Below, piece after piece: positions 1-64,000 of a stretch of DNA of 64,000 bases (within the stretch, counting starts at the first letter, position 1; every line of letters begins with the position of its first letter). The stretch is from contig NZ_RWJF01000001.1 in the NCBI RefSeq assembly GCF_003970925.1, forward strand, positions 2,164,501 through 2,228,500, read 5' to 3'. Source of the stretch: Sphingomonas ginkgonis (GTDB lineage Bacteria; Pseudomonadota; Alphaproteobacteria; Sphingomonadales; Sphingomonadaceae). The notes under the pieces are model-generated. The model was given only the letters and a program-made list of their open reading frames with translations, was not told where the DNA came from and searched no databases. The position numbers and the translations under genes were made by a program.

Positions 1-92
1 AGAAAGGCAGCGGGAAGGACCGAGAAGGACGCGACACGAGCGACGGCCTAGCTGATGTGTGTTAATTTTCTCCGAAGTGGAGCGAAGACCGC

Positions 93-1469
93 TCAGGCTC
101 GTTGGAGCGCGCCTGCGACGGGGCGGCGGAAGCTGCCGACGAGATCGCGCAGCTGCTCGCGACGAAGCCTCCCGGCTGCCAGGATCATGACCAGCAACGC
201 GCACTGGACGAGCAGCAGCGGGTTGATGATGACCTGGGTCGACAGAAATCGCTCCTCGCCCAGCGGGATGAACATGAAATTCTTGGGCAGCAGCATGGCG
301 ACCGAGCCGACCAGCACGCCGAGCTGCTCGCCGCGCCGCGGCAGCCCCGCCGATTCCTCCCGAACGAGGAAGACCAGCGGGAGGAGGAAGATGACGAGGT
401 GATAGTCGGCAAACACGGTCGTCGAGAGCGCATAGGCGCTCGTCACCAGGAACAGGAAGCTCGACGCGCGCACCACTTCCAGCCGGGCGAGCAGCGCGGC
501 GACCAGCGTGATCGCCCCGCCCACCAGCAGCGGCAGCAGCGTGCGGAGCGGGTCGGGCACCCCGAACATCAGCAGCGCGCCCCACAGCGAGGAACCGTAG
601 AACAGCCCGTTGGCGCTACCGATGTAGGCGGCGCGATAGTCTGCCAAACCCTTGGCGAGGCTGGCGGGCGTGTAGACCGGGTAGAAATGGTGGGCGACGA
701 CGAAGCTCAGCCCGAGCAGCGCGACCGAGCCCAGCCCGGCGAACAGCAGCTCGCGGAAGCGCATCCGTCCCGCCAGCCACAGCGCGCCCGGGAAGAGCAC
801 CGCGTTGGGCCGAAAGTTCAGCGCGACCGCGAAGAGCAGGATCGACCAGCGGTCGGCCTCGCCGCGGACCAGCGTGCGCGCGACTGCGGCGATCAGCAGC
901 GCCCCGCACAGCACCGAGTAGATATGGCCCCGGTCCATCGCGAACAGCGCCGGGTAGCCGAGCAGCGTGACGAAGATCATCCGCGCCCGCTCGGTCGCCG
1001 GGACGAAGCGGGTCGTCGCCGTGCACAGCAGCGCGAAGGAGCCCGCCAGCAGCAGGCTGAACACGAGCATCGGGTCGGCCAGCGTCAGCAGCGCGCGCTG
1101 GCCGAGCGCGAGCATCGTCTCGAACGGCGGCACGTGCCGGTTGTTGAACGGGCTGTCGGCGAAGACGTCGAGCCAGCGATAATAGCGCGCGAACAGCCAG
1201 TCGACGTGCCACCAGGCCGCGGGCGCGTGGACCGCCGGCCCCGGATAGGAGAGCGACAGCTTGAAAAAGTCGGCGAAGCGGTCGGCGGGGTCGAACAGGA
1301 ACCAGCTGAACGGGAACAGCTTGCCTTGGCGGAGCGCGACGAGGTTCGCGGCGAGGCTGGCCGTCAGGAACAGCAGCACGGCGCCCAGCGCGATGCCCGC
1401 TGCCGGCACGAGCCCATTCCGATCACGCAAACCTCTTCTCCCCCCACTGGAGAGAGCAGCATGAAGCAA
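93..1469 (-). CDS. GT87-like polytopic membrane glycosyltransferase
   Basis: A 458-residue, very hydrophobic protein with about ten membrane segments spread over its whole length. Short polar loops and an early periplasmic-type loop with an FDPADRFADF motif resemble the GT87/DUF2029 family of polyprenol-phosphate-sugar dependent mannosyl-type transferases. These act in the inner membrane and build cell-envelope glycans. The fold is inferred from the hydropathy pattern and the FDPADRF motif; the sugar donor and acceptor cannot be told. The first start is a TTG at 1469. An internal TTG or GTG 13-20 codons later would remove only a polar leader, so the N-terminus is uncertain. No obvious operon partner. 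Confidence 0.6.
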   Translation of the reverse strand: MLHAALSSGGRRGLRDRNGLVPAAGIALGAVLLFLTASLAANLVALRQGKLFPFSWFLFDPADRFADFFKLSLSYPGPAVHAPAAWWHVDWLFARYYRWLDVFADSPFNNRHVPPFETMLALGQRALLTLADPMLVFSLLLAGSFALLCTATTRFVPATERARMIFVTLLGYPALFAMDRGHIYSVLCGALLIAAVARTLVRGEADRWSILLFAVALNFRPNAVLFPGALWLAGRMRFRELLFAGLGSVALLGLSFVVAHHFYPVYTPASLAKGLADYRAAYIGSANGLFYGSSLWGALLMFGVPDPLRTLLPLLVGGAITLVAALLARLEVVRASSFLFLVTSAYALSTTVFADYHLVIFLLPLVFLVREESAGLPRRGEQLGVLVGSVAMLLPKNFMFIPLGEERFLSTQVIINPLLLVQCALLVMILAAGRLRREQLRDLVGSFRRPVAGALQRA

Positions 1470-1533
1470 GATGGTTAATCTTTCCTGCTCGCGCCGAAGG
1501 CTTGCGGCAGAACGGGCAAACGGCCCGGGTCGC

Positions 1534-1620
1534 TGGTGCGGACGGCGGGACTCGAACCCGCACTGCCTATCGGCAAGCGGATTTTAAGTCCGCTGCGTCT
1601 ACCGGTTCCGCCACGTCCGC
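1534..1620 (-). tRNA. tRNA-Leu (UAA)
   Basis: On the minus strand a 7-bp acceptor stem (GCGGACG with CGTCCGC) closes the molecule. The anticodon stem GCGGA/TCCGC encloses the loop CTTAAAA, giving anticodon UAA. A long variable arm (TTGCCGATAGGCA) marks it as a class II tRNA. The T-loop is TTCGAGT. Discriminator A is followed by an encoded CCA at 1534-1536. Confidence 0.97.
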
Positions 1621-1635
1621 AGCAGCTGAGGACGG

Positions 1636-1932
1636 CTATTCCGCCGTCACTTCCTGAAGGTTGAGCCGCTCGCGCATTTCCTTGCCCGGCTTGAAATAGG
1701 GCACGCGCTTGGCGTCGACCTCGACGCTGGCGCCGGTGCGCGGGTTGCGGCCGACGCGCGCATCGCGCTGGCGAGTGGAAAAAGCGCCGAAACCGCGCAG
1801 CTCGACGCGACCTCCGGTGGAAAGCTGGTCGGTGATCGCATCGAACAGCGCCGAGACGACATTCTCGATCTCGCGCTGGGTGAGATCGGGGAAGTCCCCG
1901 CAGAGTTTCTGCACGAGTTCCGAACGGATCAT
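1636..1932 (-). CDS. ihfB: Integration host factor subunit beta
   Basis: A 98-residue HU/IHF-family DNA-bending protein. It starts [10 protein letters not shown], has the beta-arm region [10 protein letters not shown] (about residues 61-70) and the [16 protein letters not shown]-terminus typical of IhfB. Length matches the family. It forms the heterodimer with IhfA that bends DNA at promoters, origins and recombination sites. It lies directly downstream of rpsA in the same direction, the classical proteobacterial order, but a strong terminator separates the two, so it probably has its own promoter in the 100-bp gap. Confidence 0.95.
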
Positions 1933-1956
1933 TGTCGCCTCTGCCCCTCGACTTTT

Positions 1957-1979
1957 CGGGACCGTCTCCCCCGGTCCCG
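1957..1979 (-). promoter_or_regulatory. Leader hairpin upstream of ihfB
   Basis: An 8-bp perfect inverted repeat (CGGGACCG, 7-nt spacer, CGGTCCCG) 25-47 nt before the ihfB start codon. There is no T-run in the ihfB direction, so it is not a simple terminator. It could be a 5'-UTR hairpin or a protein-binding dyad. Function is unknown. Confidence 0.35.
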
Positions 1980-2036
1980 TCCGCGATACAAGCTGTCAGA
2001 TCAGGCGCTCATGTGCAAGCGCCGGTTCTGCAAGGG

Positions 2037-2067
2037 AAAACGGCCCGGCGGGATGACCGCCGGGCCG
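2037..2067 (-). terminator. Rho-independent terminator of rpsA
   Basis: An 11-bp perfect GC-rich stem (2041-2051 pairs with 2057-2067) with a 5-nt loop, followed on the minus strand by TTTTCCC. It begins 10 nt after the rpsA stop codon and so ends the rpsA transcript before ihfB. Confidence 0.88.
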
Positions 2068-2077
2068 CCTGTCCAGC

Positions 2078-3784
2078 TTACTTCTTCTTCTGGGCTTCCT
2101 TGAGCGCCGCGCCCAGGATGTCGCCCAGGCTCGCGCCGCTGTCGGAGCTGCCGTACTGCGCAACCGCCTGCTTCTCCTCGGCGATCTGCATCGCCTTGAT
2201 CGAGAAGGTCGGCTTCTTGGACCGGTCGAAGCCGGTAACCATCGCGTCGAACTTCTGCCCGACCTGGAAGCGCTCCGGACGCTGCTCGTCGCGATCGCGG
2301 CCGAGATCGGTGCGCTTGATGAAGCCGGTCGCGCCATCGTCGCCGATCTGCACTTCCAGCCCGCCGTCGCGGACCTCGAGGACGGTGACGGTAACCGTCT
2401 CGCCCTTGTTGGCGCCGGTGCCCGCACCCGCCGCGGACACGCCGCCACGCTCGAGCTGCTTCATGCCGAGGCTGATGCGCTCCTTCTCGACGTCGACGTC
2501 GAGCACGACCGCCTGGACCTGCTCACCCTTGTGGTGAAGGTTGAGCGCATCCTCGCCCGACACTCCCCAGGCGATGTCAGACATGTGGACCATGCCGTCG
2601 ACGTCGCCGTCCAACCCGACGAACAGGCCGAACTCGGTGGCGTTCTTGACCTCGCCCTCGACGGTCGAACCGACCGGGTGCTTGTCGGCGAAGTCTTCCC
2701 ACGGGTTGGTCTGGGCCTGCTTGAGGCCGAGACTGATGCGGCGCTTCTCGCCGTCGACCTCGAGAACCTTGACGTCCACTTCCTGCGAGGTGGAGACGAT
2801 CTTGCCCGGGTGGACGTTCTTCTTGGTCCAGCTCATCTCCGAGACGTGGACGAGGCCCTCGATGCCCGGCTCAAGCTCGACGAACGCGCCATATTCGGTG
2901 ATGTTGGTTACCCGGCCGCGGAACACCCCGTCGATCGGGTACTTGGCCTGCGCGCCCTCCCACGGATCGCTCTCGAGCTGCTTCATGCCGAGGCTGATGC
3001 GCTGGGTCTCGCGGTTGATGCGGATGATCTGCACCTTCACCGTGTCGCCGATGTTCAGCACCTCGCTCGGGTGCTGGACGCGCTTGTAGCTGATGTCGGT
3101 GACGTGCAGCAGGCCGTCGATCCCACCGAGGTCGACGAAGGCGCCGTAGTCGGTGATGTTCTTGACGACGCCGTCGATTACCTGGCCCTCGGCCAGCGAC
3201 TGGATGAGGCCGCTGCGCTGCTCGGCGCGGGTCTCTTCCAGGATGGCGCGGCGCGATACGACGATGTTGCCGCGGCGGCGATCCATCTTGAGGATCTGGA
3301 ACGGCTGCGGGATGTCCATCAGCGGGGTGACGTCGCGGACCGGGCGGATATCCACCTGGCTGCCGGGCAGGAAGGCCACGGCGCCGCCGAGGTCGACGGT
3401 GAAGCCGCCCTTGACCCGGCCGAAGATCACGCCGTCGACGCGGTTGCCGGCGCTGAACTCGCCCTCGAGCTTGTCCCAGGCAGCTTCGCGGCGGGCGCGG
3501 TCGCGGCTGAGCATGGCCTCGCCGCTCGCGTTCTCGACGCGGTCGACATAGACCTCGACTTCGTCGCCGACCTTCAACGTGCTCGGCTGGCCTGGCATCG
3601 AGAATTCGCGCAGCGGGACCCGGCCCTCGCTCTTGAGGCCGACGTCGATGATCGCGAGATCATTCTCGATTCCGGTCACGGTGCCCTTGACGACGCGGCC
3701 CTCGAAGGCCTCGTTCTCGCCGCCCAGGCTCTGATTGAGAAGCGCCGCGAAATCGTCGCGGCTTGGAAATGCCGTAGTGGCCAT
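2078..3784 (-). CDS. rpsA: 30S ribosomal protein S1
   Basis: A 568-residue protein starting MATTAFPSRDDFAALL, made of six consecutive S1 RNA-binding domains. The repeated signatures are visible: GVVKNITDYGAFVDLGGIDG, GRVTNITEYGAFVELEPGIEG and GEVKNATEFGLFVGLDGDVDG. Each is followed by an RISLGMKQ or RISLGLKQ block. It brings mRNA to the 30S subunit. The frame stays open for 68 codons upstream, but the start at 3784 gives the family's normal N-terminus and has GGAAG about 12 nt before it. The cmk gene usually found upstream is absent here. Confidence 0.96.
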   Translation of the reverse strand: MATTAFPSRDDFAALLNQSLGGENEAFEGRVVKGTVTGIENDLAIIDVGLKSEGRVPLREFSMPGQPSTLKVGDEVEVYVDRVENASGEAMLSRDRARREAAWDKLEGEFSAGNRVDGVIFGRVKGGFTVDLGGAVAFLPGSQVDIRPVRDVTPLMDIPQPFQILKMDRRRGNIVVSRRAILEETRAEQRSGLIQSLAEGQVIDGVVKNITDYGAFVDLGGIDGLLHVTDISYKRVQHPSEVLNIGDTVKVQIIRINRETQRISLGMKQLESDPWEGAQAKYPIDGVFRGRVTNITEYGAFVELEPGIEGLVHVSEMSWTKKNVHPGKIVSTSQEVDVKVLEVDGEKRRISLGLKQAQTNPWEDFADKHPVGSTVEGEVKNATEFGLFVGLDGDVDGMVHMSDIAWGVSGEDALNLHHKGEQVQAVVLDVDVEKERISLGMKQLERGGVSAAGAGTGANKGETVTVTVLEVRDGGLEVQIGDDGATGFIKRTDLGRDRDEQRPERFQVGQKFDAMVTGFDRSKKPTFSIKAMQIAEEKQAVAQYGSSDSGASLGDILGAALKEAQKKK

Positions 3785-4134
3785 GTGGTTGAAAATCTTC
3801 CGTAAGTCAGTTTTCATGCCGCCAGCCGGACCACCCTCGGTCGGCTTTCCATCTGGCGGGCCTGGAAACCCTGATCCGCCGCGCCGGCCCCGTGCCGGTC
3901 GCAGCATCCTGCCAACGATGGTCTGGTGAAGCGCTGCCTGGCAGCAGGAACGCGTCCGGCCCGGCGCCCGCTGGCGCCCCGGCTGCACACGCCCGCCAGA
4001 ATGACGAAGCGCCCCGCGAGTCCATCGCCCGCCGAACAGGCGCGCCCTTAGCCGATCACCGCCTCAGGGGCAAGGCGCCAGTGGCCCGCCTCCGCCGGTG
4101 GGCGGAAGCGGGCTGTAGGAGTGAAGGCGGAAGC
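3785..4134. other. rpsA leader and intergenic region
   Basis: A 350-bp gap between the esterase stop and rpsA. It should contain the rpsA promoter and a long 5' leader, where S1 autoregulation occurs in other bacteria. A GC-rich dyad (4087-4106) near the esterase end lacks a T-run. No convincing gene is seen. The part in frame with rpsA has no stop codon, but its composition is Arg/Pro/Gly-rich, as expected of non-coding GC-rich DNA. Confidence 0.5.
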
Positions 4135-5364
4135 CTAGCCGCGCTCGCCGCGCGAACGGTCCGCCGGCGGCAGCGGCGGCGGAGCCATGCCGTCGGCCGG
4201 GGGTGCCATGCCGGGCGCCATTCCCGGAGCCATGCCGGGACTGCCGCTCATCGGCATCGCCTGCCCGTAAAGCGCGGCGCGCAACCGAGCCCCGGCATAT
4301 TGCTGGGCCTGGCCGGCGGCGGCGATCACTGCGTCGGCACCAAAGAACTCGTGCGTGGTCCCCGGATACTCGCGCCGCTCGACCTGGACACCCTGCTGCT
4401 GGAGCCGCGCCGCCAGCTGCTCGCCCTCCGACCGGAGCGGGTCGATCTGCGCAGCGACGATCGTCACCGGGGCAAGGCCCTGGAGATTGGCGCCGACCAG
4501 GTTCATCCGCGGGTCCATCACGTCCTGCGGCGAGCGCGGGACATAGCGGAAGAACCAGGCCATGCCGGCACGGCCGAGTGGCATCGCGTTCGAACTGTCC
4601 TGGTAGCTCGGCGTGTTGAGGTCGTTGCCCGCAACCGGGTAGACCGAGAGGATCGCGCGCGGCTGCGGCAGCCCGGCGTCGCGCGCCTGCATCGCGGTGG
4701 CGACCGCGAGATTGCCGCCGGCGCTCTCGCCGGCCAGCGCCACCCGCGACGGGTCGCCGCCGATCGAGCGCGCGTTGCTCAGAACCCAGCGGTAGGCGGC
4801 CAGCGCGTCGTCGTGCTGCGCCGGAAAGGACGCCTCGGGCGCACGGCGGTAATCGACCGAAACGACGATCGCCTGCGCGTTGCGGGCGATCCCGCGCGCA
4901 CCGCCGGCATAGACCTTAGAGTCGGCGAGCACCCAGCCACCGCCATGGTAATAGACCACCACCGGCAGCGGGCCGCGGGCGTTGGTCGGGGTGATCAGCA
5001 GCGCGTTGAGCGGCCCCGCCGCGCCGCGGATCGAGATGTTGCGCTCGGTCGTGCCCGGCGGCGGGGTGGTCGGCCGCCCTTGCGCGCGAAGCACCGCTAT
5101 AACCCCGTCGGTGAAGCTCGGCTGCTGGCGCGCGGCGATCGGATCCAGCGTGTAGAAGGGCTTGGTCCCCATGGCGCGCAGCGCGTCGAGCACGGCCTGG
5201 TTGTCGGGCGACGGCTGGGCCCCGCTCGCCGGGATCCCGGGCTGCCCCTGCGGCATCGGCGCCATCGGCATCTGCGCCTGCGCCACGCCCGCCAGCGCGG
5301 CGGCCGCGGTCACGCCCGCGAGCCACATCATGCGGCGTCCGGTCCCTGTTCTCGCCATCGCCAT
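4135..5364 (-). CDS. Secreted alpha/beta hydrolase, HSL (family IV) esterase
   Basis: About 409 residues with a signal peptide (WLAGVTAAAALAGVAQA). It has the hormone-sensitive-lipase oxyanion motif HGGGW, the nucleophile elbow GESAGG, an acid region DPLRSEG and a catalytic His in GTTHEFF. It hydrolyses small acyl esters, probably in the periplasm. Both ends of the mature protein are Met/Pro-rich: MPMAPMPQGQPG after the signal peptide, and three to four MAPG-type repeats at the C-terminus (4150-4270). ATG 5364 has AGAGGA just upstream; an upstream TTG (5376) is less likely. It is transcribed divergently from the DUF4142 gene, with a shared palindromic stress-type promoter between them. Confidence 0.85.
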   Translation of the reverse strand: MAMARTGTGRRMMWLAGVTAAAALAGVAQAQMPMAPMPQGQPGIPASGAQPSPDNQAVLDALRAMGTKPFYTLDPIAARQQPSFTDGVIAVLRAQGRPTTPPPGTTERNISIRGAAGPLNALLITPTNARGPLPVVVYYHGGGWVLADSKVYAGGARGIARNAQAIVVSVDYRRAPEASFPAQHDDALAAYRWVLSNARSIGGDPSRVALAGESAGGNLAVATAMQARDAGLPQPRAILSVYPVAGNDLNTPSYQDSSNAMPLGRAGMAWFFRYVPRSPQDVMDPRMNLVGANLQGLAPVTIVAAQIDPLRSEGEQLAARLQQQGVQVERREYPGTTHEFFGADAVIAAAGQAQQYAGARLRAALYGQAMPMSGSPGMAPGMAPGMAPPADGMAPPPLPPADRSRGERG

Positions 5365-5400
5365 TTTTCCTCTCAAGATTAATGAAAATTCAGTGTCGGC

Positions 5401-5427
5401 GGAACGAGAGGAGTGGTGCCGGGTTCC
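5401..5427. promoter_or_regulatory. Bidirectional EcfG-type (general stress response) promoter
   Basis: GGAAC (5401-5405), 17 nt, then GTTCC (5423-5427). Read on plus it is GGAAC-N17-GTT, the alphaproteobacterial EcfG consensus. Because the flanks are a palindrome, the minus strand reads GGAAC-N17-GTT too. Predicted transcripts would start about 35 nt before the DUF4142 gene and about 30 nt before the esterase gene. Assignment rests on consensus match and position. Confidence 0.7.
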
Positions 5428-5468
5428 CTAGAAACCGCGAAATCGAGCGAATGGCGAGGAGCAAGCCA

Positions 5469-5999
5469 ATGAATTTCAAGCAGCTAATCTTGGCCGCCAC
5501 GGCCGCCGTCGGGCTTGCCGGGAGCGCGTCCGCGACCTTGCCGACTCCTAACCCCGCCGCGGCGACCCGCGACAACCAGGCGTTCTTGTTCAACGCCGGA
5601 GCTGGCGACATATTCGAGATCACCAGCAGCGTCATGGCCATCCAGCACAGCCAGAACCCGCAGGTCCGCGCGTTCGCCTCGATGCTCATCTCCGACCACA
5701 CCAACCTGACGAACAACACGCTGGCGACCGCCAAGGCCGCCGGCGTCATGGCGCCGCCGCCCGAACTGAGCCCGATGCAGAAGTCGATGCTGGCGCAACT
5801 CGCCGCCGCCTCCCCCGCCAGCTTCGACCGGGTCTACCTCCAGCAGCAGCTGCCGGCCCACCAGATGGCTTTGCAGATGATGCAAGGCTATGCGGCGCAG
5901 GGCGATGTCCCACAGCTCCGCCAGGCGGCGGGTGGCGCGGTGCCGATCGTGCAGAACCACATCCGCGAGGTGCAGCAGCTCCTCGGGTCCGTTCGCTAG
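5469..5999 (+). CDS. DUF4142 secreted protein
   Basis: A 176-residue protein with a signal peptide ending ASA, followed by a four-helix DUF4142 domain. Hallmarks include NQAFLFNAGAGDIFEITSS near the N-terminus and the helix with SQNPQVRAFASMLISDHTNL. Members are periplasmic, ferritin-like helical bundles of unknown activity and are often induced by stress. ATG 5469 is chosen because AGGAG lies 10 nt upstream and the signal peptide begins there; upstream in-frame codons give no signal. The EcfG-type promoter lies 44 nt upstream and supports a role in the general stress response. Confidence 0.88.
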   Translation: MNFKQLILAATAAVGLAGSASATLPTPNPAAATRDNQAFLFNAGAGDIFEITSSVMAIQHSQNPQVRAFASMLISDHTNLTNNTLATAKAAGVMAPPPELSPMQKSMLAQLAAASPASFDRVYLQQQLPAHQMALQMMQGYAAQGDVPQLRQAAGGAVPIVQNHIREVQQLLGSVR

Positions 6000-6052
6000 G
6001 CGACGGACCCGACGCCGCTCTGCCGCGTTCGAGCGATCGAACCGGAGATGAA

Positions 6053-6646
6053 ATGAGCGACGTCCGACTTCCCAGTGCCCGAGGTGCCCGGCTAATCTCG
6101 CTGGCCGGCTGGACGGTGATCGTCCTGTCGGCCGGCGCCGCGCTGCTCCCCGCCACCGGTCAGGTGAAGGCCGCGCTAATCGTCGGCGCGATGATGATGG
6201 GCGCCGGCATCGTCGAACTCGTCGCTGGCGCGGTCCGGCGCGAGACCCGGCCGATGGCGATGCTGGCCGGAGCGCTGACCCTCGCCGCCGGCCTGTGGTT
6301 CTGGTTCAAGCCGGGCCGCGAGTTCCTCCCGACCGTCTATGTCGTGACCGTCTGGCTGCTGGCGCGCGGCGTCATCCTCGCGATCGCCGGCTTTCGCACC
6401 GGGCCGGGCGTCCGGCGCTGGACCTGGATCAGCGCCGCGACCGACGTCGCCCTGTCGCTCCTGCTCATCGCCGGGCTCACCTCGGCGACCCTGGTCGTCA
6501 GCCTGTTCGGTCCCACCCCGGAAATCGTCGCCAGCTTCGCCTGGGTGCTCGCCGCCAGCTTCGTCACTACCGGGCTGATGCTGCTGGAAGTGGCGAGCTG
6601 CGCTTGGGACGACATCGAGACCCGCGAGGCCTCCGAGCGGCGCTAG
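6053..6646 (+). CDS. HdeD-like / DUF308 membrane protein
   Basis: A 197-residue protein with six hydrophobic segments arranged in pairs, as in the HdeD/DUF308 family of acid-resistance-associated inner-membrane proteins. GAGIVELVAGAVRRE and the following LAGALTLAAGLWFWFKPG match the repeat in this family. Molecular function is not established for the family. GGAG lies about 8 nt before the ATG. It follows the DUF4142 gene by 53 bp in the same direction, so it may share the stress-type promoter. Confidence 0.65.
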   Translation: MSDVRLPSARGARLISLAGWTVIVLSAGAALLPATGQVKAALIVGAMMMGAGIVELVAGAVRRETRPMAMLAGALTLAAGLWFWFKPGREFLPTVYVVTVWLLARGVILAIAGFRTGPGVRRWTWISAATDVALSLLLIAGLTSATLVVSLFGPTPEIVASFAWVLAASFVTTGLMLLEVASCAWDDIETREASERR

Positions 6647-7236
6647 CCGGCGATGCCGCTGAGATGGCTGACGAGGATCGAGGTGCCGATCCCGATCAGC
6701 CCCAGACCGCCGAGCAGTTCGACCAGCGGCCCGAACCGCGCGCCCATCGTCCGCCCGATCAGCAGGCCCGCGCTCGCCATGGTGAAGCTCGCCAGCCCGA
6801 TCGCCACCGCGACCGGCACGATGTTGACGTCGATGACCGCCAGCGTGACCCCTACCGCCGCCGCGTCGATGCTGGTCGCCACCGCGACGAGCAGCAGCCC
6901 GCCGAGCCCACGCTGCCGGGCCGGTGCCTCGTCAGTCGACCCCGCCTCGGCGTCGCCGTTGCGGAGCCGGGCGACCGCCTCCAGCGCCATCTTGCCGCCG
7001 ACCACCGCCAGCAGCAGGAAGGCGATCCAATGGTCGACCGCCGCGATGTAACGGCTGGCGGCGAGGCCGACCGCCCAGCCGAGAATCGGGGTCACAGCCT
7101 CGACCGCGCCGAACACCGCGCCGCCACGCAGCGCGCTGGTCAGTGAAGGACGGGTCGCGGCACCGCGCGCCATCGCCGCCGCGCAGGCGTCGGCCGACAT
7201 GCTGAAGGCCAGGACGGCCAGGGAAACGGGGGTCAT
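6643..7236 (-). CDS. mntP: Manganese efflux pump MntP
   Basis: A 197-residue, six-helix exporter of the MntP (formerly YebN, DUF204) family. Conserved acidic motifs are visible: SMSADACAAAMARG near the N-terminus and its internal repeat SIDAAAVGVTLA. The two halves are related, as expected for an inverted-repeat fold, and the Asp residues in these motifs coordinate Mn2+ in the family. It removes excess Mn2+ across the inner membrane. ATG 7236 is preceded by a riboswitch leader. Its 3' end overlaps the convergent HdeD-like gene by 4 bp. Confidence 0.92.
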   Translation of the reverse strand: MTPVSLAVLAFSMSADACAAAMARGAATRPSLTSALRGGAVFGAVEAVTPILGWAVGLAASRYIAAVDHWIAFLLLAVVGGKMALEAVARLRNGDAEAGSTDEAPARQRGLGGLLLVAVATSIDAAAVGVTLAVIDVNIVPVAVAIGLASFTMASAGLLIGRTMGARFGPLVELLGGLGLIGIGTSILVSHLSGIAG

Positions 7237-7239
7237 TGG

Positions 7240-7412
7240 GGGCAAGCTCCGCCAGGCACGTCTCAGCACAGGCCCACGAGCCGCCTGGTGGCCCACGGAT
7301 CCGGTGCTGGTCTCGCTAAGCGGACGTAAGGTCCGGTAGAGGGCGCCACGCGCCCGCAAGCGCAATCATGTTGACGCCGTCCCGGGACGATCCCGGCAGC
7401 TACTCCCCAACG
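7240..7412 (-). promoter_or_regulatory. yybP-ykoY manganese riboswitch in the mntP leader
   Basis: The minus-strand leader has the conserved 5' block GGGGAGTAGC (7399-7408), then a hairpin, GTCAACAT (7368-7375), and the conserved GCGAGACCAGCACCGG block (around 7301-7316). This order and spacing match the Mn2+-sensing yybP-ykoY aptamer typical of mntP leaders. GC-rich pairing between the aptamer and the ATG could mask the ribosome site. High Mn2+ would be expected to turn mntP on. Confidence 0.78.
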
Positions 7413-7467
7413 CGGCGCGATCTAGTGACGTACGCCGCCGCGATCAATTTGTTTTGCGACCGACCGC

Positions 7468-8010
7468 TCAGCGCAGCGCGACGGCGGCGACCGTGACGAT
7501 CCCCCAACGGGTGAGTTCGGGCGAGGTCGGCTGCAGCAACGGGCTCGGGTTGCTGCCGCCCACCGCGAAGGCGAAATGGCTGTGGTCGCCCTCGTCCAGC
7601 GATTCGATCAGCCGGTAGCCCGCAGTGCGGAAGGCGGCGGCGATCATCGCGTGGGTAACCCCGGCCCGCCGGGCGATGTCGATCGCTCGACCATGCATGT
7701 GCCAGCTGTTGGGGACGCCGCCGACCGCGCGGTTGTGCTCGGGCGAGCGGAAGGTGCTGGTGACCCGGCCCCAGCGAGCGCCGACCGAGGCCGCGGCCTG
7801 GAGCTTGAAACCGGACGCTGAAGCCGGCGAAGCGCCATCCCGGGCCGGATCGCGCGGCGACGCTGGCTCGGCCAGAAGCGGCGTCGAGCGGATGCCGTCC
7901 ACCGACACCGCGGGTGGTAGTCGCCCGGGCACCCGAATCCCGAAATCGGTCGCCTGCGCGCTCGTCGCCGCGCCGACCGCCGCCAGCAGGACCAGTCCGC
8001 CAATCCCCAT
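7468..8010 (-). CDS. Peptidase M15 family D,D-carboxypeptidase-like protein
   Basis: A 180-residue exported protein (signal peptide ending SAQA). The C-terminal half is a zinc peptidase M15A-type domain. FRSPEHNRAVGG, SWHMHGRAIDI (His and Asp ligands) and GDHSHFAF (HxH) are the expected metal and substrate motifs. Such enzymes trim peptidoglycan stem peptides or act as L,D/D,D-peptidases in the periplasm. The domain is short but complete. GGGGAG lies about 10 nt before the ATG. Confidence 0.82.
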   Translation of the reverse strand: MGIGGLVLLAAVGAATSAQATDFGIRVPGRLPPAVSVDGIRSTPLLAEPASPRDPARDGASPASASGFKLQAAASVGARWGRVTSTFRSPEHNRAVGGVPNSWHMHGRAIDIARRAGVTHAMIAAAFRTAGYRLIESLDEGDHSHFAFAVGGSNPSPLLQPTSPELTRWGIVTVAAVALR

Positions 8011-8136
8011 TCACCCGCTCCCCACAGGCGAGTCCCTTAGCAGATTGGGTCGCGATTAAACAGCTTGTTAACGGCCTAGGCCGGCTGTTGGCGCTCACCG
8101 CGCCTTACGCTAGCATCCGCGCGGGAGGGACAAAAG

Positions 8137-8484
8137 ATGATCCTGCTCGCCGCCATGCTGCTGCAGCCGCCCGCGATCGGCGCGGAGCAGCGTGCCCGCT
8201 CGCCCTATCTCGCCTGCGCGGCGGATGTCGCCGACCATGGCCTGAAGTCGCGCCGCAGCGCTGCGGAACTGGCCGGGCAGGCCGAGCTCAAGTGCGAGCC
8301 GCTGCTCGAAGCCAATGTCGAGACGTCGCTCGCCGTGCTCGAGCAACAGCGCGCCGATGGTGCGGAGATGAGCAGCCTGGACCGGCTCGCCGCTCGCGAC
8401 CAACTGCGCACCCGGCTGCACGCGGATCTCAAGGCGGTGGTGGTGAACCGCGTGACCGTGCAGCGCGCCGCTAGCGGCCGGTGA
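8137..8484 (+). CDS. Hypothetical secreted protein
   Basis: A 115-residue protein with a short signal peptide (MILLAAMLLQPPAIGA) and a helical, charged mature part with two cysteines (CAADVADHGL and LKCEPLLEA). A GGAGGG-type ribosome site precedes the ATG. No family is recognised. Its last 14 bp overlap the convergent enoyl-CoA hydratase gene. The signal peptide and the ribosome site argue that it is a real gene. Confidence 0.6.
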   Translation: MILLAAMLLQPPAIGAEQRARSPYLACAADVADHGLKSRRSAAELAGQAELKCEPLLEANVETSLAVLEQQRADGAEMSSLDRLAARDQLRTRLHADLKAVVVNRVTVQRAASGR

Positions 8485-9265
8485 ACAGCGGCGGCCGCTT
8501 CTCAAGGAAGGCGGCCACGCCCTCCCGATAGTCCTCGGTGAACCCGAGCCGCCGCATCTCGTCGCGCTGCAGGTCCAGCTCCTCGTCGAGCCCGCGCTGC
8601 CAGCTGGTGCGAACGATCCGCTTGATCGCCGCGAGCCCGAGCGGCGGCAGTGCGGCGAGCCGCTCGGCGAGCGCGTCGACCTCGCCGTCGAGCGCGGCGT
8701 CGTCGACCGCCTTCCAGATCAGCCCCCACTCGGCCGCCCGTTCCGCCGACAGCGGCTCGCCGGCCAGCGCAAGGCCGAGCGCGCGGGCTTGGCCGACCAG
8801 CCGCGGCAGGTGCCAGCTGCCCCCGCTGTCGGGAATCAGCCCGAGCGCCGAAAAGCTCTGGATGAAGCGGGCGGAGATCGCGGCGACGACGATGTCGCAG
8901 GCGAGCGCGATGTTGGCCCCTGCCCCCGCCGCGACTCCGTTGACTCGCGCGATCACCGGCTGCGGCAGACCGGCGAGAGTCCGGATCAGCGGGTTCCAGC
9001 TCTCCGCCACCGTCTCGCCGAGGTCGACCGCCTGGCCCGGTGTCACCGCCCGGTCATTGAGGTCCTGCCCCGCGCAGAAGCCCCGCCCCGCCCCGGTCAG
9101 CACCACCACCCGCGCATCGCCGAGGCCGGCCAGCGCGTCTCGAAGCTCGGCATGCATAGCGCGGGTGAAGCTGTTCAGCCGCTCGGGCCGGTTAAGCGTG
9201 ATCCGCGCCACATGGCCGCGACGCTCGACGAGAATAGTTTCGGGGTTGGACATGGCGCTGGTCAT
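8471..9265 (-). CDS. Enoyl-CoA hydratase/isomerase, PaaG-like
   Basis: A 264-residue crotonase-fold enzyme. The oxyanion-hole segments GRGFCAGQDLND (about 60-71) and NGVAAGAGANIALACD (about 109-124) are intact. The sequence FIQSFSALGLIPDSGGSWHLPRLVG is typical of the PaaG (epoxyphenylacetyl-CoA isomerase) subgroup. No other paa genes are nearby, so the substrate may instead be a fatty or branched acyl-CoA. The start at 9265 or the ATG at 9253 are both possible, with no clear ribosome site to decide. Confidence 0.85.
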   Translation of the reverse strand: MTSAMSNPETILVERRGHVARITLNRPERLNSFTRAMHAELRDALAGLGDARVVVLTGAGRGFCAGQDLNDRAVTPGQAVDLGETVAESWNPLIRTLAGLPQPVIARVNGVAAGAGANIALACDIVVAAISARFIQSFSALGLIPDSGGSWHLPRLVGQARALGLALAGEPLSAERAAEWGLIWKAVDDAALDGEVDALAERLAALPPLGLAAIKRIVRTSWQRGLDEELDLQRDEMRRLGFTEDYREGVAAFLEKRPPLFTGR

Positions 9266-9287
9266 GGCACAGGCGCGCGGTGCTTCG

Positions 9288-10727
9288 CTACCAGTCGTTG
9301 TCGCCGATCTGCCCGCGCTCGATCATCTTCCCGTTGACAATCAGCGTGCCGAGCACGAGCGAGCCGTAGATGTCGGGATTGGGCGCATCCATCCGCGTGG
9401 TGCCGAGGAACCGCCCCTTGCTGTGGTTGGTCTGCGCCAGGGCCTGCCGCATCGTGCAGTCCTCGTAGGTCGCGTTCCAGCTCCACGGCAGGATGCCGTT
9501 GTGCGTCAGTGCGAAGCGGCAGCGCCGGAACAGGAGATTGTGGCTCCCGCCCCCGCCGGTATCGACGATCGTGCCGCCCTTCGGGTCGGCGAGATAGACC
9601 GGCTGGCCGCCGGCGAGCTTGGGATCGTCGGTGAACAGGCAGTCGGCGAACTGCACCGCCTTGGCGGGGTCCGTCCGGTCCGAATGGCATTGCACGACCG
9701 CGCCGGCGAAGGTGCAGCGGTTGAAGCGGAAGCCCGGCTTGCGCGGCCACGCGCTCCACGTGCTGGTCCCCACGAACAGGCATTCGTCGAAGCGCGCGTC
9801 GGCGCTGTCGCCGCTGTCGGCGACCATCCCGATCCCGACATTGTCGACGAAGCGGCAGCGGACGAAATGGAGGTCGCGGACCGGTTCGCCTTCGGCCTCG
9901 ATGTCGACCCCCGCGCCGGGCGGGCTGGAGACCGGACCCCGCGCGCTGCGGGCGAACTCGCAATCGACAAGGTCGTAGCCGTGGCCGCCGATGATGCTCA
10001 GGCCCTGCCGTCCATTCTCGAAGCAGCGCACCCGCTCGAGCCGAGTGCGGCCCTGCCGCGCCGCCGGAGCGTTGACCATGATCCCGTCCTGCCCATGATG
10101 GCGGCTGGTAATGCCGATCAGCTGTTCGCCGGCGAGATTGCCGCTGAGAAAGACGCCGCTGCCGGGGATCTGCCAGCCGATATCGCCGTGCTGCCCGCCG
10201 ATCCGCAGCGCCGGCAGGTTGCCATCGAGGACCAGGTCGCTGACGAGGACCGGGGCATGGCAGCCGCGGATGTCGATCATGCCCTGGTAGGGCCAGGCGA
10301 CCCCCTTGATCTCGGTATTGGGCATCGGCAGGTCGAGCCGCTGCCCCGCGGCATCGAATCGCCCGAACTTCAGGCCCGGCTCGGCCAGCAGCCGCGCACC
10401 ATTGCCGACGACCGCCAGCGGTCGGCGCAGCCCTTCGAGCGCGATGATGCTCTCACCGGTCAGGCTCCCGTCGGCGCGAGGCGTCTGGCTGCCCACCACG
10501 TAGGTGCGGCCGCGCGCGAGCAGGATCGTGCCCCCGCCCGCGTCGGCCACCGCGCGGCTGAGCTGGTGGAACGCGGCCGTGTCGTTGTGGCGCCCGTCCC
10601 CCCGGGCGCCGAACGCCTCGGGCCGGTGCACCAGGCCACTCGCCGGCGCGGCAGGAGCTCGGGCGGCGGCAAGGCCGATCGCTGCGACCGCTACCGAGCC
10701 CTCGATCAATTCGCGCCTGTTCACCAT
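9288..10727 (-). CDS. Exported right-handed parallel beta-helix protein
   Basis: A 479-residue protein with a signal peptide near Tat type (NRRELIEGSVAVAAIGLAAARAPA). It then has the pectate-lyase-superfamily opening AFGARGDGRHNDTAAFHQ (DGxxxDT). Regular short strands with small and Asn residues, such as ISITRSRHHGQDGIMVN-like turns and FVDNVGIGMVADSG, run to the C-terminus and indicate a beta-helix. Such proteins bind or cleave polysaccharides. No catalytic set could be assigned, so the activity is unknown. Confidence 0.7.
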   Translation of the reverse strand: MVNRRELIEGSVAVAAIGLAAARAPAAPASGLVHRPEAFGARGDGRHNDTAAFHQLSRAVADAGGGTILLARGRTYVVGSQTPRADGSLTGESIIALEGLRRPLAVVGNGARLLAEPGLKFGRFDAAGQRLDLPMPNTEIKGVAWPYQGMIDIRGCHAPVLVSDLVLDGNLPALRIGGQHGDIGWQIPGSGVFLSGNLAGEQLIGITSRHHGQDGIMVNAPAARQGRTRLERVRCFENGRQGLSIIGGHGYDLVDCEFARSARGPVSSPPGAGVDIEAEGEPVRDLHFVRCRFVDNVGIGMVADSGDSADARFDECLFVGTSTWSAWPRKPGFRFNRCTFAGAVVQCHSDRTDPAKAVQFADCLFTDDPKLAGGQPVYLADPKGGTIVDTGGGGSHNLLFRRCRFALTHNGILPWSWNATYEDCTMRQALAQTNHSKGRFLGTTRMDAPNPDIYGSLVLGTLIVNGKMIERGQIGDNDW

Positions 10728-10837
10728 GCCTGTACGCCCCCATGATCAGGTCGCCGGAGGAGATGCCCGGTGCGATGAACCCCGTCTGACCCCCAAAGTC
10801 CAGCAGGGTATACGATCATGAAAGCCTCGCCTTCCGG

Positions 10838-11179
10838 TCAGCGGTCCAGCGTATAGAGATAGTCGGCGACCTGGTTCGCCTGCTCGGGCGTCAGGTGTGT
10901 CTCGGGCATGGCATTGTTCGGCAGCATCGCCTGCGGGTGAGCGACCCAGCGGACCAGATTGGCGCGGGTGTTGGGGAAGTAGCCGGCGATTACCTGACGC
11001 GTGCCGATGCCTTCGAGCGACGGCCCGACATTGCCGTTGGCACCGGTTACCCCGGGCACGACGTGGCAGCTGCCGCACTGATTGGCGATCAGCGCGCGGG
11101 TCTCGGTAAAGCGGTCGCGGCGGATGCTGCAGCCGCCCAGCGCCAGTCCGGCGAGGAGGAGCAAGGCTACATGGCGCAT
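10838..11179 (-). CDS. Lipoprotein cytochrome c, oxidase-associated
   Basis: A 113-residue class I cytochrome c with a lipobox (LALGGC, Cys17) and a heme motif CGSCH (Cys35, Cys38, His39). The likely distal ligand is Met91 in NAMPE. It is a membrane-anchored, single-heme electron carrier. It is the last gene of the first caa3-type oxidase operon and overlaps the preceding gene by 13 bp, so it probably delivers electrons to the CuA/cytochrome c domain of subunit II. Confidence 0.88.
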   Translation of the reverse strand: MRHVALLLLAGLALGGCSIRRDRFTETRALIANQCGSCHVVPGVTGANGNVGPSLEGIGTRQVIAGYFPNTRANLVRWVAHPQAMLPNNAMPETHLTPEQANQVADYLYTLDR

Positions 11180-11607
11180 GGCGGCACCATCAGCATTGCG
11201 GCAAGGCTCGTCAGGATCAGGATCGCGAAGCCGAAGCCCATCAGCATTCCCCAGAAGCTCAGAAAGCGGGTGCGGCCATTGCCGGCCTCGACCAGCCCGG
11301 CGGACGAGCCGGCGGACTCGTCGCGGGTCCGGCGGTAGACGCGCACCGCCACCGCCCCGGCCGCCAGCGCCACCAATAGCGGAAGGACGAGGGCGACCGC
11401 CCCGGCGACGTGGGTGGCGGCGACATGGTCCGGCAAAGCGGCGTTGCGCGTCGAGCCCGTGAAGCAGGGCCGCGAGTAGATGGCGTAGTCGGCAAGCAGC
11501 TGCGCAAGCCACGCCGCTGGTCCGCCCCACAGCGCGAAGGACAGGGTCGGCCCGCTCACCCGCCGGCGTGCCGGCGCGGGATGGTGCGACAGCCCCTGCT
11601 CGCTCAC
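11167..11607 (-). CDS. CoxP-like small membrane protein of the oxidase operon
   Basis: A 146-residue protein with about three membrane helices (FALWGGPAAWLAQLLADYAIY, a Val/Ala/Leu-rich central helix, and GMLMGFGFAILILTSLAAMLM). The GTG start at 11607 overlaps the TGA stop of subunit III (GTGA). The protein at 58200-58625 in the second operon has the same size, topology and position and shares the RTRF segment before the last helix. By position it corresponds to the fourth gene of CoxMNOP-type oxidases. It may be an assembly factor or a subunit; function is inferred. Confidence 0.65.
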   Translation of the reverse strand: MSEQGLSHHPAPARRRVSGPTLSFALWGGPAAWLAQLLADYAIYSRPCFTGSTRNAALPDHVAATHVAGAVALVLPLLVALAAGAVAVRVYRRTRDESAGSSAGLVEAGNGRTRFLSFWGMLMGFGFAILILTSLAAMLMVPPCAM

Positions 11608-12215
11608 CGCCCGAACCCCAGGTAGGGCGTGAGGTAATAAGTCGTGAAGACGAACAGCCACACGCCGTCTACGAAGTGCCAGTAGAGCGCCCCGTTGGTG
11701 AACACGATGCGCCGCACCGGGCTGAAATAGCCGAGCCAGGTCCACAGGAAGAGCAGGGCGAGGACGATCAGCCCGACCACCACATGCGCCATGTGGAAAC
11801 CGGTCGTGACATAGTAGAGCGAGGCCGCGCTGGAAGCGCCGATGCCGTAGCTCTTGGCCTTCCACTCGAACCATTGCACGACCGCAAAGACCGTCCCCAT
11901 CAGCAGCGTCAGCCCGCTTCCGAGCAGCGCGGTGCGCCGGTCACCGAGGCGCGTGGCCTTCTCCGCCCGCCAGATGACGAGGCTGGAGAGCAGCAGCAGG
12001 ATGGTGTTGGGCAGCGCGAGCCGGAGGTCGGGACGCGCCTCCGCCACCCAGTTCGGCCCGCCGGACCCACCGTTGTAATAGTAGCTGAAGAGGAGATAGC
12101 CGAATAGCGCGCCCTCGGTGGCGATCAGCGCGAGCATCCCGCTGCGGCCGACGCCCTCGCTTCCGGTCGGACCGACCGGCAGCGCCGCGGGCCGGGTCTC
12201 GGCGAGCTCAGCCAT
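11604..12215 (-). CDS. coxO: caa3-type cytochrome c oxidase subunit III
   Basis: A 203-residue, five-helix form of subunit III. Typical family segments are MLALIATEGALFGYLL, FHMAHVVVGL (helix IV His/Glu region) and YWHFVDGVWLFVFTTYYLTP at the end. It stabilises subunit I. ATG 12215 overlaps the end of the subunit I gene by 8 bp, so the two are translationally coupled. The symbol follows the CoxMNOP scheme and is tentative. Confidence 0.88.
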   Translation of the reverse strand: MAELAETRPAALPVGPTGSEGVGRSGMLALIATEGALFGYLLFSYYYNGGSGGPNWVAEARPDLRLALPNTILLLLSSLVIWRAEKATRLGDRRTALLGSGLTLLMGTVFAVVQWFEWKAKSYGIGASSAASLYYVTTGFHMAHVVVGLIVLALLFLWTWLGYFSPVRRIVFTNGALYWHFVDGVWLFVFTTYYLTPYLGFGR

Positions 12216-14160
12216 GCGCCGCCTCCCGCTCAAGCAGCCCAAGCCGCGGCCAGAACCAGCCGACGAGGCTGAGCGCGCCGGCGATGCCGCCAATCAGCGT
12301 CAGCGGTACGTTCTTCAGCAGCAGCCCGAAGAAGAGCAGCAGCAGGGATACGGACAGCAGGAAGGGGATGATCGTGTCCTCCGGCATTTCGAGGATGCGC
12401 AGCGGCTCGGCATCGAGCGACGAGGTGGCGAGGGCCAGCTTGCCCTGGTCGAGCAGCATGCCCTCGCCCAGGTTGGACCGCTCGTCGCGCTCCTGCAGCC
12501 GGTCCTCCCACAGCGGGTGGCGCGAGACGATCGTCGGGACCACCGCGAAATTGTAGGGCGGCGGCGGCGAGGAAGTTGCCCATTCGAGCGAGGGCCCGTC
12601 CCACGGATTATCCCCGCACCGCGCCCCCGAGCGGAGGCTCGCAACGATATTCACGAAGAACAGCAGCACGCCGACCGCGAAGACGAAGGAGCCGATGCTG
12701 ATGATGAGGTTGGTCGGCCCGAGACCGAGCTCGGCCGGATAGGTGTAGACCCGCCGCGGCATTCCCCACAGCCCGACCAGGTGCATCGGGAGGAAGCCCA
12801 GGTTGAAGCCCAGGAACATGGTCCAAAAGCTCCACTTGCCGAGCCGCTCGTCGAGCAGCCGTCCAGTCATCTTGGGGAACCACAAATAGGTCGCGCCGAC
12901 GACCGGGAAGACGTTGATCCCGATCAGCACATAATGGAGGTGGGCGACGACGAAGTAGGTATCGGTCAGCTGCCAGTCGACCGGCACGCTCCCGGTCATG
13001 ACCCCCGACACGCCGCCGATCACGAACAGGACGATCATCGAGGCGAAGAAGAGGAAGGCGGTGGTGACCACCGGCCGGCCGAGCCAGATGGTGGCGATCC
13101 ACGCGAACACCGCGATCGCGCTCGGCACCGCGATCAGGATCGAGGCGGCCGAGAAGAAGCTGAGGCTGAGCCCCGGGAGCCCGGTCGCGAACATGTGGTG
13201 GACCCACACGCCGAAGCCGAGCAGCATCGTCGCCACCGTGCCGAGCGCGACCGCGGTGTAGCCGACCAGCGGCCGCCGGCAAAAAATCGGCAGCCCGTCC
13301 GACACCATTCCCATTGCCGGCAGCACGATCGCGTAGACCCAGGGATGGCCGAACATCCAGAACAGGTGTTGCCACAGCAGCGGCTGGCCGCCCGCCTGTG
13401 GCTGGAAGAACTGGGTCCCGAACTGCCGGTCGAGCCACAGCATGAAGAAGGCGAGGCTCACCGCAGGAACGACGATCAGGTTGGCGACACTCGCGGTCAT
13501 CGTGCCCCAGACCAGGATCGGCAGGTTGTTGATCGACATGCCCGGCGCGCGCATCCGCAGCAGCGTGACGATGAAGTTGGCCGCGCCGACCGTCGTCGAC
13601 AGGCCGAGCAGCACCATGCCGAGCGCGTAATAATCCTGGTTGAGCCCCGGGTTGTACTGCAACTCGCCGTAGGGGACGTAGTTGAACCAGCCGTCGTTCG
13701 GCCCCGCCCCGACGAGGAAGCCGGTGTAGAGGAAGACCGCGGCGGCCAGGTAGATCCAGTAGCTCAGCGCGTTCAGCCTGGGGAAGGCCATGTCCCGGCC
13801 GCCCAGCATCAGCGGCCAGAGATAGTTGGAGAAGCCCGACAGGATCGGCGACGCGTAGAGGAAGATCATCGTCATCCCGTGCGTCGAGAAGAGGATGTTG
13901 TACTGCTCGGGTGTTAGCAGGCTGAGATCCGGCCCCGCCAGCTGGAGCCGCAGCGCCAGCGCCTCCACCCCGCCGATCACCAGCAGGACGAAGCTGGTGA
14001 CGATGTAGCGCAGGCCGATCTCCTTGTGGTCGACGCTGCTCAGCCAGCCGAGCAACCCCCGCCGGCTTTCCCAGATCGCCTGCAGCCGAGCGCGCAGCTC
14101 CGGCGTGTCGCGGCCGACCTCGGGCACCGCCCGCGGCTTGCCCGGCGCGACGGCGGTCAC
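12208..14160 (-). CDS. coxN: caa3-type oxidase subunit I, lacking D- and K-channel key residues
   Basis: A 650-residue heme-copper oxidase subunit I. Heme a ligand His94 (THGMTM), CuB ligands His272 and His321-His322 (VHHMF), cross-link Tyr276 and the heme a/a3 motif AHLHYV are present. The D-channel entry Asp (RDMAFPRLN) is kept. The Glu of the usual GHPEVY motif is Trp274 (GHPWVY), and the K-channel Lys is Ala350 (VPSAIAVFAW). About 100 C-terminal residues form an extension with two more helices. GTG 14160 overlaps the subunit II stop (GTGA). It reduces O2 in the inner membrane; the proton route is unclear. Confidence 0.92.
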   Translation of the reverse strand: MTAVAPGKPRAVPEVGRDTPELRARLQAIWESRRGLLGWLSSVDHKEIGLRYIVTSFVLLVIGGVEALALRLQLAGPDLSLLTPEQYNILFSTHGMTMIFLYASPILSGFSNYLWPLMLGGRDMAFPRLNALSYWIYLAAAVFLYTGFLVGAGPNDGWFNYVPYGELQYNPGLNQDYYALGMVLLGLSTTVGAANFIVTLLRMRAPGMSINNLPILVWGTMTASVANLIVVPAVSLAFFMLWLDRQFGTQFFQPQAGGQPLLWQHLFWMFGHPWVYAIVLPAMGMVSDGLPIFCRRPLVGYTAVALGTVATMLLGFGVWVHHMFATGLPGLSLSFFSAASILIAVPSAIAVFAWIATIWLGRPVVTTAFLFFASMIVLFVIGGVSGVMTGSVPVDWQLTDTYFVVAHLHYVLIGINVFPVVGATYLWFPKMTGRLLDERLGKWSFWTMFLGFNLGFLPMHLVGLWGMPRRVYTYPAELGLGPTNLIISIGSFVFAVGVLLFFVNIVASLRSGARCGDNPWDGPSLEWATSSPPPPYNFAVVPTIVSRHPLWEDRLQERDERSNLGEGMLLDQGKLALATSSLDAEPLRILEMPEDTIIPFLLSVSLLLLFFGLLLKNVPLTLIGGIAGALSLVGWFWPRLGLLEREAAHG

Positions 14161-15113
14161 CGCAACGTCTCCAGATAGGCGGTGAGATCGGTGAGGTCGG
14201 GTCCCGACAGCGTCTGCGCCGGCATTCGGGCGCCGGGCTTGGGTCCTTGCGGATTCTCGATCCAGCCTGACAGAGCGGCCAGCGTGTTGGGCAGCGTACC
14301 CGCGCCGATAGCGCTGCGGCTCTTGAGGTGGGTGAGGTCGGGCCCGATTGGCGACGCGGCCCGGGTGCCCCGGATCGCATGGCACAGGCTGCACCGGCTC
14401 TCGGCAATCTCCAGCCCGTGCTGCTGCTCGACCCCGACCGGTGCCGGTGCGGGCCGCAGCTGGTTGGCGCGCCACGCCGCATAGTCGGCGGGCAGGTCGG
14501 CGGCGACCACGAACGCCATGTGCGCGTGCTGCGACCCGCAGAACTCGGCGCATTGGCCGCGATAGCGCCCGACCTTGTTGGCCTGGATCCACATCGTGTT
14601 GGTCTGGCCGGGAATGACGTCCATCTTGCCGGCGACCTTCGGCACCCAGAAGCTGTGGATCACGTCCGCCGACTTCAGCCGGACGAGCACCGGGACGTTG
14701 ATTGGGATATGGATCTCGTTGGCGGTATGGAAGCGCTCGCTGGCTGGGCCGGCCTCATATTCCGCGTCCCACCACCACTGCTTTGCGGTGATGTTGATCG
14801 CGAGCGGAGCCGTGCGCGGGATGGGCCCGATCTTGGCCAGCACCCCCACCGTCCAAAACAAGGTGATCAGCAGGGGCACCATCGAGACCGCGACGCCGAT
14901 CCAGATCCAGCGCACGCCCCCTTCCCGGCGCTCCACCGGTACCGAGCGAAGATCGGCGCTGCTCGCCCCTATTGCCCGGCGGGTCGCTCCGCGCCAGACC
15001 AGCGCGCTGATGATCAGGCAGACCAGCACCGAGACGACAAGCGTGAACCACAGCAGCGGGGTCACGTAGGCGGTCTGTTCGCCGACCCCGCTGGTATAGT
15101 CCTGCGGGTGCAT
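14157..15113 (-). CDS. coxM: caa3-type oxidase subunit II with fused cytochrome c
   Basis: 318 residues: two N-terminal membrane helices (about 18-38 and 69-92), a CuA cupredoxin domain and a C-terminal cytochrome c domain. CuA ligands are His153, Cys188, Cys192, His196 and Met199 (CAEFCGSQHAHM). The heme motif CSLCH is at 241-245, with Met297 as likely distal ligand. This fusion defines the caa3/CoxM type. It accepts electrons from a soluble or lipid-anchored cytochrome c and passes them to subunit I. ATG 15113 overlaps the ctaG stop (TGATG). Confidence 0.93.
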   Translation of the reverse strand: MHPQDYTSGVGEQTAYVTPLLWFTLVVSVLVCLIISALVWRGATRRAIGASSADLRSVPVERREGGVRWIWIGVAVSMVPLLITLFWTVGVLAKIGPIPRTAPLAINITAKQWWWDAEYEAGPASERFHTANEIHIPINVPVLVRLKSADVIHSFWVPKVAGKMDVIPGQTNTMWIQANKVGRYRGQCAEFCGSQHAHMAFVVAADLPADYAAWRANQLRPAPAPVGVEQQHGLEIAESRCSLCHAIRGTRAASPIGPDLTHLKSRSAIGAGTLPNTLAALSGWIENPQGPKPGARMPAQTLSGPDLTDLTAYLETLR

Positions 15114-15838
15114 CAGCGCGCTGCCGCCGGCCGCTCGAGATGGCGGTGGACGAGCAGCAACGAGCGCAGCGCAACGGCGAGGAAGGCGATCCCGCCCGGT
15201 ACCCACATGATCGCGCCGCCGAGTTGCTGGTCGGCGAGCGGGTCAAGACCCCATGCCTCCGTTGTGGTGCGGTACCAGTCAAACCAGGGATGGTTGGCGA
15301 GCGTCAGTACCGCACCGAGAAACCCCATTGCGATGCAGGCGAACAGTCCGGCGCCGAGCACCGAGGCGGCGCGCTCCGGCGTAGGATCGAGCAGGTCGCG
15401 CCAGAGCCAGATCGCGCTCCCGAACAGGGTCAGGTGCATTGCCCAGTAAACGGCATCGGAGCGGAAGGTCGCTTTGTAGGGCGCCGGCATGTGCCAGACC
15501 CACAGCGCTGCGGTGAAGGCCAGCGCGCTCCACCAGGCCGAATGGCGCCACCGGCTCGCCGGGAGGCCGAGCGCGATCAGCGGCGCCGCGACCAGCATCA
15601 GCAGCATGTGCTGCGCGATCCGTGCCGAGAAGAGCGCGACCGACAGCGCGCACAGCGGAGAGACGAAGGCGAGCGTCGCGACGATCCACCCGCCGGCCAC
15701 CGCTCCTCGTACCGGTCGGCTGCTGGTCCGCAGCTGGAGGATGGCGACGGCGAGAAGAACGAGCAGTAGCCACGGGGACAGGTTCCACCGGCTTAGAAGT
15801 TCGCCCGGAACCGGCGGCATGCCGCAATATGGATGCAT
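15113..15838 (-). CDS. ctaG: Caa3-type CtaG assembly factor
   Basis: A 241-residue integral membrane protein of the Caa3_CtaG family, with seven hydrophobic segments. Signature sequences are AQHMLLMLVAAPLIALG, WVWHMPAPY and DQQLGGAIMWVPGG near the C-terminus. The conserved His residues suit a role in copper insertion into CuB. It is the first gene of the oxidase operon (ctaG, subunits II, I, III, CoxP-like, cytochrome c), all overlapping. A paralog ends the second oxidase operon. The start at 15838 or at the in-frame ATG 15820 is possible. Confidence 0.88.
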   Translation of the reverse strand: MHPYCGMPPVPGELLSRWNLSPWLLLVLLAVAILQLRTSSRPVRGAVAGGWIVATLAFVSPLCALSVALFSARIAQHMLLMLVAAPLIALGLPASRWRHSAWWSALAFTAALWVWHMPAPYKATFRSDAVYWAMHLTLFGSAIWLWRDLLDPTPERAASVLGAGLFACIAMGFLGAVLTLANHPWFDWYRTTTEAWGLDPLADQQLGGAIMWVPGGIAFLAVALRSLLLVHRHLERPAAAR

Positions 15839-15899
15839 TGGACCCCGTTTACCCGTCGTTCAACTGGAACGCCCGGGCCGCGGTTTTCGACCCGTGAAA

Positions 15900-16556
15900 T
15901 TATTTAAAATCAGGAACCTCTCGCGAAGCGGTTGAGAAGCGCGCTGAACCGTGTCCGGTCTCCCCTCGCGTCTCGTCCAGCGCGGCCAGTTCGCTCCGCG
16001 TGTCGCAGTCGACCAGCTGCTCTACCTCGGTCGCGACGAGCCGCACCGCCTCGCCCCGGAGATGGTCGCGCAGGCGGGTCTCCGACGCCGCGAGGAAGGC
16101 ACGCACGATCGCCGCGGGAAACAGGGCGGGCGGCGAGCGGAACTCGCCGGTCGCGCTCATCGTCGCGGTCGCGGGGTCGGCGGCGGCGACCAGCGCCTGC
16201 AGGTGCAGGGGGCGCACCGCCGGCATGTCGCCGAGCAGCAGCAGGGCGGCCTCGGTGCCCGCCTCGATAGCCGCGCCCAGCCCGAGCCGGAGCGAATGAT
16301 CCTTGCCGAGCTCCGGATCCGGGTTCGGAATATGCACGAACCCAGCCTCGGCGAGCAGAGCGGCGAGCGCCGGCTCGGTGGCCGGCGGCGGGGCAACGGC
16401 GATCCTTGCCAGCAGCGGCAGCGGCGCCGCGGAGGCGATCGCGTGGGCGACCAGCGGCCGACCTTGCAGCGAAGCCAGCAGCTTGTTGTCGGGGCCGAAC
16501 CGCCGCGAGCGGCCGGCGCAGAGAAGGACCGCGGCGGTACGCTCGATCGCGATCAT
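15900..16556 (-). CDS. MocA-like molybdenum cofactor nucleotidyltransferase
   Basis: A 218-residue MobA/MocA-type NTP transferase. The start has the nucleotide-binding LCAGRSRRFGPDNKLLASL signature with its catalytic Lys, followed by LLLLGDMPAV, where Asp binds Mg2+. MocA enzymes add CMP to molybdopterin for the xanthine oxidase family. It overlaps the upstream xdhC-like gene by 4 bp (ATGA), which supports a shared role in maturing a molybdenum hydroxylase. No such hydroxylase is in this window. Confidence 0.8.
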   Translation of the reverse strand: MIAIERTAAVLLCAGRSRRFGPDNKLLASLQGRPLVAHAIASAAPLPLLARIAVAPPPATEPALAALLAEAGFVHIPNPDPELGKDHSLRLGLGAAIEAGTEAALLLLGDMPAVRPLHLQALVAAADPATATMSATGEFRSPPALFPAAIVRAFLAASETRLRDHLRGEAVRLVATEVEQLVDCDTRSELAALDETRGETGHGSARFSTASREVPDFK

Positions 16557-17497
16557 CGCCGCGCCGCGTCGGCGCCGACGATCTCCCCCAGCACCGACAG
16601 CGCCAGGGTGGACGGCTCGCGCGCGGCCGGGATCAGTCCGATCGGGCCGCGCAGCCGGGCAATCGCCGCCTCGTCCGTACCCTGGTCGCGGAGCAAAGCC
16701 AGGCGAGTCGCCTGCGTGGTCCGGCTGCCCATCGCGCCGACCCAGAAGGCCGGCGTCGCGAGCGCACGAGCGATCAGCGCCGCTTCCCATTCATGATCAT
16801 GGTAGAGGAAGACCACCGCCGTCCACGGATCCGCCGCGAGCTCGGGAAGCGCGGTCGGGGCGTCCAGCGGCTCGGCCGGCAGGCCCTCTCCGGCAGCCGC
16901 GTCGAGCAGCCACTCGTCGCTGCTCAGCAGCCGGTAGTCGAGGCCCTGCGCGCGGGCGAGCCGGGCGGTCGCCAGCCCCTCCTCCCCCTGCCCGACGACG
17001 ACCAGCCGGAGTGGTGGCGCGTGGTGGACGACGAGGCGGCCGGGCTCCGCTCCCGCATCCTCTAGCGAGAGCCGCCCGTCGTTGGACACGGACAGTGCGA
17101 CCGGGCGGCGCGCCTCGAGCCGCTCGGTCGCTTGCCTCAGCAGCGCGCGGTCGGGATCAGGGAGGAACAGGAGGTCGATCCCACCGCCGCACGGCAGGCG
17201 GATGTCGATGAAGGGCGAACCCTGGCCGAAGCGGACCCGCCGTGGCGCGGTCGCGTCCAGCGCCGCTCGGGCCTCGGCGACGATCGCCTGCTCGACGCAG
17301 CCGCTCGACAGCGAGCCCGCGGTCGTGCCGTCAGCGGCAACCGCCATCTGGCTGCCGACCCGCCGCGGGAACGAACCGGTGGTGCCGGTCAGCAGGACCA
17401 GCACGCCCGGCTCGTCGGCCGCGGCCAGGAAGCGCCACGTCCGGATCGCGTCGCCCGACCGGATCCGCTCGGCGCTCGGTTCAACCCTGGCGAGCAT
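16553..17497 (-). CDS. XdhC/CoxI family molybdenum hydroxylase maturation protein
   Basis: 314 residues. The N-terminal XdhC domain has GTTGSFPRRVGSQMAV and SLSSGCVEQAIV. A Rossmann-like C-terminal domain follows, with LVVVGQGEEGLATARLA and WVGAMGSRTTQATRL. XdhC proteins bind molybdenum cofactor, help sulfurate it and load it into xanthine dehydrogenase-type enzymes in the cytoplasm. It overlaps the neighbours on both sides (17 bp with the MRJP-like gene upstream, 4 bp with the MocA-like gene downstream). Confidence 0.87.
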   Translation of the reverse strand: MLARVEPSAERIRSGDAIRTWRFLAAADEPGVLVLLTGTTGSFPRRVGSQMAVAADGTTAGSLSSGCVEQAIVAEARAALDATAPRRVRFGQGSPFIDIRLPCGGGIDLLFLPDPDRALLRQATERLEARRPVALSVSNDGRLSLEDAGAEPGRLVVHHAPPLRLVVVGQGEEGLATARLARAQGLDYRLLSSDEWLLDAAAGEGLPAEPLDAPTALPELAADPWTAVVFLYHDHEWEAALIARALATPAFWVGAMGSRTTQATRLALLRDQGTDEAAIARLRGPIGLIPAAREPSTLALSVLGEIVGADAARR

Positions 17498-18557
17498 CGC
17501 CCCTCGGCTCGAACGAGAAGAGCGCGGTCCGGATCGCGGGCGGCGCGCCGGGCGTGAACCAGACCGTGTCCTGAATGTGGCTCGCGGTCACGTAGAGCGT
17601 ACCGTCTGGGCCGACCGACATGGTGTCGGGCCAGCGCAGCTCGGGATCGCTGACGACGACCTCGGTCCCGCTGCCGGTCCAGCGGGTCACCGCATTGTCG
17701 CCCGGCGAGGTCAGGTAGAGCGTGCCGTCGACGCCGGTGCACAACCCGTCGGCGACATGCGTCGTCCCCATCGTTCGCACCGAGCCCGCGATCTCCTCCC
17801 CGGGGGTTCCCGGCCGCAGCTTGGCGGTGTCCAGCGCGTAGAGGGTCTTGCCGGTCAGCGCCTGCCAGATCAGTGTCGCGCCGTCCGGCGACAGCTCGAT
17901 CCCGTCCGCGGCGAAGGCCGGCTGGCGCCCGTCCGGGCGGCGCAGCGGCTGGCCATCGACCTCGACCGTCAAGTCCTTCTCCACCTGGGTCGAAGGATGG
18001 CCGTCGAGTGCCCGGAAGGCGGTTTCGCTCTCCAGGTCGACGACGATGATCGCGCCGCGGCTGCCGCTGTCGGTGATGTAGCCGGTGCGCCCGTCGGGGC
18101 TGAAGCGGATGTCGTTAAGATAGGTCCCTTGCAGCGCGACGTCCTCGCCGAAGCGGATGACCTTGGTCACCTGGTTGGACCGCAGGTCGATCCGCACCAG
18201 CTTGGGCCCGCCCTCGAGGATCTTCTCGTTGCCCGGCGCCGCGGGGTCGAGCACCCACAGCGAGCCGCGCTTGTCGGCCACCACCGACTGCACGCAGACG
18301 AAATGCTCGCCGACCGGAAGCTCGTTCTGCCGGGCGTTGCGCCAGCTGTTCCACTGCTCGTCGGGATAGGGCCGGAGCTCGCCGCCGGGCAGCAGTTCGG
18401 CGACCGACACCGGCGAATCCTCGGTCCAGCGCGGAAAGTTGACGAAAATTCGCCCGTCCTCGCTGACCGTCACTCCCGTGACCTGGTGGTCGAATTCGGC
18501 AACCCGGGTGAGCGTCGTCATCCGATTGTCGTCGCGGGTCAGTTCGTCGGTGTCCAT
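17481..18557 (-). CDS. Major royal jelly / Yellow-family beta-propeller protein
   Basis: 358 residues with the MRJP/Yellow hallmarks: IFVNFPRWTEDSPVSVAEL, YPDEQWNSWR, FVCVQSVVADKRGSLWVLD, YLNDIRFSPDGRTGYITDSG and HVADGLCTGVDGTLYLT. These form a six-bladed propeller related to SMP-30 lactonases. Bacterial members are poorly characterised and may be lactonases or sugar/catechol-acting enzymes. There is no signal peptide, so it is probably cytoplasmic. Its 3' end overlaps the xdhC-like gene, suggesting co-transcription. Confidence 0.8.
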   Translation of the reverse strand: MDTDELTRDDNRMTTLTRVAEFDHQVTGVTVSEDGRIFVNFPRWTEDSPVSVAELLPGGELRPYPDEQWNSWRNARQNELPVGEHFVCVQSVVADKRGSLWVLDPAAPGNEKILEGGPKLVRIDLRSNQVTKVIRFGEDVALQGTYLNDIRFSPDGRTGYITDSGSRGAIIVVDLESETAFRALDGHPSTQVEKDLTVEVDGQPLRRPDGRQPAFAADGIELSPDGATLIWQALTGKTLYALDTAKLRPGTPGEEIAGSVRTMGTTHVADGLCTGVDGTLYLTSPGDNAVTRWTGSGTEVVVSDPELRWPDTMSVGPDGTLYVTASHIQDTVWFTPGAPPAIRTALFSFEPRGDARQG

Positions 18558-18680
18558 GTCCGTCCTCTTGCCAGGTCCGGACGAATGAACGCCGCCCGGT
18601 GCCGCCGGTTCACGCCTATCGGGACCGGAACGCCGCCGGGGCGACGAGCGGATCGTCCGGCGGGCCGAGCCCGGCCGGCC

Positions 18681-19520
18681 TCAGCGCGAGCGCCGCTCCG
18701 TCGGCGACTGCCAGACCCGGACGTAGTCGACCCGCATCCGCTGCGGGAAGGCGGCGTCGTCGATCCCCTTCGCCCCCGCCCAGTCGCCCCCGACCGCCAG
18801 GTTGAGGATCAGCTGGAACGGCCTATCGAACGGCCACTCGGGCTGCCCATCCCCGGGCTTGCGACGGACCCGCATCACCGCCCGGTCGTCGATCCCGATG
18901 GTGATCGCGTCTGGGCGCCAGTCGAGCTGGTAGCGATGGGCGGCGGTACAGCTGGTCGGGACGGGCTGCTGCGCGCCGCGCTGCGTCCCGAGCCGGTGGT
19001 TGTAGCGCCCGCTGTGAAGCGTCGCATAGACGAGGTTCGGCTCGGCGCCGACCTGCTCCATGATGTCGATCTCGCCGTCGTCGGGCCAGCGGCGGACCCC
19101 CTTGGGGAGCATCCAGATGGCGGGCCAGCTGCCCCGTGCGCAGGGCAGCACCGCCCTGACCTCGAAGAAGCCGTAGCGCCACGCGCGCCGGCTGATGATC
19201 TTGGACGAGCTGTAATCCTGCCCGCCCCAGTCAGGGAAGCGCGCGGGGTCGAGCCGCTCGCGCCGCGCCTCGATCGTCAGCTGCCCGTCCGCCACCCGCA
19301 AATTCGCCGCGCGGTCCGCGGCATAATATTGCCGCTCGCCATTGTACCAGCCGGCCTTGTTGCGCGACGTGTCGAACGACCATTCGCCCGGATCGAGCCG
19401 GCCCCAGGCGAACTCGTCGTGCCACACCATCCGCGCCGCCGCCGGGCGTTCCATCGGCCCGCTCACGCGATATTCGGCCCCGCGCGAGACGAGGTCGGCG
19501 AACAATGTCAGCAGTGACAT
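18681..19520 (-). CDS. Glycoside hydrolase family 16 (beta-glucanase-like)
   Basis: 279 residues, one GH16 jelly-roll domain. The catalytic motif EIDIME gives Glu150 as nucleophile, Asp152, and Glu155 as acid/base. The flanking WPAIWMLP and the C-terminal NLAVGGDW and VDYVRVW are typical. It should cleave beta-1,3 or beta-1,3/1,4 glucans, or a similar galactan. No classical signal peptide is seen at this start, which is unusual for GH16; an unrecognised start or non-classical export is possible. Confidence 0.87.
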   Translation of the reverse strand: MSLLTLFADLVSRGAEYRVSGPMERPAAARMVWHDEFAWGRLDPGEWSFDTSRNKAGWYNGERQYYAADRAANLRVADGQLTIEARRERLDPARFPDWGGQDYSSSKIISRRAWRYGFFEVRAVLPCARGSWPAIWMLPKGVRRWPDDGEIDIMEQVGAEPNLVYATLHSGRYNHRLGTQRGAQQPVPTSCTAAHRYQLDWRPDAITIGIDDRAVMRVRRKPGDGQPEWPFDRPFQLILNLAVGGDWAGAKGIDDAAFPQRMRVDYVRVWQSPTERRSR

Positions 19521-19541
19521 GGACTTACTCTCCGGAGGGTT

Positions 19542-21041
19542 TCAGCCGGCGGCAGCGGGATCCGCGTCAGCGATCAGCGCCGAGGTCGCCACGTGCATTC
19601 GGCACAGCACACCCTCGGGACGATAGTCGAGGGTCGTCGGCTTGGGCCCGCTCGAGCCCAGCCCGCGCAGGATCAGGGTCTGGCCGAACCCATGGCGCGA
19701 CGGCGGCAGCACGGTCGGGCCGCCTTCCTCGCACCAGATGATCTCCAGCTCTCCGCCGCTCCGCTCGGCCGTCAGCGAAACCCGGCCACGCTCGTTCGAC
19801 AGCGCACCATATTTGACCGCGTTGGTCACCAGCTCGTGGAAGATCAGCCCGAGCGCTACCGCCGTGTCGGAGTTCAGCCGATGCTGCAGGCCCTCGAGCG
19901 TCAGCCGCTCGCTGCCCACCGCGATGTAGGGCGTGAGTTCGGCAACCGCGAGATCCTCGAGCGTGAGGCCCGCCGAGAAGTCTTCGGCAAGCAGATTGTG
20001 GGTGGCCGCGAGCGCCTCGAGCCGACGGCCGAACGCCGTTCGGAACTCGGCGAGGTCGCGCGACCCGGCGATCGTCCGGTTGGCGATAGACAGGACCAGC
20101 GTCAGCGTGTTCTTCACGCGGTGGGTGAGCTCGCCCATCAGCAGCCGCTGGCGGCGCTCCGCCGCGCGCTGATCGGTGACGTCCGACAGGGTGATGATCG
20201 AGCCTGACGCGCCGTCTCCGGCGCCGCGCAGCGGCCCCGCCCCAACCAGCAGCGTGCGCTTGCCGGCATCGTCGCGCAGCACCGCCTCGATCGGCCCGAC
20301 GCTGCTTCCGGACCTTGCCAGCTCGACCAGGTCGGCGGGCCCGAGCAGCCCCGAGGACATGGCGAAGGTCAGCGGAAAGGCCTCGTCGAACTGCAGCCCG
20401 GTGCTCGCCCCGTCGAGGAACTGGCGGACCTTGGCGTTGGCCTGGGTGATGGTCCCGGCGGCATTGCAGACGACCACCGCGTCGTTGGACAAGGCGAGCA
20501 CGGCATGGCCGATCCGCTCGCCCTCGCTCGCGGCGACCGCTTCGAACCGCTCAGTCACGTCGGTGAAGGTCAGGGCATAGCCGCGGCCGAATGCCAGCTC
20601 GAGCGGCGCGGCGGTGACTTCGACCGTCCGCTCGCCCGACGCGCCGACGATCGCCAGCTGCTCGCGATGCCGGCCGCCCCTGGCGCAGCGATCGATCAGG
20701 CGCCGCAGTGCGAGTTCGCCCGCGGGGCCGACCCACTGCACCAGGTCGGCATGCTGGAGCTCCTGCGACCCGGCGCCGAGCAGCGCCTGGAGCGCGGCGT
20801 TGACGTAGACCAGCTTGCCATCGGCATCGAGCGCCGCGGCACCGATCTCCATCGTTTCCATGAAGGTCCGGTAGCTGTCCTCGGACCCTAGCGCGAACAC
20901 CTCGTCGCGCGCCGCACCGCGGATGACCAGCGCGTCGACCTCGCCTTCGCGGATGGCGCGCAGCGTCTCTTCTGCCTCCGCGAGCCGGCGGCGCAGCTCG
21001 GCGCTTTCCGCCGAGCCGTCGGCGCGCGGCAGGTCCACCAC
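19542..21041 (-). CDS. PAS-containing HWE-family sensor histidine kinase, Kai-linked
   Basis: 499 residues, soluble. An N-terminal coiled coil (about 12-40) is followed by two PAS-like domains (about 55-165 and 178-292). The dimerisation helix has phospho-acceptor His307 in GELTHRVKNTLTLVLSIA. The HWE-type ATPase has the N-box FHELVTNAVKYGAL and IIWCEEGGP. It lies 1 nt after kaiB in the kaiC-kaiB-kinase operon, so it probably reads out the Kai timer or acts on it. HWE kinases often feed the PhyR/EcfG stress pathway in alphaproteobacteria. No response regulator is adjacent. Confidence 0.9.
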   Translation of the reverse strand: MVDLPRADGSAESAELRRRLAEAEETLRAIREGEVDALVIRGAARDEVFALGSEDSYRTFMETMEIGAAALDADGKLVYVNAALQALLGAGSQELQHADLVQWVGPAGELALRRLIDRCARGGRHREQLAIVGASGERTVEVTAAPLELAFGRGYALTFTDVTERFEAVAASEGERIGHAVLALSNDAVVVCNAAGTITQANAKVRQFLDGASTGLQFDEAFPLTFAMSSGLLGPADLVELARSGSSVGPIEAVLRDDAGKRTLLVGAGPLRGAGDGASGSIITLSDVTDQRAAERRQRLLMGELTHRVKNTLTLVLSIANRTIAGSRDLAEFRTAFGRRLEALAATHNLLAEDFSAGLTLEDLAVAELTPYIAVGSERLTLEGLQHRLNSDTAVALGLIFHELVTNAVKYGALSNERGRVSLTAERSGGELEIIWCEEGGPTVLPPSRHGFGQTLILRGLGSSGPKPTTLDYRPEGVLCRMHVATSALIADADPAAAG

Positions 21042-21042
21042 C

Positions 21043-21327
21043 TCAGCGCTGGTCCACTTGCAGGTGCACCAGCACCTTTTCCCGATCCGACAGGTCGCCG
21101 ATGATCTTCTGCACGGGAACCGGCAGCGACCGGACCAGGGTCGGAATGGCGACGATGTTGTGCTCGCGGGCGAGTTGCGGCTGCTGGCGAAGATCGATCA
21201 CCTCGATCTCGTAGCGGCCGGTCAGATGCTCCTCGCACAACTGCCTGAGGTTGCGGATCGCCGCCACCGACTTGGGCGTCTCGCCCGCGACGTAGAGCGT
21301 CAGCTTGATGGGTTGCTCGTCAGTCAT
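21043..21327 (-). CDS. kaiB: KaiB clock protein
   Basis: A 94-residue thioredoxin-like KaiB. Diagnostic segments are [34 protein letters not shown] and [24 protein letters not shown]. The length matches short KaiB proteins. In characterised systems KaiB changes fold, binds the KaiC CI ring and drives dephosphorylation or disassembly. ATG 21327 overlaps the kaiC stop by 8 bp, so it is translationally coupled. Confidence 0.94.
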
Positions 21328-23011
21328 GGTCCGGTCCTGCGGCCCACTGGCCAGCACGTCCCGCCGCCATAGCGGCCGCGTCCTGGCGAGCCTGGGTGAG
21401 ATAGGCGGATTCCTGCTCGGCGAGGCTGCTGAGCTCGAGCTCGTCGGCCCTGAGCTCCGCCTCCAGCGCCTCGATCTGCGCGCGGGCCTTGCGTCGCCGC
21501 TGCTCGATCCGCTCCTCCTGCCGGACGCGCTCGGCCAGCCGCACCGTCTCGTCGCGGCGGATCCGCGCCTCCTCGAAGCGGCGCGCCGACCCGGTCAGCG
21601 CCCCGTTCTCGCCGAGGAAGGGCTCGATCAGGCGGATGCCATCGTCGCTCATCACGAACTCGCGGACCTGGTTGCTGTGCGCGATGCCGCGCGCCTTGAG
21701 CAGGTAGAGCTCGCGGTTGAACTCGCCGTTCACCTCGCGGTTGAGCAGCAGGATCCAGGCGTCCATTAGCGACGACAGGCCGGCGTCGGTCTGCGCCGCG
21801 CCCTGCACGTGCGCGAGATGGGTGAAGACCCCGCTGATGCCCTGGGTCTTCAGGAAATCGATCATCCGCAGCAGCATCGACTGAACCTCCAGCTCCTCGC
21901 CGGTGTCCATGAAGGCGGAGATGGGATCGAGCACGACCAACGCCGGCCCGACCCGCTGCACTTCGCGGAGCATCACCGCGAGGTGCATCTCGAGGCTGTA
22001 GAAGGTCGGCCGCACCGCCGTGCAGTGGAGCAGGCCGGAGTCGATGTGCGGCTGGAGGTCGATCCCGACCGAGCGCATGTTGCGCACCGTCTGCGCCGCC
22101 GATTCCTCAAACGAGAAGTAGAGCGTCTTCTCGCCGCGGCGGCAGCTGGCGTCGACGAAGGACGCGGCGATGGTGCTCTTGCCCGAACCCGCGACTCCGC
22201 TCAGCAGGATGCTCGAGCCGCGATGGAAGCCGCCGCCGCTCAGCATCGAGTCGAGGTCAGCGATCCCGGTCGAGATGCGCTCGTCGTGCACCTGGTGGGT
22301 CAGCCCGAGCGAGCTCACCGGCAGGACGCTGAACCCGTCCTCGCCGATCAGAAACGGATATTCGTTGAGCCCGTGGGCGGTGCCGCGATACTTGACGATG
22401 CGCAGCCGGCGCGTGCTGACCTGGTTGTGGACCCGGTGGTCGAGGAGGACCACGCAGTCGGAGACATATTCCTCCAGCCCCTGGCGCGTCAGCGTGCCGT
22501 CGCCGCGCTCGCCGGTGATGACCGCGGTCAGCCCCTTCTGCTTCAGCCAGTCGAACAGGCGGCGGATCTCGGCGCGGAGGATCGCCGGGTTCTGGAAGGC
22601 GGAGAAGAGGCTCTCGATGGTGTCGAGCACGATCCGCTTGGCGCCAATCTCCTCGACCGCCAGCTCAAGCCGCAGAAACAGCGCCTCGAGGTCATAGTCG
22701 CCAACCTCGGCAAGCTCGGACGGATCGATGGCGATATGCTCGATCCGGATCATGTCCCGCTCGATCAGACCATCGAGTCCGAAGCCGAGCGAGGAGACAT
22801 TCTCGACGATGTCACCGGGACGTTCCTCGAAGGTGACGAAGACGCCCGGTTCGCCCCCATTCGCGCCGTTGATAAGGAAGGTGGAGGCGAACAATGTCTT
22901 GCCGCATCCGGCAGAACCACAGACCAGAGTCGGGCGCCCGGCCGGCACGCCGCCGAGCGTCAGCTCGTCGAACCCGGCAATCCCGGTCGCAGCCTTCCTG
23001 ATTCCTTCCAT
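21320..23011 (-). CDS. kaiC: KaiC ATPase/kinase with C-terminal coiled coil
   Basis: A 563-residue double-RecA protein. The CI domain has Walker A GSAGCGKT (32-39) and catalytic EE (62-63). The CII domain has Walker A GVAGSGKS (272-279) and EE (302-303). The phosphosite loop [12 protein letters not shown] places Ser413-Ser414 at the cyanobacterial Ser431/Thr432 positions, with Thr408 at the Thr426 position. After about residue 470 comes a long Arg/Glu-rich coiled coil, like the extended KaiC of some purple bacteria. ATG 23011 has a strong G-rich ribosome site. It heads an operon with kaiB and a histidine kinase; there is no kaiA. Confidence 0.94.
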
Positions 23012-23177
23012 CCGCCCCCCCCGAGCCGCCGATTCCTGATCTGCGTCGCTAGGCCACCGAAACGATTTGGGTAACCCCAAACCGCACGCGAGCCAGTGAA
23101 TTCATGCTCATGAGTTAGAAATTGTGCTTTCCTGACCGCAGCTTATCTACGCCGCTTCAGGCAGGACAGGCTCTACT

Positions 23178-25061
23178 CTAGCGCGTGCCCCGCCAAGGCG
23201 AGCTGACGATCATCAGTCGCGGTCCCGCGTGCTCCATCAGCGCGGTCCGGAGTTGCGCCGCACGGCGCCCGTGCAGCAGCTTTTGCCACCAATGCCGCGG
23301 CACGAGTTCCGGTATGATGATCGCGACCGAGCGGCCGGGCGTCGCCTCGTCGATCTTTTCGACCAGCTCCAAGAGGGGTCCGTGTATTTCGCGGAACGGC
23401 GCAGGAACCATCATCAGCCGCGGCGTGGCGGCGCCAGCACGCTCAAGTGGCCCGCTGATCTCCCGCTCGAACCGGTCGCGGACTGCGGCGATGTCCTCCT
23501 CATGGTTGGGTCCTTCAAGGCGCAGCAGGTGCACCGCCAGTACGTCCGGCGACAGCGTCATCGCAAAGCGGAGTGCGCGGTCGGTGATCCGGTTGCGCTC
23601 TTCATAGGCGACCATCACCGTCGGCGGCTCATGCTCGTCGACGCTGAACTCGCCGTGGCTCGCGAGCACCTTGTCCTGTCGCTCATAGTAACGGTGGATC
23701 GAGCGCATCAGCAGCACCACGAGCGGGATCGCCAGCGTGACCAGCCAGGCGCCTTCGAGGAACTTGGCTGCAGTGATCACCAGCAGCGCCGCAATCGTGG
23801 TCACCGCGCCCAGCGAGTTGATTGCCAGCCGGTGCAGGTTGCGCCCCTTCTGGCGCCGCCAGTGCGCGACCATCCCGGTCTGGCTGAGCGTGAAGGTGAG
23901 AAAGGCACCGATGGCGAACAGCGGGATCAGCCGGTCGGTGATCCCGTCGAACAGGACCAGCAGTCCACCGGCGGTCGCCGTGAGCAAGATGACCCCGGCC
24001 GAATAGACCAGCCGCCTGTCCGACACGGCGAAGGCACGCGGAAGGAAGTCGTCGCGGGCGACCAGGTTGCAGACCCGCGGAAAGCCGACGAAGCTGGTGT
24101 TGGCCGAGAGGCAGAGCACCGCGAGCAGGCTGGTCATCGCCACATAGTAGATCAGCCCTCGCCCGGCGATTGCGCCGGCAAGCTGCGACAGCACGCTCTG
24201 GTATCCGGCCTTCGTCTGGTCCATCGCGCCCAGCCCATAGGCATGCGCGACAGCGGCGATCCCGGCGAGCAGCAGCCCGAGCACGAGGCAGATGATGGTC
24301 AGCGTCCTGCGTGCCTGGTCGACGACCGGCTCGCGGAAAGCGTTAACTCCGTTGGAGACTGCCTCGACCCCGGTCATCGCGGTGCATCCGGCAGCGAAGG
24401 CGCGGACCAGCAACCACAGGCTCGCCCCGGCCGCGGCAGGCCCGAGCGGCGGCGGCGCGACGACGGGCGTGGGCGTACCGCCGTGAACCGCTAGCCTCAC
24501 CAGCGCCCAGCCGATCAGTCCGAGAAAGGACAAGATGAAGACGTACGTCGGCAGCGCGAAAAGCCAGCCCGCCTCCCGGGTACCGCGAAGGTTGGCGACT
24601 GCCACCAGCAGGAGGATGCCGAGGCAGAGCGGCAGCGTGTACGGATGGAGGAAGGGGACCGAGGAGGTCAGCGCCCCCACGCCTGCCGAGATCCCCACCG
24701 CGACGTTCAGGATATAGTCGAGCATCAGCGAAGCCGCGGCCAGCTGCGAGGCGAGCGGTCCCAGATTCTCCTTTGCCACCGTGTAGGCGCCGCCGTTGGT
24801 CGGGTACGCGAGAATCACCTGCCGGTAGGAGACGTAGAGCACCGCCAGCAGCAGGATGATCGGCGCAATCACCCAGCCCACATAGGCAAGGCTCAGCGCG
24901 CCGAGCGGGATCATGATCGTCAGCGCGGCTTCCGGACCGTAGGAGGAGGAGCCGAGCCCATCCAGGCCCATCGCCGGCACCCCTTCCACCCACCCGATCT
25001 TCCGCTGCTCACCTTCGCGATTGGCAAGCCGACGGCCGAACAGGAGATCGAGGATGGTCAT
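23178..25061 (-). CDS. APC-superfamily permease, KimA-like with cytoplasmic C-domain
   Basis: 627 residues. About 12 membrane helices (roughly 40-450) are followed by a 170-residue soluble domain resembling a universal-stress fold. The start GLDGLGSSSYGPEAALT, YRQVILAYPTNGGAY and GVEAVSNGVNAF match the KimA (YdaO) potassium/proton importer group rather than ordinary amino-acid permeases. In Gram-positives KimA is inhibited by c-di-AMP; that nucleotide is not expected here. Substrate is inferred. ATG 25061 removes eight residues from the longest frame, which begins with GTG. Confidence 0.75.
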   Translation of the reverse strand: MTILDLLFGRRLANREGEQRKIGWVEGVPAMGLDGLGSSSYGPEAALTIMIPLGALSLAYVGWVIAPIILLLAVLYVSYRQVILAYPTNGGAYTVAKENLGPLASQLAAASLMLDYILNVAVGISAGVGALTSSVPFLHPYTLPLCLGILLLVAVANLRGTREAGWLFALPTYVFILSFLGLIGWALVRLAVHGGTPTPVVAPPPLGPAAAGASLWLLVRAFAAGCTAMTGVEAVSNGVNAFREPVVDQARRTLTIICLVLGLLLAGIAAVAHAYGLGAMDQTKAGYQSVLSQLAGAIAGRGLIYYVAMTSLLAVLCLSANTSFVGFPRVCNLVARDDFLPRAFAVSDRRLVYSAGVILLTATAGGLLVLFDGITDRLIPLFAIGAFLTFTLSQTGMVAHWRRQKGRNLHRLAINSLGAVTTIAALLVITAAKFLEGAWLVTLAIPLVVLLMRSIHRYYERQDKVLASHGEFSVDEHEPPTVMVAYEERNRITDRALRFAMTLSPDVLAVHLLRLEGPNHEEDIAAVRDRFEREISGPLERAGAATPRLMMVPAPFREIHGPLLELVEKIDEATPGRSVAIIIPELVPRHWWQKLLHGRRAAQLRTALMEHAGPRLMIVSSPWRGTR

Positions 25062-25141
25062 GCGGCGGGACGAACGAGGCTGCACCGCTTATGTGCCGCG
25101 GTCGCTCGAATGAAGCTTGCTTGGGGCTTCAGGGACGCTCG

Positions 25142-25327
25142 TCAGCGGCCGGTCGGCGCCTGCTGATTGTTGGCCGTCTCATCAGCCTGGTGGTTGAGCT
25201 GCTCGTCCAGCGTCCGCGCCCGCTTCTGCAGATTGGCCTGCGTATCGTTGAACCGATCGTCGAAAGTGCGCCGATCGCCGCAGCCGCTTGCAGCCAGGAT
25301 CAGCAAGAGAGGCAGCGCTCCGCGCAT
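25142..25327 (-). CDS. Small lipoprotein following tamB
   Basis: A 61-residue protein with a lipoprotein signal (LPLLLILAASGC, lipobox Cys16). The mature part is a short charged/Gln-rich helix, DRRTFDDRFNDTQANLQKRARTLDEQLN, likely a coiled coil. Its ATG overlaps the tamB stop by one base (TGATG), so it is coupled to tamB. No known family is recognised. It could be an envelope accessory of the TAM complex; that role is inferred from position only. Confidence 0.72.
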   Translation of the reverse strand: MRGALPLLLILAASGCGDRRTFDDRFNDTQANLQKRARTLDEQLNHQADETANNQQAPTGR

Positions 25328-28300
25328 CAATAGGTTTTCCTGTAGCGCACGTTGACGTTGGTGCTGTTGGAACCGCCGGCCCGGCTCAGCACCGACAAGG
25401 CCCTACTCAGCGTCACCTCAAGTTGGGTCGCGGTGAAGCCGCGTGCGTCGGTGACCACCTCGAGATAGATGTTCTTGCCAATGTATTTGCCTGCCGCCAG
25501 TGCCGAGCCGCGCCCCTGCGTCTCGTCCGGTCCAAGAATCCGCAGCCGGTCCATCCCGGCGACCTGGCGCAGCTTGCCGAGTGGATTGAGGCCGCCCCCG
25601 CCGGAGCCGCGCAGCGTGTTCAGCGAGGCGGCGAGCTGGACCGCCTGGATCGCAGACAGCTGACCGACCGAGTTGCCGAACAGGATGCGCGAGACGATCT
25701 CGTCCTGCGGCAGACCGGGGGTGCTGGTGAAGCTGATCTTCGGATCGGTCGCCGAGCCGGTGACGTTCACCGTGATGTCGACGTCCTCGATCGTCTCCGC
25801 GGCGGTCAGAGCGATGGTCGCATCGCCGGTGCCGCCGCCGGCAAAGCGGATCTGGCCTTCCTGCAGCTCGAACGAACGGCCAGCGAAGCCGAGCGTGCCG
25901 CGGACGAGGTCGACTGTTCCCGAGATGCGGGGGTCGCTGTTGCTGCCGCGCACTCTCAGGTCCGCGCGCCACTCGGATTCCAGACCCATGCCGCTGACGT
26001 AGAGCTGCTCGGGTGCGACGATGCGGAGGTCGAGCTGGACCGCGCCGAACCCGCTGTCGGTCGGCGGCGGTGCATCGCCGGTGACCCGTGCCGGGCCCCT
26101 CGGCGGCTTGAACCGGACGCCGGTCAGCTCCGGCACCTGCGCCGAGCCCTGGCGGATGATCTGGTAGCGAGTGGCGGGCAGCCGCACGATGCCCGTCAGC
26201 ACTGGCGACTGGTTGGCGGCTTTGACCAGGCGGACATCGCCAGTCGCGGTCACCCTCAGCGCGTCACTGTTGGCCAGGCGTGCATTGTCGAGCTTGAGAT
26301 CGAAGTTGGCAGGATAGCCGCTCGCCGCCGCCAGGCTGACATAGCCGCTGCCGGTGACCGTGCCGCTTCCCGCCTGGGCGGTCAGCTGGTCGATCTGCAG
26401 CCGCTCGCCGGTGAAGCGGCCCTGCAACGCCATGTTGGTGAGGCGCGTCCCATAGGTCGCGTTGGAGTAGCTCAGCCCGCGACCGCGAACGATGCCCTGC
26501 AACGACGGCCGCTCGACCCGGCCACCGAAGTCGGCGGCGACACCGAGCGGACCGGCGAGGCTCTGGTCAGCGAGCCCGGCCAGCGAGAACAGCGAGTCCG
26601 CCGGCCCGATGTAGCGGATCCCGCCGGTTAGCGGCGCGCCGGCGATCCGCCGGGTCCAGCTTCCAACGCCCGGACCAAGCGGCTGGATCGCGGCTTGAAG
26701 CCGGCCGACCACCGTCCCGCGCGTGCGCATCACAGCATTGAGGTTACCGATGCCGGGCGCGATCCGGGCGACCAAGTTCACGTCGAGCGGCCGGCTGACC
26801 GACACCGCGGTGGTGCGGGTGAAATTGCGGATCGCGAGATTGGCCTGGAGCTGCGGGAGCGCGTTGCCGGTTTCGGCGAAGTCGATTGCCCCGGTGACGC
26901 TGCCGCCGAGCCCCAACCCGGGCGCGAAGAGGTCGAGCAGGCTCATGTCGAGCCGATCGATCCGGCTTTGCAGCCGAAGCTCGCGGCCGTAGCTGCCGGC
27001 CAGTCGCATGCTGCCGCGATCGAAGTTGAGCCGCGTGGGGAGAAGCTCGTAGCTTCCGCCGTGCGGGACGATCCGCGCCGGGCTGGCGGTACTGACATCG
27101 ACGCCGTTCACCCGCCCCTTCAGCGCCGCACGCCACAGGTTCGGCTCCAGTTCGCTGTTGAAGGCCATCCGGAACGGTACGCCGGCGGTGCCTTCGGCCA
27201 GCCCCCGCGCATAACCGCGACCGCCGCGATAGTTGATGATCGTCCGCAGCGCGGCGATGTCGGTGGTCCCGAACCGCGCCTGCGCGAGCTGCGCGTCGGC
27301 GATGATCTCGGGCTGGTCGTAGAGGGTCACCCGGGCATCGACGATCGCCGCGCCGACCGCGACGTTCGCCGGTGCGGGCAGCACGGCGTTGCGCGCGCGC
27401 AGGTTGATCACCGCCTGCTGATACTTGCCCGCGGCGGCGAGCCGGACCACCCCACCCAGCCCCTGCCCGCGCGCATTGAGCCGGCCCGCGAACGGACCGG
27501 CGGCGGTCTGGCGGACCTGGCCGTCCACGGTGATCCCCGCGAGCGTGGCGCGGCGGATGTCGACGGTCAGCGGGCCGCCCGCGGTCCTCACCGCGACGTC
27601 GGCGGTGAAGGCGCCGTACTGGCTCTGTCCGCTGGCGGTCACCAGATAGGCGTTGCCGGCGCTCCGGATCTCGGCGCGCAGCCCCGCGATCCCAAGGCCG
27701 AGCCCGGGTCGGGCGGCAGTGACGATCGCGTGCGGGCTGTTGACCGTGCCCGTCACTTGCACCGCGACCGGGCCGTAGGCCTTTGACACGCCGCTGGCGG
27801 CGAGCGCGATCCGCCCGTCCGGCGAATAGCTTCCGCGTCCGTCGGTGACCCGGAGCTGCGGCGCATTGAGGCGAAGCCGCGAGAAGCGGATCAGCCCGTC
27901 GGTCCCGTAGGCGACGTCGCTCGACGCGACCAGATTGCCGCCGAGGAAGCTTCGCACCCCGTCGTTGAACAGCCGCGTCGACTGGGCGCGGACCCGGCCG
28001 ACCAGGCTGAACCCGCCCCTCGGCAGCGTCTTCACGTCGGCGTGGGTGTCGATGTTGAAGATGCCGAGGCTGTTGATCCGGTAATTGTTGACCCGGCCCT
28101 CGAGCGCGCCGGTGTAGAGCCCCCTGGCGACGTCGGCGAGGACGATCGCCTTGGCGTCGATCCGGTCGGCGCGGAGGCGGAGATTGTCGGAGACGATCCG
28201 CGGCCAGTCGACCGCCAGGTCGCCGTCCAGCCGGACGTTGGTGATCGCGCCGCCCGCGGCGGCATCGAGCCCGGTGATCGCCCGCGCGGTGGCGGCGACC

Positions 28301-29559
28301 GGCACGACGAGATGATCGCGGTTGAACTTCGCCGTCCCGTGCGCGTCGAGGTTGCTCAGCCCCATCGTGTTGAAGGCGAGCGCGGCGGCGGTGACGTGAT
28401 AGTCGACAGTCGGCCGCCTAAGTTCGCCGTTCAAAACGGCCGACACTTCGACCTCGCGCCCGGCGAGGTTGGGCGCCAGAGTCTGCGGCTTCAAAAGCGC
28501 GAAGCCGAGGTGGAAATCCTCCAGCCGGTTGCCGCCGACGTCGGCTACGCCCTCGCTGGCCAGCGTGAACGCATCGCTCCACACCCGTCCGCGAAGCTGC
28601 GCCCGGCGGTTGGCCCAGGTCGACTGGACGTCGACGTTGGTGATCGGCCCGAGCAGCGCCGCGGTCGGTCCCTGCACCAGCCGCGCCACCCGCGTCGGCC
28701 CGCGTACCCCGAACGTCCCGTCGCGCGCGCTCAGCGCCAGCCGGGCGAACGGCGAATTGTCGAGATTGGCGAACAACTGCCCGTCCCAGTGCCGCCAGTC
28801 GCCCTGCCCGCGAAGCTGCACGCGCACCGGCTTGGTCAGCCCGGCGATCCTGGCGAGAACGCCGTTGGCCGGCGCGTCGAGCGAGGCGTTGAGGCCGAGC
28901 CGGTTGGCCTCGGGCACCGCGTCGAGCCGCAGCGACAGCCGGTCGCCGCCCGCCTGCCCCGCGACCCCCGCCGTCGCCGCCTCCAGCGCGACCTGCGCGC
29001 GCCGGTCGGCGATCCGCGCCCGGCCGTCGATAAAGGCGATCCGTTGCTCGCCGGTCACCGGCCGCTCGATCACCAGCCGGTCGACCTTCAATCGCCCGAC
29101 CGTGATGTCGAGGTCGGGAAGCAGGGGCTGGTTGCTCGGCGGCGTGACGTTGAACATGGGCAGCCGCGCCAGGGTCGCGGTCGGCGCGGTCAGGCTCCGG
29201 ACATCGAGATGCTTGTGGAGATAGTCGAACGGCCGCCAGTCGAGCTCGACCAGCGGCGCCCGGAAGAAGACGCCCTTGGGGTCCGACAGGCTGAAGTCGT
29301 GGATCGTCATCGCGCCGTAGATCGACCCGTCGATCCGCCCGACCCCTATCTTCATCCCGTTCGCGAACTGCAGCCCGCCGATCCGCTGCGCGACGAAGCG
29401 CCGGCCGGGATCGGTGTTCACTCCCACCAGCACGATTCCCGCGAGCAGGAGCAGCGCGACGACCAGCCCGAGCACCCACTTGGCAATCCGCAGCGGCCAG
29501 TTCGTCCGGTGGCGGACGACGATCGTCTCCGGCGTCGGATCTTCGTCCGGCGCGGCCAT
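25327..29559 (-). CDS. tamB: TamB, inner-membrane component of the TAM complex
   Basis: 1410 residues with one N-terminal membrane anchor (WVLGLVVALLLLAGIVLVGV). A very long beta-taco region built of repeating short strands follows. The C-terminal DUF490 domain is recognisable by VDITVNVTGSATDPKISFTS, LPQDEIVSRILFGNSV and the final LSRALSVLSR. TamB spans the periplasm and works with TamA in outer-membrane protein insertion and lipid transport. It overlaps tamA upstream by one base (TGATG). Confidence 0.95.
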   Translation of the reverse strand: MAAPDEDPTPETIVVRHRTNWPLRIAKWVLGLVVALLLLAGIVLVGVNTDPGRRFVAQRIGGLQFANGMKIGVGRIDGSIYGAMTIHDFSLSDPKGVFFRAPLVELDWRPFDYLHKHLDVRSLTAPTATLARLPMFNVTPPSNQPLLPDLDITVGRLKVDRLVIERPVTGEQRIAFIDGRARIADRRAQVALEAATAGVAGQAGGDRLSLRLDAVPEANRLGLNASLDAPANGVLARIAGLTKPVRVQLRGQGDWRHWDGQLFANLDNSPFARLALSARDGTFGVRGPTRVARLVQGPTAALLGPITNVDVQSTWANRRAQLRGRVWSDAFTLASEGVADVGGNRLEDFHLGFALLKPQTLAPNLAGREVEVSAVLNGELRRPTVDYHVTAAALAFNTMGLSNLDAHGTAKFNRDHLVVPVAATARAITGLDAAAGGAITNVRLDGDLAVDWPRIVSDNLRLRADRIDAKAIVLADVARGLYTGALEGRVNNYRINSLGIFNIDTHADVKTLPRGGFSLVGRVRAQSTRLFNDGVRSFLGGNLVASSDVAYGTDGLIRFSRLRLNAPQLRVTDGRGSYSPDGRIALAASGVSKAYGPVAVQVTGTVNSPHAIVTAARPGLGLGIAGLRAEIRSAGNAYLVTASGQSQYGAFTADVAVRTAGGPLTVDIRRATLAGITVDGQVRQTAAGPFAGRLNARGQGLGGVVRLAAAGKYQQAVINLRARNAVLPAPANVAVGAAIVDARVTLYDQPEIIADAQLAQARFGTTDIAALRTIINYRGGRGYARGLAEGTAGVPFRMAFNSELEPNLWRAALKGRVNGVDVSTASPARIVPHGGSYELLPTRLNFDRGSMRLAGSYGRELRLQSRIDRLDMSLLDLFAPGLGLGGSVTGAIDFAETGNALPQLQANLAIRNFTRTTAVSVSRPLDVNLVARIAPGIGNLNAVMRTRGTVVGRLQAAIQPLGPGVGSWTRRIAGAPLTGGIRYIGPADSLFSLAGLADQSLAGPLGVAADFGGRVERPSLQGIVRGRGLSYSNATYGTRLTNMALQGRFTGERLQIDQLTAQAGSGTVTGSGYVSLAAASGYPANFDLKLDNARLANSDALRVTATGDVRLVKAANQSPVLTGIVRLPATRYQIIRQGSAQVPELTGVRFKPPRGPARVTGDAPPPTDSGFGAVQLDLRIVAPEQLYVSGMGLESEWRADLRVRGSNSDPRISGTVDLVRGTLGFAGRSFELQEGQIRFAGGGTGDATIALTAAETIEDVDITVNVTGSATDPKISFTSTPGLPQDEIVSRILFGNSVGQLSAIQAVQLAASLNTLRGSGGGGLNPLGKLRQVAGMDRLRILGPDETQGRGSALAAGKYIGKNIYLEVVTDARGFTATQLEVTLSRALSVLSRAGGSNSTNVNVRYRKTY

Positions 29560-31841
29560 CAGAAGGCCTGCCCGATCGAGACATAGACGTTGAACCGGCT
29601 CTCGCCGGGCCTTCGCCCGAGCGGCGTCGCGACGTCGACCCGGAGCGGGCCGAGGCTGGTGTAGTAGCGGCCGCCGATCCCGACCCCGGTGCGCAGCCCG
29701 CTGAAGTCCGGCACCCGCTTCTCGTAGACCTGGCCCATGTCGACGAAGCCGACCACGCCGAAATTGCCGAAGCGGTAGCGCACCTCGGCCGCCGCCTCGG
29801 TCAGGCTCAGTCCGCCCAGCGGCCGGTTGTCGGGGTCCTTGGGCCCGAGCTGCTGGAAGCCGAAGCCGCGCACCGACCCGCCGCCGCCGGCGTAGAAGCG
29901 GCGCGACGGCGCGAGGTCGAAGCGGTCGATCCCGAGCGTCGTCCCGACCCGCACCCGCCCCGCGACGACGATCTTGTCCGCGACCGGATAATAGACGCTC
30001 CCGTCGAGCTGGCTCCTGACATAGGGCCGGAACCCGTCGTGGAGCGCGCCCTCCGGCTGGACCAGGATCTGCGCCCGGAACCCCTTGGTCGGGTCGAGCA
30101 GGCTGTCGGTCCGGTCGATTCCCAGCTGCCCGCTGACCCCGCCGATCAGGAACTTGCGCTTGTCCCGCTCGCCCAGCGCGAAATTATAGTCGGATTCGAC
30201 GGTTCCGAGGATCTCCGCCCCCACCGCCCAAGTGAAGGTCTTCCGCCAGATCGGCGTGCTGTCGTAGCTCAGCCTCGTGAACAGGCGCCCGGTCAGCGCC
30301 GAGAAGGCGTCGTAGCGGCTCCTCAGCGCCTCCAGCCCGAACTGGAAGGTGCGGTCGCGCTTGCCGGCGTTCGACCGGCGGAAGATCGCGCTCGCACCCT
30401 GCTCCTGCGTTCCCGCGACCGCCGTCGTGACGAGCGCGCCCTCGGGCGGGAAGAGGTTGCGGTGGGTCCAGCTGCCCTCGACCCGGAAGCCCTCGCCGGT
30501 GCCGTAGCCGGCGCTGGCCGCCAGCGTCCGCGGCGGCCCGGCGTCCTGGGTCACCAGCATGGTGACCGTTTCGGTCCTGTCCGGGTTCGTCTGCCCGGTC
30601 CGCTCCGGCGCCACCGCCACCGTGGTGAACAGCCCGGTCGCGACCAGCGCCTGGCGAAGGTCGTCGACTTGCCGGCTATCGTAAAGCTGTCCCCGCTTGA
30701 ACCGCGACAGCACCTCGACATGGTGCGCATCGAAGGCAAGGTCTCCGGTGGTCCGGAAGCCGCCGAACCGCGCTCGCGGGCCGAGCGTCACCGGCAGCAC
30801 ATAGTCGCCGAGGTGGGTCTCGGGATCGAGCAGAACGTCGCGCTGGCCGACGGTGGCGAAGGGATATCCCTTCTGCGGAAGCACGATCGCGACGTTCGCC
30901 TCGGCGCCCTGGATCCGCTGCGCGACGATCGGCTCGCCGATCTTGAGCGCAAGATTGTCGTCGATCAGCCGCGGCGGCACAGTCGGGTCGGCATGAACGA
31001 TGATCGTGCCAAGCTTGTAGCGCTCCCCCGGCGCGACGAGCAGGACCGCGGTGACCGGCTGACCATCCGCAGCCGTGGTGGTGCGATCGATCCGGGTGGT
31101 CACCTTGGCGTCGTACCAGCCTTCGGCGTGGAGGATCCGCTCGACCAGCTTGCTGTCCTCGGTCAGCCGCGCCGACAGCATCGCCTCGTTGGCCGCCTTG
31201 CCCTTGCCTTCGCGCAGCGCCGAAAGCCCCTTGTACTCACCAGCGAGGTCGATCTCGGTCTGCGCATCGGCGGCGTCGAGCCCCTCGATCCTGGTGGCGT
31301 AGCGAAGCTCGGCCGGCTTCTCGCCCTGCGCCGGCTGGGCAAGCTCCACCTCGCGCACATCGAACTGGCTGAGGGGTGGCAATGGCTGCGCAAGCTCCGG
31401 GTCGGCGCTCGGCGCGACGCTGCCCGGGGTAGTCTCCGCCGACTTCAACCGGTTCTCGAAGTCGCCAACGCTCTCCAGCGGCTGCTGCAACGACGGGTCG
31501 TCGGCGCCGAGCGGGGGAGTCTCCCGGTTGACCTCGTCCTGGCACAAGATCGGCGGAACGTCTGGTAGGCGCGCGCCCGCAGGCGGCGGCGGGGCAGCGG
31601 ACGGCGTCTCGGGTGGGCAGCGCGTGGAGCTCGGATCGGCCGTTGCCGTCTGCGCGGCCGCCGTCGCCGGAAGCAGCGCGACAAGGCTCGCGACAGCCAC
31701 CCCGGCCATCCACGAGGCGCGCAGCCTGCTTCTACTAACCAATTGCAAAAACGGCCACTTTCGATCGCTGACGGCTGGAGGCCCTTGGCGGAAACCGGCC
31801 TGCAAGTCACCCCCAAACGGAGCGATCGCCAGGGACGTCAT
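29559..31841 (-). CDS. tamA: TamA, Omp85-family outer-membrane protein
   Basis: About 760 residues. A signal sequence (MAGVAVASLVALLPATAAAQ), a Pro-rich linker and POTRA domains (about 190-430) precede a 16-strand Omp85 barrel. The barrel has VRGFGFQQLGPKD (the conserved RGF loop motif) and a C-terminal Phe (VSIGQAF). It pairs with TamB. The start is uncertain: ATG 31841 has GGGAGG upstream but leaves about 50 residues before the signal peptide; a downstream TTG would fit the signal peptide better. Confidence 0.92.
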   Translation of the reverse strand: MTSLAIAPFGGDLQAGFRQGPPAVSDRKWPFLQLVSRSRLRASWMAGVAVASLVALLPATAAAQTATADPSSTRCPPETPSAAPPPPAGARLPDVPPILCQDEVNRETPPLGADDPSLQQPLESVGDFENRLKSAETTPGSVAPSADPELAQPLPPLSQFDVREVELAQPAQGEKPAELRYATRIEGLDAADAQTEIDLAGEYKGLSALREGKGKAANEAMLSARLTEDSKLVERILHAEGWYDAKVTTRIDRTTTAADGQPVTAVLLVAPGERYKLGTIIVHADPTVPPRLIDDNLALKIGEPIVAQRIQGAEANVAIVLPQKGYPFATVGQRDVLLDPETHLGDYVLPVTLGPRARFGGFRTTGDLAFDAHHVEVLSRFKRGQLYDSRQVDDLRQALVATGLFTTVAVAPERTGQTNPDRTETVTMLVTQDAGPPRTLAASAGYGTGEGFRVEGSWTHRNLFPPEGALVTTAVAGTQEQGASAIFRRSNAGKRDRTFQFGLEALRSRYDAFSALTGRLFTRLSYDSTPIWRKTFTWAVGAEILGTVESDYNFALGERDKRKFLIGGVSGQLGIDRTDSLLDPTKGFRAQILVQPEGALHDGFRPYVRSQLDGSVYYPVADKIVVAGRVRVGTTLGIDRFDLAPSRRFYAGGGGSVRGFGFQQLGPKDPDNRPLGGLSLTEAAAEVRYRFGNFGVVGFVDMGQVYEKRVPDFSGLRTGVGIGGRYYTSLGPLRVDVATPLGRRPGESRFNVYVSIGQAF

Positions 31842-31868
31842 TGGAAGGTGTCGCCTCCCGAACACAGC

Positions 31869-31898
31869 AGACGGGAGGCACGACGTCGCCTCCCGTCT
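31869..31898 (-). terminator. Hairpin terminator after the bufferin operon
   Basis: A perfect 11-bp stem (AGACGGGAGGC, 8-nt loop, GCCTCCCGTCT) located 25 nt after the doxX-like stop. The T-run on the minus strand is weak (GCTGTGTT). It lies just before tamA, which runs in the same direction, so it may separate the two transcripts or form part of the tamA leader. Confidence 0.55.
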
Positions 31899-31922
31899 AA
31901 TCTTGTTGCTTCTCGACGCGGC

Positions 31923-32402
31923 TCAGCCGTCGAGGCGGAAGAGGCGATCGAGCGAGATCCGCCCGCCGCCAAGGGCGATGATCGGGAGGAGTAGCCCGGC
32001 CCAGCTCAGGTGGGTCGGCCACGCATCGGGATAGACGAACACCTCGATCACCAAGGTCATGCCGAGCAGGGCGCAGGCGGCGAAGCGGCTGAACAGTCCG
32101 AGCACCAGCAGGATCGGGAACAGATGCTCGCTGTAGGTCGCCACATGGACCGCGATCTCCGGCGGCAGGAAGGGCAATCGATAGTCGCTGGCAAACAGCT
32201 CACGGGCGCTGTCGTTGATGGTCAGCCAACCGTCGACCTTGGTCCGTCCGGAGAGAAAGAAGATCGCGGCGATGCCGACCCGCTGGACGAGTAGCAGCAC
32301 CGACGGCGGCAGCAGCGGCGAAGCGATCGCCGCGAACCACCGCAGCGGGGTGTTGCAGATCTCCGGCGTGGCCGGGGCGGAAACAGCGGCGATAGTGGCC
32401 AT
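31923..32402 (-). CDS. DoxX-family membrane protein of the bufferin operon
   Basis: A 159-residue, four-helix DoxX-type protein. [18 protein letters not shown] and [34 protein letters not shown] match the DoxX family. DoxX proteins are commonly the last gene in MNIO (bufferin or HvfABC) operons. They may supply a redox or membrane-linked function, but the biochemistry is not defined. It starts 2 nt after the bufC stop. Confidence 0.85.
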
Positions 32403-32404
32403 GA

Positions 32405-33127
32405 TCAGGTCTCCGTTGGGCCGGTGCCAGCGAAGGCTCCGGCGCTGACAAGGGACGCGAACAGCGCGCCGACGTCGGCGTGCGGGTAGAGCTTGGCGGT
32501 GGCGATGGCACTCGCCCCGACGGTCTCGCCAAGGCGGATCCCGAACAGGAAGCGATGCGCCGGCCGGTCGATCCGGATCGGCAGCACCGACAGCCGCGGA
32601 CGGGTGAACAGCGCCCCCTCCGCCCGACCATCGATCGCCAGCTCGCTCCCAAGTTCGTCCTGATGCGCCAGCCAGATGCTCATCGCCGAGCGATTGCACC
32701 AGTCAAAGCGGGTCGCCGCGTGGAGCCGGAGGCGGAGGGCTTGCCAGTCCGGGGTGACCCCGGTCTCCCCCGGCCGGAGCGCCGGCTGGTCGGCCGCGAA
32801 CAGGCTTTCGAGGAACAGCCGCTCGAGACGGGCCACGTCAGACAGATAGGGCAGCTCAAGCAGGATCGGCTGCTCCTCCAGCCAGTCCGGGAAACGCTGG
32901 CCATAGGCGGCTAGCACCGGCGAACGCGGCGGGCAGAGACTGGCATGGTCCACCGCCAGCGCGGTGAACAGCTCCTCCCCCAGCAGCCGATTGAGGACCG
33001 GGAAATTGGCCCGGAGCGCCTCTACGCAGCCGCTCAGCACGGTGTTGCGGTAGACCCGCATCGCGCCCTGGGGCAGCCCGTCGATCGCCGCGGCGAAGTC
33101 CCGCTGGAAGTCGTGGAGGTCAGACAT
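32405..33127 (-). CDS. bufC: BufC-like (DUF2063) partner of MNIO enzyme
   Basis: 240 residues. The N-terminal DUF2063 domain shows [41 protein letters not shown] and [12 protein letters not shown] second alpha/beta domain follows. Proteins of this family bind the precursor peptide leader and hand it to the MNIO enzyme. Its start overlaps the bufB stop by 8 bp. Confidence 0.87.
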
Positions 33128-33944
33128 AGGCCGCCTCGCTGGCGAGAATGGCGGTGGCGCGCGCGCGTTCGGCGAGCAGCTCCGCGAAGGCCGGGAGGTT
33201 GCCGTCACGCTCGATCAGCGTCGGTCGCGGACCGATCCGCTCGACCAGCCGGGCATAAAGGGCGCAGACTGTCTCGGCGACGGGCGCGTCGTGGCTGTCG
33301 ATCAGCAGAGAGCCTTCCGCGTCGAGGCTGTGCCCCGCGAGGTGGATTTCGCCGACCGCGGCAGCGGGAATGTCGTCGAGCCAGGAATCCGCGTCGAACC
33401 GCAGATTATGTGCCGCGACGACGACATTGTTGACGTCGATGAGCAGCCCGCACCCGGTCTGGCGAACGATTTCGCGCAGGAAGCTGGTCTCTCCCCACTG
33501 GTGATCGCGCAGCGCGACATAGTGGCTGGGGTTCTCGACGAGGATCTGGCGCCCGAGCACGTCCTGGACCCGGGCGATGTTGGCGCAGGTTCGGCGCAGC
33601 ACCTCCGACGTGCGCGGGAACGGCAGCAGGTCGGGGAAGCAGCGGCCGTCCAGCCGAGACCAGGCGAGATGCTCGGAGACGAGCGCCGGCTTGAAGCGGT
33701 CGACCAGTGCCTTCAGTCGGGCAAGATGGTCGGCGTCGGGCTCGCCCGCGCCGGCGAGCGACATGCCCACGCCATGAAGGCTGAGGTCGAAGCGCTCGCG
33801 AAGCGCGGCGAGCATGGCCAGGCGGGGGCCGCCTGGCATCATGTAGTTTTCGGCATGGACCTCGAACCAGAGGTCCGCCGCCGGCGTCTCGAGGGCGTCG
33901 GCGAAATGCTCTGCCTTGAAGCTTAGTCCGGCGGCGGGTTTCAT
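33120..33944 (-). CDS. bufB: BufB-like MNIO enzyme (DUF692)
   Basis: 274 residues, a TIM-barrel multinuclear non-heme iron oxidase (MNIO, DUF692). Metal-site segments are visible: LWFEVHAENYM, LSLHGVGMSLAG, VSEHLAWS, ILVENPSHYV, LLIDVNNVVVAAHN and GEIHLAGH. MNIO enzymes convert Cys residues of small precursor peptides to thiooxazole or oxazolone-thioamide groups. The gene lies 3 nt after bufA and is therefore expected to modify that peptide. Confidence 0.93.
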   Translation of the reverse strand: MKPAAGLSFKAEHFADALETPAADLWFEVHAENYMMPGGPRLAMLAALRERFDLSLHGVGMSLAGAGEPDADHLARLKALVDRFKPALVSEHLAWSRLDGRCFPDLLPFPRTSEVLRRTCANIARVQDVLGRQILVENPSHYVALRDHQWGETSFLREIVRQTGCGLLIDVNNVVVAAHNLRFDADSWLDDIPAAAVGEIHLAGHSLDAEGSLLIDSHDAPVAETVCALYARLVERIGPRPTLIERDGNLPAFAELLAERARATAILASEAAYV

Positions 33945-33947
33945 GGC

Positions 33948-34229
33948 TTAGCGTCCCTTGATGGCGGTGAGCGATCCAGGCCCCTTGGGGGTCTTGATCG
34001 AGGTGCAGGTGCCCTTGGCGACATATTTCCACGCGTCGCCCTGGTAGTTGCGGACCGAGGTGCCGGCGCAGCTCGTGCCGGCACCCGCCTTGCAGTCGTT
34101 CTTGCCGGCAAGGCTGATCCCGAAGCACTTGTCCTTGCCGGGCTGCGGCGCGACCGGGCTCGCCTGGGCGGCGGCCGCGGTCAGCGAGGCGAGGACGGCG
34201 GCGGCGGTGATGCTGCTGATCTTGTTCAA
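33948..34229 (-). CDS. bufA: BufA bufferin precursor (DUF2282)
   Basis: A 93-residue exported precursor. It has a signal peptide (about 1-23, ending AQAS) and a core with four Cys at 35, 46, 54 and 75 ([30 protein letters not shown]). This is the DUF2282/BufA1 pattern. Bufferins are modified peptides that bind copper in the periplasm. The start is a TTG at 34229; no ATG fits, and GGAGA lies 6 nt upstream. It heads the bufA-bufB-bufC-doxX operon. Confidence 0.9.
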
Positions 34230-34347
34230 CGAAGGTCTCCGGCCCCCAGGGTTGCAAGGGGAAGTGGCGCTTTGCCGCGGGGGCAGAAGACGGAGCGCCA
34301 CGGGGGTGCCGACCAGGTGGAAGGGGAGCGCGGCCGGCGGGGAGCGG

Positions 34348-34785
34348 TCAGTTGCCGTGGTAGACGTCCGAGCTCAGCAGGACGGCGGCCACCTTGCCGT
34401 GGTTCACCCAATAGTGGCTGAGCCCCTCGGCCTCGCGGCTGATGTCGCCGGCGCGGTGCTCGATCGGCTTGCCGCAGGCGCTGCTATATTCGGTGATCGC
34501 GCCGGACATGGTGTAGATCAGCGCGGGCCGGTCCTTGTGGCTGTGCAGCGGGACAATTCCGCCCGGCTGGACGACCAGTCGCCGGGTGCGCAGCTGGCGG
34601 CCGTCGACCCCGATCTCCGGACCGAGCGCGACCGACGAGAGCACCGTGTCGGTGACACCCTTGGGGCTGGTCGGCGCCTGGGAAAGCGGATTGCCGCCGG
34701 GTGCGGCGCAGGTCGCCGCAGGGGCGGGGCTGCCACCCGCGGTCAGGGCCAGCGCGGCCAGCGAAGCCGAGAAACTCTTGATCAT
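34348..34785 (-). CDS. Secreted cupin-domain protein
   Basis: 145 residues with a signal peptide ending APA. A single cupin domain has [28 protein letters not shown] as motif 1, with metal-type His residues, and [18 protein letters not shown] as motif 2. Two Cys are present (TCAAPGG and SSACGKP). It is probably a periplasmic metal-binding protein of unknown ligand. ATG 34785 has AAGGA about 8 nt upstream; the ATG at 34794 is also possible. It lies 118 bp upstream of bufA in the same direction. Confidence 0.75.
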
Positions 34786-35020
34786 CGAGCGCATCCTTTC
34801 GCTTGAAACGGGGTCACGGGAGCCTGCGCCATCCTTGGGCCCGGATCGGTTCCGTCCGCGGCCGCTGAGGACCTTGAGCCGGCTTCCGTGACGCTTCGAA
34901 AATTACCCCCGTCGCGAGCGCCCGCCCAATTGCATGACCGCATGGAGTCGATGCGCTTTCGGCATTTCAGCGGGACGCGGCGATCCCGGACAATGGCGCT
35001 ACCAACCAGGGAGTCGCCTC

Positions 35021-35836
35021 ATGGACATGCCTGCCACTCACACGACGAGCGCGCTGCCACTTTCGAAGCGCTGCGCGGTGGTGACCGGATCGACCAGCGG
35101 AATCGGGCTCGGCATCGCCCGCGCGCTCGCCAGCGCCGGCGCCGAGGTCGTCATCAACGGGATAGCGGACGAGCGCACGATCGAGGCGCTGTGCGAAGAG
35201 TGCGGAACGCTGCGCGGCCGCGCTTCCTACGATGGCGCCGACCTGTTCGACCCTGCCCAGGCGGTCGCCCTGGTCGAGCGCGCCGCGGCGCGGTTCGGGC
35301 GGGTCGACATCCTCGTCAACAACGCGGGCGTCCAGCACGTCAGCCCGGTAGAGCAGTTCGCGCCCGCGCAATGGGACCGGATCATCGCACTCAATCTGTC
35401 GGCGGCGTTCCACACGATCCGCACGGCCTTCGCCTCAATGAAGACCGCTGGATTTGGGCGGATCGTCAACGTCGCCTCCGCCCATGCGCTGGTCGCCTCT
35501 CCGTTCAAGGCCGCCTATGTCGCTGCCAAGCACGGGATCGCCGGGCTGACCAAGACCGTCGCGCTCGAGGGTGCGCAGCACGGCGTCACCTGCAACGCGA
35601 TCTGCCCGGGTTACGTCTGGACGCCATTGGTCGAGAAGCAGATCGACGACACCGCCGCAGCGCGCGGGCTCACCCGCGACGAGGTGATCCGTGACGTCCT
35701 GCTCGCCGCGCAGCCCAGCAAGCGCTTCGCCACGGTCGAGGAGGTCGGCGCCCTCGCCGCCTTCCTGTGCGGCGACCGCGCCGCTTCGATCACCGGAACC
35801 ACGATCAGCATCGACGGAGGATGGACCGCCCAATGA
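35021..35836 (+). CDS. 3-hydroxybutyrate dehydrogenase (SDR)
   Basis: A 271-residue short-chain dehydrogenase. It has the NAD-binding TGSTSGIGLGIA, NNAGVQHV, catalytic Ser (VASAHALVAS), YVAAKHG (Tyr and Lys) and ICPGYVWTPLV. The VQHVSPVE and GYVWTPLVEKQI segments match D-3-hydroxybutyrate dehydrogenases, which interconvert 3-hydroxybutyrate and acetoacetate in PHB and ketone-body use. ATG 35021 begins the conserved part. It heads an operon with a small ORF and a patatin-like gene, joined by ATGA-type overlaps. Confidence 0.88.
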   Translation: MDMPATHTTSALPLSKRCAVVTGSTSGIGLGIARALASAGAEVVINGIADERTIEALCEECGTLRGRASYDGADLFDPAQAVALVERAAARFGRVDILVNNAGVQHVSPVEQFAPAQWDRIIALNLSAAFHTIRTAFASMKTAGFGRIVNVASAHALVASPFKAAYVAAKHGIAGLTKTVALEGAQHGVTCNAICPGYVWTPLVEKQIDDTAAARGLTRDEVIRDVLLAAQPSKRFATVEEVGALAAFLCGDRAASITGTTISIDGGWTAQ

Positions 35837-35982
35837 CCCATGATCTCGCAACACCGCTCCGCCCGGACCTGGCAGCGATCCTGCCGCTGGTCCGGCCGCT
35901 TGCCCGCCGCACCGTCGGCCCGTCCCGCGATCCCGAGAAGCGCGGCATCCTCGCCGAGCTCGCCCATTTGAGGAGGCAGTGA
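35833..35982 (+). CDS. Possible 49-residue protein between dehydrogenase and patatin
   Basis: A 49-residue ORF, MTHDLATPLRPDLA to ELAHLRRQ. Its ATG overlaps the dehydrogenase stop (ATGA) and its stop overlaps the patatin start (TGATG). The central LAAILPLVRPLARRTVG is amphipathic and the C-terminus is basic. Perfect coupling on both sides argues that it is translated, or at least that ribosomes pass through. No family is recognised. Confidence 0.5.
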   Translation: MTHDLATPLRPDLAAILPLVRPLARRTVGPSRDPEKRGILAELAHLRRQ

Positions 35983-37127
35983 TGACAGCCCAACTCCGCG
36001 ACGAGATCGCCGGCCTCGGCCAGCTCGTGCTGGTACTGCAAGGCGGCGGCGCGCTCGGCGCTTATCAAGTCGGCGTCTACGAAGCGCTCGCCGAGAGTGG
36101 GATCGAGCCCGACTGGGTGGTCGGCACCTCGATCGGCGCGATCAACGCCGGGCTGATCGCCGGTTCACCGAAGGGCGAGCGGCTCGACCGGCTGCGCGCC
36201 TTCTGGCGCCAGGTCGAACATGGCCCCTCGCTAGCTCATCTCCTTCCCGCTTGGATGGCCTCGGGGGCGCGCAACGCCGTTGCGGTCACCCGCGGGGTGA
36301 AGAATTTCTTCGAGCCCGACTGGCGTGCCTTCCTCAGCCCGCACTACCCGCTCGGGCCCGAGCACGCCGGCTTCTACTCGACCGGTCCGCTCGCCGAGAC
36401 GCTGGGCGAGCTGATCGACCTCGACCGGCTCAACCACGGAGACGTCCGGCTGACAGTCGGCGCCTCCAACGTCCGGACCAGCGAGATGGTCTATTTCGAT
36501 AGCCGCGAGCAGCCGATCGACCTTCGCCACATCATGGCCTCGGGCGCGCTCCCACCGGCCTTCCCGGCCGTGCGCATCGCCGGTGAACTCTACTGGGACG
36601 GCGGGATCCTCTCCAACACGCCCGTGGAGGTGGTGTTCGACGATAACCCCCGGCGCAGCTCACTGGTGCTCGCCGTTCACATCTGGAACCCGCACGGGCC
36701 CGAGCCGACGTCCATCTGGGACGTGCTCAACCGCCAAAAGGATGTCCAGTATTCCAGCCGCAGCCATGCTCAGATTAAGCGGCAGCGTCAGCTCCACCGC
36801 CTCCGCCACGTCGTCGCCGAACTGGGCGCGCTCGTCCCTGACGGCGCCGGAGATCCGGCGAGCGTGAAGGAGATGCGCGGCTACGGTTGTACCACCCGGA
36901 TGCACGTCGTTCGCCTGTTGGCACCCGCGCTCGACTATGAGGATCACAGCAAGGACCTCGACTTCTCGCCGGAGGGCATCCGCCAACGCCGTGAGGCCGG
37001 CTACCGACACACCGCCGAGACGCTCGAGAAGGCGCCGTGGCGTGCGCCCGTCGACCCGCTGGAGGGTTTCATACTTCACGAGGCCTGCGGCGGCGACATG
37101 GTCGAGACGGCGGCCGGCCGTGCCTGA
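35982..37127 (+). CDS. Patatin-like phospholipase with DUF3734 C-terminus
   Basis: 381 residues. The patatin domain has the oxyanion motif QGGGALGAYQ, nucleophile GTSIG and dyad Asp in WDGG. A DUF3734 tail with NRQKDVQYSSRSHAQIKRQRQLHRL follows. Such enzymes hydrolyse acyl lipids and are often next to 3-hydroxybutyrate dehydrogenase, suggesting a link to polyhydroxybutyrate or lipid turnover. AGGAGG lies 5 nt before ATG 35982. Confidence 0.9.
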   Translation: MTAQLRDEIAGLGQLVLVLQGGGALGAYQVGVYEALAESGIEPDWVVGTSIGAINAGLIAGSPKGERLDRLRAFWRQVEHGPSLAHLLPAWMASGARNAVAVTRGVKNFFEPDWRAFLSPHYPLGPEHAGFYSTGPLAETLGELIDLDRLNHGDVRLTVGASNVRTSEMVYFDSREQPIDLRHIMASGALPPAFPAVRIAGELYWDGGILSNTPVEVVFDDNPRRSSLVLAVHIWNPHGPEPTSIWDVLNRQKDVQYSSRSHAQIKRQRQLHRLRHVVAELGALVPDGAGDPASVKEMRGYGCTTRMHVVRLLAPALDYEDHSKDLDFSPEGIRQRREAGYRHTAETLEKAPWRAPVDPLEGFILHEACGGDMVETAAGRA

Positions 37128-37143
37128 GACTGGTCGGCGTCGA

Positions 37144-37854
37144 GTGACCGAAACTGGCTTTCGCTCGATCGAGCAGGCGTTCCAGCAGGTTCGGTCGAGC
37201 AATCTCGCCCTGACCGAACGGCTGCGCGTGGTCGCGGACGCGGCGCGAACGCTGCGCCCCGACTATGCGCTGGCGGTCGACCGCTTTGCCGAGCGGCTGG
37301 CGGGAGTTCGCGCCGGCGGCTCGGCGCCCGAGGTCGGCCAGGCACTGCCGCTGTTTGCCCTTCCCGACCACGACGGAAGGTTGGTCACGCTGGAGAGCCT
37401 GCTCGGACGTGCGCCGCTCGTCGTCGTCTTTCACCGCGGCCACTGGTGTCCCTTCTGCCGGCTGAGCCTCGCCGGACTGGCCGAGATCGAGGAGGCTGCC
37501 CGCCCGGCGCAGATGGTTGCGATCTCGGCCGAACTGCCGCGCTTCGGCCGGTCGCTGCGCGACGAATGTGGCGCCGGCTTTCCTTTCCTCACCGACATGG
37601 GCGCCGGCTACGCCCTCTCGCTCGGGCTCGCCGTGTGGATCGACGAGCAACTCGCCGCGCTGATCGCGGAGGCAGGCTGGGACATTCCCCTCTACCAGGG
37701 CGGTGCCGATTGGGTGCTCCCGATTCCCACGGTCTTCCTGCTGGACGAGCGCGGCTTCATTCGCTTCCGCCATATCGACCCCGACTATCGTCGCCAGTTA
37801 GAGCCCGCGCGACTGCTTGCCGAGATCCGGGCGCTCGCGTCGCCATCGCCTTGA
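37144..37854 (+). CDS. Thioredoxin-fold AhpC/TSA-like protein, copy 1
   Basis: 236 residues. A helical N-terminal part is followed by a peroxiredoxin/thioredoxin-like domain with the motif HRGHWCPFCRLSLAG. The first Cys sits in the peroxiredoxin-like position and the CxxC pair could be redox-active. GTG 37144 is chosen because it aligns residue for residue with the start of the next gene's product. It is 16 nt after the patatin gene and 27 nt before its paralog. Likely a thiol peroxidase or reductase in the cytoplasm. Confidence 0.78.
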   Translation: MTETGFRSIEQAFQQVRSSNLALTERLRVVADAARTLRPDYALAVDRFAERLAGVRAGGSAPEVGQALPLFALPDHDGRLVTLESLLGRAPLVVVFHRGHWCPFCRLSLAGLAEIEEAARPAQMVAISAELPRFGRSLRDECGAGFPFLTDMGAGYALSLGLAVWIDEQLAALIAEAGWDIPLYQGGADWVLPIPTVFLLDERGFIRFRHIDPDYRRQLEPARLLAEIRALASPSP

Positions 37855-37881
37855 TCCGCCGATCATGGTAGAAGCGAACCC

Positions 37882-38640
37882 ATGACCCATCCGTTCGTGA
37901 CGCGTCTCGAACAGGTGTATCAGCTTGTCAGGAACCGCGGCGATACGCTGGGTGAGCGGCTCCGCGCCGTTGCCGACGTCGTCCGCGACGAGGCTCCCGA
38001 TTTCTGCGCCGAGGTCGACCGCTTCGTCGGGCGGTTGGAAACGGTGCGTGCCGGCTCCAGCGCGCCGCAGGTCGGCGATCCCATGCCGCTCTTCACCATG
38101 CCCGACCAGGACGGTCACCTCGTCGGCCTCGAGGAGCTCCTGGCACAAGGTCCGGTGGTGCTCGCCTTTCACCGCGGTCACTGGTGCCCCTATTGCCGGC
38201 TCAACATGGTCGGTCTGGCCGAGATCGAGGACCGAGTGCGCCCGGCGCGGATCATCGGCATCTCGGCCGAGACCCAGCGCTACACCCGCGAGCTGCGGCA
38301 AGATGCCGGCGCTTGCTTCCCAATCCTCACCGACCTCGGCGGTGGCTACGCGCTGTCGCTTAACCTCGTCGTGTGGGTCGACCGCCAGATGTCGCAGATG
38401 ATCGAGGGCGCCGGCTGGGACATTCCGCTTTACCAGGGAGGTACCGACTGGATCCTGCCCATACCGGCGGTGTTCGTGGTGGCGCAGGATGGCACCATCG
38501 TCGAGCGCCACGTCGATCCCGACTACCGTCGGCGCATGGAACTGGACGACCTCCTACGCGGCGTCGACAAGCTCCGGGACGAGCCGGTCGCTCCAGTCGG
38601 TCGAGCGCAGCAGGTTGAGCAGCGCGCCTCCCTCGCGTGA
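37882..38640 (+). CDS. Thioredoxin-fold AhpC/TSA-like protein, copy 2
   Basis: 252 residues, a tandem paralog of the preceding gene with HRGHWCPYCRLNMVG as redox motif and a shared GWDIPLYQGGTDWILPIP stretch. The two proteins align along their full length except for a C-terminal tail here. That tail is encoded over the 3' end of the convergent LysR gene (87-bp overlap), so it may be recent read-through. Role as for copy 1. Confidence 0.8.
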   Translation: MTHPFVTRLEQVYQLVRNRGDTLGERLRAVADVVRDEAPDFCAEVDRFVGRLETVRAGSSAPQVGDPMPLFTMPDQDGHLVGLEELLAQGPVVLAFHRGHWCPYCRLNMVGLAEIEDRVRPARIIGISAETQRYTRELRQDAGACFPILTDLGGGYALSLNLVVWVDRQMSQMIEGAGWDIPLYQGGTDWILPIPAVFVVAQDGTIVERHVDPDYRRRMELDDLLRGVDKLRDEPVAPVGRAQQVEQRASLA

Positions 38641-39468
38641 CCGCTGGCGCCCGGCGACACTGTAGATCGCCACGGTTCGCGTGAGGTCCAGCGCCGAGCA
38701 ATGGAGATGACGAACCCGCGGCGATTGCATCGCGCTCGCCGGCACGATCGCAAGCCCAAACTTCGCCACCACCAGCGCCTCGAGGTCGCGGACCGAGTCC
38801 ACCTCGTGCACCGCGTCGTAGCGGATCCCGCGGCCGGTTACCTGCTCCGGCCGAAGCTCAGCCGGGTCACACCCGGCATAGTGAAGGAAGCGCGATTCCT
38901 TGACCAACTCGACATCGAGGTCGGGACAGTCGCGCTGAGCCAGTTCATGATCGGCGCCGACCACCAAGTCGAACGCCTCGGTGAACATCGGCCAGGTGTC
39001 GATCCGCTCCCATTCCTCGCCGAGCGGCCCGCCGATCGCCAGTTCGGCCTCGCCGTTGCGAAGCATGTCGCAGATGACCGCGCCGGTGCCGCGACGCACC
39101 TTGAGCTGCAGGCTGGGGAAACTCCGCTGCACCTCTCCTAGCGGCTTCATCAGCAGCTCGATGTCGAGCGTTCGCGACACCGCGATCGACAGGCTCGAAA
39201 CCTCACCGCGCCGCACCTTGGCGGCGAGCGACTTGGCGGTCAGCGCGCTCTCGTAACATTGCTGGAGCAGCGGCTGCATCTTCAGCCCGAGCTCGGTCAG
39301 GTGGCTGTTGCGTCCCTCACGGCGGATCAGCTCGCCGCCGAGCTCATCCTCCAGCTGCTTGACCGCGCGGGTCAAGGCGGGTTGAGTGACGTTGCAATCC
39401 TCCGCCGCACGGGTGAAGTTCAAGGTCCGCGCAACCGCCAGAAAATAGCGGACTTGCTGCATTTCCAT
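38554..39468 (-). CDS. LysR-family transcriptional regulator
   Basis: 304 residues. The N-terminal winged helix-turn-helix reads VRYFLAVARTLNFTRAAEDCNVTQPALTRAVKQLEDELG, a standard LysR domain. A periplasmic-binding-type effector domain follows. CysB-like or OxyR-like ligand specificity cannot be read. It lies 31 bp after the YeeE/YedE transporter in the same direction, suggesting control of sulfur or redox genes nearby. ATG 39468 (MEMQQVRYF) gives the usual LysR start. Confidence 0.9.
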   Translation of the reverse strand: MEMQQVRYFLAVARTLNFTRAAEDCNVTQPALTRAVKQLEDELGGELIRREGRNSHLTELGLKMQPLLQQCYESALTAKSLAAKVRRGEVSSLSIAVSRTLDIELLMKPLGEVQRSFPSLQLKVRRGTGAVICDMLRNGEAELAIGGPLGEEWERIDTWPMFTEAFDLVVGADHELAQRDCPDLDVELVKESRFLHYAGCDPAELRPEQVTGRGIRYDAVHEVDSVRDLEALVVAKFGLAIVPASAMQSPRVRHLHCSALDLTRTVAIYSVAGRQRSREGGALLNLLRSTDWSDRLVPELVDAA

Positions 39469-39499
39469 CGCCGTCGCGCCCCCTAGCGCCAAGCCAAGG

Positions 39500-40468
39500 T
39501 CAATACGCCAATTCGGGGAAAACCGCCAGCCGGCGGACCGTCCGGGCCACCAGCATCGCCGCGAGGATCGTCCCCGCCATGCTCGCCAGCGCGACCCAGG
39601 CGTAGGGACGTAGCAGCGGGAAGCCGAGCAGGATGAGCCCGTCGTTGCTGCCGGGGATGAGCAAGCTGCCCATTCCCATCAACGCGCCGCCCGACAGGCA
39701 GGAGAGCGCCTTGCGCGCAGTCGGCCATGCCGGCTTCAGGCGGCCTGCGGTCCAGCCGCCCAGGATGGCACCGCCGAACAGGCCGAGGAACAGCGGAAGG
39801 CGAAGCGCGAGCTCCGCCATTCGTCCTCTGGCGAGGTCGGCGAGCAGGTCGGTGTAGGCCCAGGGCCCGACCGCCAGCAGCAGCACGACAAACGCCAGCC
39901 CGATCACGCCGGTCGCCACGTGGGGCGACCAGACATGCTCGGCGAGCATTCCCCCGCGCGCCGCTCGGACGACCCGGCGGGAACGCCACCCGACGAGCAA
40001 GAGCAGCGGCACGGCAACGAGCGCGGCCTGATCGAGCAGCGCCGAAGTGGCCATCGGCTCGCTCCGAGCCGACGTCGGAACGAGGCCCGTGGTGAGACAC
40101 CCGAGGAAGAAGCCAGGCGGGACAAGCGCATAGGCCCACTGCCCCGACCCGAGCTTGGCGATCGAGCCGAACACGCACGAACCTGCGACATAGGCTCCGA
40201 GCCCGAGCAGCGCGCCGCCCGCAACGGTATGGAGGGTGAGCAGGTGGTCGGCCGGGGGCATCGGCAGGAAGCCGGCGAGCTGCGCGGCGACCATTCCCGC
40301 GGCCACGATCGCCGCCGCCTCCAGCAACGCCACGATCCGTCGCGCGCGCCGCTCGGCGACGATCTCTTCCAACGCCGCGACCATGCACGTGGCACCGCGC
40401 TGAACGGCATAGCCCATCACGCCCGCGGCGAGCAGCGCAACGGAAAGAGCGGCGAGGCTTCCGGCCAT
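39500..40468 (-). CDS. YeeE/YedE (TsuA-type) sulfur-compound transporter
   Basis: 322 residues with nine to ten helices and the conserved Cys motifs of the family: QRGATCMVAALEE, AGSCVFGSIAKLGSGQW and FLGCLTTG. The C-terminal SGGALMGMGSLLIPGSNDGLIL repeats the pattern. TsuA-type proteins import thiosulfate or related sulfur species. AAGGA lies about 9 nt before ATG 40468. It lies between a DUF302 gene and a LysR regulator. Confidence 0.85.
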   Translation of the reverse strand: MAGSLAALSVALLAAGVMGYAVQRGATCMVAALEEIVAERRARRIVALLEAAAIVAAGMVAAQLAGFLPMPPADHLLTLHTVAGGALLGLGAYVAGSCVFGSIAKLGSGQWAYALVPPGFFLGCLTTGLVPTSARSEPMATSALLDQAALVAVPLLLLVGWRSRRVVRAARGGMLAEHVWSPHVATGVIGLAFVVLLLAVGPWAYTDLLADLARGRMAELALRLPLFLGLFGGAILGGWTAGRLKPAWPTARKALSCLSGGALMGMGSLLIPGSNDGLILLGFPLLRPYAWVALASMAGTILAAMLVARTVRRLAVFPELAY

Positions 40469-40497
40469 GGCTCTTGATCCTTCTATTCGGCGGCTTC

Positions 40498-40992
40498 TTA
40501 CGCGATCGTGGCCGCGACCTCGTTGGCCATCTTGAGCTGCGCCCTCTTGCCGCCGATCGCATAACGGCGGCCGATGAAAGCGAAATCGGTCCAGGCGATC
40601 TCGGTGCCGCCGTCCTCCGCCTCTCGGACGAGCATGCGCACCGGCCAATCCAGCCCGGCATAGGGATTGGCCTGGAGGAACTGGACGCCAAGCGGCGGAT
40701 TGCCGAACAGCACCAGAACCGAGGCTCGGATCGGTAGACCGGCCCCCGCGCCGAGCTGGCGCTGGTCGATCTCGGCGAAGTGGCGGATCCCTTTGGCTTC
40801 GACGGCCGCACGAATCCGGGCGACTGTCTCGTTGACCGAATGCGATGAGCGCACCCGAAGCACTCCGTCGGCATAGGTCGGGGCGACGGTCTCCGGAGAT
40901 CCCTTGGCGAGTGCGGGAGCGCCGGCCACGGCGACGAGCACGGAAATGGCGAAGGCTCGGCGGAGCGCCGCGGCTGGGCTGGCGGACTTCAT
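40498..40992 (-). CDS. Exported DUF302 protein
   Basis: 164 residues with a signal peptide ending ALA. One DUF302 domain has SSHSVNETVARIRAAVEAKGI, ASVLVLFGNPPLGVQFLQANP and the C-terminal LPVRMLV-like strand. DUF302 proteins are small periplasmic or membrane-associated proteins of unclear function, often found near sulfur-oxidation or YeeE genes, as here. It is followed by the transporter gene after 29 bp. Confidence 0.85.
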   Translation of the reverse strand: MKSASPAAALRRAFAISVLVAVAGAPALAKGSPETVAPTYADGVLRVRSSHSVNETVARIRAAVEAKGIRHFAEIDQRQLGAGAGLPIRASVLVLFGNPPLGVQFLQANPYAGLDWPVRMLVREAEDGGTEIAWTDFAFIGRRYAIGGKRAQLKMANEVAATIA

Positions 40993-41212
40993 GTCGGATC
41001 TCCCTTGATGAGGAGTGAATTGTCCGCCGTCCGCAGCGCGATTTGAAATGCGAAGCCGCTATGGGTGCCATGAGCGAGAGTTATGAACGGGAATGCCGCC
41101 TCGGTTTTTGTGGCGACAGACGATCAGCGGCAGCTCCGGCGCTTGCTCCAGTTTTTTCCCGTTTATTGTCAGCGCCAAGGCACCGTGGGTTCATCCTCGC
41201 GTTCAACAGCCG

Positions 41213-42292
41213 ATGGCCCGGACGTCGCCCATACCAGAAAGCCATGCCGGATCGTGGGTGCTGATTGCAGGTGTGGTGCTGGCCTGCCTTCTCGCCTCCG
41301 CAGGCCTCGGCTTCCGCTTCACCGGCCTGCTACTGCCCGGACTTTCACTGCTGCTGCTCGCGGCGGCGGCGGTGATCGGGCGATCGACCGCTCGGCCTCG
41401 GCTCTATGCCGGCGCGTCCGCCTTCCTGCTGATGACCCTTTTTTCCGAGCTTGGCATCCTGCTCTCCTACGCGCTGGCCGCCAAGGCCGGGCCGTTGTGG
41501 GACGGGGCCCTAGCTCACGCCGATCGCAGGCTAGGGTTCGACTGGCCTGCTGTCTTCCTCGCCTCCGACCACTCGCCGGTATTGCTGTGGATTGGCGCGG
41601 TCGCGTACCACAGCCTGCCGCTTCAGATGATCGTCTGCATCGTGGCACTGAGCGGCACCGCCAGGTTCCGAACTCTCGGCATCACCATCTCTGCGGCAAT
41701 CCTGAGCGGCTTTGCCACTATCCTCCTGTCCGGGCTGATGCCGGCGATGGGCAACGTTTTCGATCCGGCCCGGTTTTCCCATCTCTGGCCCTCGGTAGCC
41801 TGGATGGAGCGGGGTATGATCGCGGGTTTGCGCGACGGAAGCTGGCGGACGCTGGACCTCACCCAGCTATGGGGCATCGTTACCTTTCCCAGTTATCATG
41901 CCACTCTGCCGATCATCCTTGCCTGGGGGCAGCGCGACATCCCGAGGCTCAGGATCCTCGCCCCGCTCTGGGCCGGGCTGACGATCCTCGCCACCCCGCT
42001 GTTCGGCGGCCACTATGGCGTCGACGTGCTGGTCGGCATGGGGCTCGCGCCGCTTGCGCTGGCGATCACGTCATCCCCCGCATGGCATCGTCTCGGCGAG
42101 CTTGCCCTGCCTTCGGTCTCGGGCAAGCCAGCGCCGGCCACCAGCACCGCTCTCGGCTGGACTGCCCTTCCGCCACGCGCGCACCGCCGGCATGATCCAG
42201 CGACGAGCCGGACAGAATCCGTCCGCCTCGTCCCGCATCCTGCCGACGAGCCGAGCTACCCCACCCGCAAGCGGGCGAACGGCGGAGAATGA
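41213..42292 (+). CDS. PAP2-superfamily membrane phosphatase/transferase
   Basis: 359 residues with about eight helices and a C-terminal polar tail. The PAP2_3 (Aur1/Ipt1-like) signature is seen as TFPSYHATLPIILAW and GGHYGVDVLVGMG, with the two catalytic His. It probably transfers or removes a phosphoryl head group on lipids, for example in glycosphingolipid or polyprenol metabolism. ATG 41213 starts just before the first helix. The stop overlaps the crtW start (ATGATGA). Confidence 0.8.
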   Translation: MARTSPIPESHAGSWVLIAGVVLACLLASAGLGFRFTGLLLPGLSLLLLAAAAVIGRSTARPRLYAGASAFLLMTLFSELGILLSYALAAKAGPLWDGALAHADRRLGFDWPAVFLASDHSPVLLWIGAVAYHSLPLQMIVCIVALSGTARFRTLGITISAAILSGFATILLSGLMPAMGNVFDPARFSHLWPSVAWMERGMIAGLRDGSWRTLDLTQLWGIVTFPSYHATLPIILAWGQRDIPRLRILAPLWAGLTILATPLFGGHYGVDVLVGMGLAPLALAITSSPAWHRLGELALPSVSGKPAPATSTALGWTALPPRAHRRHDPATSRTESVRLVPHPADEPSYPTRKRANGGE

Positions 42293-43023
42293 TGACCAGT
42301 CTCGCCCGGAACACCGCCACCAGCCTCCTGCTCGCCGGGGCGATCGGTGCCGGGTGGGTGGCTATCCATCTCGGCGGCATCTTCCTGTGGCGCTGGCAGT
42401 GGTCGACTGCGCCCCTCGCAGCGCTGCTGATCGTGGCGCAGACCTGGCTCAGCACCGGGCTTTTCATCATCGCCCATGATTGCATGCATGGGTCGCTGGC
42501 CCCGGGGCATCCTCGGCTGAACCGCATGATCGGCACGCTGTCGCTCGCTGCCTATGCCGGCCTGTCGTTCGGCGCGCTCCGCCCCAAGCATCACGCCCAT
42601 CACCGCGCTCCCGGCACTCCCGACGACCCCGACTTCTCTCCGGGCGAGCCCCGCCGCGCCTTCCCTTGGTTCGTCCGCTTCTTCTCGACCTACTATACCC
42701 ATGGGCAGATCCTGCGGATTACCTTGGCGGCAACGCTCTACCTGTGGCTCGGCGCCGCGCTGGTGAACATCGTCGCCTTCTGGGCGATCCCGGCGCTGCT
42801 CGCACTGGTCCAGCTATTTCTGTTCGGCACCTATCTGCCGCATCGGCACGAGGACGGGGCGTTCGAGGACGAGCACAATGCCCGCAGCAACGAGTGGCGC
42901 CCGCTCACGTCGCTGCTCACCTGCTTCCACTTCGGCGCCTATCATCACGAGCATCACCTCGCCCCCGGCGCGCCTTGGTGGCAGCTCCCGCGGGTCAGGG
43001 CCGATCGACGAGCGCGGCGCTGA
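42289..43023 (+). CDS. crtW: Beta-carotene ketolase CrtW
   Basis: 244 residues of the membrane fatty-acid-desaturase fold. Iron-binding His clusters are HDCMH (63-67), HHAHH (101-105) and HHEHH near the C-terminus. GTYLPHRHEDGAFEDEHNARS is diagnostic of CrtW rather than CrtZ or lipid desaturases. It adds 4-keto groups to beta-ionone rings, giving canthaxanthin- or astaxanthin-type pigments. GGCGGAGA lies just before the ATG. It overlaps the convergent crtX by 29 bp. Confidence 0.93.
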   Translation: MMTSLARNTATSLLLAGAIGAGWVAIHLGGIFLWRWQWSTAPLAALLIVAQTWLSTGLFIIAHDCMHGSLAPGHPRLNRMIGTLSLAAYAGLSFGALRPKHHAHHRAPGTPDDPDFSPGEPRRAFPWFVRFFSTYYTHGQILRITLAATLYLWLGAALVNIVAFWAIPALLALVQLFLFGTYLPHRHEDGAFEDEHNARSNEWRPLTSLLTCFHFGAYHHEHHLAPGAPWWQLPRVRADRRARR

Positions 43024-44239
43024 CGATGGCAGCGGCCGTCTTGGCGCCACCAGCATTCGCCATCTCGTCCGCCAGTTTGCCCGCCGCCTCTTTATAGCGG
43101 CGCTCCGCAAGCACCTCCTCGAGAGCCCGGGCGAGCCGCCGTACCGTCAGCCCGCGCCACCGGACTACCTTAGCCGCTCCGATCCGCGCGAGCCGCGCCG
43201 CCGTCCCAGGCTGCTCGAACGCGATCGGCACCGCGACGATCGGGACCCGGGCCGCGACCGCGTCGAGAACGGTGTTGAAACCTCCGTGCAGCATCGCCGC
43301 CGAACAACATCGGAGCACCGCTTCCTGCGGCCAGTAGTCACGCACCAGCGGATCGCCGGGAAGCGCGGCTTCCTCATCGGCGGTGAGCCCGCCGCCATGC
43401 CCGATCACCGCTCGCGCGCCGACCGCCGCACAGGCTGCCGCCATGGTCGCGAACAGCGCCTTGCGCGAACCTTGAAGCGAGCCGAGCGAGCAGAAGATCA
43501 ACGGTAGCGGATCGTCCGGCCGGTCGACCCAGGGCTCGACCGGGTTGCGCCATGGGCCGCCATAGTGGAAGCGGGGCGGAAGCTCGTCACGCGGAAAATC
43601 GAGCCCGCGCGGGCACTGGGCGACATGGACCAGCGGTCCATCCTCCTCCTCCTCGTCGATCCGCCACGCCCGCCGGCGCTGCTCGAGCACGCCGCTGATC
43701 GGGCGCATCAGCAGATCGGAGACACGGTAGCCGCCGCGGTTGCGCGCTCGCCCGCTCCCGTCCGGCCGGTAGGGCCAGCGGAGAAAGGGCGGCGGGACAT
43801 TTTCCTCGCGCATCAGCGGCAGCCCGGTGATGCTGACGACATGGGGGAGACCTAGGCGCCGGGCGATCAGGCCGCCGGCCGGCTCGGCCGCATCGGCGAT
43901 GACCGCCTCCGCCCCGATCCGTTCCAAAACCGCCGGCGCCTCGTCGAGCAGCCGCGCGGTCATGCGAGCGGTGGCGGCGATCATCCGGGTGATCCCGAGC
44001 AGCCCTGTCGCCGCGGCGAGCTGCGACAGATAGGTGTCGAGCAGACCGTCCGATGCGCCGTCCGCCAGCGGCGCGAACCCGACTTCGGGCGTGTTGACAT
44101 AGCGCGCCACCCCGCCGGTGTGGACGATCGTCACCCGGTGCCCGAGCGCGATCAGTCGGGCGCCGAGGACTTGCAGTGGATTGAGGTGGCCCGGGGTCGG
44201 CGGCGCGATGATCGCGATGCTCCGGCGTCTCCTGCTCAC
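42995..44239 (-). CDS. crtX: Zeaxanthin glucosyltransferase-type CrtX (GT1)
   Basis: 414 residues of the GT-B UGT family. The N-terminus APPTPGHLNPLQVLGARLIALGHRVT and the donor-site motif DYWPQEAVLRCCSAAMLHGGFNTVLDAVAARVPIVAVPIAFEQPGTA are typical. With crtW next door, it should glycosylate hydroxylated carotenoids in the membrane. The 3' ends of crtX and crtW overlap. Other hopeless-orphan GT1 substrates cannot be excluded, but the neighbour supports CrtX. Confidence 0.88.
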   Translation of the reverse strand: MSRRRRSIAIIAPPTPGHLNPLQVLGARLIALGHRVTIVHTGGVARYVNTPEVGFAPLADGASDGLLDTYLSQLAAATGLLGITRMIAATARMTARLLDEAPAVLERIGAEAVIADAAEPAGGLIARRLGLPHVVSITGLPLMREENVPPPFLRWPYRPDGSGRARNRGGYRVSDLLMRPISGVLEQRRRAWRIDEEEEDGPLVHVAQCPRGLDFPRDELPPRFHYGGPWRNPVEPWVDRPDDPLPLIFCSLGSLQGSRKALFATMAAACAAVGARAVIGHGGGLTADEEAALPGDPLVRDYWPQEAVLRCCSAAMLHGGFNTVLDAVAARVPIVAVPIAFEQPGTAARLARIGAAKVVRWRGLTVRRLARALEEVLAERRYKEAAGKLADEMANAGGAKTAAAIVSAALVDRP

Positions 44240-44422
44240 GCCGGCCTCATCGCCGCAAGCGCGATCCTTGTCACCACGCCGCGCACCCGTTGCGAAAAGA
44301 AATTGGTTACGTGCTCAGCAAAGAAGCAGGAAGGACGCATCCCCGCCCGCCGAAACTCGAGCGCTAGGCCGCAAGTCGTCCTGCATGACGGCGGCCAGCG
44401 GCAGCAGGCGGCCCGTGGCGGA

Positions 44423-45127
44423 GGTGTCAGACAAAGGCGAAAGCGTCTCTGCAGCGCGCCGCTCGGTCTTTGATGGTCAGCCCTACTCCACAAGCCCCTG
44501 CCACTCGGCCAGGGCGGCCGAGCGGCGGAGCTTGAAGTCGGATCGGCTGACGAGGTGACGTTCGGCATTGAAGTGGTTGTGGAGATTGGCATGGACGGAA
44601 GCGAACTTCTGTAAGCTCTTCATCTGCCGAAACCTGAGCATCGCTCGTTCTCGTCGTCGGAATGCCAGGTGGCTGTTCTCCACCCTGTTGTTGGCCCAAC
44701 GTCCGACCTCCTGCTTCCCCGTGTTGCCCAGTTCGGTCATGGCAGCCCTGTAGGAGCGCAGGCCGTCGGTGGTGATCGCCTCCGGCGAGCCATGGCGCTT
44801 CAGCGCCTTCTTCATGAAGCGGAGTGCCGCGGCCTTATCTCGCTCCTTGGTGACGAAGCTCTCGAGCACCTCGCCTTCATGGTTGACGGCTCGCCACAGG
44901 TAGCGCATCTCGCCGTTCACCTTCACGTACATTTCGTCCAAGTGCCAGCGCCACTGGCGAAAGCCACGCATGCGGCTCACCCGCTGGCGGCGGATGTCGG
45001 CCGCGAACAGCGGACCGAAGCGGTTCCACCAGTAGCGCACCGTCTCATGGCAAATGTCGATCCCACGCTCGAATAGCAGGTCCTCGACGTTCCGCAGGCT
45101 CAGCGGAGGTCGCAGGATTCCTGTTCT
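44423..45127 (-). mobile_element. IS6-family element remnant, copy 1
   Basis: The element's transposase-3' end starts at 44423 with GGTGTCAGACAAA, the same terminus as copy 2 at 56601. It carries most of an IS6-type transposase but loses the sequence beyond 45127. No matching inverted terminus is seen on the right, so it is truncated. Confidence 0.8.
44483..45127 (-). pseudogene. IS6-type DDE transposase, 5'-truncated
   Basis: The reading frame is intact from about 45127 to the stop at 44483, but it has no start codon before GTG 45040 and a stop (TAG, 45128-45130) just upstream. It keeps LSLRNVEDLLFERGIDICHETVRYWW, DDE residues (WHLDEMYVKV, ITTDGLRSY, NRVENSHLAFRRRER) and the normal C-terminus. 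The N-terminal helix-turn-helix is missing. Probably inactive. Confidence 0.85.
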
Positions 45128-45310
45128 CTACAATCCTGGCTGGCGCCTTCGTGGTATTGCCAAGCGATTGCTCGAAAAGCATTGATCGCGCGGAAAAGCG
45201 GGGTCCAAGCTGGTCACTCCTGCGGCTTCCGATCGTACGTCACTTTTTCGCCGCAAGTCTCCTTGCGTCGCTTGCAATCAGCATCTTTTAACAATGCTTC
45301 CCCATTCTGC

Positions 45311-45335
45311 TGGTCCGCAGGTACGGATTCGAACC
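45311..45335 (-). other. tRNA 3'-end-like sequence (possible attachment scar)
   Basis: On the minus strand GGTTCGAATCC is followed by exactly the spacing of a tRNA 3' end: T-loop TTCGAAT, 5 nt of T-stem, 7 nt of acceptor, discriminator A and CCA. The 5' part of a tRNA is absent and the T-stem cannot close, so it is a fragment. Integrases often leave such scars. Confidence 0.4.
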
Positions 45336-45425
45336 AATCTTGATCGGCTGGATCAGTTTTGCGCTAACGGTCGCCCTACTAATTTCGAGCATCTGGATCC
45401 TCCAGTTCGTGAAGCGTTTCATGCG

Positions 45426-45474
45426 GAGGTGTCAGCCAGGGGCGAACGCGTCCCAACGGCGCGAGGGGCAGTCG
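45426..45474 (-). repeat. Third IS-terminus-like sequence
   Basis: This block resembles the 3' terminus of copies 1 and 2 (GGTGTCAG-CA-GGCGAA-GCGTC, about 20 of 25 positions) and includes a shared TTGATGG about 45 nt in. It has the same orientation as the other two. No transposase coding is recognisable next to it. Confidence 0.45.
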
Positions 45475-45614
45475 TTGATGGCAGATGACGATTGCGTTCG
45501 GTCGATGAAAACGGAACAGCGACTGTGGTCGTCAGCTCTTCCACATCCGTTCATGTGGAGCATGCCACCGGGAATGAACCGCGTTTGTAATGAACCCTTT
45601 CGTGGCAAAGGCGG

Positions 45615-46724
45615 TTGAAAAACAAAACTCTGTCCAGGGTCCTTCATATTTCCGAGCGCGCCGCCTTCATCAACCAAGTCACCACTGCCGTACCGTCGCA
45701 GGATGTTCACAAGGCCTTTCTGGCCTGGGCCGAACAGCGCCTTCCGGATGAGCGGCAACGCTCCGTCTTCCGGCGCATGGCCGAGCGGTCGGGTATCAAC
45801 CATCGTTGGTCGGTGCTGCCCACGACGGCGGGTGGTGGTTCCCCGGTCGCCGACGGAGGTCTCTATGCGGATGCGCCGCCGCCGACATCGGAGCGGATGC
45901 GGATCTATGCGGAGACTGCGCCCGAGCTTGCGCTTGCAGCAATCGCGAAACTTGATGCCGGAGCAATCGCGCGGACTACTCACCTCGTGGTCGCAAGCTG
46001 CACGGGGTTCGTCGCGCCCGGGGTCGACCAGATCATTGCTCGCCGGCTCGGGCTCGCAAATCATGTCGAGCGCACGCTGATCGGGTTCATGGGCTGCTAT
46101 GCGGCGATCGCAGCGCTTCGGACCGCTTACCATATCGTTCGTTCGGAACCCGCCGCGCGCGTCCTCGTCGTAACGGTCGAACTTTCGACGCTGCATCTAC
46201 AGTTCACCGACGACATGGAGGCGCTCCTCGGCATGCTCCAGTTCGGTGACGGAGCCGCGGCGGCCATCGTCAGTGCCGACGCCACGGGGCTGCGGATCGA
46301 TCGGCCCTTCGCCATCGCGATGGAAGACAGCGAGACCCTCATCCAGTGGGCAATAGGCGAGACCGGCTTCGTCATGCAGCTGTCGGGGGAAGTGCCCGGG
46401 CGGATCGGGTCGGCGCTGGAAAAGCCATGGATCCGCGAGCGGATCCTCGACGCGGTCGACGCGGGAAAGATCGACAGCTGGGCAGTCCATGCCGGAGGCC
46501 GATCGATCCTGGATGCGGTGCAGCGCGGCTTCGATCTTCCGGCCAACGCGCTCGACCGGTCGCGCGAAGTGCTGGCCGACTTCGGCAACATGTCGTCCTC
46601 AACGCTGATGTTCGTTCTTGCAGCGATCCTCCGCCAATCGGATGAGGGCGAGCGCAGTGGCGTCGCGCTTGCCTTCGGACCAGGGCTGGCGGCCGAGGGG
46701 TTCCGATACGAGCGTGCGGCGTGA
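45615..46724 (+). CDS. Type III polyketide synthase
   Basis: 369 residues of the chalcone/stilbene synthase fold. The catalytic triad is present: Cys161 (GFMGCYAA), His292 (AVHAGGRS) and Asn325 (GNMSSST). It condenses an acyl starter with malonyl-CoA units to make resorcinol- or pyrone-type products. The start is TTG 45615 with AAAGGCGG next to it; no ATG fits the conserved N-terminus. It overlaps the methyltransferase gene by 4 bp (GTGA). Bacterial relatives often use long-chain fatty acyl starters for phenolic lipids, which is the favoured guess. Confidence 0.92.
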   Translation: MKNKTLSRVLHISERAAFINQVTTAVPSQDVHKAFLAWAEQRLPDERQRSVFRRMAERSGINHRWSVLPTTAGGGSPVADGGLYADAPPPTSERMRIYAETAPELALAAIAKLDAGAIARTTHLVVASCTGFVAPGVDQIIARRLGLANHVERTLIGFMGCYAAIAALRTAYHIVRSEPAARVLVVTVELSTLHLQFTDDMEALLGMLQFGDGAAAAIVSADATGLRIDRPFAIAMEDSETLIQWAIGETGFVMQLSGEVPGRIGSALEKPWIRERILDAVDAGKIDSWAVHAGGRSILDAVQRGFDLPANALDRSREVLADFGNMSSSTLMFVLAAILRQSDEGERSGVALAFGPGLAAEGFRYERAA

Positions 46725-47413
46725 TCGACCTCAAGGTTCGATCACGGCGAGAGGAGCAGATGGACTCCCCCCACCTCGCCTTCGAGGAATACGGGAAGGT
46801 CCTGGCCGATCTCGCCACGGTGAATTCGTGGACCTTGGCTGCTCGGCCGACCCTCTTGTTCCTGAAGTCGGCAGTCGGAGCTCGTCCGCGCTTTTCCGTT
46901 CTCGATGTCGGCTTCGGACGCGGCGACATGCTGTGTCAGATCGCCGCATGGGCGGTCCGAAACGGGAAGGAGGTCGAGCTGCATGGCGTCGATCTCAACC
47001 AGAAGAGCCTGGCGAGCGCGCTCGAGGCAACGGCGGGGCTGCCAGTTCAACTGCACGTCGGTGATTACAAGGACCTGCCCGGTCCATTCGATTGTGTCGT
47101 GAGCAGTCTGGTCGCGCATCACATGGGCGACTCCGAGCTGCATGACTTCATCGGCTACATGGAGGGTCACGCGAGGCTTGGCTGGCTGATCAACGACCTT
47201 CATCGTCACGCCTTCGCCTACCTCGGATATCCCTGGCTCGCTCGCCTGCTGCGCGTGCACCGCATCGTCCGCGAGGATGGGCAGCTCTCCATTGCCCGGA
47301 GTTTCCGCAGCGCAGATTGGGCCACTATTCTGGATGGCGCCGGCCTTCCCCCTGGTGCCGCGACGATCGCGCGCCACTTTCCGTTCCGGCTGTGCGTCGA
47401 ACGCCTGCGCTAA
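46721..47413 (+). CDS. Class I SAM-dependent methyltransferase of the PKS operon
   Basis: 230 residues. The SAM-binding motif I is VLDVGFGRGDML, followed by ELHGVDLNQKSL and a DCVVSSLVAHHMGDSEL region. The family is close to those found beside bacterial type III PKS genes. It probably O- or C-methylates the polyketide. GTG 46721 overlaps the PKS stop; ATG 46760 with a closely spaced GAGAGGAG is an alternative start. Confidence 0.87.
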   Translation: MIDLKVRSRREEQMDSPHLAFEEYGKVLADLATVNSWTLAARPTLLFLKSAVGARPRFSVLDVGFGRGDMLCQIAAWAVRNGKEVELHGVDLNQKSLASALEATAGLPVQLHVGDYKDLPGPFDCVVSSLVAHHMGDSELHDFIGYMEGHARLGWLINDLHRHAFAYLGYPWLARLLRVHRIVREDGQLSIARSFRSADWATILDGAGLPPGAATIARHFPFRLCVERLR

Positions 47414-48477
47414 TCATCGGCGGCGGCCCCGCCGGCTCAGCAGCCGCGATCATGCTCGCGCGAGGCGGCGTCGCGGCCACTCTTGTCGAGCGCCGGACGG
47501 AACCGCACGACGTGGTTTGCGGTGGGTTCCTGGGGTGGGACACTCTCGCGACGCTCGAGCGACTGAAGCTCGACATCTTCTCGCTCGGCGCACGGCCCAT
47601 CACCCGCCTTCGGCTCGTGAGCGGGCGCCATGTGCTTGAGGTCGGATTGCCACGGCAAGCGGCGGGATTTTCACGAAAGTCGCTGGACGCTGCTCTCCTG
47701 TCGCTTGCCGGTGCTGGAGGCGCGACCGTCAGGCGCGGCTTCGCGATTCGCGACGTCGATCCCGCTACGCGAACGGCGCGCCTCGAAGACGGTGAGGAAC
47801 TGACCGCCGAAGGGCTGTTCCTGGCGACGGGCAAGCATGAGCTGCGCGGCCTCGCGCGACCGCCAGACTTCACCAGAGAAGGCGCGGTCGGCTTGCGCAC
47901 CGTTCTCAGAGGCGGGCTCCAGGGCAAGCCGCTCGATGGTTGCGTTGAACTCCACCTTTTCGATGGTGGCTATGCGGGCTTGCTGATGCAGGAGGACGGC
48001 AGCTCCAACCTGTGTCTCTCGGTCACGAAGAAGCGATTTTCGCGGGCGAAATCGCCCGGCGCGCTGGTCAAGGCGCTCAAGGATGAAGCGCCGCTGCTGG
48101 GCGAGCGGGTCGGGCACGAAGACGAACGGCATTGGCAAGCTATCGCGGGCGTTCCTTATGGCTGGCGCGCGGATGATACGCGGGACGGGCTGTTCAGGCT
48201 TGGTGACCAGGCCGCGGTGATCTCCTCGCTGGCCGGCGATGGGGTCGCCATTGCACTGCAGAGTGGCATCTCGGCCGCGAAGGCTTTCCTGCGAGACGGA
48301 CCCAGCGGGGCGGCAGCGTATCAGACGGCATTTTCAAGACAGACCAAAGTCCCCCTGGGCCTCGCCGATCTTCTTCGCGGCGCCGCCGAGCGCCCTCTAA
48401 GCCGTCCTATCCTCATGCGGCTTGCTGCCGTGCCGGGCTTGGCGAGTTGGGTCTCGCGGCTGACCCGGATCACCTAG
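47392..48477 (+). CDS. FAD-dependent oxidoreductase of the PKS operon
   Basis: 361 residues of the geranylgeranyl-reductase/PHBH-like flavoprotein group. It has ALIIGGGPAGSAAAIMLARGG for FAD binding and FRLGDQAAVISSLAGDGVAIALQSG as the second FAD motif. GTG 47392 lets the dinucleotide fold begin correctly and overlaps the methyltransferase by 22 bp. It likely hydroxylates or oxidises the polyketide, for example to a quinone. Confidence 0.87.
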   Translation: MRRTPALIIGGGPAGSAAAIMLARGGVAATLVERRTEPHDVVCGGFLGWDTLATLERLKLDIFSLGARPITRLRLVSGRHVLEVGLPRQAAGFSRKSLDAALLSLAGAGGATVRRGFAIRDVDPATRTARLEDGEELTAEGLFLATGKHELRGLARPPDFTREGAVGLRTVLRGGLQGKPLDGCVELHLFDGGYAGLLMQEDGSSNLCLSVTKKRFSRAKSPGALVKALKDEAPLLGERVGHEDERHWQAIAGVPYGWRADDTRDGLFRLGDQAAVISSLAGDGVAIALQSGISAAKAFLRDGPSGAAAYQTAFSRQTKVPLGLADLLRGAAERPLSRPILMRLAAVPGLASWVSRLTRIT

Positions 48478-48550
48478 AACCCGTAAAGAGGGCATGGGCA
48501 GCCGCGACTTTCCGGATTGAACCTAGCGAGCAGTCGCGTAAGCCGATGTG

Positions 48551-50281
48551 ATGTCCACTCGCGTCCGTAATGCCTTGGCGGCTGTCCTACTTTCCATCGG
48601 CCTGCTCTTCTTCGTCCAGCTTCGTTCAAAACCTGCCGTCAGCGTCATCCCTGGTCTTGCCGGACCCACGACCAGGACACTCGTCCCGCCGCCGGTCGCA
48701 CCCCATGTCGAAGACTATGGCGGCGGCGGCGCAACGCGGCTCGGCGTGCTGGTGACCGATGTCGATTCCGACTGGATCGGCCTGGTACGCTCGCTGCGTG
48801 CGCGGGGCATCCCGGCGAATTTCACCCGCGACCCGGCCGAGGCGCTGCGGCATCGCGCGGTGCTGGCCTATCCGTTGATTTCGGGCAAGGTACTGAGCGG
48901 GGACCAGATCCGCGCCCTGGCGGCCTTCGTTCACCGCGGTGGCGGTCTGATGACGTTCGACCTGGCGGGCGGCGGCCTCGAACCCCTCTTCGGCATTCGT
49001 GGGGAGGTCCCGGGACGCGCCCGCTCAGCCATCCGCTGGGCTGGGAACAGCCGCAGGGAGGCTGCGAGCACCCCGCTGAACGCGCAGGGCATGGAAGCAA
49101 AGCTCGGAAGCCAAGGTCTTGCAGTCAGTACGGCCATGGTCTCGGCGCGATTCGACGATGGCGCGCCGGCACTGACCTGCCGGGCCGCGGTCGGACGAGC
49201 GTGCATCCTCGGTGTCGATGTCGGCTCCTATGCTAACCGAGCCTTCAACCTGCGCGCCGAGCCGCTCGCCGGCGGCTATGTCAATGGAGAGGCCGGTGGC
49301 CTCGACAGGCTGGTTGACGCGGTGCGCGACTTCTACGTTGCCAGCAAGCCGAACGCCTTCCTGATCGGAACCGCCCCGGCGCCGTACAGTGGAAGCCTGA
49401 TCGTCACCCATGATCTCGACGCCGGCAAGGCGCTGACCGACGCGCTTGCCCTCTCCGAGGCACTGCGCCGGCGCAAGGTCGACGCTACCTTCTTCATGCA
49501 GACGAAATATGTCCGCAACTGGAACGACGATGTCTTCTTCCGCGCGGACACGCTGCCGCAGCTCCGACGCCTACGGGCTATGGGGATGGAGGTCGGCAGC
49601 CATAGCGTATCCCATGCGCGGGCGTTCAATCAGTTCGAGTTGGGCGATGGAACCGAAGCCTACCCGGACTATCGGCCGTTCGTCAGCAGCCAGACGACCG
49701 CCCGCGGCGGAACGGTGCTGGGCGAGCTGCGCGTCTCCAAGCATCTCCTCGACGCCACGACCGGGCAGCAGACCATCGCCTTCCGGCCCGGGCACCTGCG
49801 CAATCCGGAGGTCTTGCCGCAGGCGCTCGCGGCGACCGGATACCGGTACACATCGGACCTGACTGCCCAGAATGCCCTGACCAACTATCCCTTCCAGCTG
49901 GCCTACGGCCGTCACGGGCCGAGTCTGGTACCCGTCTGGGAGTTCCCGGTCACGATCGAGGACGAGGCAGCGCCGCCCTTCGCAGCACGGCTCGGCGCGT
50001 CAATCGCGCTGGTGGAGCGGATCGCTTCCCACGGCGGCGTGGCGACGTTGCTGGTTCATCCCGACCATGGGCCGAAGCGCGATGCCGAGCTCGCATTGAT
50101 CGATCGGCTTCGCGGCCGATACTGGATCGGCGGGCTGAGCCGGTTTGGCGAATGGTGGCGAGCTCGCGATCTGTCCGCAATCGACTATGACGGGACGCAC
50201 GTCACGGCCCGCGGTCCGCTGCCGATCCACTCGGTGACCGTCTTCCTTCCCCGATCAGGCAAGACCCTGACGATCCGATAA
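48551..50281 (+). CDS. Exported polysaccharide-deacetylase-like protein
   Basis: 576 residues with an N-terminal anchor/signal (ALAAVLLSIGLLFFVQL). The first half (about 60-260) looks like a glutamine-amidotransferase-like domain without obvious catalytic residues. The second half has NodB/CE4 motifs: IVTHDLDAGKAL (metal Asp), VGSHSVSHARAF (His pair) and FRPGHLRNPEVL. It may de-N-acetylate an extracellular glycan. It follows the PKS operon after 73 bp on the same strand, but need not be co-transcribed. Confidence 0.75.
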   Translation: MSTRVRNALAAVLLSIGLLFFVQLRSKPAVSVIPGLAGPTTRTLVPPPVAPHVEDYGGGGATRLGVLVTDVDSDWIGLVRSLRARGIPANFTRDPAEALRHRAVLAYPLISGKVLSGDQIRALAAFVHRGGGLMTFDLAGGGLEPLFGIRGEVPGRARSAIRWAGNSRREAASTPLNAQGMEAKLGSQGLAVSTAMVSARFDDGAPALTCRAAVGRACILGVDVGSYANRAFNLRAEPLAGGYVNGEAGGLDRLVDAVRDFYVASKPNAFLIGTAPAPYSGSLIVTHDLDAGKALTDALALSEALRRRKVDATFFMQTKYVRNWNDDVFFRADTLPQLRRLRAMGMEVGSHSVSHARAFNQFELGDGTEAYPDYRPFVSSQTTARGGTVLGELRVSKHLLDATTGQQTIAFRPGHLRNPEVLPQALAATGYRYTSDLTAQNALTNYPFQLAYGRHGPSLVPVWEFPVTIEDEAAPPFAARLGASIALVERIASHGGVATLLVHPDHGPKRDAELALIDRLRGRYWIGGLSRFGEWWRARDLSAIDYDGTHVTARGPLPIHSVTVFLPRSGKTLTIR

Positions 50282-50472
50282 GCTGGCCGCAGCGTTCAAA
50301 GCAACAAGCTGACAAATAGTCATTCGGTGTTCGCCATGATCTTGAGCCTCGTGCACTTCCGTCTTCGGAGGGCGACCTGGCTGGCCCCTATGCGGCCGTT
50401 GGCTCAGCGGCCGGTATCAGGATTCGGTGTTGCCCAACTTTCCAGGGCACGTCCCCAGGCAACCCGCCGCTC

Positions 50473-51720
50473 TCAACGACCGGGTATCAGCGTCACCGGT
50501 ATTCGCAGGGTCGTGCGCACGTCGGGCGCGTCGCGAGTAGCACCGATTTCCACCCCCCAGTTGAGACTGGCGTCGTCAGTGACCCGGTAGGTCACACCGA
50601 ACAGGAAACGTCCAAGCTGCAGGTCCCGCGTCTTGGTCGTAACCGGCGTGGCCGTGCTGTTTGGAGCTGTCGAGACGGTGGTAGTCCGTGTCCCAAACGT
50701 CCAGTTGTGGGTGTAGCCGAAATTGATCGTTGCCCGCTCGTTGAGGCCGATTCCGATACCGGCAGTCGCAGAAACGGAGTCGCCCGGATCGACGTGGGTG
50801 ATCCGGACCGGGGCAATCAGCGTATCGACGCTTCGTCCAAAATTATGTGCATAGCCGAGGCTTCCGAACAGGACGGCAGGGTCGGTTGGAAGGATCGCCG
50901 TCATGCTCGGTGCTACGCTCCAGAAGCCGGCGCCTGTCGCCGCCCGCAGCTCCCGTCCGAGATCGTCACGCGGCACGGCAAAGGGACTTTCTCCCGTCGG
51001 AGCATTCACCTGCAGGTTGGCAACGAGGAACGGCCAGCCACCTCCCCCGCGTGTTACCTGGTACCGCAAGCTTGCCTCGACATCGCCGATGCCATTCCCG
51101 CGCGCGCTGCTCGCGATGGTTCCATCGGCCGATCCGTCAGCGAACGGCCGGATTGGTGCGAGCACGCTGCTGTCGGAGCGATGGATGAGCGGCAGCTTGG
51201 CACCGATCTCAAGCCGGTCAGTCAGTCCGTAGCGAAATCCCGGCGTTGCCTCGAGCACATCCTGATGACTTTCGTTGATATCGAAGATGCCGATCAGTAG
51301 CGTGTCCAGCAATGCGATGCCGCGGAACAGCGCCCGATTGCGGTCCGCCCTGGTATAGCCAAGCAGTAACTCACCGGTCAGCTGCCCTCGCCGAGTAATG
51401 AGCGCCCCCTGTTCGCCAAGGACTGCCACTTCGGGCGGCCGGTCAACATCCTTCGGTGCCTCTCCCACAGGTTGTGCGAGTCCAGGTTCTGTGGTGTTTG
51501 AGGCGGTCGGGCTCGCTACCGTTGAAGGCGTGGCAGCAGCAGCCGGGCCTGGAGACAGGCTATCGACGCGCTGCTCGAGCTGCTGGATCCGCTGCATGGC
51601 GGCCTGGAGCTGCGACCGGAGCGCGTCTACCTCTGCCTGCTGAGGTGCCGCGACAGCAGGAGGCGCGCCGCTCAAAGTTGCGAGGATCAAGGCTCCGAGA
51701 AAGAGAGTCTTCCGGCGCAT
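50473..51720 (-). CDS. fapF: FapF-like outer-membrane amyloid secretion pore
   Basis: 415 residues: signal peptide, a short coiled coil (VDALRSQLQAAMQRIQQLEQRVDSL, about 30-54), a Pro/Ala/Thr linker and a beta-barrel of about 12 strands ending RIPVTLIPGR. This layout is that of FapF, the trimeric pore that exports Fap amyloid subunits with its N-terminal helix as a plug. GGAGG precedes ATG 51720. It is the last gene of the Fap-like operon. Confidence 0.78.
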   Translation of the reverse strand: MRRKTLFLGALILATLSGAPPAVAAPQQAEVDALRSQLQAAMQRIQQLEQRVDSLSPGPAAAATPSTVASPTASNTTEPGLAQPVGEAPKDVDRPPEVAVLGEQGALITRRGQLTGELLLGYTRADRNRALFRGIALLDTLLIGIFDINESHQDVLEATPGFRYGLTDRLEIGAKLPLIHRSDSSVLAPIRPFADGSADGTIASSARGNGIGDVEASLRYQVTRGGGGWPFLVANLQVNAPTGESPFAVPRDDLGRELRAATGAGFWSVAPSMTAILPTDPAVLFGSLGYAHNFGRSVDTLIAPVRITHVDPGDSVSATAGIGIGLNERATINFGYTHNWTFGTRTTTVSTAPNSTATPVTTKTRDLQLGRFLFGVTYRVTDDASLNWGVEIGATRDAPDVRTTLRIPVTLIPGR

Positions 51721-51734
51721 CTTGCCTCCGAACG

Positions 51735-52298
51735 TCAACGGGAAAGAAGGTTGGCGGTGGCCAACGCAAGCTCGTCGATCCGCGGCAGGGCCGTCCCCAG
51801 ATTGTTCATGTTCGCGCCAGCCAGCTTGAGGTCGATGGTCGTCGCGACGTCGATGGCCCTGCCATCGGCCTGGTTTTGGATCACAGTCCCGGCAGCATCC
51901 CCGATCAGGGTGCTGACGTATGTTCCACCATCGGCGAAGCGGATCCTCGTGCCATTGCCCTCTTGTTCGATGGCCACGGGTCCGAGCGACGAGGGCGAGA
52001 CCGTTGCCAGGCCGCCCGACCCGTCGGCTCCCGCGACCGACAGCGAAGCCGACGATTCCTGGATGCTATATTGGCTGCGCAGCACGAGTTGGCCATCGAT
52101 CCGCGCCTCGCTGACCACCGCCATGGCGACCCGCAGCCCATTCGGGAGGTCGAACCCGCCCCGCAGCGAGGCGAGCACGGGTTCGGGGACCGGCGTTCCG
52201 AAAGACGTAGATCGCAAGCCGCCACTCGTGAGCGGGGCGGCGTGCGCGCTGGTCAGAGGCGCGCCGGCAAGGAGAAGCAACAAAGCTACTCGACGCAT
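51735..52298 (-). CDS. FapE-like exported protein
   Basis: 187 residues with a signal peptide ending AHA. The segment VPEPVLASLRGGFDLPNGLRVAMAVVSEARIDGQLVL contains the LRGGF...NGL motif found in Fap-associated proteins. A mid-region of beta-strands with VIQNQADGRAIDV follows. Position between the C39 protease and the pore matches fapE. It is translationally coupled to fapD (TGATG). The identification is by context and this motif. Confidence 0.6.
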   Translation of the reverse strand: MRRVALLLLLAGAPLTSAHAAPLTSGGLRSTSFGTPVPEPVLASLRGGFDLPNGLRVAMAVVSEARIDGQLVLRSQYSIQESSASLSVAGADGSGGLATVSPSSLGPVAIEQEGNGTRIRFADGGTYVSTLIGDAAGTVIQNQADGRAIDVATTIDLKLAGANMNNLGTALPRIDELALATANLLSR

Positions 52299-52993
52299 CA
52301 GAACTCTCCGAAGAAGGGCGCCGTGAGCCACAGCGCCTGAAGGCTGACAGGATTGGTGAACCGACCGTTCGTCGGCGCGCGAGCGACGCTGGCCCATTGG
52401 GCCCCGGCGTTGAACCGGCCTGCACGGGTGTCCGGATCGATGACGAAGTAAATGCCATTCCAAGCTTGTTCGAAGTGAGCGATGGGCTCAATCATCAGAC
52501 CGCGAGAGGGATCTCCGACGAGCACATTCTCGCCGGCAATGCCCTTGATCACGACGAAGTGCTTGTACCCTTTCATGTCGACCAGCGCGATGCCGGGGAC
52601 CTGGCGGCGCTGGATGTCGCGGAGGGATACTTTGAAGCCGTTGGCGGCCAGGCCGCGCGCCTCGAGATATCGCTTCATGTCGAGGAGCGAAAAGCCGAGC
52701 TTTCGGATTTGAGCTCGGTCACCGTTGCGCCACATGCCCTGGAACACCTGGGCTTCATCGACCGGGAGATCGTAGTGAAACCGCAGTAGCGACGCCAGCG
52801 AAGCGGAGCCGCAACTGAAGTCATACCGCTGCTTGAGCACGGTCGCGAACTTGCGGTCGAGCATGGTCCGGATCGGAGCACTGACATCGCCGATCGGGGT
52901 GGGTAGCAGGAACCTGGGTCCGACGGGCATTGCGGCCGACAGGAACAGGGCTGTCGCCATGCTTGCCACTGCCCGGCCAAGTCGAGCGGTCAT
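52298..52993 (-). CDS. fapD: FapD-like C39-family cysteine peptidase
   Basis: 231 residues with a signal peptide (SMATALFLSAAMPVG). A C39 peptidase domain has catalytic Cys61 in QRYDFSCGSASLASLL, His145 in YKHFVVIKG and Asp161 in VGDPSRG. FapD is a periplasmic protease needed for Fap amyloid biogenesis. The ATG overlaps the upstream small gene's stop (ATGA). Confidence 0.85.
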   Translation of the reverse strand: MTARLGRAVASMATALFLSAAMPVGPRFLLPTPIGDVSAPIRTMLDRKFATVLKQRYDFSCGSASLASLLRFHYDLPVDEAQVFQGMWRNGDRAQIRKLGFSLLDMKRYLEARGLAANGFKVSLRDIQRRQVPGIALVDMKGYKHFVVIKGIAGENVLVGDPSRGLMIEPIAHFEQAWNGIYFVIDPDTRAGRFNAGAQWASVARAPTNGRFTNPVSLQALWLTAPFFGEF

Positions 52994-53331
52994 GGTGCCG
53001 GTATGATGGCGATGTTCAGGGTCATGGCGGAGTTGATCGCCACGTTGTTGCCGCTGTTGGCATTGACCATCGTCAATCCCGACGCATTCTGGAAACTGCT
53101 GTCGGAAAAGGTCACGGTTCCAGTCACGCTCGAACCATTGACACTGTTGTTGCTCGACCGGGCATTCAGCGTGCTGGTCGCATTCTGATTTCCCGTCCCT
53201 CGCGCCGTGGTGGCGGCGAGCTTGTCCTCGGTAAGCGCCGGTGCTTCGAACCCCGACACGGTGGGAAGATTGCGCACGCTGGGCAGCGGCGTCGTGCCGG
53301 CCAGATCGGCGGCGACAATAATCCAGAACAT
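52990..53331 (-). CDS. Small Fap-operon protein, FapA/FapB-like
   Basis: 113 residues, Asn/Ser/Thr-rich, ending in alternating strands NASGLTMVNANSGNNVAINSAMTLNIAI. It resembles the C-terminal segments of Fap subunits. No classical signal peptide is seen at its start (MFWIIVAADLAG...). It sits between the main subunit gene and fapD and may be a minor amyloid subunit or FapA-like chaperone. GAGAGG lies 8 nt before the ATG. Confidence 0.6.
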   Translation of the reverse strand: MFWIIVAADLAGTTPLPSVRNLPTVSGFEAPALTEDKLAATTARGTGNQNATSTLNARSSNNSVNGSSVTGTVTFSDSSFQNASGLTMVNANSGNNVAINSAMTLNIAIIPAP

Positions 53332-53404
53332 GGGCGCCTCTCTCTCGATGTGGGAAGGTCCGGCCAGGCGCGGGAAGAACGCGCCTGACCGGTCGTTCCG
53401 CAAC

Positions 53405-54670
53405 CTACGGAGTGATGTTGCCGGTGGTCGCCGTGACGCTGATGTTCGCGTTCTGCGAAGCAGCCGCCCCCGTGTTCTGGTTGATTGCGCCCATGCCGGC
53501 GAAGTTGGCGAAGGATCCGCCCTGGTTCGACAGGCTGGTGTTCGCAGCGCCCGCCGTGCCGGTCGAGCCATTATAGTTGACCGACACGCCGGTGACGTAG
53601 CTGCCAAGCGCCGCCGACGACACCATTGAGCCGGAGCCGAAGCTTCCGGACGTCCGGGCCGATCCAGTCATGTCCGACATGTCGCGATTGTCGTTGCCGC
53701 TGTCAGTCAGCGAATTATCAATCGCATAGCCGCCATTGTTGGCAGCCACCCGACCGCCATTGGCCGTGCTGCTGTTCCTGTTGTCGGCTGCTATTCCGCC
53801 GTTGTTTGCGGCCACGGACCCGGCAGTAGACGTGCTGTTGTTCGTAGTGTTGGTGGCAGTTCCGCCATTGTTGGCGCCAACTGCTCCTGCATTCACGCTG
53901 CTCTGGTCGCGAGCGTCGGTGGCGGTTCCGCCATTGTTCGCGCCGACCGTTCCGGAATTGGCGCTGCTCTGATCGCGAGCGTCGGTGGCGGTACCACCAT
54001 TGTTGGCACCGACAGATCCTGCGTTAGCGCTGCTTTGATCACGCGCGTCGGTCGCGGTCCCGCCGTTGTTGGCACCAACGGTCCCTGCATTCGCCGAGCT
54101 GTTGTCGGTCCAGCTGTTGTCCGTGGTGCTGTTGTCGGTGTTGTCGGTGGCGGTACCGCCGTTGTTGGCCCCGACCGTCCCGGCATTTGCCGAGCTGTTG
54201 TCGGTTGTCGACCGATCGGTCGTGCTGTTGTCGGTTGAACTATTGTCGGTCGTGCTGTTGTTTGTGTTGTCGGTCGCGGTGCCGCCGTTGTTGGCGCCGA
54301 CCGTTCCCGCGGCAGCACTGCTGGCATCATTATAGTTGAGGTGGGTGGATGCGTCCGTCGAGCTGCTGCCGTTGTTCGCGGAATAGGCGCCATTGGCCGA
54401 ACTGCTGTTCGTCGAGGTCGCTCCATTGTTGGCCGAGTAGGCGCCGGAGTTGCTGCCATCCCAAGCTGATGACCCGTTGTTGGCACCAAGAGTGCCAGCG
54501 TTCGCTGAGCTACTGTCGGTCCTACTTCTTACCGAATTGTCGGTTGCCGTGCTGCTGTTGTTCGCAGCGTGGCTACCACTAGCGTCGCCCGAGATGGTTG
54601 ATTGGGCCAGTGCTGGCGTGGCGATCGTCAATGCTGCAACGGATGCAGTCGCGAGCAGAATTTTAAGCAT
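53405..54670 (-). CDS. fapC: Repeat-rich FapC-like amyloid fibre subunit
   Basis: 421 residues, exported (signal peptide MLKILLATASVAALTIATPALAQ). Residues about 30-321 hold about 12 short repeats with a G-x-V-x-ANNG-G-T-A-T-D core separated by Asn/Ser/Thr/Asp-rich linkers. The last 100 residues end in the Fap-like GAINQNTGAAASQNANISVTA. There is no Cys. The composition and context point to the major functional amyloid subunit. AGAGGAAG precedes ATG 54670. Classical FapC has three long repeats; this has many short ones. Confidence 0.75.
   Translation of the reverse strand: MLKILLATASVAALTIATPALAQSTISGDASGSHAANNSSTATDNSVRSRTDSSSANAGTLGANNGSSAWDGSNSGAYSANNGATSTNSSSANGAYSANNGSSSTDASTHLNYNDASSAAAGTVGANNGGTATDNTNNSTTDNSSTDNSTTDRSTTDNSSANAGTVGANNGGTATDNTDNSTTDNSWTDNSSANAGTVGANNGGTATDARDQSSANAGSVGANNGGTATDARDQSSANSGTVGANNGGTATDARDQSSVNAGAVGANNGGTATNTTNNSTSTAGSVAANNGGIAADNRNSSTANGGRVAANNGGYAIDNSLTDSGNDNRDMSDMTGSARTSGSFGSGSMVSSAALGSYVTGVSVNYNGSTGTAGAANTSLSNQGGSFANFAGMGAINQNTGAAASQNANISVTATTGNITP
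53708..54583 (-). repeat. Tandem coding repeats of the amyloid subunit
   Basis: About 12 imperfect repeats of roughly 48-75 bp, each encoding an ANNG-containing unit. Three to four neighbouring units (around 53895-54060) are almost identical, including GTATDARDQSS. This suggests recent expansion by slippage or recombination. Confidence 0.85.
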
Positions 54671-55079
54671 TGCTTCCTCTCGACTCTGGTGGGGAGTCAA
54701 GGATCGCTCTGCGCGCGACGGTCGACATTAACCTATTTATACTCACGTTAAAATTAATGCTGGTCGCATGCTGCCGGTTTGCTTGCACTTCGCTTGAGTT
54801 GGAGACCGGATGATTGTTCAGGGAATGAGCTATTGTTCGCTTAACTGTCGAAACATTCCTTTCCAAGGGGGTTAGGAGTATTTTCTAAGGGTAGCAGAGA
54901 GGTAAGCACGTGGCGTCGCAACAGCGCGCGGTCTCGCCTTCGCATCAATGCCCTTGCGATCCTGACGCGCATTTCCTCGGGACCGATCTCCACCCTCTTG
55001 CCGAGCGCCAGCCGCGATGCCGCGGGAAACCGTGCTCCAACGACAGTAGGAACCGATCATCCGCGTCTACTCGGGAGGG
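54671..55079. other. Regulatory region upstream of the Fap-like operon
   Basis: 409 bp, including an AT-rich stretch (54725-54870) that is unlike the surrounding GC-rich DNA. A TATAAAT box on the minus strand (54735-54741) could be a -10 element; no clear -35 is present. A small dyad GACTC...GAGTC lies just before the ribosome site of the fibre gene. No convincing gene is seen. Confidence 0.5.
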
Positions 55080-56381
55080 TCAGCTGCTCGATTGGTCGTC
55101 GGCCGCGCGCAGCTGCGCCTGGCCTTCGTTGAGCTCCCGTGCGCGGTCCTTCTGTTCCTGTGCGTGAAGCGTATCGGAGCGATTGGGCATCAGCACCGGG
55201 ACCGTCAGGCAGATGCTCTGGGTGGGGAGCACGTCCCTCCAGTCCGCGATCAGCTGCTTGTAAGCGGTGCCTACGGGGCGGATGTTGCGATCGAGATCGA
55301 ACAGCCCGACCGGGCTCACACGGTTGTTCTTTTCGCGGAGTGCCGTATCCCAATCCATCTGGTCGGTCAGCGAAAACCAGGTAAAGCCGACGATCGGCAC
55401 GCCATCGTTGCGGACTCGCAGCACGTTGGCCCATTCCTTCCAGAGCCAGTCGACCGCCTCCGTCCCGCGCGGACCCTGCGCGATGTTCGTCTCGGTATGC
55501 ATGACCGGGAGGTGATAGCGGTGATGATATTGGTGGGTGATGCCGTCGTAGCCCAGCACCTCCCCCGCGGGGCAGGTCACGCCATTTGACGAGACCCGGT
55601 GCTCGTTGGTGACGTAGTAGTCGTTCCCCATGATGCAGTGCTGCTTGAGGTGATTGGCCGGGAAGAAGTCATATTCCTCCCGCGTCATGCCGTTATCGAG
55701 CAGATACTGGTACATCGACGAATCCACCCGGCGCCCGTAATTGAGGTCGAGCGAGAGGAAGCGCATTTCATTGAGATGCTCGGCTGCCGCGATCGCCGCC
55801 GGGTTCTCGGCGTGGAAATATTCGCTCGATTCGCTCTGGACGAAGATGGCGTCGGGGCGGACATCGAGGATCGCCTGCATCGCAAGCACGTTCGCCTTGA
55901 CGATGTGCTTGAGCGCGGTGACGAACCCCTGGTCGCTCGACAGCTGCTCGTTCCACCAGCCGTACTTGGCGGAGAACATGGCGCAAATATACATTTCGTT
56001 GATAGGCGTATAGAGTTGTACCCAAACGAACCTCTTGGCGAATTCGCGAGCATAGACCGCGAACAGGGCAGGAAAATCCGGGTTCTGGAAGTTGCCGAGC
56101 CAGTCGGGCAATCCGAAGTGGCAAAGATCGACAATCGGAACGATGTTCCTTCGCTTCAGGTCGGCAAACGTCTCGTCGGCGAAGCTCCAGTCGAACCGTT
56201 CCGCCGCTGCCCAGCTAGTGTGGATCGGCGGTCCGTAGCGTAGGAATTGGAGCCCGAGATCGTCGACCAGCTCGAAATCCTCGCGCCAGCGGGCATAGTG
56301 CCCGCAACTCTCCATCTGATCGACCCGCGTCCTGCCTCCGTCGATCGTGGGGACGCTGTTCTCGATCCCGGTGCAGAACAT
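55080..56381 (-). CDS. Glycoside hydrolase family 1-like enzyme
   Basis: 433 residues. The GH1-type fold shows FADLKRRNIVPIVDLCHFGLPDWL, TPINEMYICAMF with acid/base Glu129, and MHTETNI with nucleophile Glu297. These motifs are variant (normally T-N-E-P and I-T-E-N-G), so this is an atypical subfamily. Substrate is unknown. No signal peptide. The C-terminus (about 395-433) is charged and Gln-rich. It lies alone within the IS-bounded block. Confidence 0.78.
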   Translation of the reverse strand: MFCTGIENSVPTIDGGRTRVDQMESCGHYARWREDFELVDDLGLQFLRYGPPIHTSWAAAERFDWSFADETFADLKRRNIVPIVDLCHFGLPDWLGNFQNPDFPALFAVYAREFAKRFVWVQLYTPINEMYICAMFSAKYGWWNEQLSSDQGFVTALKHIVKANVLAMQAILDVRPDAIFVQSESSEYFHAENPAAIAAAEHLNEMRFLSLDLNYGRRVDSSMYQYLLDNGMTREEYDFFPANHLKQHCIMGNDYYVTNEHRVSSNGVTCPAGEVLGYDGITHQYHHRYHLPVMHTETNIAQGPRGTEAVDWLWKEWANVLRVRNDGVPIVGFTWFSLTDQMDWDTALREKNNRVSPVGLFDLDRNIRPVGTAYKQLIADWRDVLPTQSICLTVPVLMPNRSDTLHAQEQKDRARELNEGQAQLRAADDQSSS

Positions 56382-56440
56382 GAATGTCGCGATGATTGCC
56401 TCCTACGCTTACTCCTGACCGCGCTCACGTGACCACGGCA

Positions 56441-56458
56441 GGCCCATGCTCATGGGCC
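56441..56458. promoter_or_regulatory. Perfect inverted repeat upstream of the GH1 gene
   Basis: GGCCCATG, 2-nt spacer, CATGGGCC: an 8+8 perfect dyad 60 nt before the GH1 start codon. It is suited to a dimeric repressor such as a LacI- or TetR-type operator. No regulator gene is adjacent. Confidence 0.4.
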
Positions 56459-56600
56459 CAGCCGCTCTCCTGGGCAAATGAACACTGAGGCATTGAGAAC
56501 CTCTTGGGGTCACGTCGAAGGGCAAGGGTGCGCTCGCACTAATCAGCGCGATGATCGCGACGTTCGTTCAGGCAAGGAGCCGAAAGAGGCTCCGCAGGAA

Positions 56601-56840
56601 GGTGTCAGACAAAAGCGAAAGCGCCTCTGTTGCGTGCAACTTGGTCTTTGATGGTCGGCCCTACCCCACTAGCCCCTGCCACTCGGCCAGGGCGGCCGAG
56701 CGGCGGAACTTGTAGTCGGATCGACTAACGAGGTGACGTTCGGCATTAAAGTGATTGTGGAGATTAGCGTGGACGGAAGCGAACTTCTGTAAGCTCTTCA
56801 TCTGCCGAAATCTGAGCATCACCCTTTCTCGTCGTCGGCT
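56601..56840 (-). mobile_element. IS6-family element remnant, copy 2
   Basis: It begins with the same GGTGTCAGACAAA terminus as copy 1 and encodes only the last 59 or so residues of the transposase (RRRERVMLRFRQMKS to AEWQGLVG), nearly identical to copy 1. Similarity stops sharply at about 56838. It has the same orientation as copy 1, 12 kb away. Confidence 0.82.
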
Positions 56841-57291
56841 AGTTATCGCCTGAATGGCCTCAACAAGCCACGCTTCCTGATTGATCGCAGGACGGGTCGC
56901 ATCAGCGTGCAAGGCACCGCCGGCTATTCTTTCCAGGGCTCGTGCGACCTGATCGGCAACAATCCTCGACGGTTCTGACAGCTTCGCCGGACGAACACTG
57001 GCCTGCACTGCCCACCCAGTTATCGCGCACGAGGCGCAGCGCGCGTTGGGCGGAACGGCTGGTTTCGTTCCAGGTGGTTACGGCCGCTAAGCCGGCGCCT
57101 ACGGTCGGTTCAAGGATGGTCACACCTTTGCAGCGCTATTCTCAGCCCATGTCGATTACCGCGCCTACTACGATCGGTAGGCTATTGCCCCACGGCCTTA
57201 CGCTCCTGCTCAGCTTATGAGTCTACAGCCTAACCAAACCGACTCGCCGCGGCCTTGGCTCTAAGCGCAGAAGACGCCAACTACTCCGGTC
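56841..57291. other. Intergenic DNA right of IS copy 2
   Basis: About 450 bp between the IS remnant and ctaG of the second oxidase operon. Only short frames without ribosome sites or recognisable families occur (for example minus 56902-57123). It probably holds decayed sequence from past recombination. The segment 56382-56600 on the other side also shows no gene apart from the dyad at 56441. Confidence 0.5.
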
Positions 57292-58218
57292 TCATTGCCA
57301 AAGGTCGGATCTCCTCTCAGCCTGGCGCCAGGCAGCAGATTGCGCGGCCGCCGAGAAAAACTTGCCCGTGTTTTTGTCCATCAAACGCCACATCGCGTGT
57401 GCGGTGCTGGCGAGATAAATCAGCCCGGCCGGGACCCACATCAGCATTCCGGCGATCTGCTGGTCGTCGAGCGCTCCGGCACCTTGGTAATGCAAGTAGA
57501 TCGGATTTGGCGCGAGGGTGATCAGCGCAGCCATCAGATTGCCCTGTACCCCCACGAGCGTGACCAAGAGGATCGCTGAGCCGGGGTCAAGACGGCGGTT
57601 GCCCACGGTTGATACCATTCGCCAGAAGATGGCGGCGCTGAAGAGAAAGGTGAGGTGTTCCAGCGTGTGCAGCGTCGGGCTTTCCAGCGCCGCGTCGTAG
57701 AGAGTGGGCGCGTGCCAGAGCCAAAGGCCGAGGGCGAAGGCCACACCCGCCAGCCAGGGCGCAACCTTGCTGTACCCGCCCCGCTTGACCCCCGGGACTG
57801 AGACCGCGGCCCGGCCGAGACGCCGCCGCCAGCGAAGCGGCCAGGCGAACAGCATGACGAGATGCGCGTTGGCGAGCGCCAAAAGAGGTGCTGCCACGAT
57901 CATGAGGAGGAGGTGCTGGCCCATATGCCAGGCGAAGCTGCTGTCCGCCCGAGCATCGAATGGCGACAGCAAAGCAACGATCAGGAGGGAGATAGCCGCG
58001 ATGTAGCTGCCGATCCGCCAGGCGGGCACGATTGCGTCGCGTGCTCGTCCCATGCGGCAAAGCCCGATGCCGTAGGTCAGGACCGACAGCGACAGGAGTG
58101 AGGTGACCAGCGGCTCGAACGTCCAGCCACCACCGTGGTGCTCGCCGCCGTGCGCCCAGGCGGGTGTCGTCAAGGCCAGCGTCGCCAGCGCGACAATCCT
58201 CAGCGAACCACGAGGCAC
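57292..58218 (-). CDS. ctaG: Caa3-type CtaG assembly factor, second copy
   Basis: 308 residues, longer than the first copy because of a signal-like N-terminus and a His-rich segment (AHGGEHHGGG) that may bind copper. Family motifs are GQHLLLMIVAAPLLAL, LWLWHAPTLY and DDQQIAGMLMWVPAGLIYL. The GTG start at 58218 overlaps the preceding gene by 19 bp. It is the last gene of the second oxidase operon. Confidence 0.88.
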   Translation of the reverse strand: MPRGSLRIVALATLALTTPAWAHGGEHHGGGWTFEPLVTSLLSLSVLTYGIGLCRMGRARDAIVPAWRIGSYIAAISLLIVALLSPFDARADSSFAWHMGQHLLLMIVAAPLLALANAHLVMLFAWPLRWRRRLGRAAVSVPGVKRGGYSKVAPWLAGVAFALGLWLWHAPTLYDAALESPTLHTLEHLTFLFSAAIFWRMVSTVGNRRLDPGSAILLVTLVGVQGNLMAALITLAPNPIYLHYQGAGALDDQQIAGMLMWVPAGLIYLASTAHAMWRLMDKNTGKFFSAAAQSAAWRQAERRSDLWQ

Positions 58219-58625
58219 TGCGAAAGCGTCAGAACAGAAGTCAGTCCGAGCACGACGGCGAGCAGCATGATACCACTCTCGGCGAAACCGCAGGCCGCGA
58301 TGAAACGTGTCCGCCCCTCGCCAGTGTCGAGGCTTTTCCGAGCCCCACCGCCACGCTCATGCCTGGTCGCCTGGAATGCGTGCCAAGCGAACCAGATTCC
58401 TGCGAGCGCGCCGGCGACGGCAATCGCGTTGATCCCGAACGTCCAAGGCCTTGGATCCCCGCCCAGGTCGCAGAGGTGCACGGTGACGATGTACGAACCC
58501 ACGATCTGCAAGAGGAACGATGTCGGCGCGAGGACCAGGCCGAGTACCAGCCGCCAACCGGCCACCCGGTGGCGGTCCGGCGCCGGATCCTGCAGCGCCT
58601 CGGTCAACCGGGCGAGGTCGCTCAT
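58200..58625 (-). CDS. CoxP-like small membrane protein, second copy
   Basis: 141 residues with three helices and the same layout as the 146-residue protein at 11167-11607 (FLLQIVGSYIVT..., central helix, GRTRFIAACGFAESGIMLLAVVLG). Its occurrence after subunit III in both operons indicates a conserved oxidase component or assembly factor. It overlaps subunit III by 4 bp. Confidence 0.65.
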   Translation of the reverse strand: MSDLARLTEALQDPAPDRHRVAGWRLVLGLVLAPTSFLLQIVGSYIVTVHLCDLGGDPRPWTFGINAIAVAGALAGIWFAWHAFQATRHERGGGARKSLDTGEGRTRFIAACGFAESGIMLLAVVLGLTSVLTLSQCLVVR

Positions 58626-59221
58626 GTGAGCCTCGGGCTCAGGTAGATGGTCGTGAACACGAACAGCCAGACGATGTCCACAAAGTGCCAGTAGAGCGTC
58701 GCAAGCGCTCGGTGCTGGACATGTGCGCCCTGCACGCGCCCGTCGAAAGTCCAGATGAACAGGACCAGCAAGGCGAAGAGGCCCACGACAACATGGACGA
58801 GGTGCGTGCCGGTCAGCATGAAGTAGATCGAGCTATAGCTGTTGTCAGGCAAAGCGAACGGCTTGGTCGACCATTCAAAGAGTTCCAGCGCGACAAAGGC
58901 GCCGCCCAGCAGCAAGGCAGCTCCAACGCCGAACAGTCCGCGCTCGCGATCCCCTCGGTTTGCAGCGCGCTTGCCCCATTCCAGCACGAAGCTGGAGCCG
59001 ACCAGCAATAGGGTCGCCGGAACCGCCAGCTTCAGGTCCGGCGGTCCGTTTGGCGGCCATGACCCTAAGCCCTGGCTCCCGAGGTAGGCGTACGCGAAAA
59101 TCAGATAGGCGAAGATGCTGCCTTCGGTCGCAATCAGGCACAGCATTCCCCACCAGGGCGTGCCTACCTGCCCACGCCCATGGATCGGCAGCGTGTCGTC
59201 GATCGTGCGGGCCTCAGGCAT
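58622..59221 (-). CDS. coxO: caa3-type oxidase subunit III, second copy
   Basis: 199 residues, five helices, with MLCLIATEGSIFAYLIFAYAYLG, THLVHVVVGLFALLVLFIW and LYWHFVDIVWLFVFTTIYLSPRLT. It is a paralog of the subunit at 11604-12215 at the same operon position. It overlaps subunit I by 8 bp. Confidence 0.9.
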   Translation of the reverse strand: MPEARTIDDTLPIHGRGQVGTPWWGMLCLIATEGSIFAYLIFAYAYLGSQGLGSWPPNGPPDLKLAVPATLLLVGSSFVLEWGKRAANRGDRERGLFGVGAALLLGGAFVALELFEWSTKPFALPDNSYSSIYFMLTGTHLVHVVVGLFALLVLFIWTFDGRVQGAHVQHRALATLYWHFVDIVWLFVFTTIYLSPRLT

Positions 59222-61169
59222 AAACGCGCACCCGCTCCTGGTCCTGCGGCTGCTTCGTGGGCTGGAACCACATCACCAGGACGATGGCGACGGCGGCTCC
59301 CGCAGTCGTCGAAAGCCAGTCGGATCGTACCAGCAGGCCGACAAAGAAAACGAATAGCGCCGCAGCCAACAGTCCCGGCAGCAGGCTGTCGCCCGGCATC
59401 TTCAGGATGACAGATGGTTGACCGTCGAGCGGCGTCACCGCCAGCGTCTCCTTGCCCTCGTCGAGCAGGAAGCCGCTGTCGAAGATCGTCCTCTCTTCGC
59501 TCTTTTTCAGATGGTCCTCCCAAAGCGGGTGCCTGCTGGCTAACAACGGAATGACGGCGAAGTTGAACGAGGGCGGGGGCGATGGAATGGACCACTCCAG
59601 GGTCGATCCCGCCCACGGGTCTGGGCCCGCCCGCGGGCCGGACGTCGCACTTTTGATCACGTTGATGAGGAACAGGAGGATGCCGATCGCGAGGATGAAT
59701 GCCCCTCCGGAGATGATCGCGTTCGGCAGGTCGAAGCCCATCCCCGCCGGGTAGGTCCAGACACGGCGCGGCATGCCGTAGAGGCCAAGGACGTGCATCG
59801 GGAAAAAGGCGAGATTGAAACCGACAAAGATGGTCCAGAACGACCAGTGCCCGAGACGTTCGCTCATCATCCGACCGGTCACCTTCGGGAACCAATGGTA
59901 GATTCCGCCGATCACCGGAAAGAGGTTGATGCCGAGGAGTACGTAGTGGAGGTGGGCGACGACGAAGTAAGTGTCGGTCAGCTGCCAATCGAGGGCAACG
60001 CTGGCGGTCATGACCCCTGACACCCCGCCGATAACGAACAGCATGATGAAGCCGGCGAAGAACAGGAAGGGCGTCGTGACCTGGACCCGCCCGGTGGCGA
60101 TAGTGCCGATCCAGGCGAATAGCGCGACGGTACTCGGAATGGCGATAACGAAGCTCGCTGCGGAGAAGAACGACAGCGCCAACGGCGGAGCGCCGACCGC
60201 GAACATGTGGTGAACCCAGACACCTAGGCCGACGACCATCGTCGCCACGGTGGCCATAGCGACCGGCGTGTAGCCGACCAACGGCCGGCGGCAATGGATC
60301 GGCAACGCATCCGACACGATGCCCATGGCCGGTAGGACAAGCGCATACACCCAGGGGTGCCCGAATAGCCAGAACAGGTGCTGCCACAACATCGGCTGTC
60401 CGCCACCGGAGACGTCGAAGAAGTGTGTGCCGGCGTTCCGATCCAGCCAGAGCAGAACGGAGGCCAAGCTTACCGCCGGGACCGCAAAGATGTTGGCGAC
60501 ACTAGCCGTGAGCGTTCCCCACACGAGGATCGGCAGCCGATTGACCGACATCCCGGGTGCCCGCATGCGCAGCAACGTGACGATGAAGTTAACCGATCCG
60601 ACAGTCGTCGAGATTCCGAAGAACGTCAGCCCCAGGGCGTAGATGTCGATGTTCATGCCGGGGTTCTGGTCACGCCCGGCTTGCGGCACATAGTTGAACC
60701 AGCCGCTATTCGGAGCCTGGCCGAACGGGAAGCTGATGTAGAGGAACAGGCCCGAAGCGAGGAAGATCCAGTAGCTCAGCGCATTGAGGCGCGGGTAGGC
60801 CATGTCCCGTGATCCGAGCATCAGCGGCCACAAATAGTTGGAGAAACCCGACAGCATTGGCAGCGAGTACAGGAAGATCATGGTGACGCCGTGCATCGAG
60901 AACAGCTGATTATACTGTTCCGGCGAGAGCACCGTCGCACCCGGCCGGGCAAGCTGGATCCGCATGATCAGCGCTTCGACGCCACCGATCAGCAGGAAGG
61001 CGAAGGCGGTGACGATGTAGCGGATGCCAATGGTCTTGTGGTCGACGGTCGAGAACCAGCCGCGCAAATCGGATCGCTCTCCCCAGATCGCATCGAGCTT
61101 TTGCACGATGTCGGGGGGTTGCGGCGACGCCGGCGGCGCGTCGGGTCTAGAAAGCGGCAAGGTCGCCAT
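59214..61169 (-). CDS. coxN: caa3-type oxidase subunit I, second copy, also lacking channel residues
   Basis: 651 residues. Heme and CuB ligands are kept: MHGVTM, His271 with Tyr275 in GHPWVY, VHHMF and AHLHYV. The D-channel Asp is in RDMAYPRLN. The usual D-channel Glu is Trp273 and the K-channel Lys is Ala349 (IPSTVALFAW), exactly as in the first copy. The C-terminal extension is also shared. Its start overlaps the subunit II stop by one base. Confidence 0.93.
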   Translation of the reverse strand: MATLPLSRPDAPPASPQPPDIVQKLDAIWGERSDLRGWFSTVDHKTIGIRYIVTAFAFLLIGGVEALIMRIQLARPGATVLSPEQYNQLFSMHGVTMIFLYSLPMLSGFSNYLWPLMLGSRDMAYPRLNALSYWIFLASGLFLYISFPFGQAPNSGWFNYVPQAGRDQNPGMNIDIYALGLTFFGISTTVGSVNFIVTLLRMRAPGMSVNRLPILVWGTLTASVANIFAVPAVSLASVLLWLDRNAGTHFFDVSGGGQPMLWQHLFWLFGHPWVYALVLPAMGIVSDALPIHCRRPLVGYTPVAMATVATMVVGLGVWVHHMFAVGAPPLALSFFSAASFVIAIPSTVALFAWIGTIATGRVQVTTPFLFFAGFIMLFVIGGVSGVMTASVALDWQLTDTYFVVAHLHYVLLGINLFPVIGGIYHWFPKVTGRMMSERLGHWSFWTIFVGFNLAFFPMHVLGLYGMPRRVWTYPAGMGFDLPNAIISGGAFILAIGILLFLINVIKSATSGPRAGPDPWAGSTLEWSIPSPPPSFNFAVIPLLASRHPLWEDHLKKSEERTIFDSGFLLDEGKETLAVTPLDGQPSVILKMPGDSLLPGLLAAALFVFFVGLLVRSDWLSTTAGAAVAIVLVMWFQPTKQPQDQERVRVYA

Positions 61170-62152
61170 TACTTCAATCCTGCGAGATAGGTGACGATCG
61201 CTTTCCGCTCGGTGTCGGACAGCGGAACCTGTGGCATGTACGATCCTGGCTTCACGCCTTGCGTGTCGTGCAGCCAGAGATCGAGAGCGGGTAGAGTCAT
61301 CGGCAATGTTCCAGCCGCTAGCGTCGGGCGACTGGCAACATGGGTCAGGTCAGGCCCGACGAGGCCGCCCGCGCTCGTTCCGCGAACCGCATGGCAGAGC
61401 CCGCAGCGGGCGGTGAACAGCGCCTGCTGCGCCGCAGCTGCGGCTGGTGCCAGGTTTCTTGCGTACCATTGCAGGAACGCTTCACGCGGAACTGCGCGGA
61501 CCGTGAACGCCATGCGGGCGTGCTCCAGCCCGCAGAACTCCATGCACTGGCCGCGGTAGATGCCGGGGGTGTCGGCTTGGAACCAGGTCGAGTTGGTGTG
61601 GCCCGGGATCATGTCCATCTTGCCAGCAAGCTTGGGCACCCAAAAACTGTGGATGACGTCGGCCGACATCAGCTTGAGTCGAACCGGCACGCCAACCGGG
61701 ATTACGATGTCATCTGCCGTCAGCAGGTCGCCGGCCGGCTCCGGCGTCCGATACCGAACCTCCCACCACCATCGGTGACCGGTGATCTCGAGCGTGACCG
61801 GAGACGATCCCTGCTGCTCTGCCACTGCACGGGTTGTGACCAGGGTCCACACCGCCATCGCGACAAAGATCGGAAAGGTCAGGCCGGTGCCCCACCAGAT
61901 CCAGGGCAGCCCGCCGCCATGTCCCTTGACACCATCGCCCTCCCGCTTCGCCTTGCGCCGACCATTCACGATTGCGGCCGCGAGCAGGAGGCCGGTCACC
62001 AACGAGCCGACCACCGCGATCAGCGTAAGCCCAACGGCAATCGACTGCAACGGACGCGCGGCGGGTCCGGCAGCCCCCTCGAGATAGCCGAGCGGGTGTG
62101 AGGCGCAACCCGACAGCAGCGCCAACGCGAGCGATAGGCCCGCGGCTCTCAT
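61169..62152 (-). CDS. coxM: caa3-type oxidase subunit II with cytochrome c, lipoprotein
   Basis: 327 residues: lipobox (ALLSGC, Cys16), two helices, CuA domain with His168, Cys203, Cys207, His211 and Met214 (CMEFCGLEHARM), then cytochrome c with CGLCH (250-254). Unlike the first copy it has a lipoprotein signal. It takes electrons from the adjacent cytochrome c. It overlaps the neighbours by 1 and 4 bp. Confidence 0.93.
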   Translation of the reverse strand: MRAAGLSLALALLSGCASHPLGYLEGAAGPAARPLQSIAVGLTLIAVVGSLVTGLLLAAAIVNGRRKAKREGDGVKGHGGGLPWIWWGTGLTFPIFVAMAVWTLVTTRAVAEQQGSSPVTLEITGHRWWWEVRYRTPEPAGDLLTADDIVIPVGVPVRLKLMSADVIHSFWVPKLAGKMDMIPGHTNSTWFQADTPGIYRGQCMEFCGLEHARMAFTVRAVPREAFLQWYARNLAPAAAAAQQALFTARCGLCHAVRGTSAGGLVGPDLTHVASRPTLAAGTLPMTLPALDLWLHDTQGVKPGSYMPQVPLSDTERKAIVTYLAGLK

Positions 62153-62727
62153 TGCCCTTCGATCGCGAAGCCACCGTCCGCGGTGCCGGGTGTCGCCTTG
62201 CTAGGCGACCGCGCGGCGAAGTCGCCCTGAAGATCGCGCTGGTATCCTTCAGGCGAAATGCCGCCGCCGAGCGACGAGACGTATGCAGTCAGCTGCCAGA
62301 GAGATCGCGGCGGCAGCGACCGCCCCCAGGCGGGCATGCCTTGCGGCCTTCCTTCGACCAGAGTCTTGTAAATGCGGACCGGCGTGCCGCCGTAGCGCCA
62401 ATAGCCATCGTTCAGCGCCGGCCCCATGCCGCCCTCTCCCTTGAAGCCGTGGCAGTAGGCGCAATTCATCCGCGTATAGAGCTTACGGCCTGCCGCGATC
62501 GCCGACGGATCGTCGCCGAGCGGGTTCACCATGGCTTCGGGGTAGGTGACACTACGGCCACCGGCCACGTCGCCAAGCGGCACGCCGGCGGCCTCCGGAT
62601 CAGCGCCGACCGTGCGGGCGATCCGCTGCTGGATTCCTTGCTGGCGCGAACTGATCGCCCAAGCAGAGGCGACCGCTCCGATCAGCGCCGCACCCGCCGC
62701 GATCAGCGCCACACCCCCAGCCTTCAT
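62149..62727 (-). CDS. Membrane-anchored cytochrome c of the alcohol-oxidase operon
   Basis: 192 residues with an N-terminal anchor (VALIAAGAALIGAVASAWA) and a cytochrome c domain with CAYCH (89-93) and likely distal Met131 (GMPAWG). It lies between the PQQ dehydrogenase and the oxidase subunit II, with ATGA overlaps on both sides. The expected role is to carry electrons from PQQ to the CuA/cytochrome c domain. Confidence 0.9.
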   Translation of the reverse strand: MKAGGVALIAAGAALIGAVASAWAISSRQQGIQQRIARTVGADPEAAGVPLGDVAGGRSVTYPEAMVNPLGDDPSAIAAGRKLYTRMNCAYCHGFKGEGGMGPALNDGYWRYGGTPVRIYKTLVEGRPQGMPAWGRSLPPRSLWQLTAYVSSLGGGISPEGYQRDLQGDFAARSPSKATPGTADGGFAIEGQ

Positions 62728-64000
62728 CGTGCCCGTCCCTGCCGGGCGGCGGCAGCGGCACCCTGGATCCCGTCGAGCGAAAAAACATACAACGTCGAAC
62801 CGCGAGCCGGGAAGCCGGGCCGCCCGGTCTGGAGCATGGCGACGCCCCCGGCGCCGCTCGGCACGGCAATATACTGCCTGCCGTCCGGCCCGAGGTAGGA
62901 GGTAATCTGGCCAGTGATCCCGGATGACAATTTCTGCTGCCAGAGCAGCTTGCCGTTGTATGCGTCAACGGCCCGGAGCCAGCCGTCGGTGGTGCCATAG
63001 AAGACGAGGTCACCTGCTGTGGTGAGTGGCCCCATCAGCACCATGAACTTTTCAGTCCGCTTCCACGCCAATCGTCCATGCACCGGGTCCCAGGCGAGGA
63101 ACGCTCCCCAGTCTCCGTTTGCGCCGTCCGCCGAGTAGCGTGTCGTTTCCATCCCGTCGTACGGAGTGCCGGGGATGTACGCGACCTTGTGGTCGGTCAG
63201 GTCCATGCACAGGTTGAAGATGCCGACGTAGATCAGACCGCTGCGCGGTGAGAACGCCGGCGGTTGCCAGTCTTTCTGACCCACGTCAGGCGGGCAGATC
63301 CGCTCCACCTTGATTTCGGGCTTTGGCTCCTTGGCGGGATCGACGATCGGGCGCATCGTGCGTCGGTCGATCCCTCTGGACCAGTTTTGTAGCGCGAAGT
63401 TGTCTGCTTTCAGCACTTCACCGGTCGCACGGTCCAGGACGTAGGCGTAGGTGTTGCGATCAAAGTGGACGACCGTCTTCCGCATCCGCCCGTTGACCGG
63501 CATGTTGAGCAGCATTTGCTCATTGACGCCGTCGTAGTCCCACTGGTCGTGAGGAGTGTATTGATAGAACCAGACCGCCTCGCCGGTGTCTGCATCACGC
63601 GCGAATACGCCGCTCGTCCAGAGATTGTCGCCGGGACGCTGCGCCGGCACTCGGGGTCCGGGATTGGACGTCCCATAGAAGATCAGGTTGAGCTCAGGGT
63701 CGTAGGAGATGAAGCCCCAGACCGACCCGGCACCCTGCTTCCACATGCCAGGCGGCCAGCTCTTCACCCCCCGGTCCTTGCCACGGTACTGAGGATAGAA
63801 GGGCTTGAAACGCGGACCGATCTTGACGTCCTTGTCGGGACCTACCGAGTGCGCTCGCCAGAGTTCCTTACCTGTCTCGACGTCAAGGGCAGCAACCCAG
63901 CCATCCACGCCAAGCTCACCGCCTGAATTGCCGACGTAGATCTTATCCTTCACCGCGAAGGCCGCCATCGTCATCGTGATGCCGTCCTCAACGTTTGCCA
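62724..64000 (-). CDS. PQQ-dependent alcohol dehydrogenase (partial, N-terminus outside window)
   Basis: 425 residues are visible, running off the right edge. The eight-bladed quinoprotein signatures VGNSGGELGVDGWVAALD, GFISYDPELNLIFYGTSNPGP, RPGDNLWTSGVFARDADTG and GDWGAFLAWDP are clear. The catalytic region YTPHDQWDYDGVNE has Asp-Tyr-Asp (63531-63539). Lanthanide-dependent XoxF/ExaF-type enzymes have the second Asp; calcium MxaF enzymes have Ala. It probably oxidises primary alcohols in the periplasm. It leads the second oxidase operon. Confidence 0.9.
   Translation of the reverse strand, partial: ANVEDGITMTMAAFAVKDKIYVGNSGGELGVDGWVAALDVETGKELWRAHSVGPDKDVKIGPRFKPFYPQYRGKDRGVKSWPPGMWKQGAGSVWGFISYDPELNLIFYGTSNPGPRVPAQRPGDNLWTSGVFARDADTGEAVWFYQYTPHDQWDYDGVNEQMLLNMPVNGRMRKTVVHFDRNTYAYVLDRATGEVLKADNFALQNWSRGIDRRTMRPIVDPAKEPKPEIKVERICPPDVGQKDWQPPAFSPRSGLIYVGIFNLCMDLTDHKVAYIPGTPYDGMETTRYSADGANGDWGAFLAWDPVHGRLAWKRTEKFMVLMGPLTTAGDLVFYGTTDGWLRAVDAYNGKLLWQQKLSSGITGQITSYLGPDGRQYIAVPSGAGGVAMLQTGRPGFPARGSTLYVFSLDGIQGAAAAARQGRAR

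Follow-up and report, generated by a model that had tools for sequence, protein, structure and literature searches.

A five-gene locus of Sphingomonas ginkgonis related to the Fap operon of Pseudomonas, and a candidate peptidase site in its FapE-position protein

The question raised by this locus is whether five adjacent genes of Sphingomonas ginkgonis form a Fap operon of the Pseudomonas biofilm-amyloid type, and on which protein the peptidase encoded among them acts. In the window (the whole stretch of 64,000 nucleotides that was analysed), positions 50473–54670 of the minus strand carry five closely packed genes, P0001 to P0005 (Table 1), with overlaps of a few bases between P0002 and P0003 and between P0003 and P0004. 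Five same-strand genes had been reported in a preliminary description, and their coordinates, strand and number were verified. Sec-type signal sequences, judged by eye, are present on all components, with the possible exception of the small protein P0002. The GC content of the operon (0.60–0.66) lies inside the range of its flanks, so a compositional sign of transfer is absent, and a sigma-70 promoter scan found 0 sites against 1.2 expected. A separate curli cluster is present elsewhere in the same genome. Relatives are called sphingomonad, alpha- or gammaproteobacterial by their presumed classes.

Table 1. Features of the locus, with positions in the window
Feature	Position	Strand	Remarks
P0001, major-subunit candidate (FapC position), 421 aa	53405..54670	-	signal peptide; Asn/Ser/Gly/Thr/Ala-rich; no Cys
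P0001 hypervariable ANNG repeat region	53681..54496	-	11 exact ANNG; last regular units 22 aa / 66 bp apart
P0001 conserved C-terminal module F-x-N-F-A-G...N-x-N-T-G...S-Q-N	53408..53632	-	from alignment of relatives
P0002, FapA/FapB-like position, 113 aa	52990..53331	-	leader-like segment, then Asn-rich C-terminus
P0002 degenerate C39 leader-like segment LTEDKLAATTAR	53200..53235	-	2.8 bits; control 95th percentile 2.3
P0003, FapD-like C39 peptidase, 231 aa	52298..52993	-	N-terminal signal sequence (by eye); Q55, C61, H145, D161
P0004, FapE-position protein, 187 aa	51735..52298	-	ATG at 52298; carries LASLRGGF
P0004 C39 double-glycine leader motif VPEPVLASLRGG	52155..52190	-	21.7 bits (window excluded from matrix training); proposed cut before Phe
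P0005, FapF-like outer-membrane pore, 415 aa	50473..51720	-	signal peptide, coiled-coil-like segment, linker, barrel region, PTG motif at 241

P0003 matches the NCBIfam FapD model (E=2.3e-43, 148.1 bits), far under its equivalog cut-off of 330 bits, as well as PF03412 (E=1.1e-16). P0005 matches the NCBIfam FapF model over nearly its full length (E=7.6e-38, 130.4 bits), far under the equivalog cut-off of 700, and the FapF crystal chains 5o65, 5o67 and 5o68 (E=2.3e-25 to 2.7e-26). Lack of such FapD and FapF matches for peptidase and pore had been named earlier as grounds to reject the Fap-like reading, which stands on this point. The C39 peptidase with Cys, His and Asp described before is upheld by the alignment of P0003 with nine homologues, C61, H145 and D161 being invariant in all 10 sequences. 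A C39 peptidase with its catalytic residues and a signal sequence (by eye) adjoins a FapF-family pore, the arrangement that marks Fap-type secretion. In the FapD tree (midpoint rooting), P0003 belongs to a 128-leaf clade (support 0.971) that is spread broadly over proteobacteria, is separate from the canonical one and has zero loci labelled canonical.

The FapB and FapC models (NF058557/NF058558) leave P0001 and P0002 unmatched at E≤1, and the imperfect repeats that define canonical FapB and FapC (GN-x-G-N-x2-AG-x2-NQQ-x-N) were not found here. P0004 is unmatched by the FapE model NF058559 at E≤1 and at E≤10; this model matches three of 26 FapE-position proteins (best E=1.3e-4). In a separate scan, locus L080 was matched only at model positions 10–54 (E=0.021). 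A fold search with the model of the FapE-position protein gave no hit at E≤0.001 (best E=0.046, TM about 0.2). Since the subunits are unmatched, FapD and FapF score under their cut-offs and the peptidase belongs to a separate clade, this is not a canonical fap operon. From the earlier claim of a complete operon with the Pseudomonas fap set, the Fap-type secretion operon survives; "complete" was too strong, a FapB or FapC match being absent, and the set lies outside the canonical FapD clade and under the FapD and FapF cut-offs. The five genes are related to the Fap operon that makes the biofilm amyloid of Pseudomonas, yet form a different set.

The FilB and FilC profiles also match the locus (E=4.8e-31, 108.1 bits against a cut-off of 475, and E=4.7e-14, 52.5 bits against 630). 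They speak for the view that FapD and FapF export a surface protein that is no amyloid but an adhesin or pilus-like, much as Fil-type clusters and the nap clusters of Neisseria do; in the nap island, microcin-like peptides bearing a GG motif accompany a C39 peptidase and a homologue of FapF (PMC11798529). This view we consider unlikely, the FapD and FapF models outscoring the Fil models at the locus and the Asn-rich C-terminal module of the subunit looking amyloid-type by eye.

For a Fap-type operon, the next question is what the peptidase cuts. The LRGGF motif pointed out earlier in P0004 is indeed there; its likely meaning, that of a C39-type cleavage leader, had been missed. The leader follows the signal peptide and has a hydrophobic residue at -12 (V), Leu at -7 and Gly-Gly at -2/-1, with Val, not Glu, at -8. 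In PMC6959990 the PCAT leader consensus is given as L(-12)xxxE(-8)L(-7)xxxxG(-2)G(-1), with a helix from -10 to -4. AlphaFold places a helix of P0004 at residues 40–46, which are those same positions, at a low local pLDDT of 53–60; P0004 accordingly resembles a C39 leader substrate at each of these points apart from Glu at -8, the helix at low pLDDT. From the sequences, we propose that the FapD-like peptidase cuts the FapE-position protein behind LASLRGG in this locus, and that in Pseudomonas FapD cuts FapE at the homologous RG(R/K).

Could the RGG leader instead remain uncut and signal docking or export to FapF or FapD, with FapD a chaperone? Some C39-like proteins are chaperones without processing, according to PMC6173800. 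We hold this to be highly doubtful here, in view of the invariant catalytic residues and of Pseudomonas, where FapD C38A abolishes FapC secretion and FapE lacks N-terminal peptides (PMC5557850). In the same paper, whole-cell mass spectrometry of strain UK4 gave peptides across all of FapA-D, which counts against FapA-type processing there, and FapE alone had a gap; at about 70 residues this gap exceeds signal plus leader (about 38 in the FapE of locus L219), so the proposed site is not pinned by it.

Cleavage of the FapE-position protein is also suggested by its relatives. A FapF match was found in 127 of the 134 fetched FapD-bearing loci (124 distinct FapD), 13 of which had been chosen by FapF. 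The strict pattern RG[GKRA] plus a hydrophobic residue was present in the gene after FapD in 124 of 139 loci, and variants were seen by eye in 14 of the other 15; four further loci had no candidate. These leaders have a hydrophobic residue at -12 (130/139) and Phe at +1 (106/139), positions -7 and -2 being partly fixed by the search pattern and two of the 139 anchors (L161, L179) being wrong, since they fell in coiled coils. When 26 divergent FapE-position proteins were aligned by MAFFT, with the motif not supplied, the sole invariants were R47, G48, G49 and N143. Profiles of canonical and window-type FapE aligned with 97.7% probability with signal and leader included and 0.2% without them. 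The -1 residue tracks the clades, with K/R in 27/27 canonical leaders and G in 101 of 112 others; K/R at -1, found in many FapE, is unusual for C39 sites, and the bond cut could therefore lie one residue earlier.

A leader matrix built from FapE alone gave at least 6 bits for 47 of 116 upstream small proteins outside the canonical clade, against 15 of 1134 control genes (Fisher p=5e-40); among these 15, three or more are FapA-like proteins of the same clusters. None of 60 FapC-like subunits reached this score. FapF had been intended as the negative control and did not stay clean, with 42/136 at 6 bits or more. Some of this is coiled-coil noise; the rest comes from a motif that looks real and follows the coiled coil, present in 32/155 FapF against 97/3100 shuffles and absent from P0005. 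P0002, whose signal peptide is unconvincing at the called ATG, has Leu at -12 and -7, with Ala at -2 and Arg at -1 in place of Gly-Gly, and scores near the control 95th percentile. FilB is matched (6.8e-84 to 1e-92) by the peptidases of loci L253, L257 and L258, in each of which the upstream protein holds a related segment such as MDDSSLSSVTGQAGI; two of these three upstream proteins were tested, and both match FilA/DUF6160. An NCBIfam scan for known GG-leader models returned only TIGR04149 (E=0.17, one protein).

We lean towards a common reading of these data, in which FapE would be the universal FapD substrate, the small FapA/FapB-type protein a second and the FapF linker a third in some lineages, each by a second double-glycine-type leader that lies behind the signal peptide and is removed to license export through FapF. 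Stand-alone FapD would then correspond, in the periplasm, to the C39 peptidases that remove leaders in bacteriocin exporters, FilB/FilA would be a further branch, and the -1 residue (G versus K/R) a divide between enzyme clades, with canonical Pseudomonas Fap as one branch of a wider system.

P0001 carries 11 exact ANNG and 12 ANN and has zero Cys, in keeping with the roughly 12 ANNG and the Cys-free 421-residue subunit of the preliminary description; 2000 composition-preserving shuffles gave a mean of 0.23 ANNG (maximum 3). A fibre built of these short repeats, also claimed there, corresponds to an ordinary Fap amyloid with a core of many ANNG repeats of varying number. The over-representation of ANNG agrees with it, as do the regular spacing of the last units, close to the repeat length of curli, and an AANNGxT-type unit that recurs (by eye) in several alpha- and gammaproteobacterial relatives. 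In the relatives, which occupy the same operon position in other sphingomonads, the ANNG part is hypervariable and the least conserved; the middle region is swapped for other low-complexity sequence and the C-terminal module is retained, all nine invariant columns lying within 355–407. AlphaFold (23 sequences) gave P0001 a mean pLDDT of 41.5 and no secondary structure, and a PDB search with the subunit profile found nothing meaningful (best E=0.06). With its repeats least conserved and no structure predicted, the case for a short-repeat fibre is not proven, and we think an ANNG core distinctly unlikely. Consecutive repeats are near-identical in protein (up to 21/22 residues), as had been stated, and not in DNA (46–54 of 66 bases, 70–82% identical), so the suggested active variation in length, or a recent expansion, is not supported.

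A homology search with P0001 found one relative at E≤1e-3 among the best 7987 candidates scored. In one step, the C-termini of P0001 and P0002 could not be linked: an HMM from three subunits found small proteins in other loci (15 at E≤1e-4), with P0002 unlisted even at E≤10. After two further rounds of iteration P0002 was matched at 7e-28, and its C-terminus is probably related to the C-terminal module of P0001.

Taken together, the locus probably encodes Fap-type secretion and belongs to a non-canonical clade; its peptidase would trim the FapE-position protein before pore export and assembly of a surface fibre, and the five-gene set probably exports a repetitive surface protein. From gene order, families, leader motif and conserved module we infer the cleavage, the order of events and fibre formation as follows. 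P0003 would act in the periplasm, recognise the leader of P0004 (V-12, L-7, L-4, R-3, G-2, G-1) and cut before Phe; in many relatives it may cut the small protein too. Once trimmed, the FapE-like protein would let, or help, the repeat protein cross the trimeric FapF-like pore in unfolded form. On the cell surface the C-terminal module of P0001 would assemble the fibre, perhaps seeded by the P0002 module, and the ANNG tract would form an exposed, variable spacer. Counted against this scheme were the Ala-Arg and unclear signal peptide of P0002, the Val at -8 of P0004, the FapF control and the lack of a predicted fold for P0001.

What is new is a candidate FapD target site in FapE, published work calling the FapD target unclear; the relatives point to a specific site at which the exported protease may cut a partner protein. 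The 2017 authors saw no canonical C39 sequence in Fap proteins; canonical leaders end in RG-R/K rather than GG, which suggests why the site went unnoticed. A C39-type leader in Fap proteins was not found in the literature covered, outside which most subscription papers lie; a search for FapC/FapF functional amyloid in alphaproteobacteria was empty, and the match for Sphingomonas Fap functional amyloid was, by title, on Pseudomonas. The family-wide motif names exact residues for mutation in sphingomonads and Pseudomonas. A Fap survey required FapB/C repeats (PMC12822426); the candidate subunits here lack them, so surveys of that design should miss this clade, in which case Fap-type secretion may be more widespread than estimated.

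Among known systems, Pseudomonas fapABCDEF shares with the locus the order subunit–D–E–F, the FapD-type C39 peptidase, the FapF-type pore and a leader-like motif in FapE (IELKDQELATLRGRY in L219, where FapE, FapA, FapB and FapC all exceed their NCBIfam cut-offs); it differs in its matched subunits and FapE, its FapD clade and a leader ending in GR/GK rather than GG. A second sphingomonad Fap lineage, with L036 and L099 as examples, presumably of the same family as the window organism, has in L036 a similar one-strand order, subunit–D–E–(extra gene)–F; unlike the window, it matches FapC (NF058558, E=1.2e-20 in L036) and FapE (E=3.2e-18 in L036, 2.1e-20 in L099). The putative Fil pilus system (FilA, FilB, FilC) likewise places its C39 peptidase beside a FapF-like pore, whereas its subunits differ, its pore directly abuts the peptidase and the window matches its profiles more weakly, under the FilB and FilC cut-offs. 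The nap island (NapP, NapF) resembles the locus in its C39 peptidase, its FapF homologue and its GG-motif substrates, these being small cationic peptides linked to autolysis rather than Asn-rich repeat proteins. No curli family matches P0001–P0005, the CsgG pore and curlin repeats that define curli not being found in them. PCAT/C39 ABC exporters (PCAT1, LahT, ComA) share the C39 fold and the leader consensus; their peptidase is cytoplasmic and fused to the ABC transporter, whereas that of the window is separate and bears a signal peptide, its putative substrates crossing by Sec first.

The five genes under study share one strand, as the preliminary description stated. Since P0002 and P0003, and likewise P0003 and P0004, overlap at their stop and start codons, and 14 bases separate P0004 from P0005, the five are likely to be co-transcribed. 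P0003 contains a C39 peptidase domain (PF03412, E=1.1e-16; Pfam scan) and matches the NCBIfam FapD model (E=2.3e-43; 148 bits, cut-off 330). The FapF model aligns along almost the entire P0005 protein (E=7.6e-38; 130 bits, cut-off 700), which also matches the solved FapF chains 5o65, 5o67 and 5o68 (E=2.3e-25 to 2.7e-26). The profile matches predicted for peptidase and pore were thus found. For P0001, P0002 and P0004 no Pfam family passed its curated threshold, and the NCBIfam scan showed no match at E≤1, the FapB and FapC models being included for P0001 and P0002. Of the original assignment to a Fap operon, the layout and the FapD and FapF matches stand; the scores below cut-off, the lack of a FapB/FapC match and a separate FapD clade speak against a canonical one. 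Judged from sequence, the genes look like a Fap operon in layout but do not pass the tests for the canonical, Pseudomonas-type family.

Table. Coordinates of the operon, its genes, its flanks and the curli cluster of the same genome
Feature	Coordinates	Strand	Size	Remarks
P0001–P0005 operon	54670–50473	minus	five genes
P0001		minus	421 aa	repeat subunit candidate
P0002		minus	113 aa	small Asn-rich protein
P0003		minus	231 aa	C39 peptidase
P0004	ATG at 52298	minus	187 aa	FapE-position protein
P0005		minus	415 aa	FapF model match
Polysaccharide deacetylase	48548–50281	plus		flank of operon
Family-1 glycoside hydrolase-like gene	55080–56381	minus		flank of operon
Curli cluster L261	G000 C1:2526500–2538500, 3237–7086	minus		CsgG, CsgF, two curlin-repeat proteins

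The relatives came from three sources: 396 genomes of the order to which the window belongs, of which 72 contain a match to P0003 at E≤1e-3; named GTDB genomes, contributing the best 80 of at least 562 related stretches; and a draw of 398 genomes from the phylum, where FapD is matched in 93 (E≤1e-3), in 8 of these above the cut-off. In a midpoint-rooted FapD tree of 163 sequences, with canonical repeats assigned by pattern in 18 loci, P0003 falls in a 128-leaf clade (support 0.971) separate from the canonical-repeat clade. Titles among the matches listed for this clade include Sphingomonas, Sphingobium, Novosphingobium, Erythrobacter, Parvularcula, Caulobacter, Marinobacter, Thioalkalivibrio, Halomonas, Methylobacter, Acidithiobacillus and Cupriavidus. 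Since P0005 is matched at E≤1e-3 in 24 of 149 relatives, and its best match within the genus, self excluded, shows 29% identity (E=5.5e-34), the window-type operon is patchily distributed; its GC content does not stand out. A second Sphingomonadaceae Fap lineage (relative loci L035–L038 and L097–L109) carries canonical repeats, by pattern, in most loci. Those of L036 are true FapC repeats (NF058558, E=1.2e-20; NCBIfam), and a gene is inserted between fapE and fapF in L035 (6684–7316) and L036 (7852–8442). The available sections of Dueholm et al. (2013, PMC3792158) limit Fap to the Beta-, Gamma- and Deltaproteobacteria and read the numerous remaining FapD/FapF hits as larger protein families, and those of a 2018 review (PMC6173800) place fapD–fapF pairs in five additional phyla. 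Since these sections report them, such pairs outside fap operons are already known; no description of their subunits and leaders was found in the papers and listings consulted.

The main value of the analysis is a specific, mutable proposed cleavage site for FapD. An open reading frame lies directly downstream in 139 of the 143 FapD entries (142 loci) and is absent in 4. The strict motif RG[GKRA] plus a hydrophobic residue occurs in 124 of the 139 proteins, and variants (MHGKF, VTGKF, MRAGF and similar) in 14 of the other 15, the exception being L179. Numbered from the proposed cut, the aligned leaders (n=139) show L55 V51 M13 I11 at -12, D101 at -10, E78 at -8, L133 M6 at -7, R129 at -3, G133 A6 at -2, G101 K26 R8 A4 at -1 and F106 at +1; a hydrophobic -7 and the R/G/A pattern had served as filters in the selection, and the anchors of L161 and L179 are wrongly placed. 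An alignment made without motif filter, of 26 FapE-position proteins picked from the set (18–35% identical to P0004), left only R47, G48, G49 and N143 invariant. The P0004 leader, V(-12)PEPVL(-7)ASLRG(-2)G(-1)F, can be set beside the consensus L(-12)xxxE(-8)L(-7)xxxxG(-2)G(-1) given, for leaders cut by the C39 peptidases of PCAT exporters, in part of a study (PMC6959990), where -10 to -4 is helical and -4 determines specificity. The structure model of P0004 predicts a helix at residues 40–46, i.e. -10 to -4 (local pLDDT 53–60). The segment recurs in FapE of Pseudomonas-type operons, where it ends in RGR or RGK: K/R occupies -1 in 27/27 canonical-clade proteins and G in 101/112 others. As the probability in profile alignment of the two FapE groups falls from 97.7% to 0.2% without signal and leader, the leader region is their detectable common part at the sequence level.

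Further candidate substrates were sought with a weight matrix built from 128 FapE leaders, window excluded. Applied to the nearest upstream Asn-rich protein, it gave at least 6 bits in 47/116 cases outside the canonical clade versus 15/1134 other same-locus reading frames (p=5e-40), at least three of these 15 (one in L150, two in L227) being FapA-like and from the same clusters; shuffles from all 143 upstream proteins reached this score in 19/2860. The looser pattern [LIVMF]x4[LM]x4[GA][GKRQMS] matched 109/116 upstream proteins, yet also 458/2320 shuffles. None of the 27 FapC-like upstream neighbours in the canonical clade, nor of 60 FapC-like subunits elsewhere, reached 6 bits. The FapA-like proteins, so called from where they lie and what they resemble (L150 2754–3173; L227 8001–8444 and 12269–12703; L228 2910–3254, which has no model match), have in common a V-(I/L/M)-LWDE segment and a motif resembling the leader. 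P0002 scores a weak 2.8 bits, with Ala-Arg where Gly-Gly is expected, and the sequence from its ATG does not make a convincing signal peptide; its export signal may be degenerate or its start mis-set. Its N-terminus (53331–53200), MFWIIVAADLAG, lacks the basic n-region of its relatives.

FapF, intended as a control for the matrix, reached 6 bits in 42/136 cases. A stricter pre-barrel pattern matched 32/155 pores versus 97/3100 shuffles (15/35 in the canonical clade, 17/120 others) and is absent from P0005. In L128, L100, L168 and others, the leader-like motif (L/I)xxxx(L/A)xxxRG(A/T/G) lies between coiled coil and barrel, at about residues 70–105. Such motifs fit the suggestion, made in a portion of PMC5557850, that FapD may cut FapF too.

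P0001 was described as having about 12 ANNG repeats and no Cys; Cys is indeed absent, and the exact tetrapeptide occurs 11 times (mean 0.23, maximum 3 in 2000 shuffles). Near-identity of neighbouring repeats holds for protein (up to 21/22) and not for DNA, where consecutive 66-base units agree at 46–54/66 positions, a pattern suggestive of old copies maintained by selection that argues against the active length variation once proposed. Among 23 aligned sequences the middle is swapped for other Asn/Ser/Asp/Thr-rich sequence, and the invariant columns (L355, V359, G392, N397, N399, T400, G401, Q406, N407) are all C-terminal. AlphaFold returned no fold for P0001. A profile HMM started from the C-terminal parts of P0001 and of two subunits in L026 retrieved 56 open reading frames at E≤1e-4; 15 of these are small upstream proteins, and P0002 is absent even at E≤10. 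After two further rounds including hits, P0002 was reached at 7e-28 and 113/142 loci were matched, 26 of the 29 misses lying in the canonical clade. Since the iterated model reaches P0002, the two C-termini are probably related via intermediates, and this conserved module would be a better candidate than ANNG for the assembling part.

Near the operon, type III polyketide synthase-like, methyltransferase and FAD-dependent genes stand in a row (45615–48474). The curli cluster, some 0.3 Mb from the operon, encodes CsgG (PF03783, E=2.7e-60), CsgF (PF10614, E=1.9e-33) and curlin-repeat proteins of 457 aa (8 repeat matches) and 272 aa (4), so that one organism may produce two fibre types.

In the proposed mechanism, Sec export and signal peptide removal would be followed by periplasmic cleavage of P0004 after RGG by P0003. 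Trimmed P0004 would then permit export of P0001 through a P0005 trimer, and outside the cell P0001 and P0002 would assemble through their C-terminal modules. For Pseudomonas, portions of PMC5557850 report that FapC secretion requires the active-site Cys of FapD and that FapE alone lacks N-terminal peptides (about 70 residues, by mass spectrometry). These mass-spectrometry data count against FapA processing there. The gap supports FapE as target and not the exact bond proposed here, since it exceeds the length of signal plus leader. In the Fil-type loci L253, L257 and L258 (Fil being a putative pilus system), the peptidases match FilB (E=6.8e-84 to 1e-92), and the upstream proteins of L253 (E=4.5e-13) and L257 (E=3.3e-10) match FilA and also DUF6160. 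Behind the signal peptide, the upstream proteins of all three loci carry a related segment such as MDDSSLSSVTGQAGI, which may belong to this class of C39 leader. A precedent is the Neisseria nap island, which, in the part of PMC11798529 describing it, combines a C39 peptidase, a FapF homologue and GG-motif substrates.
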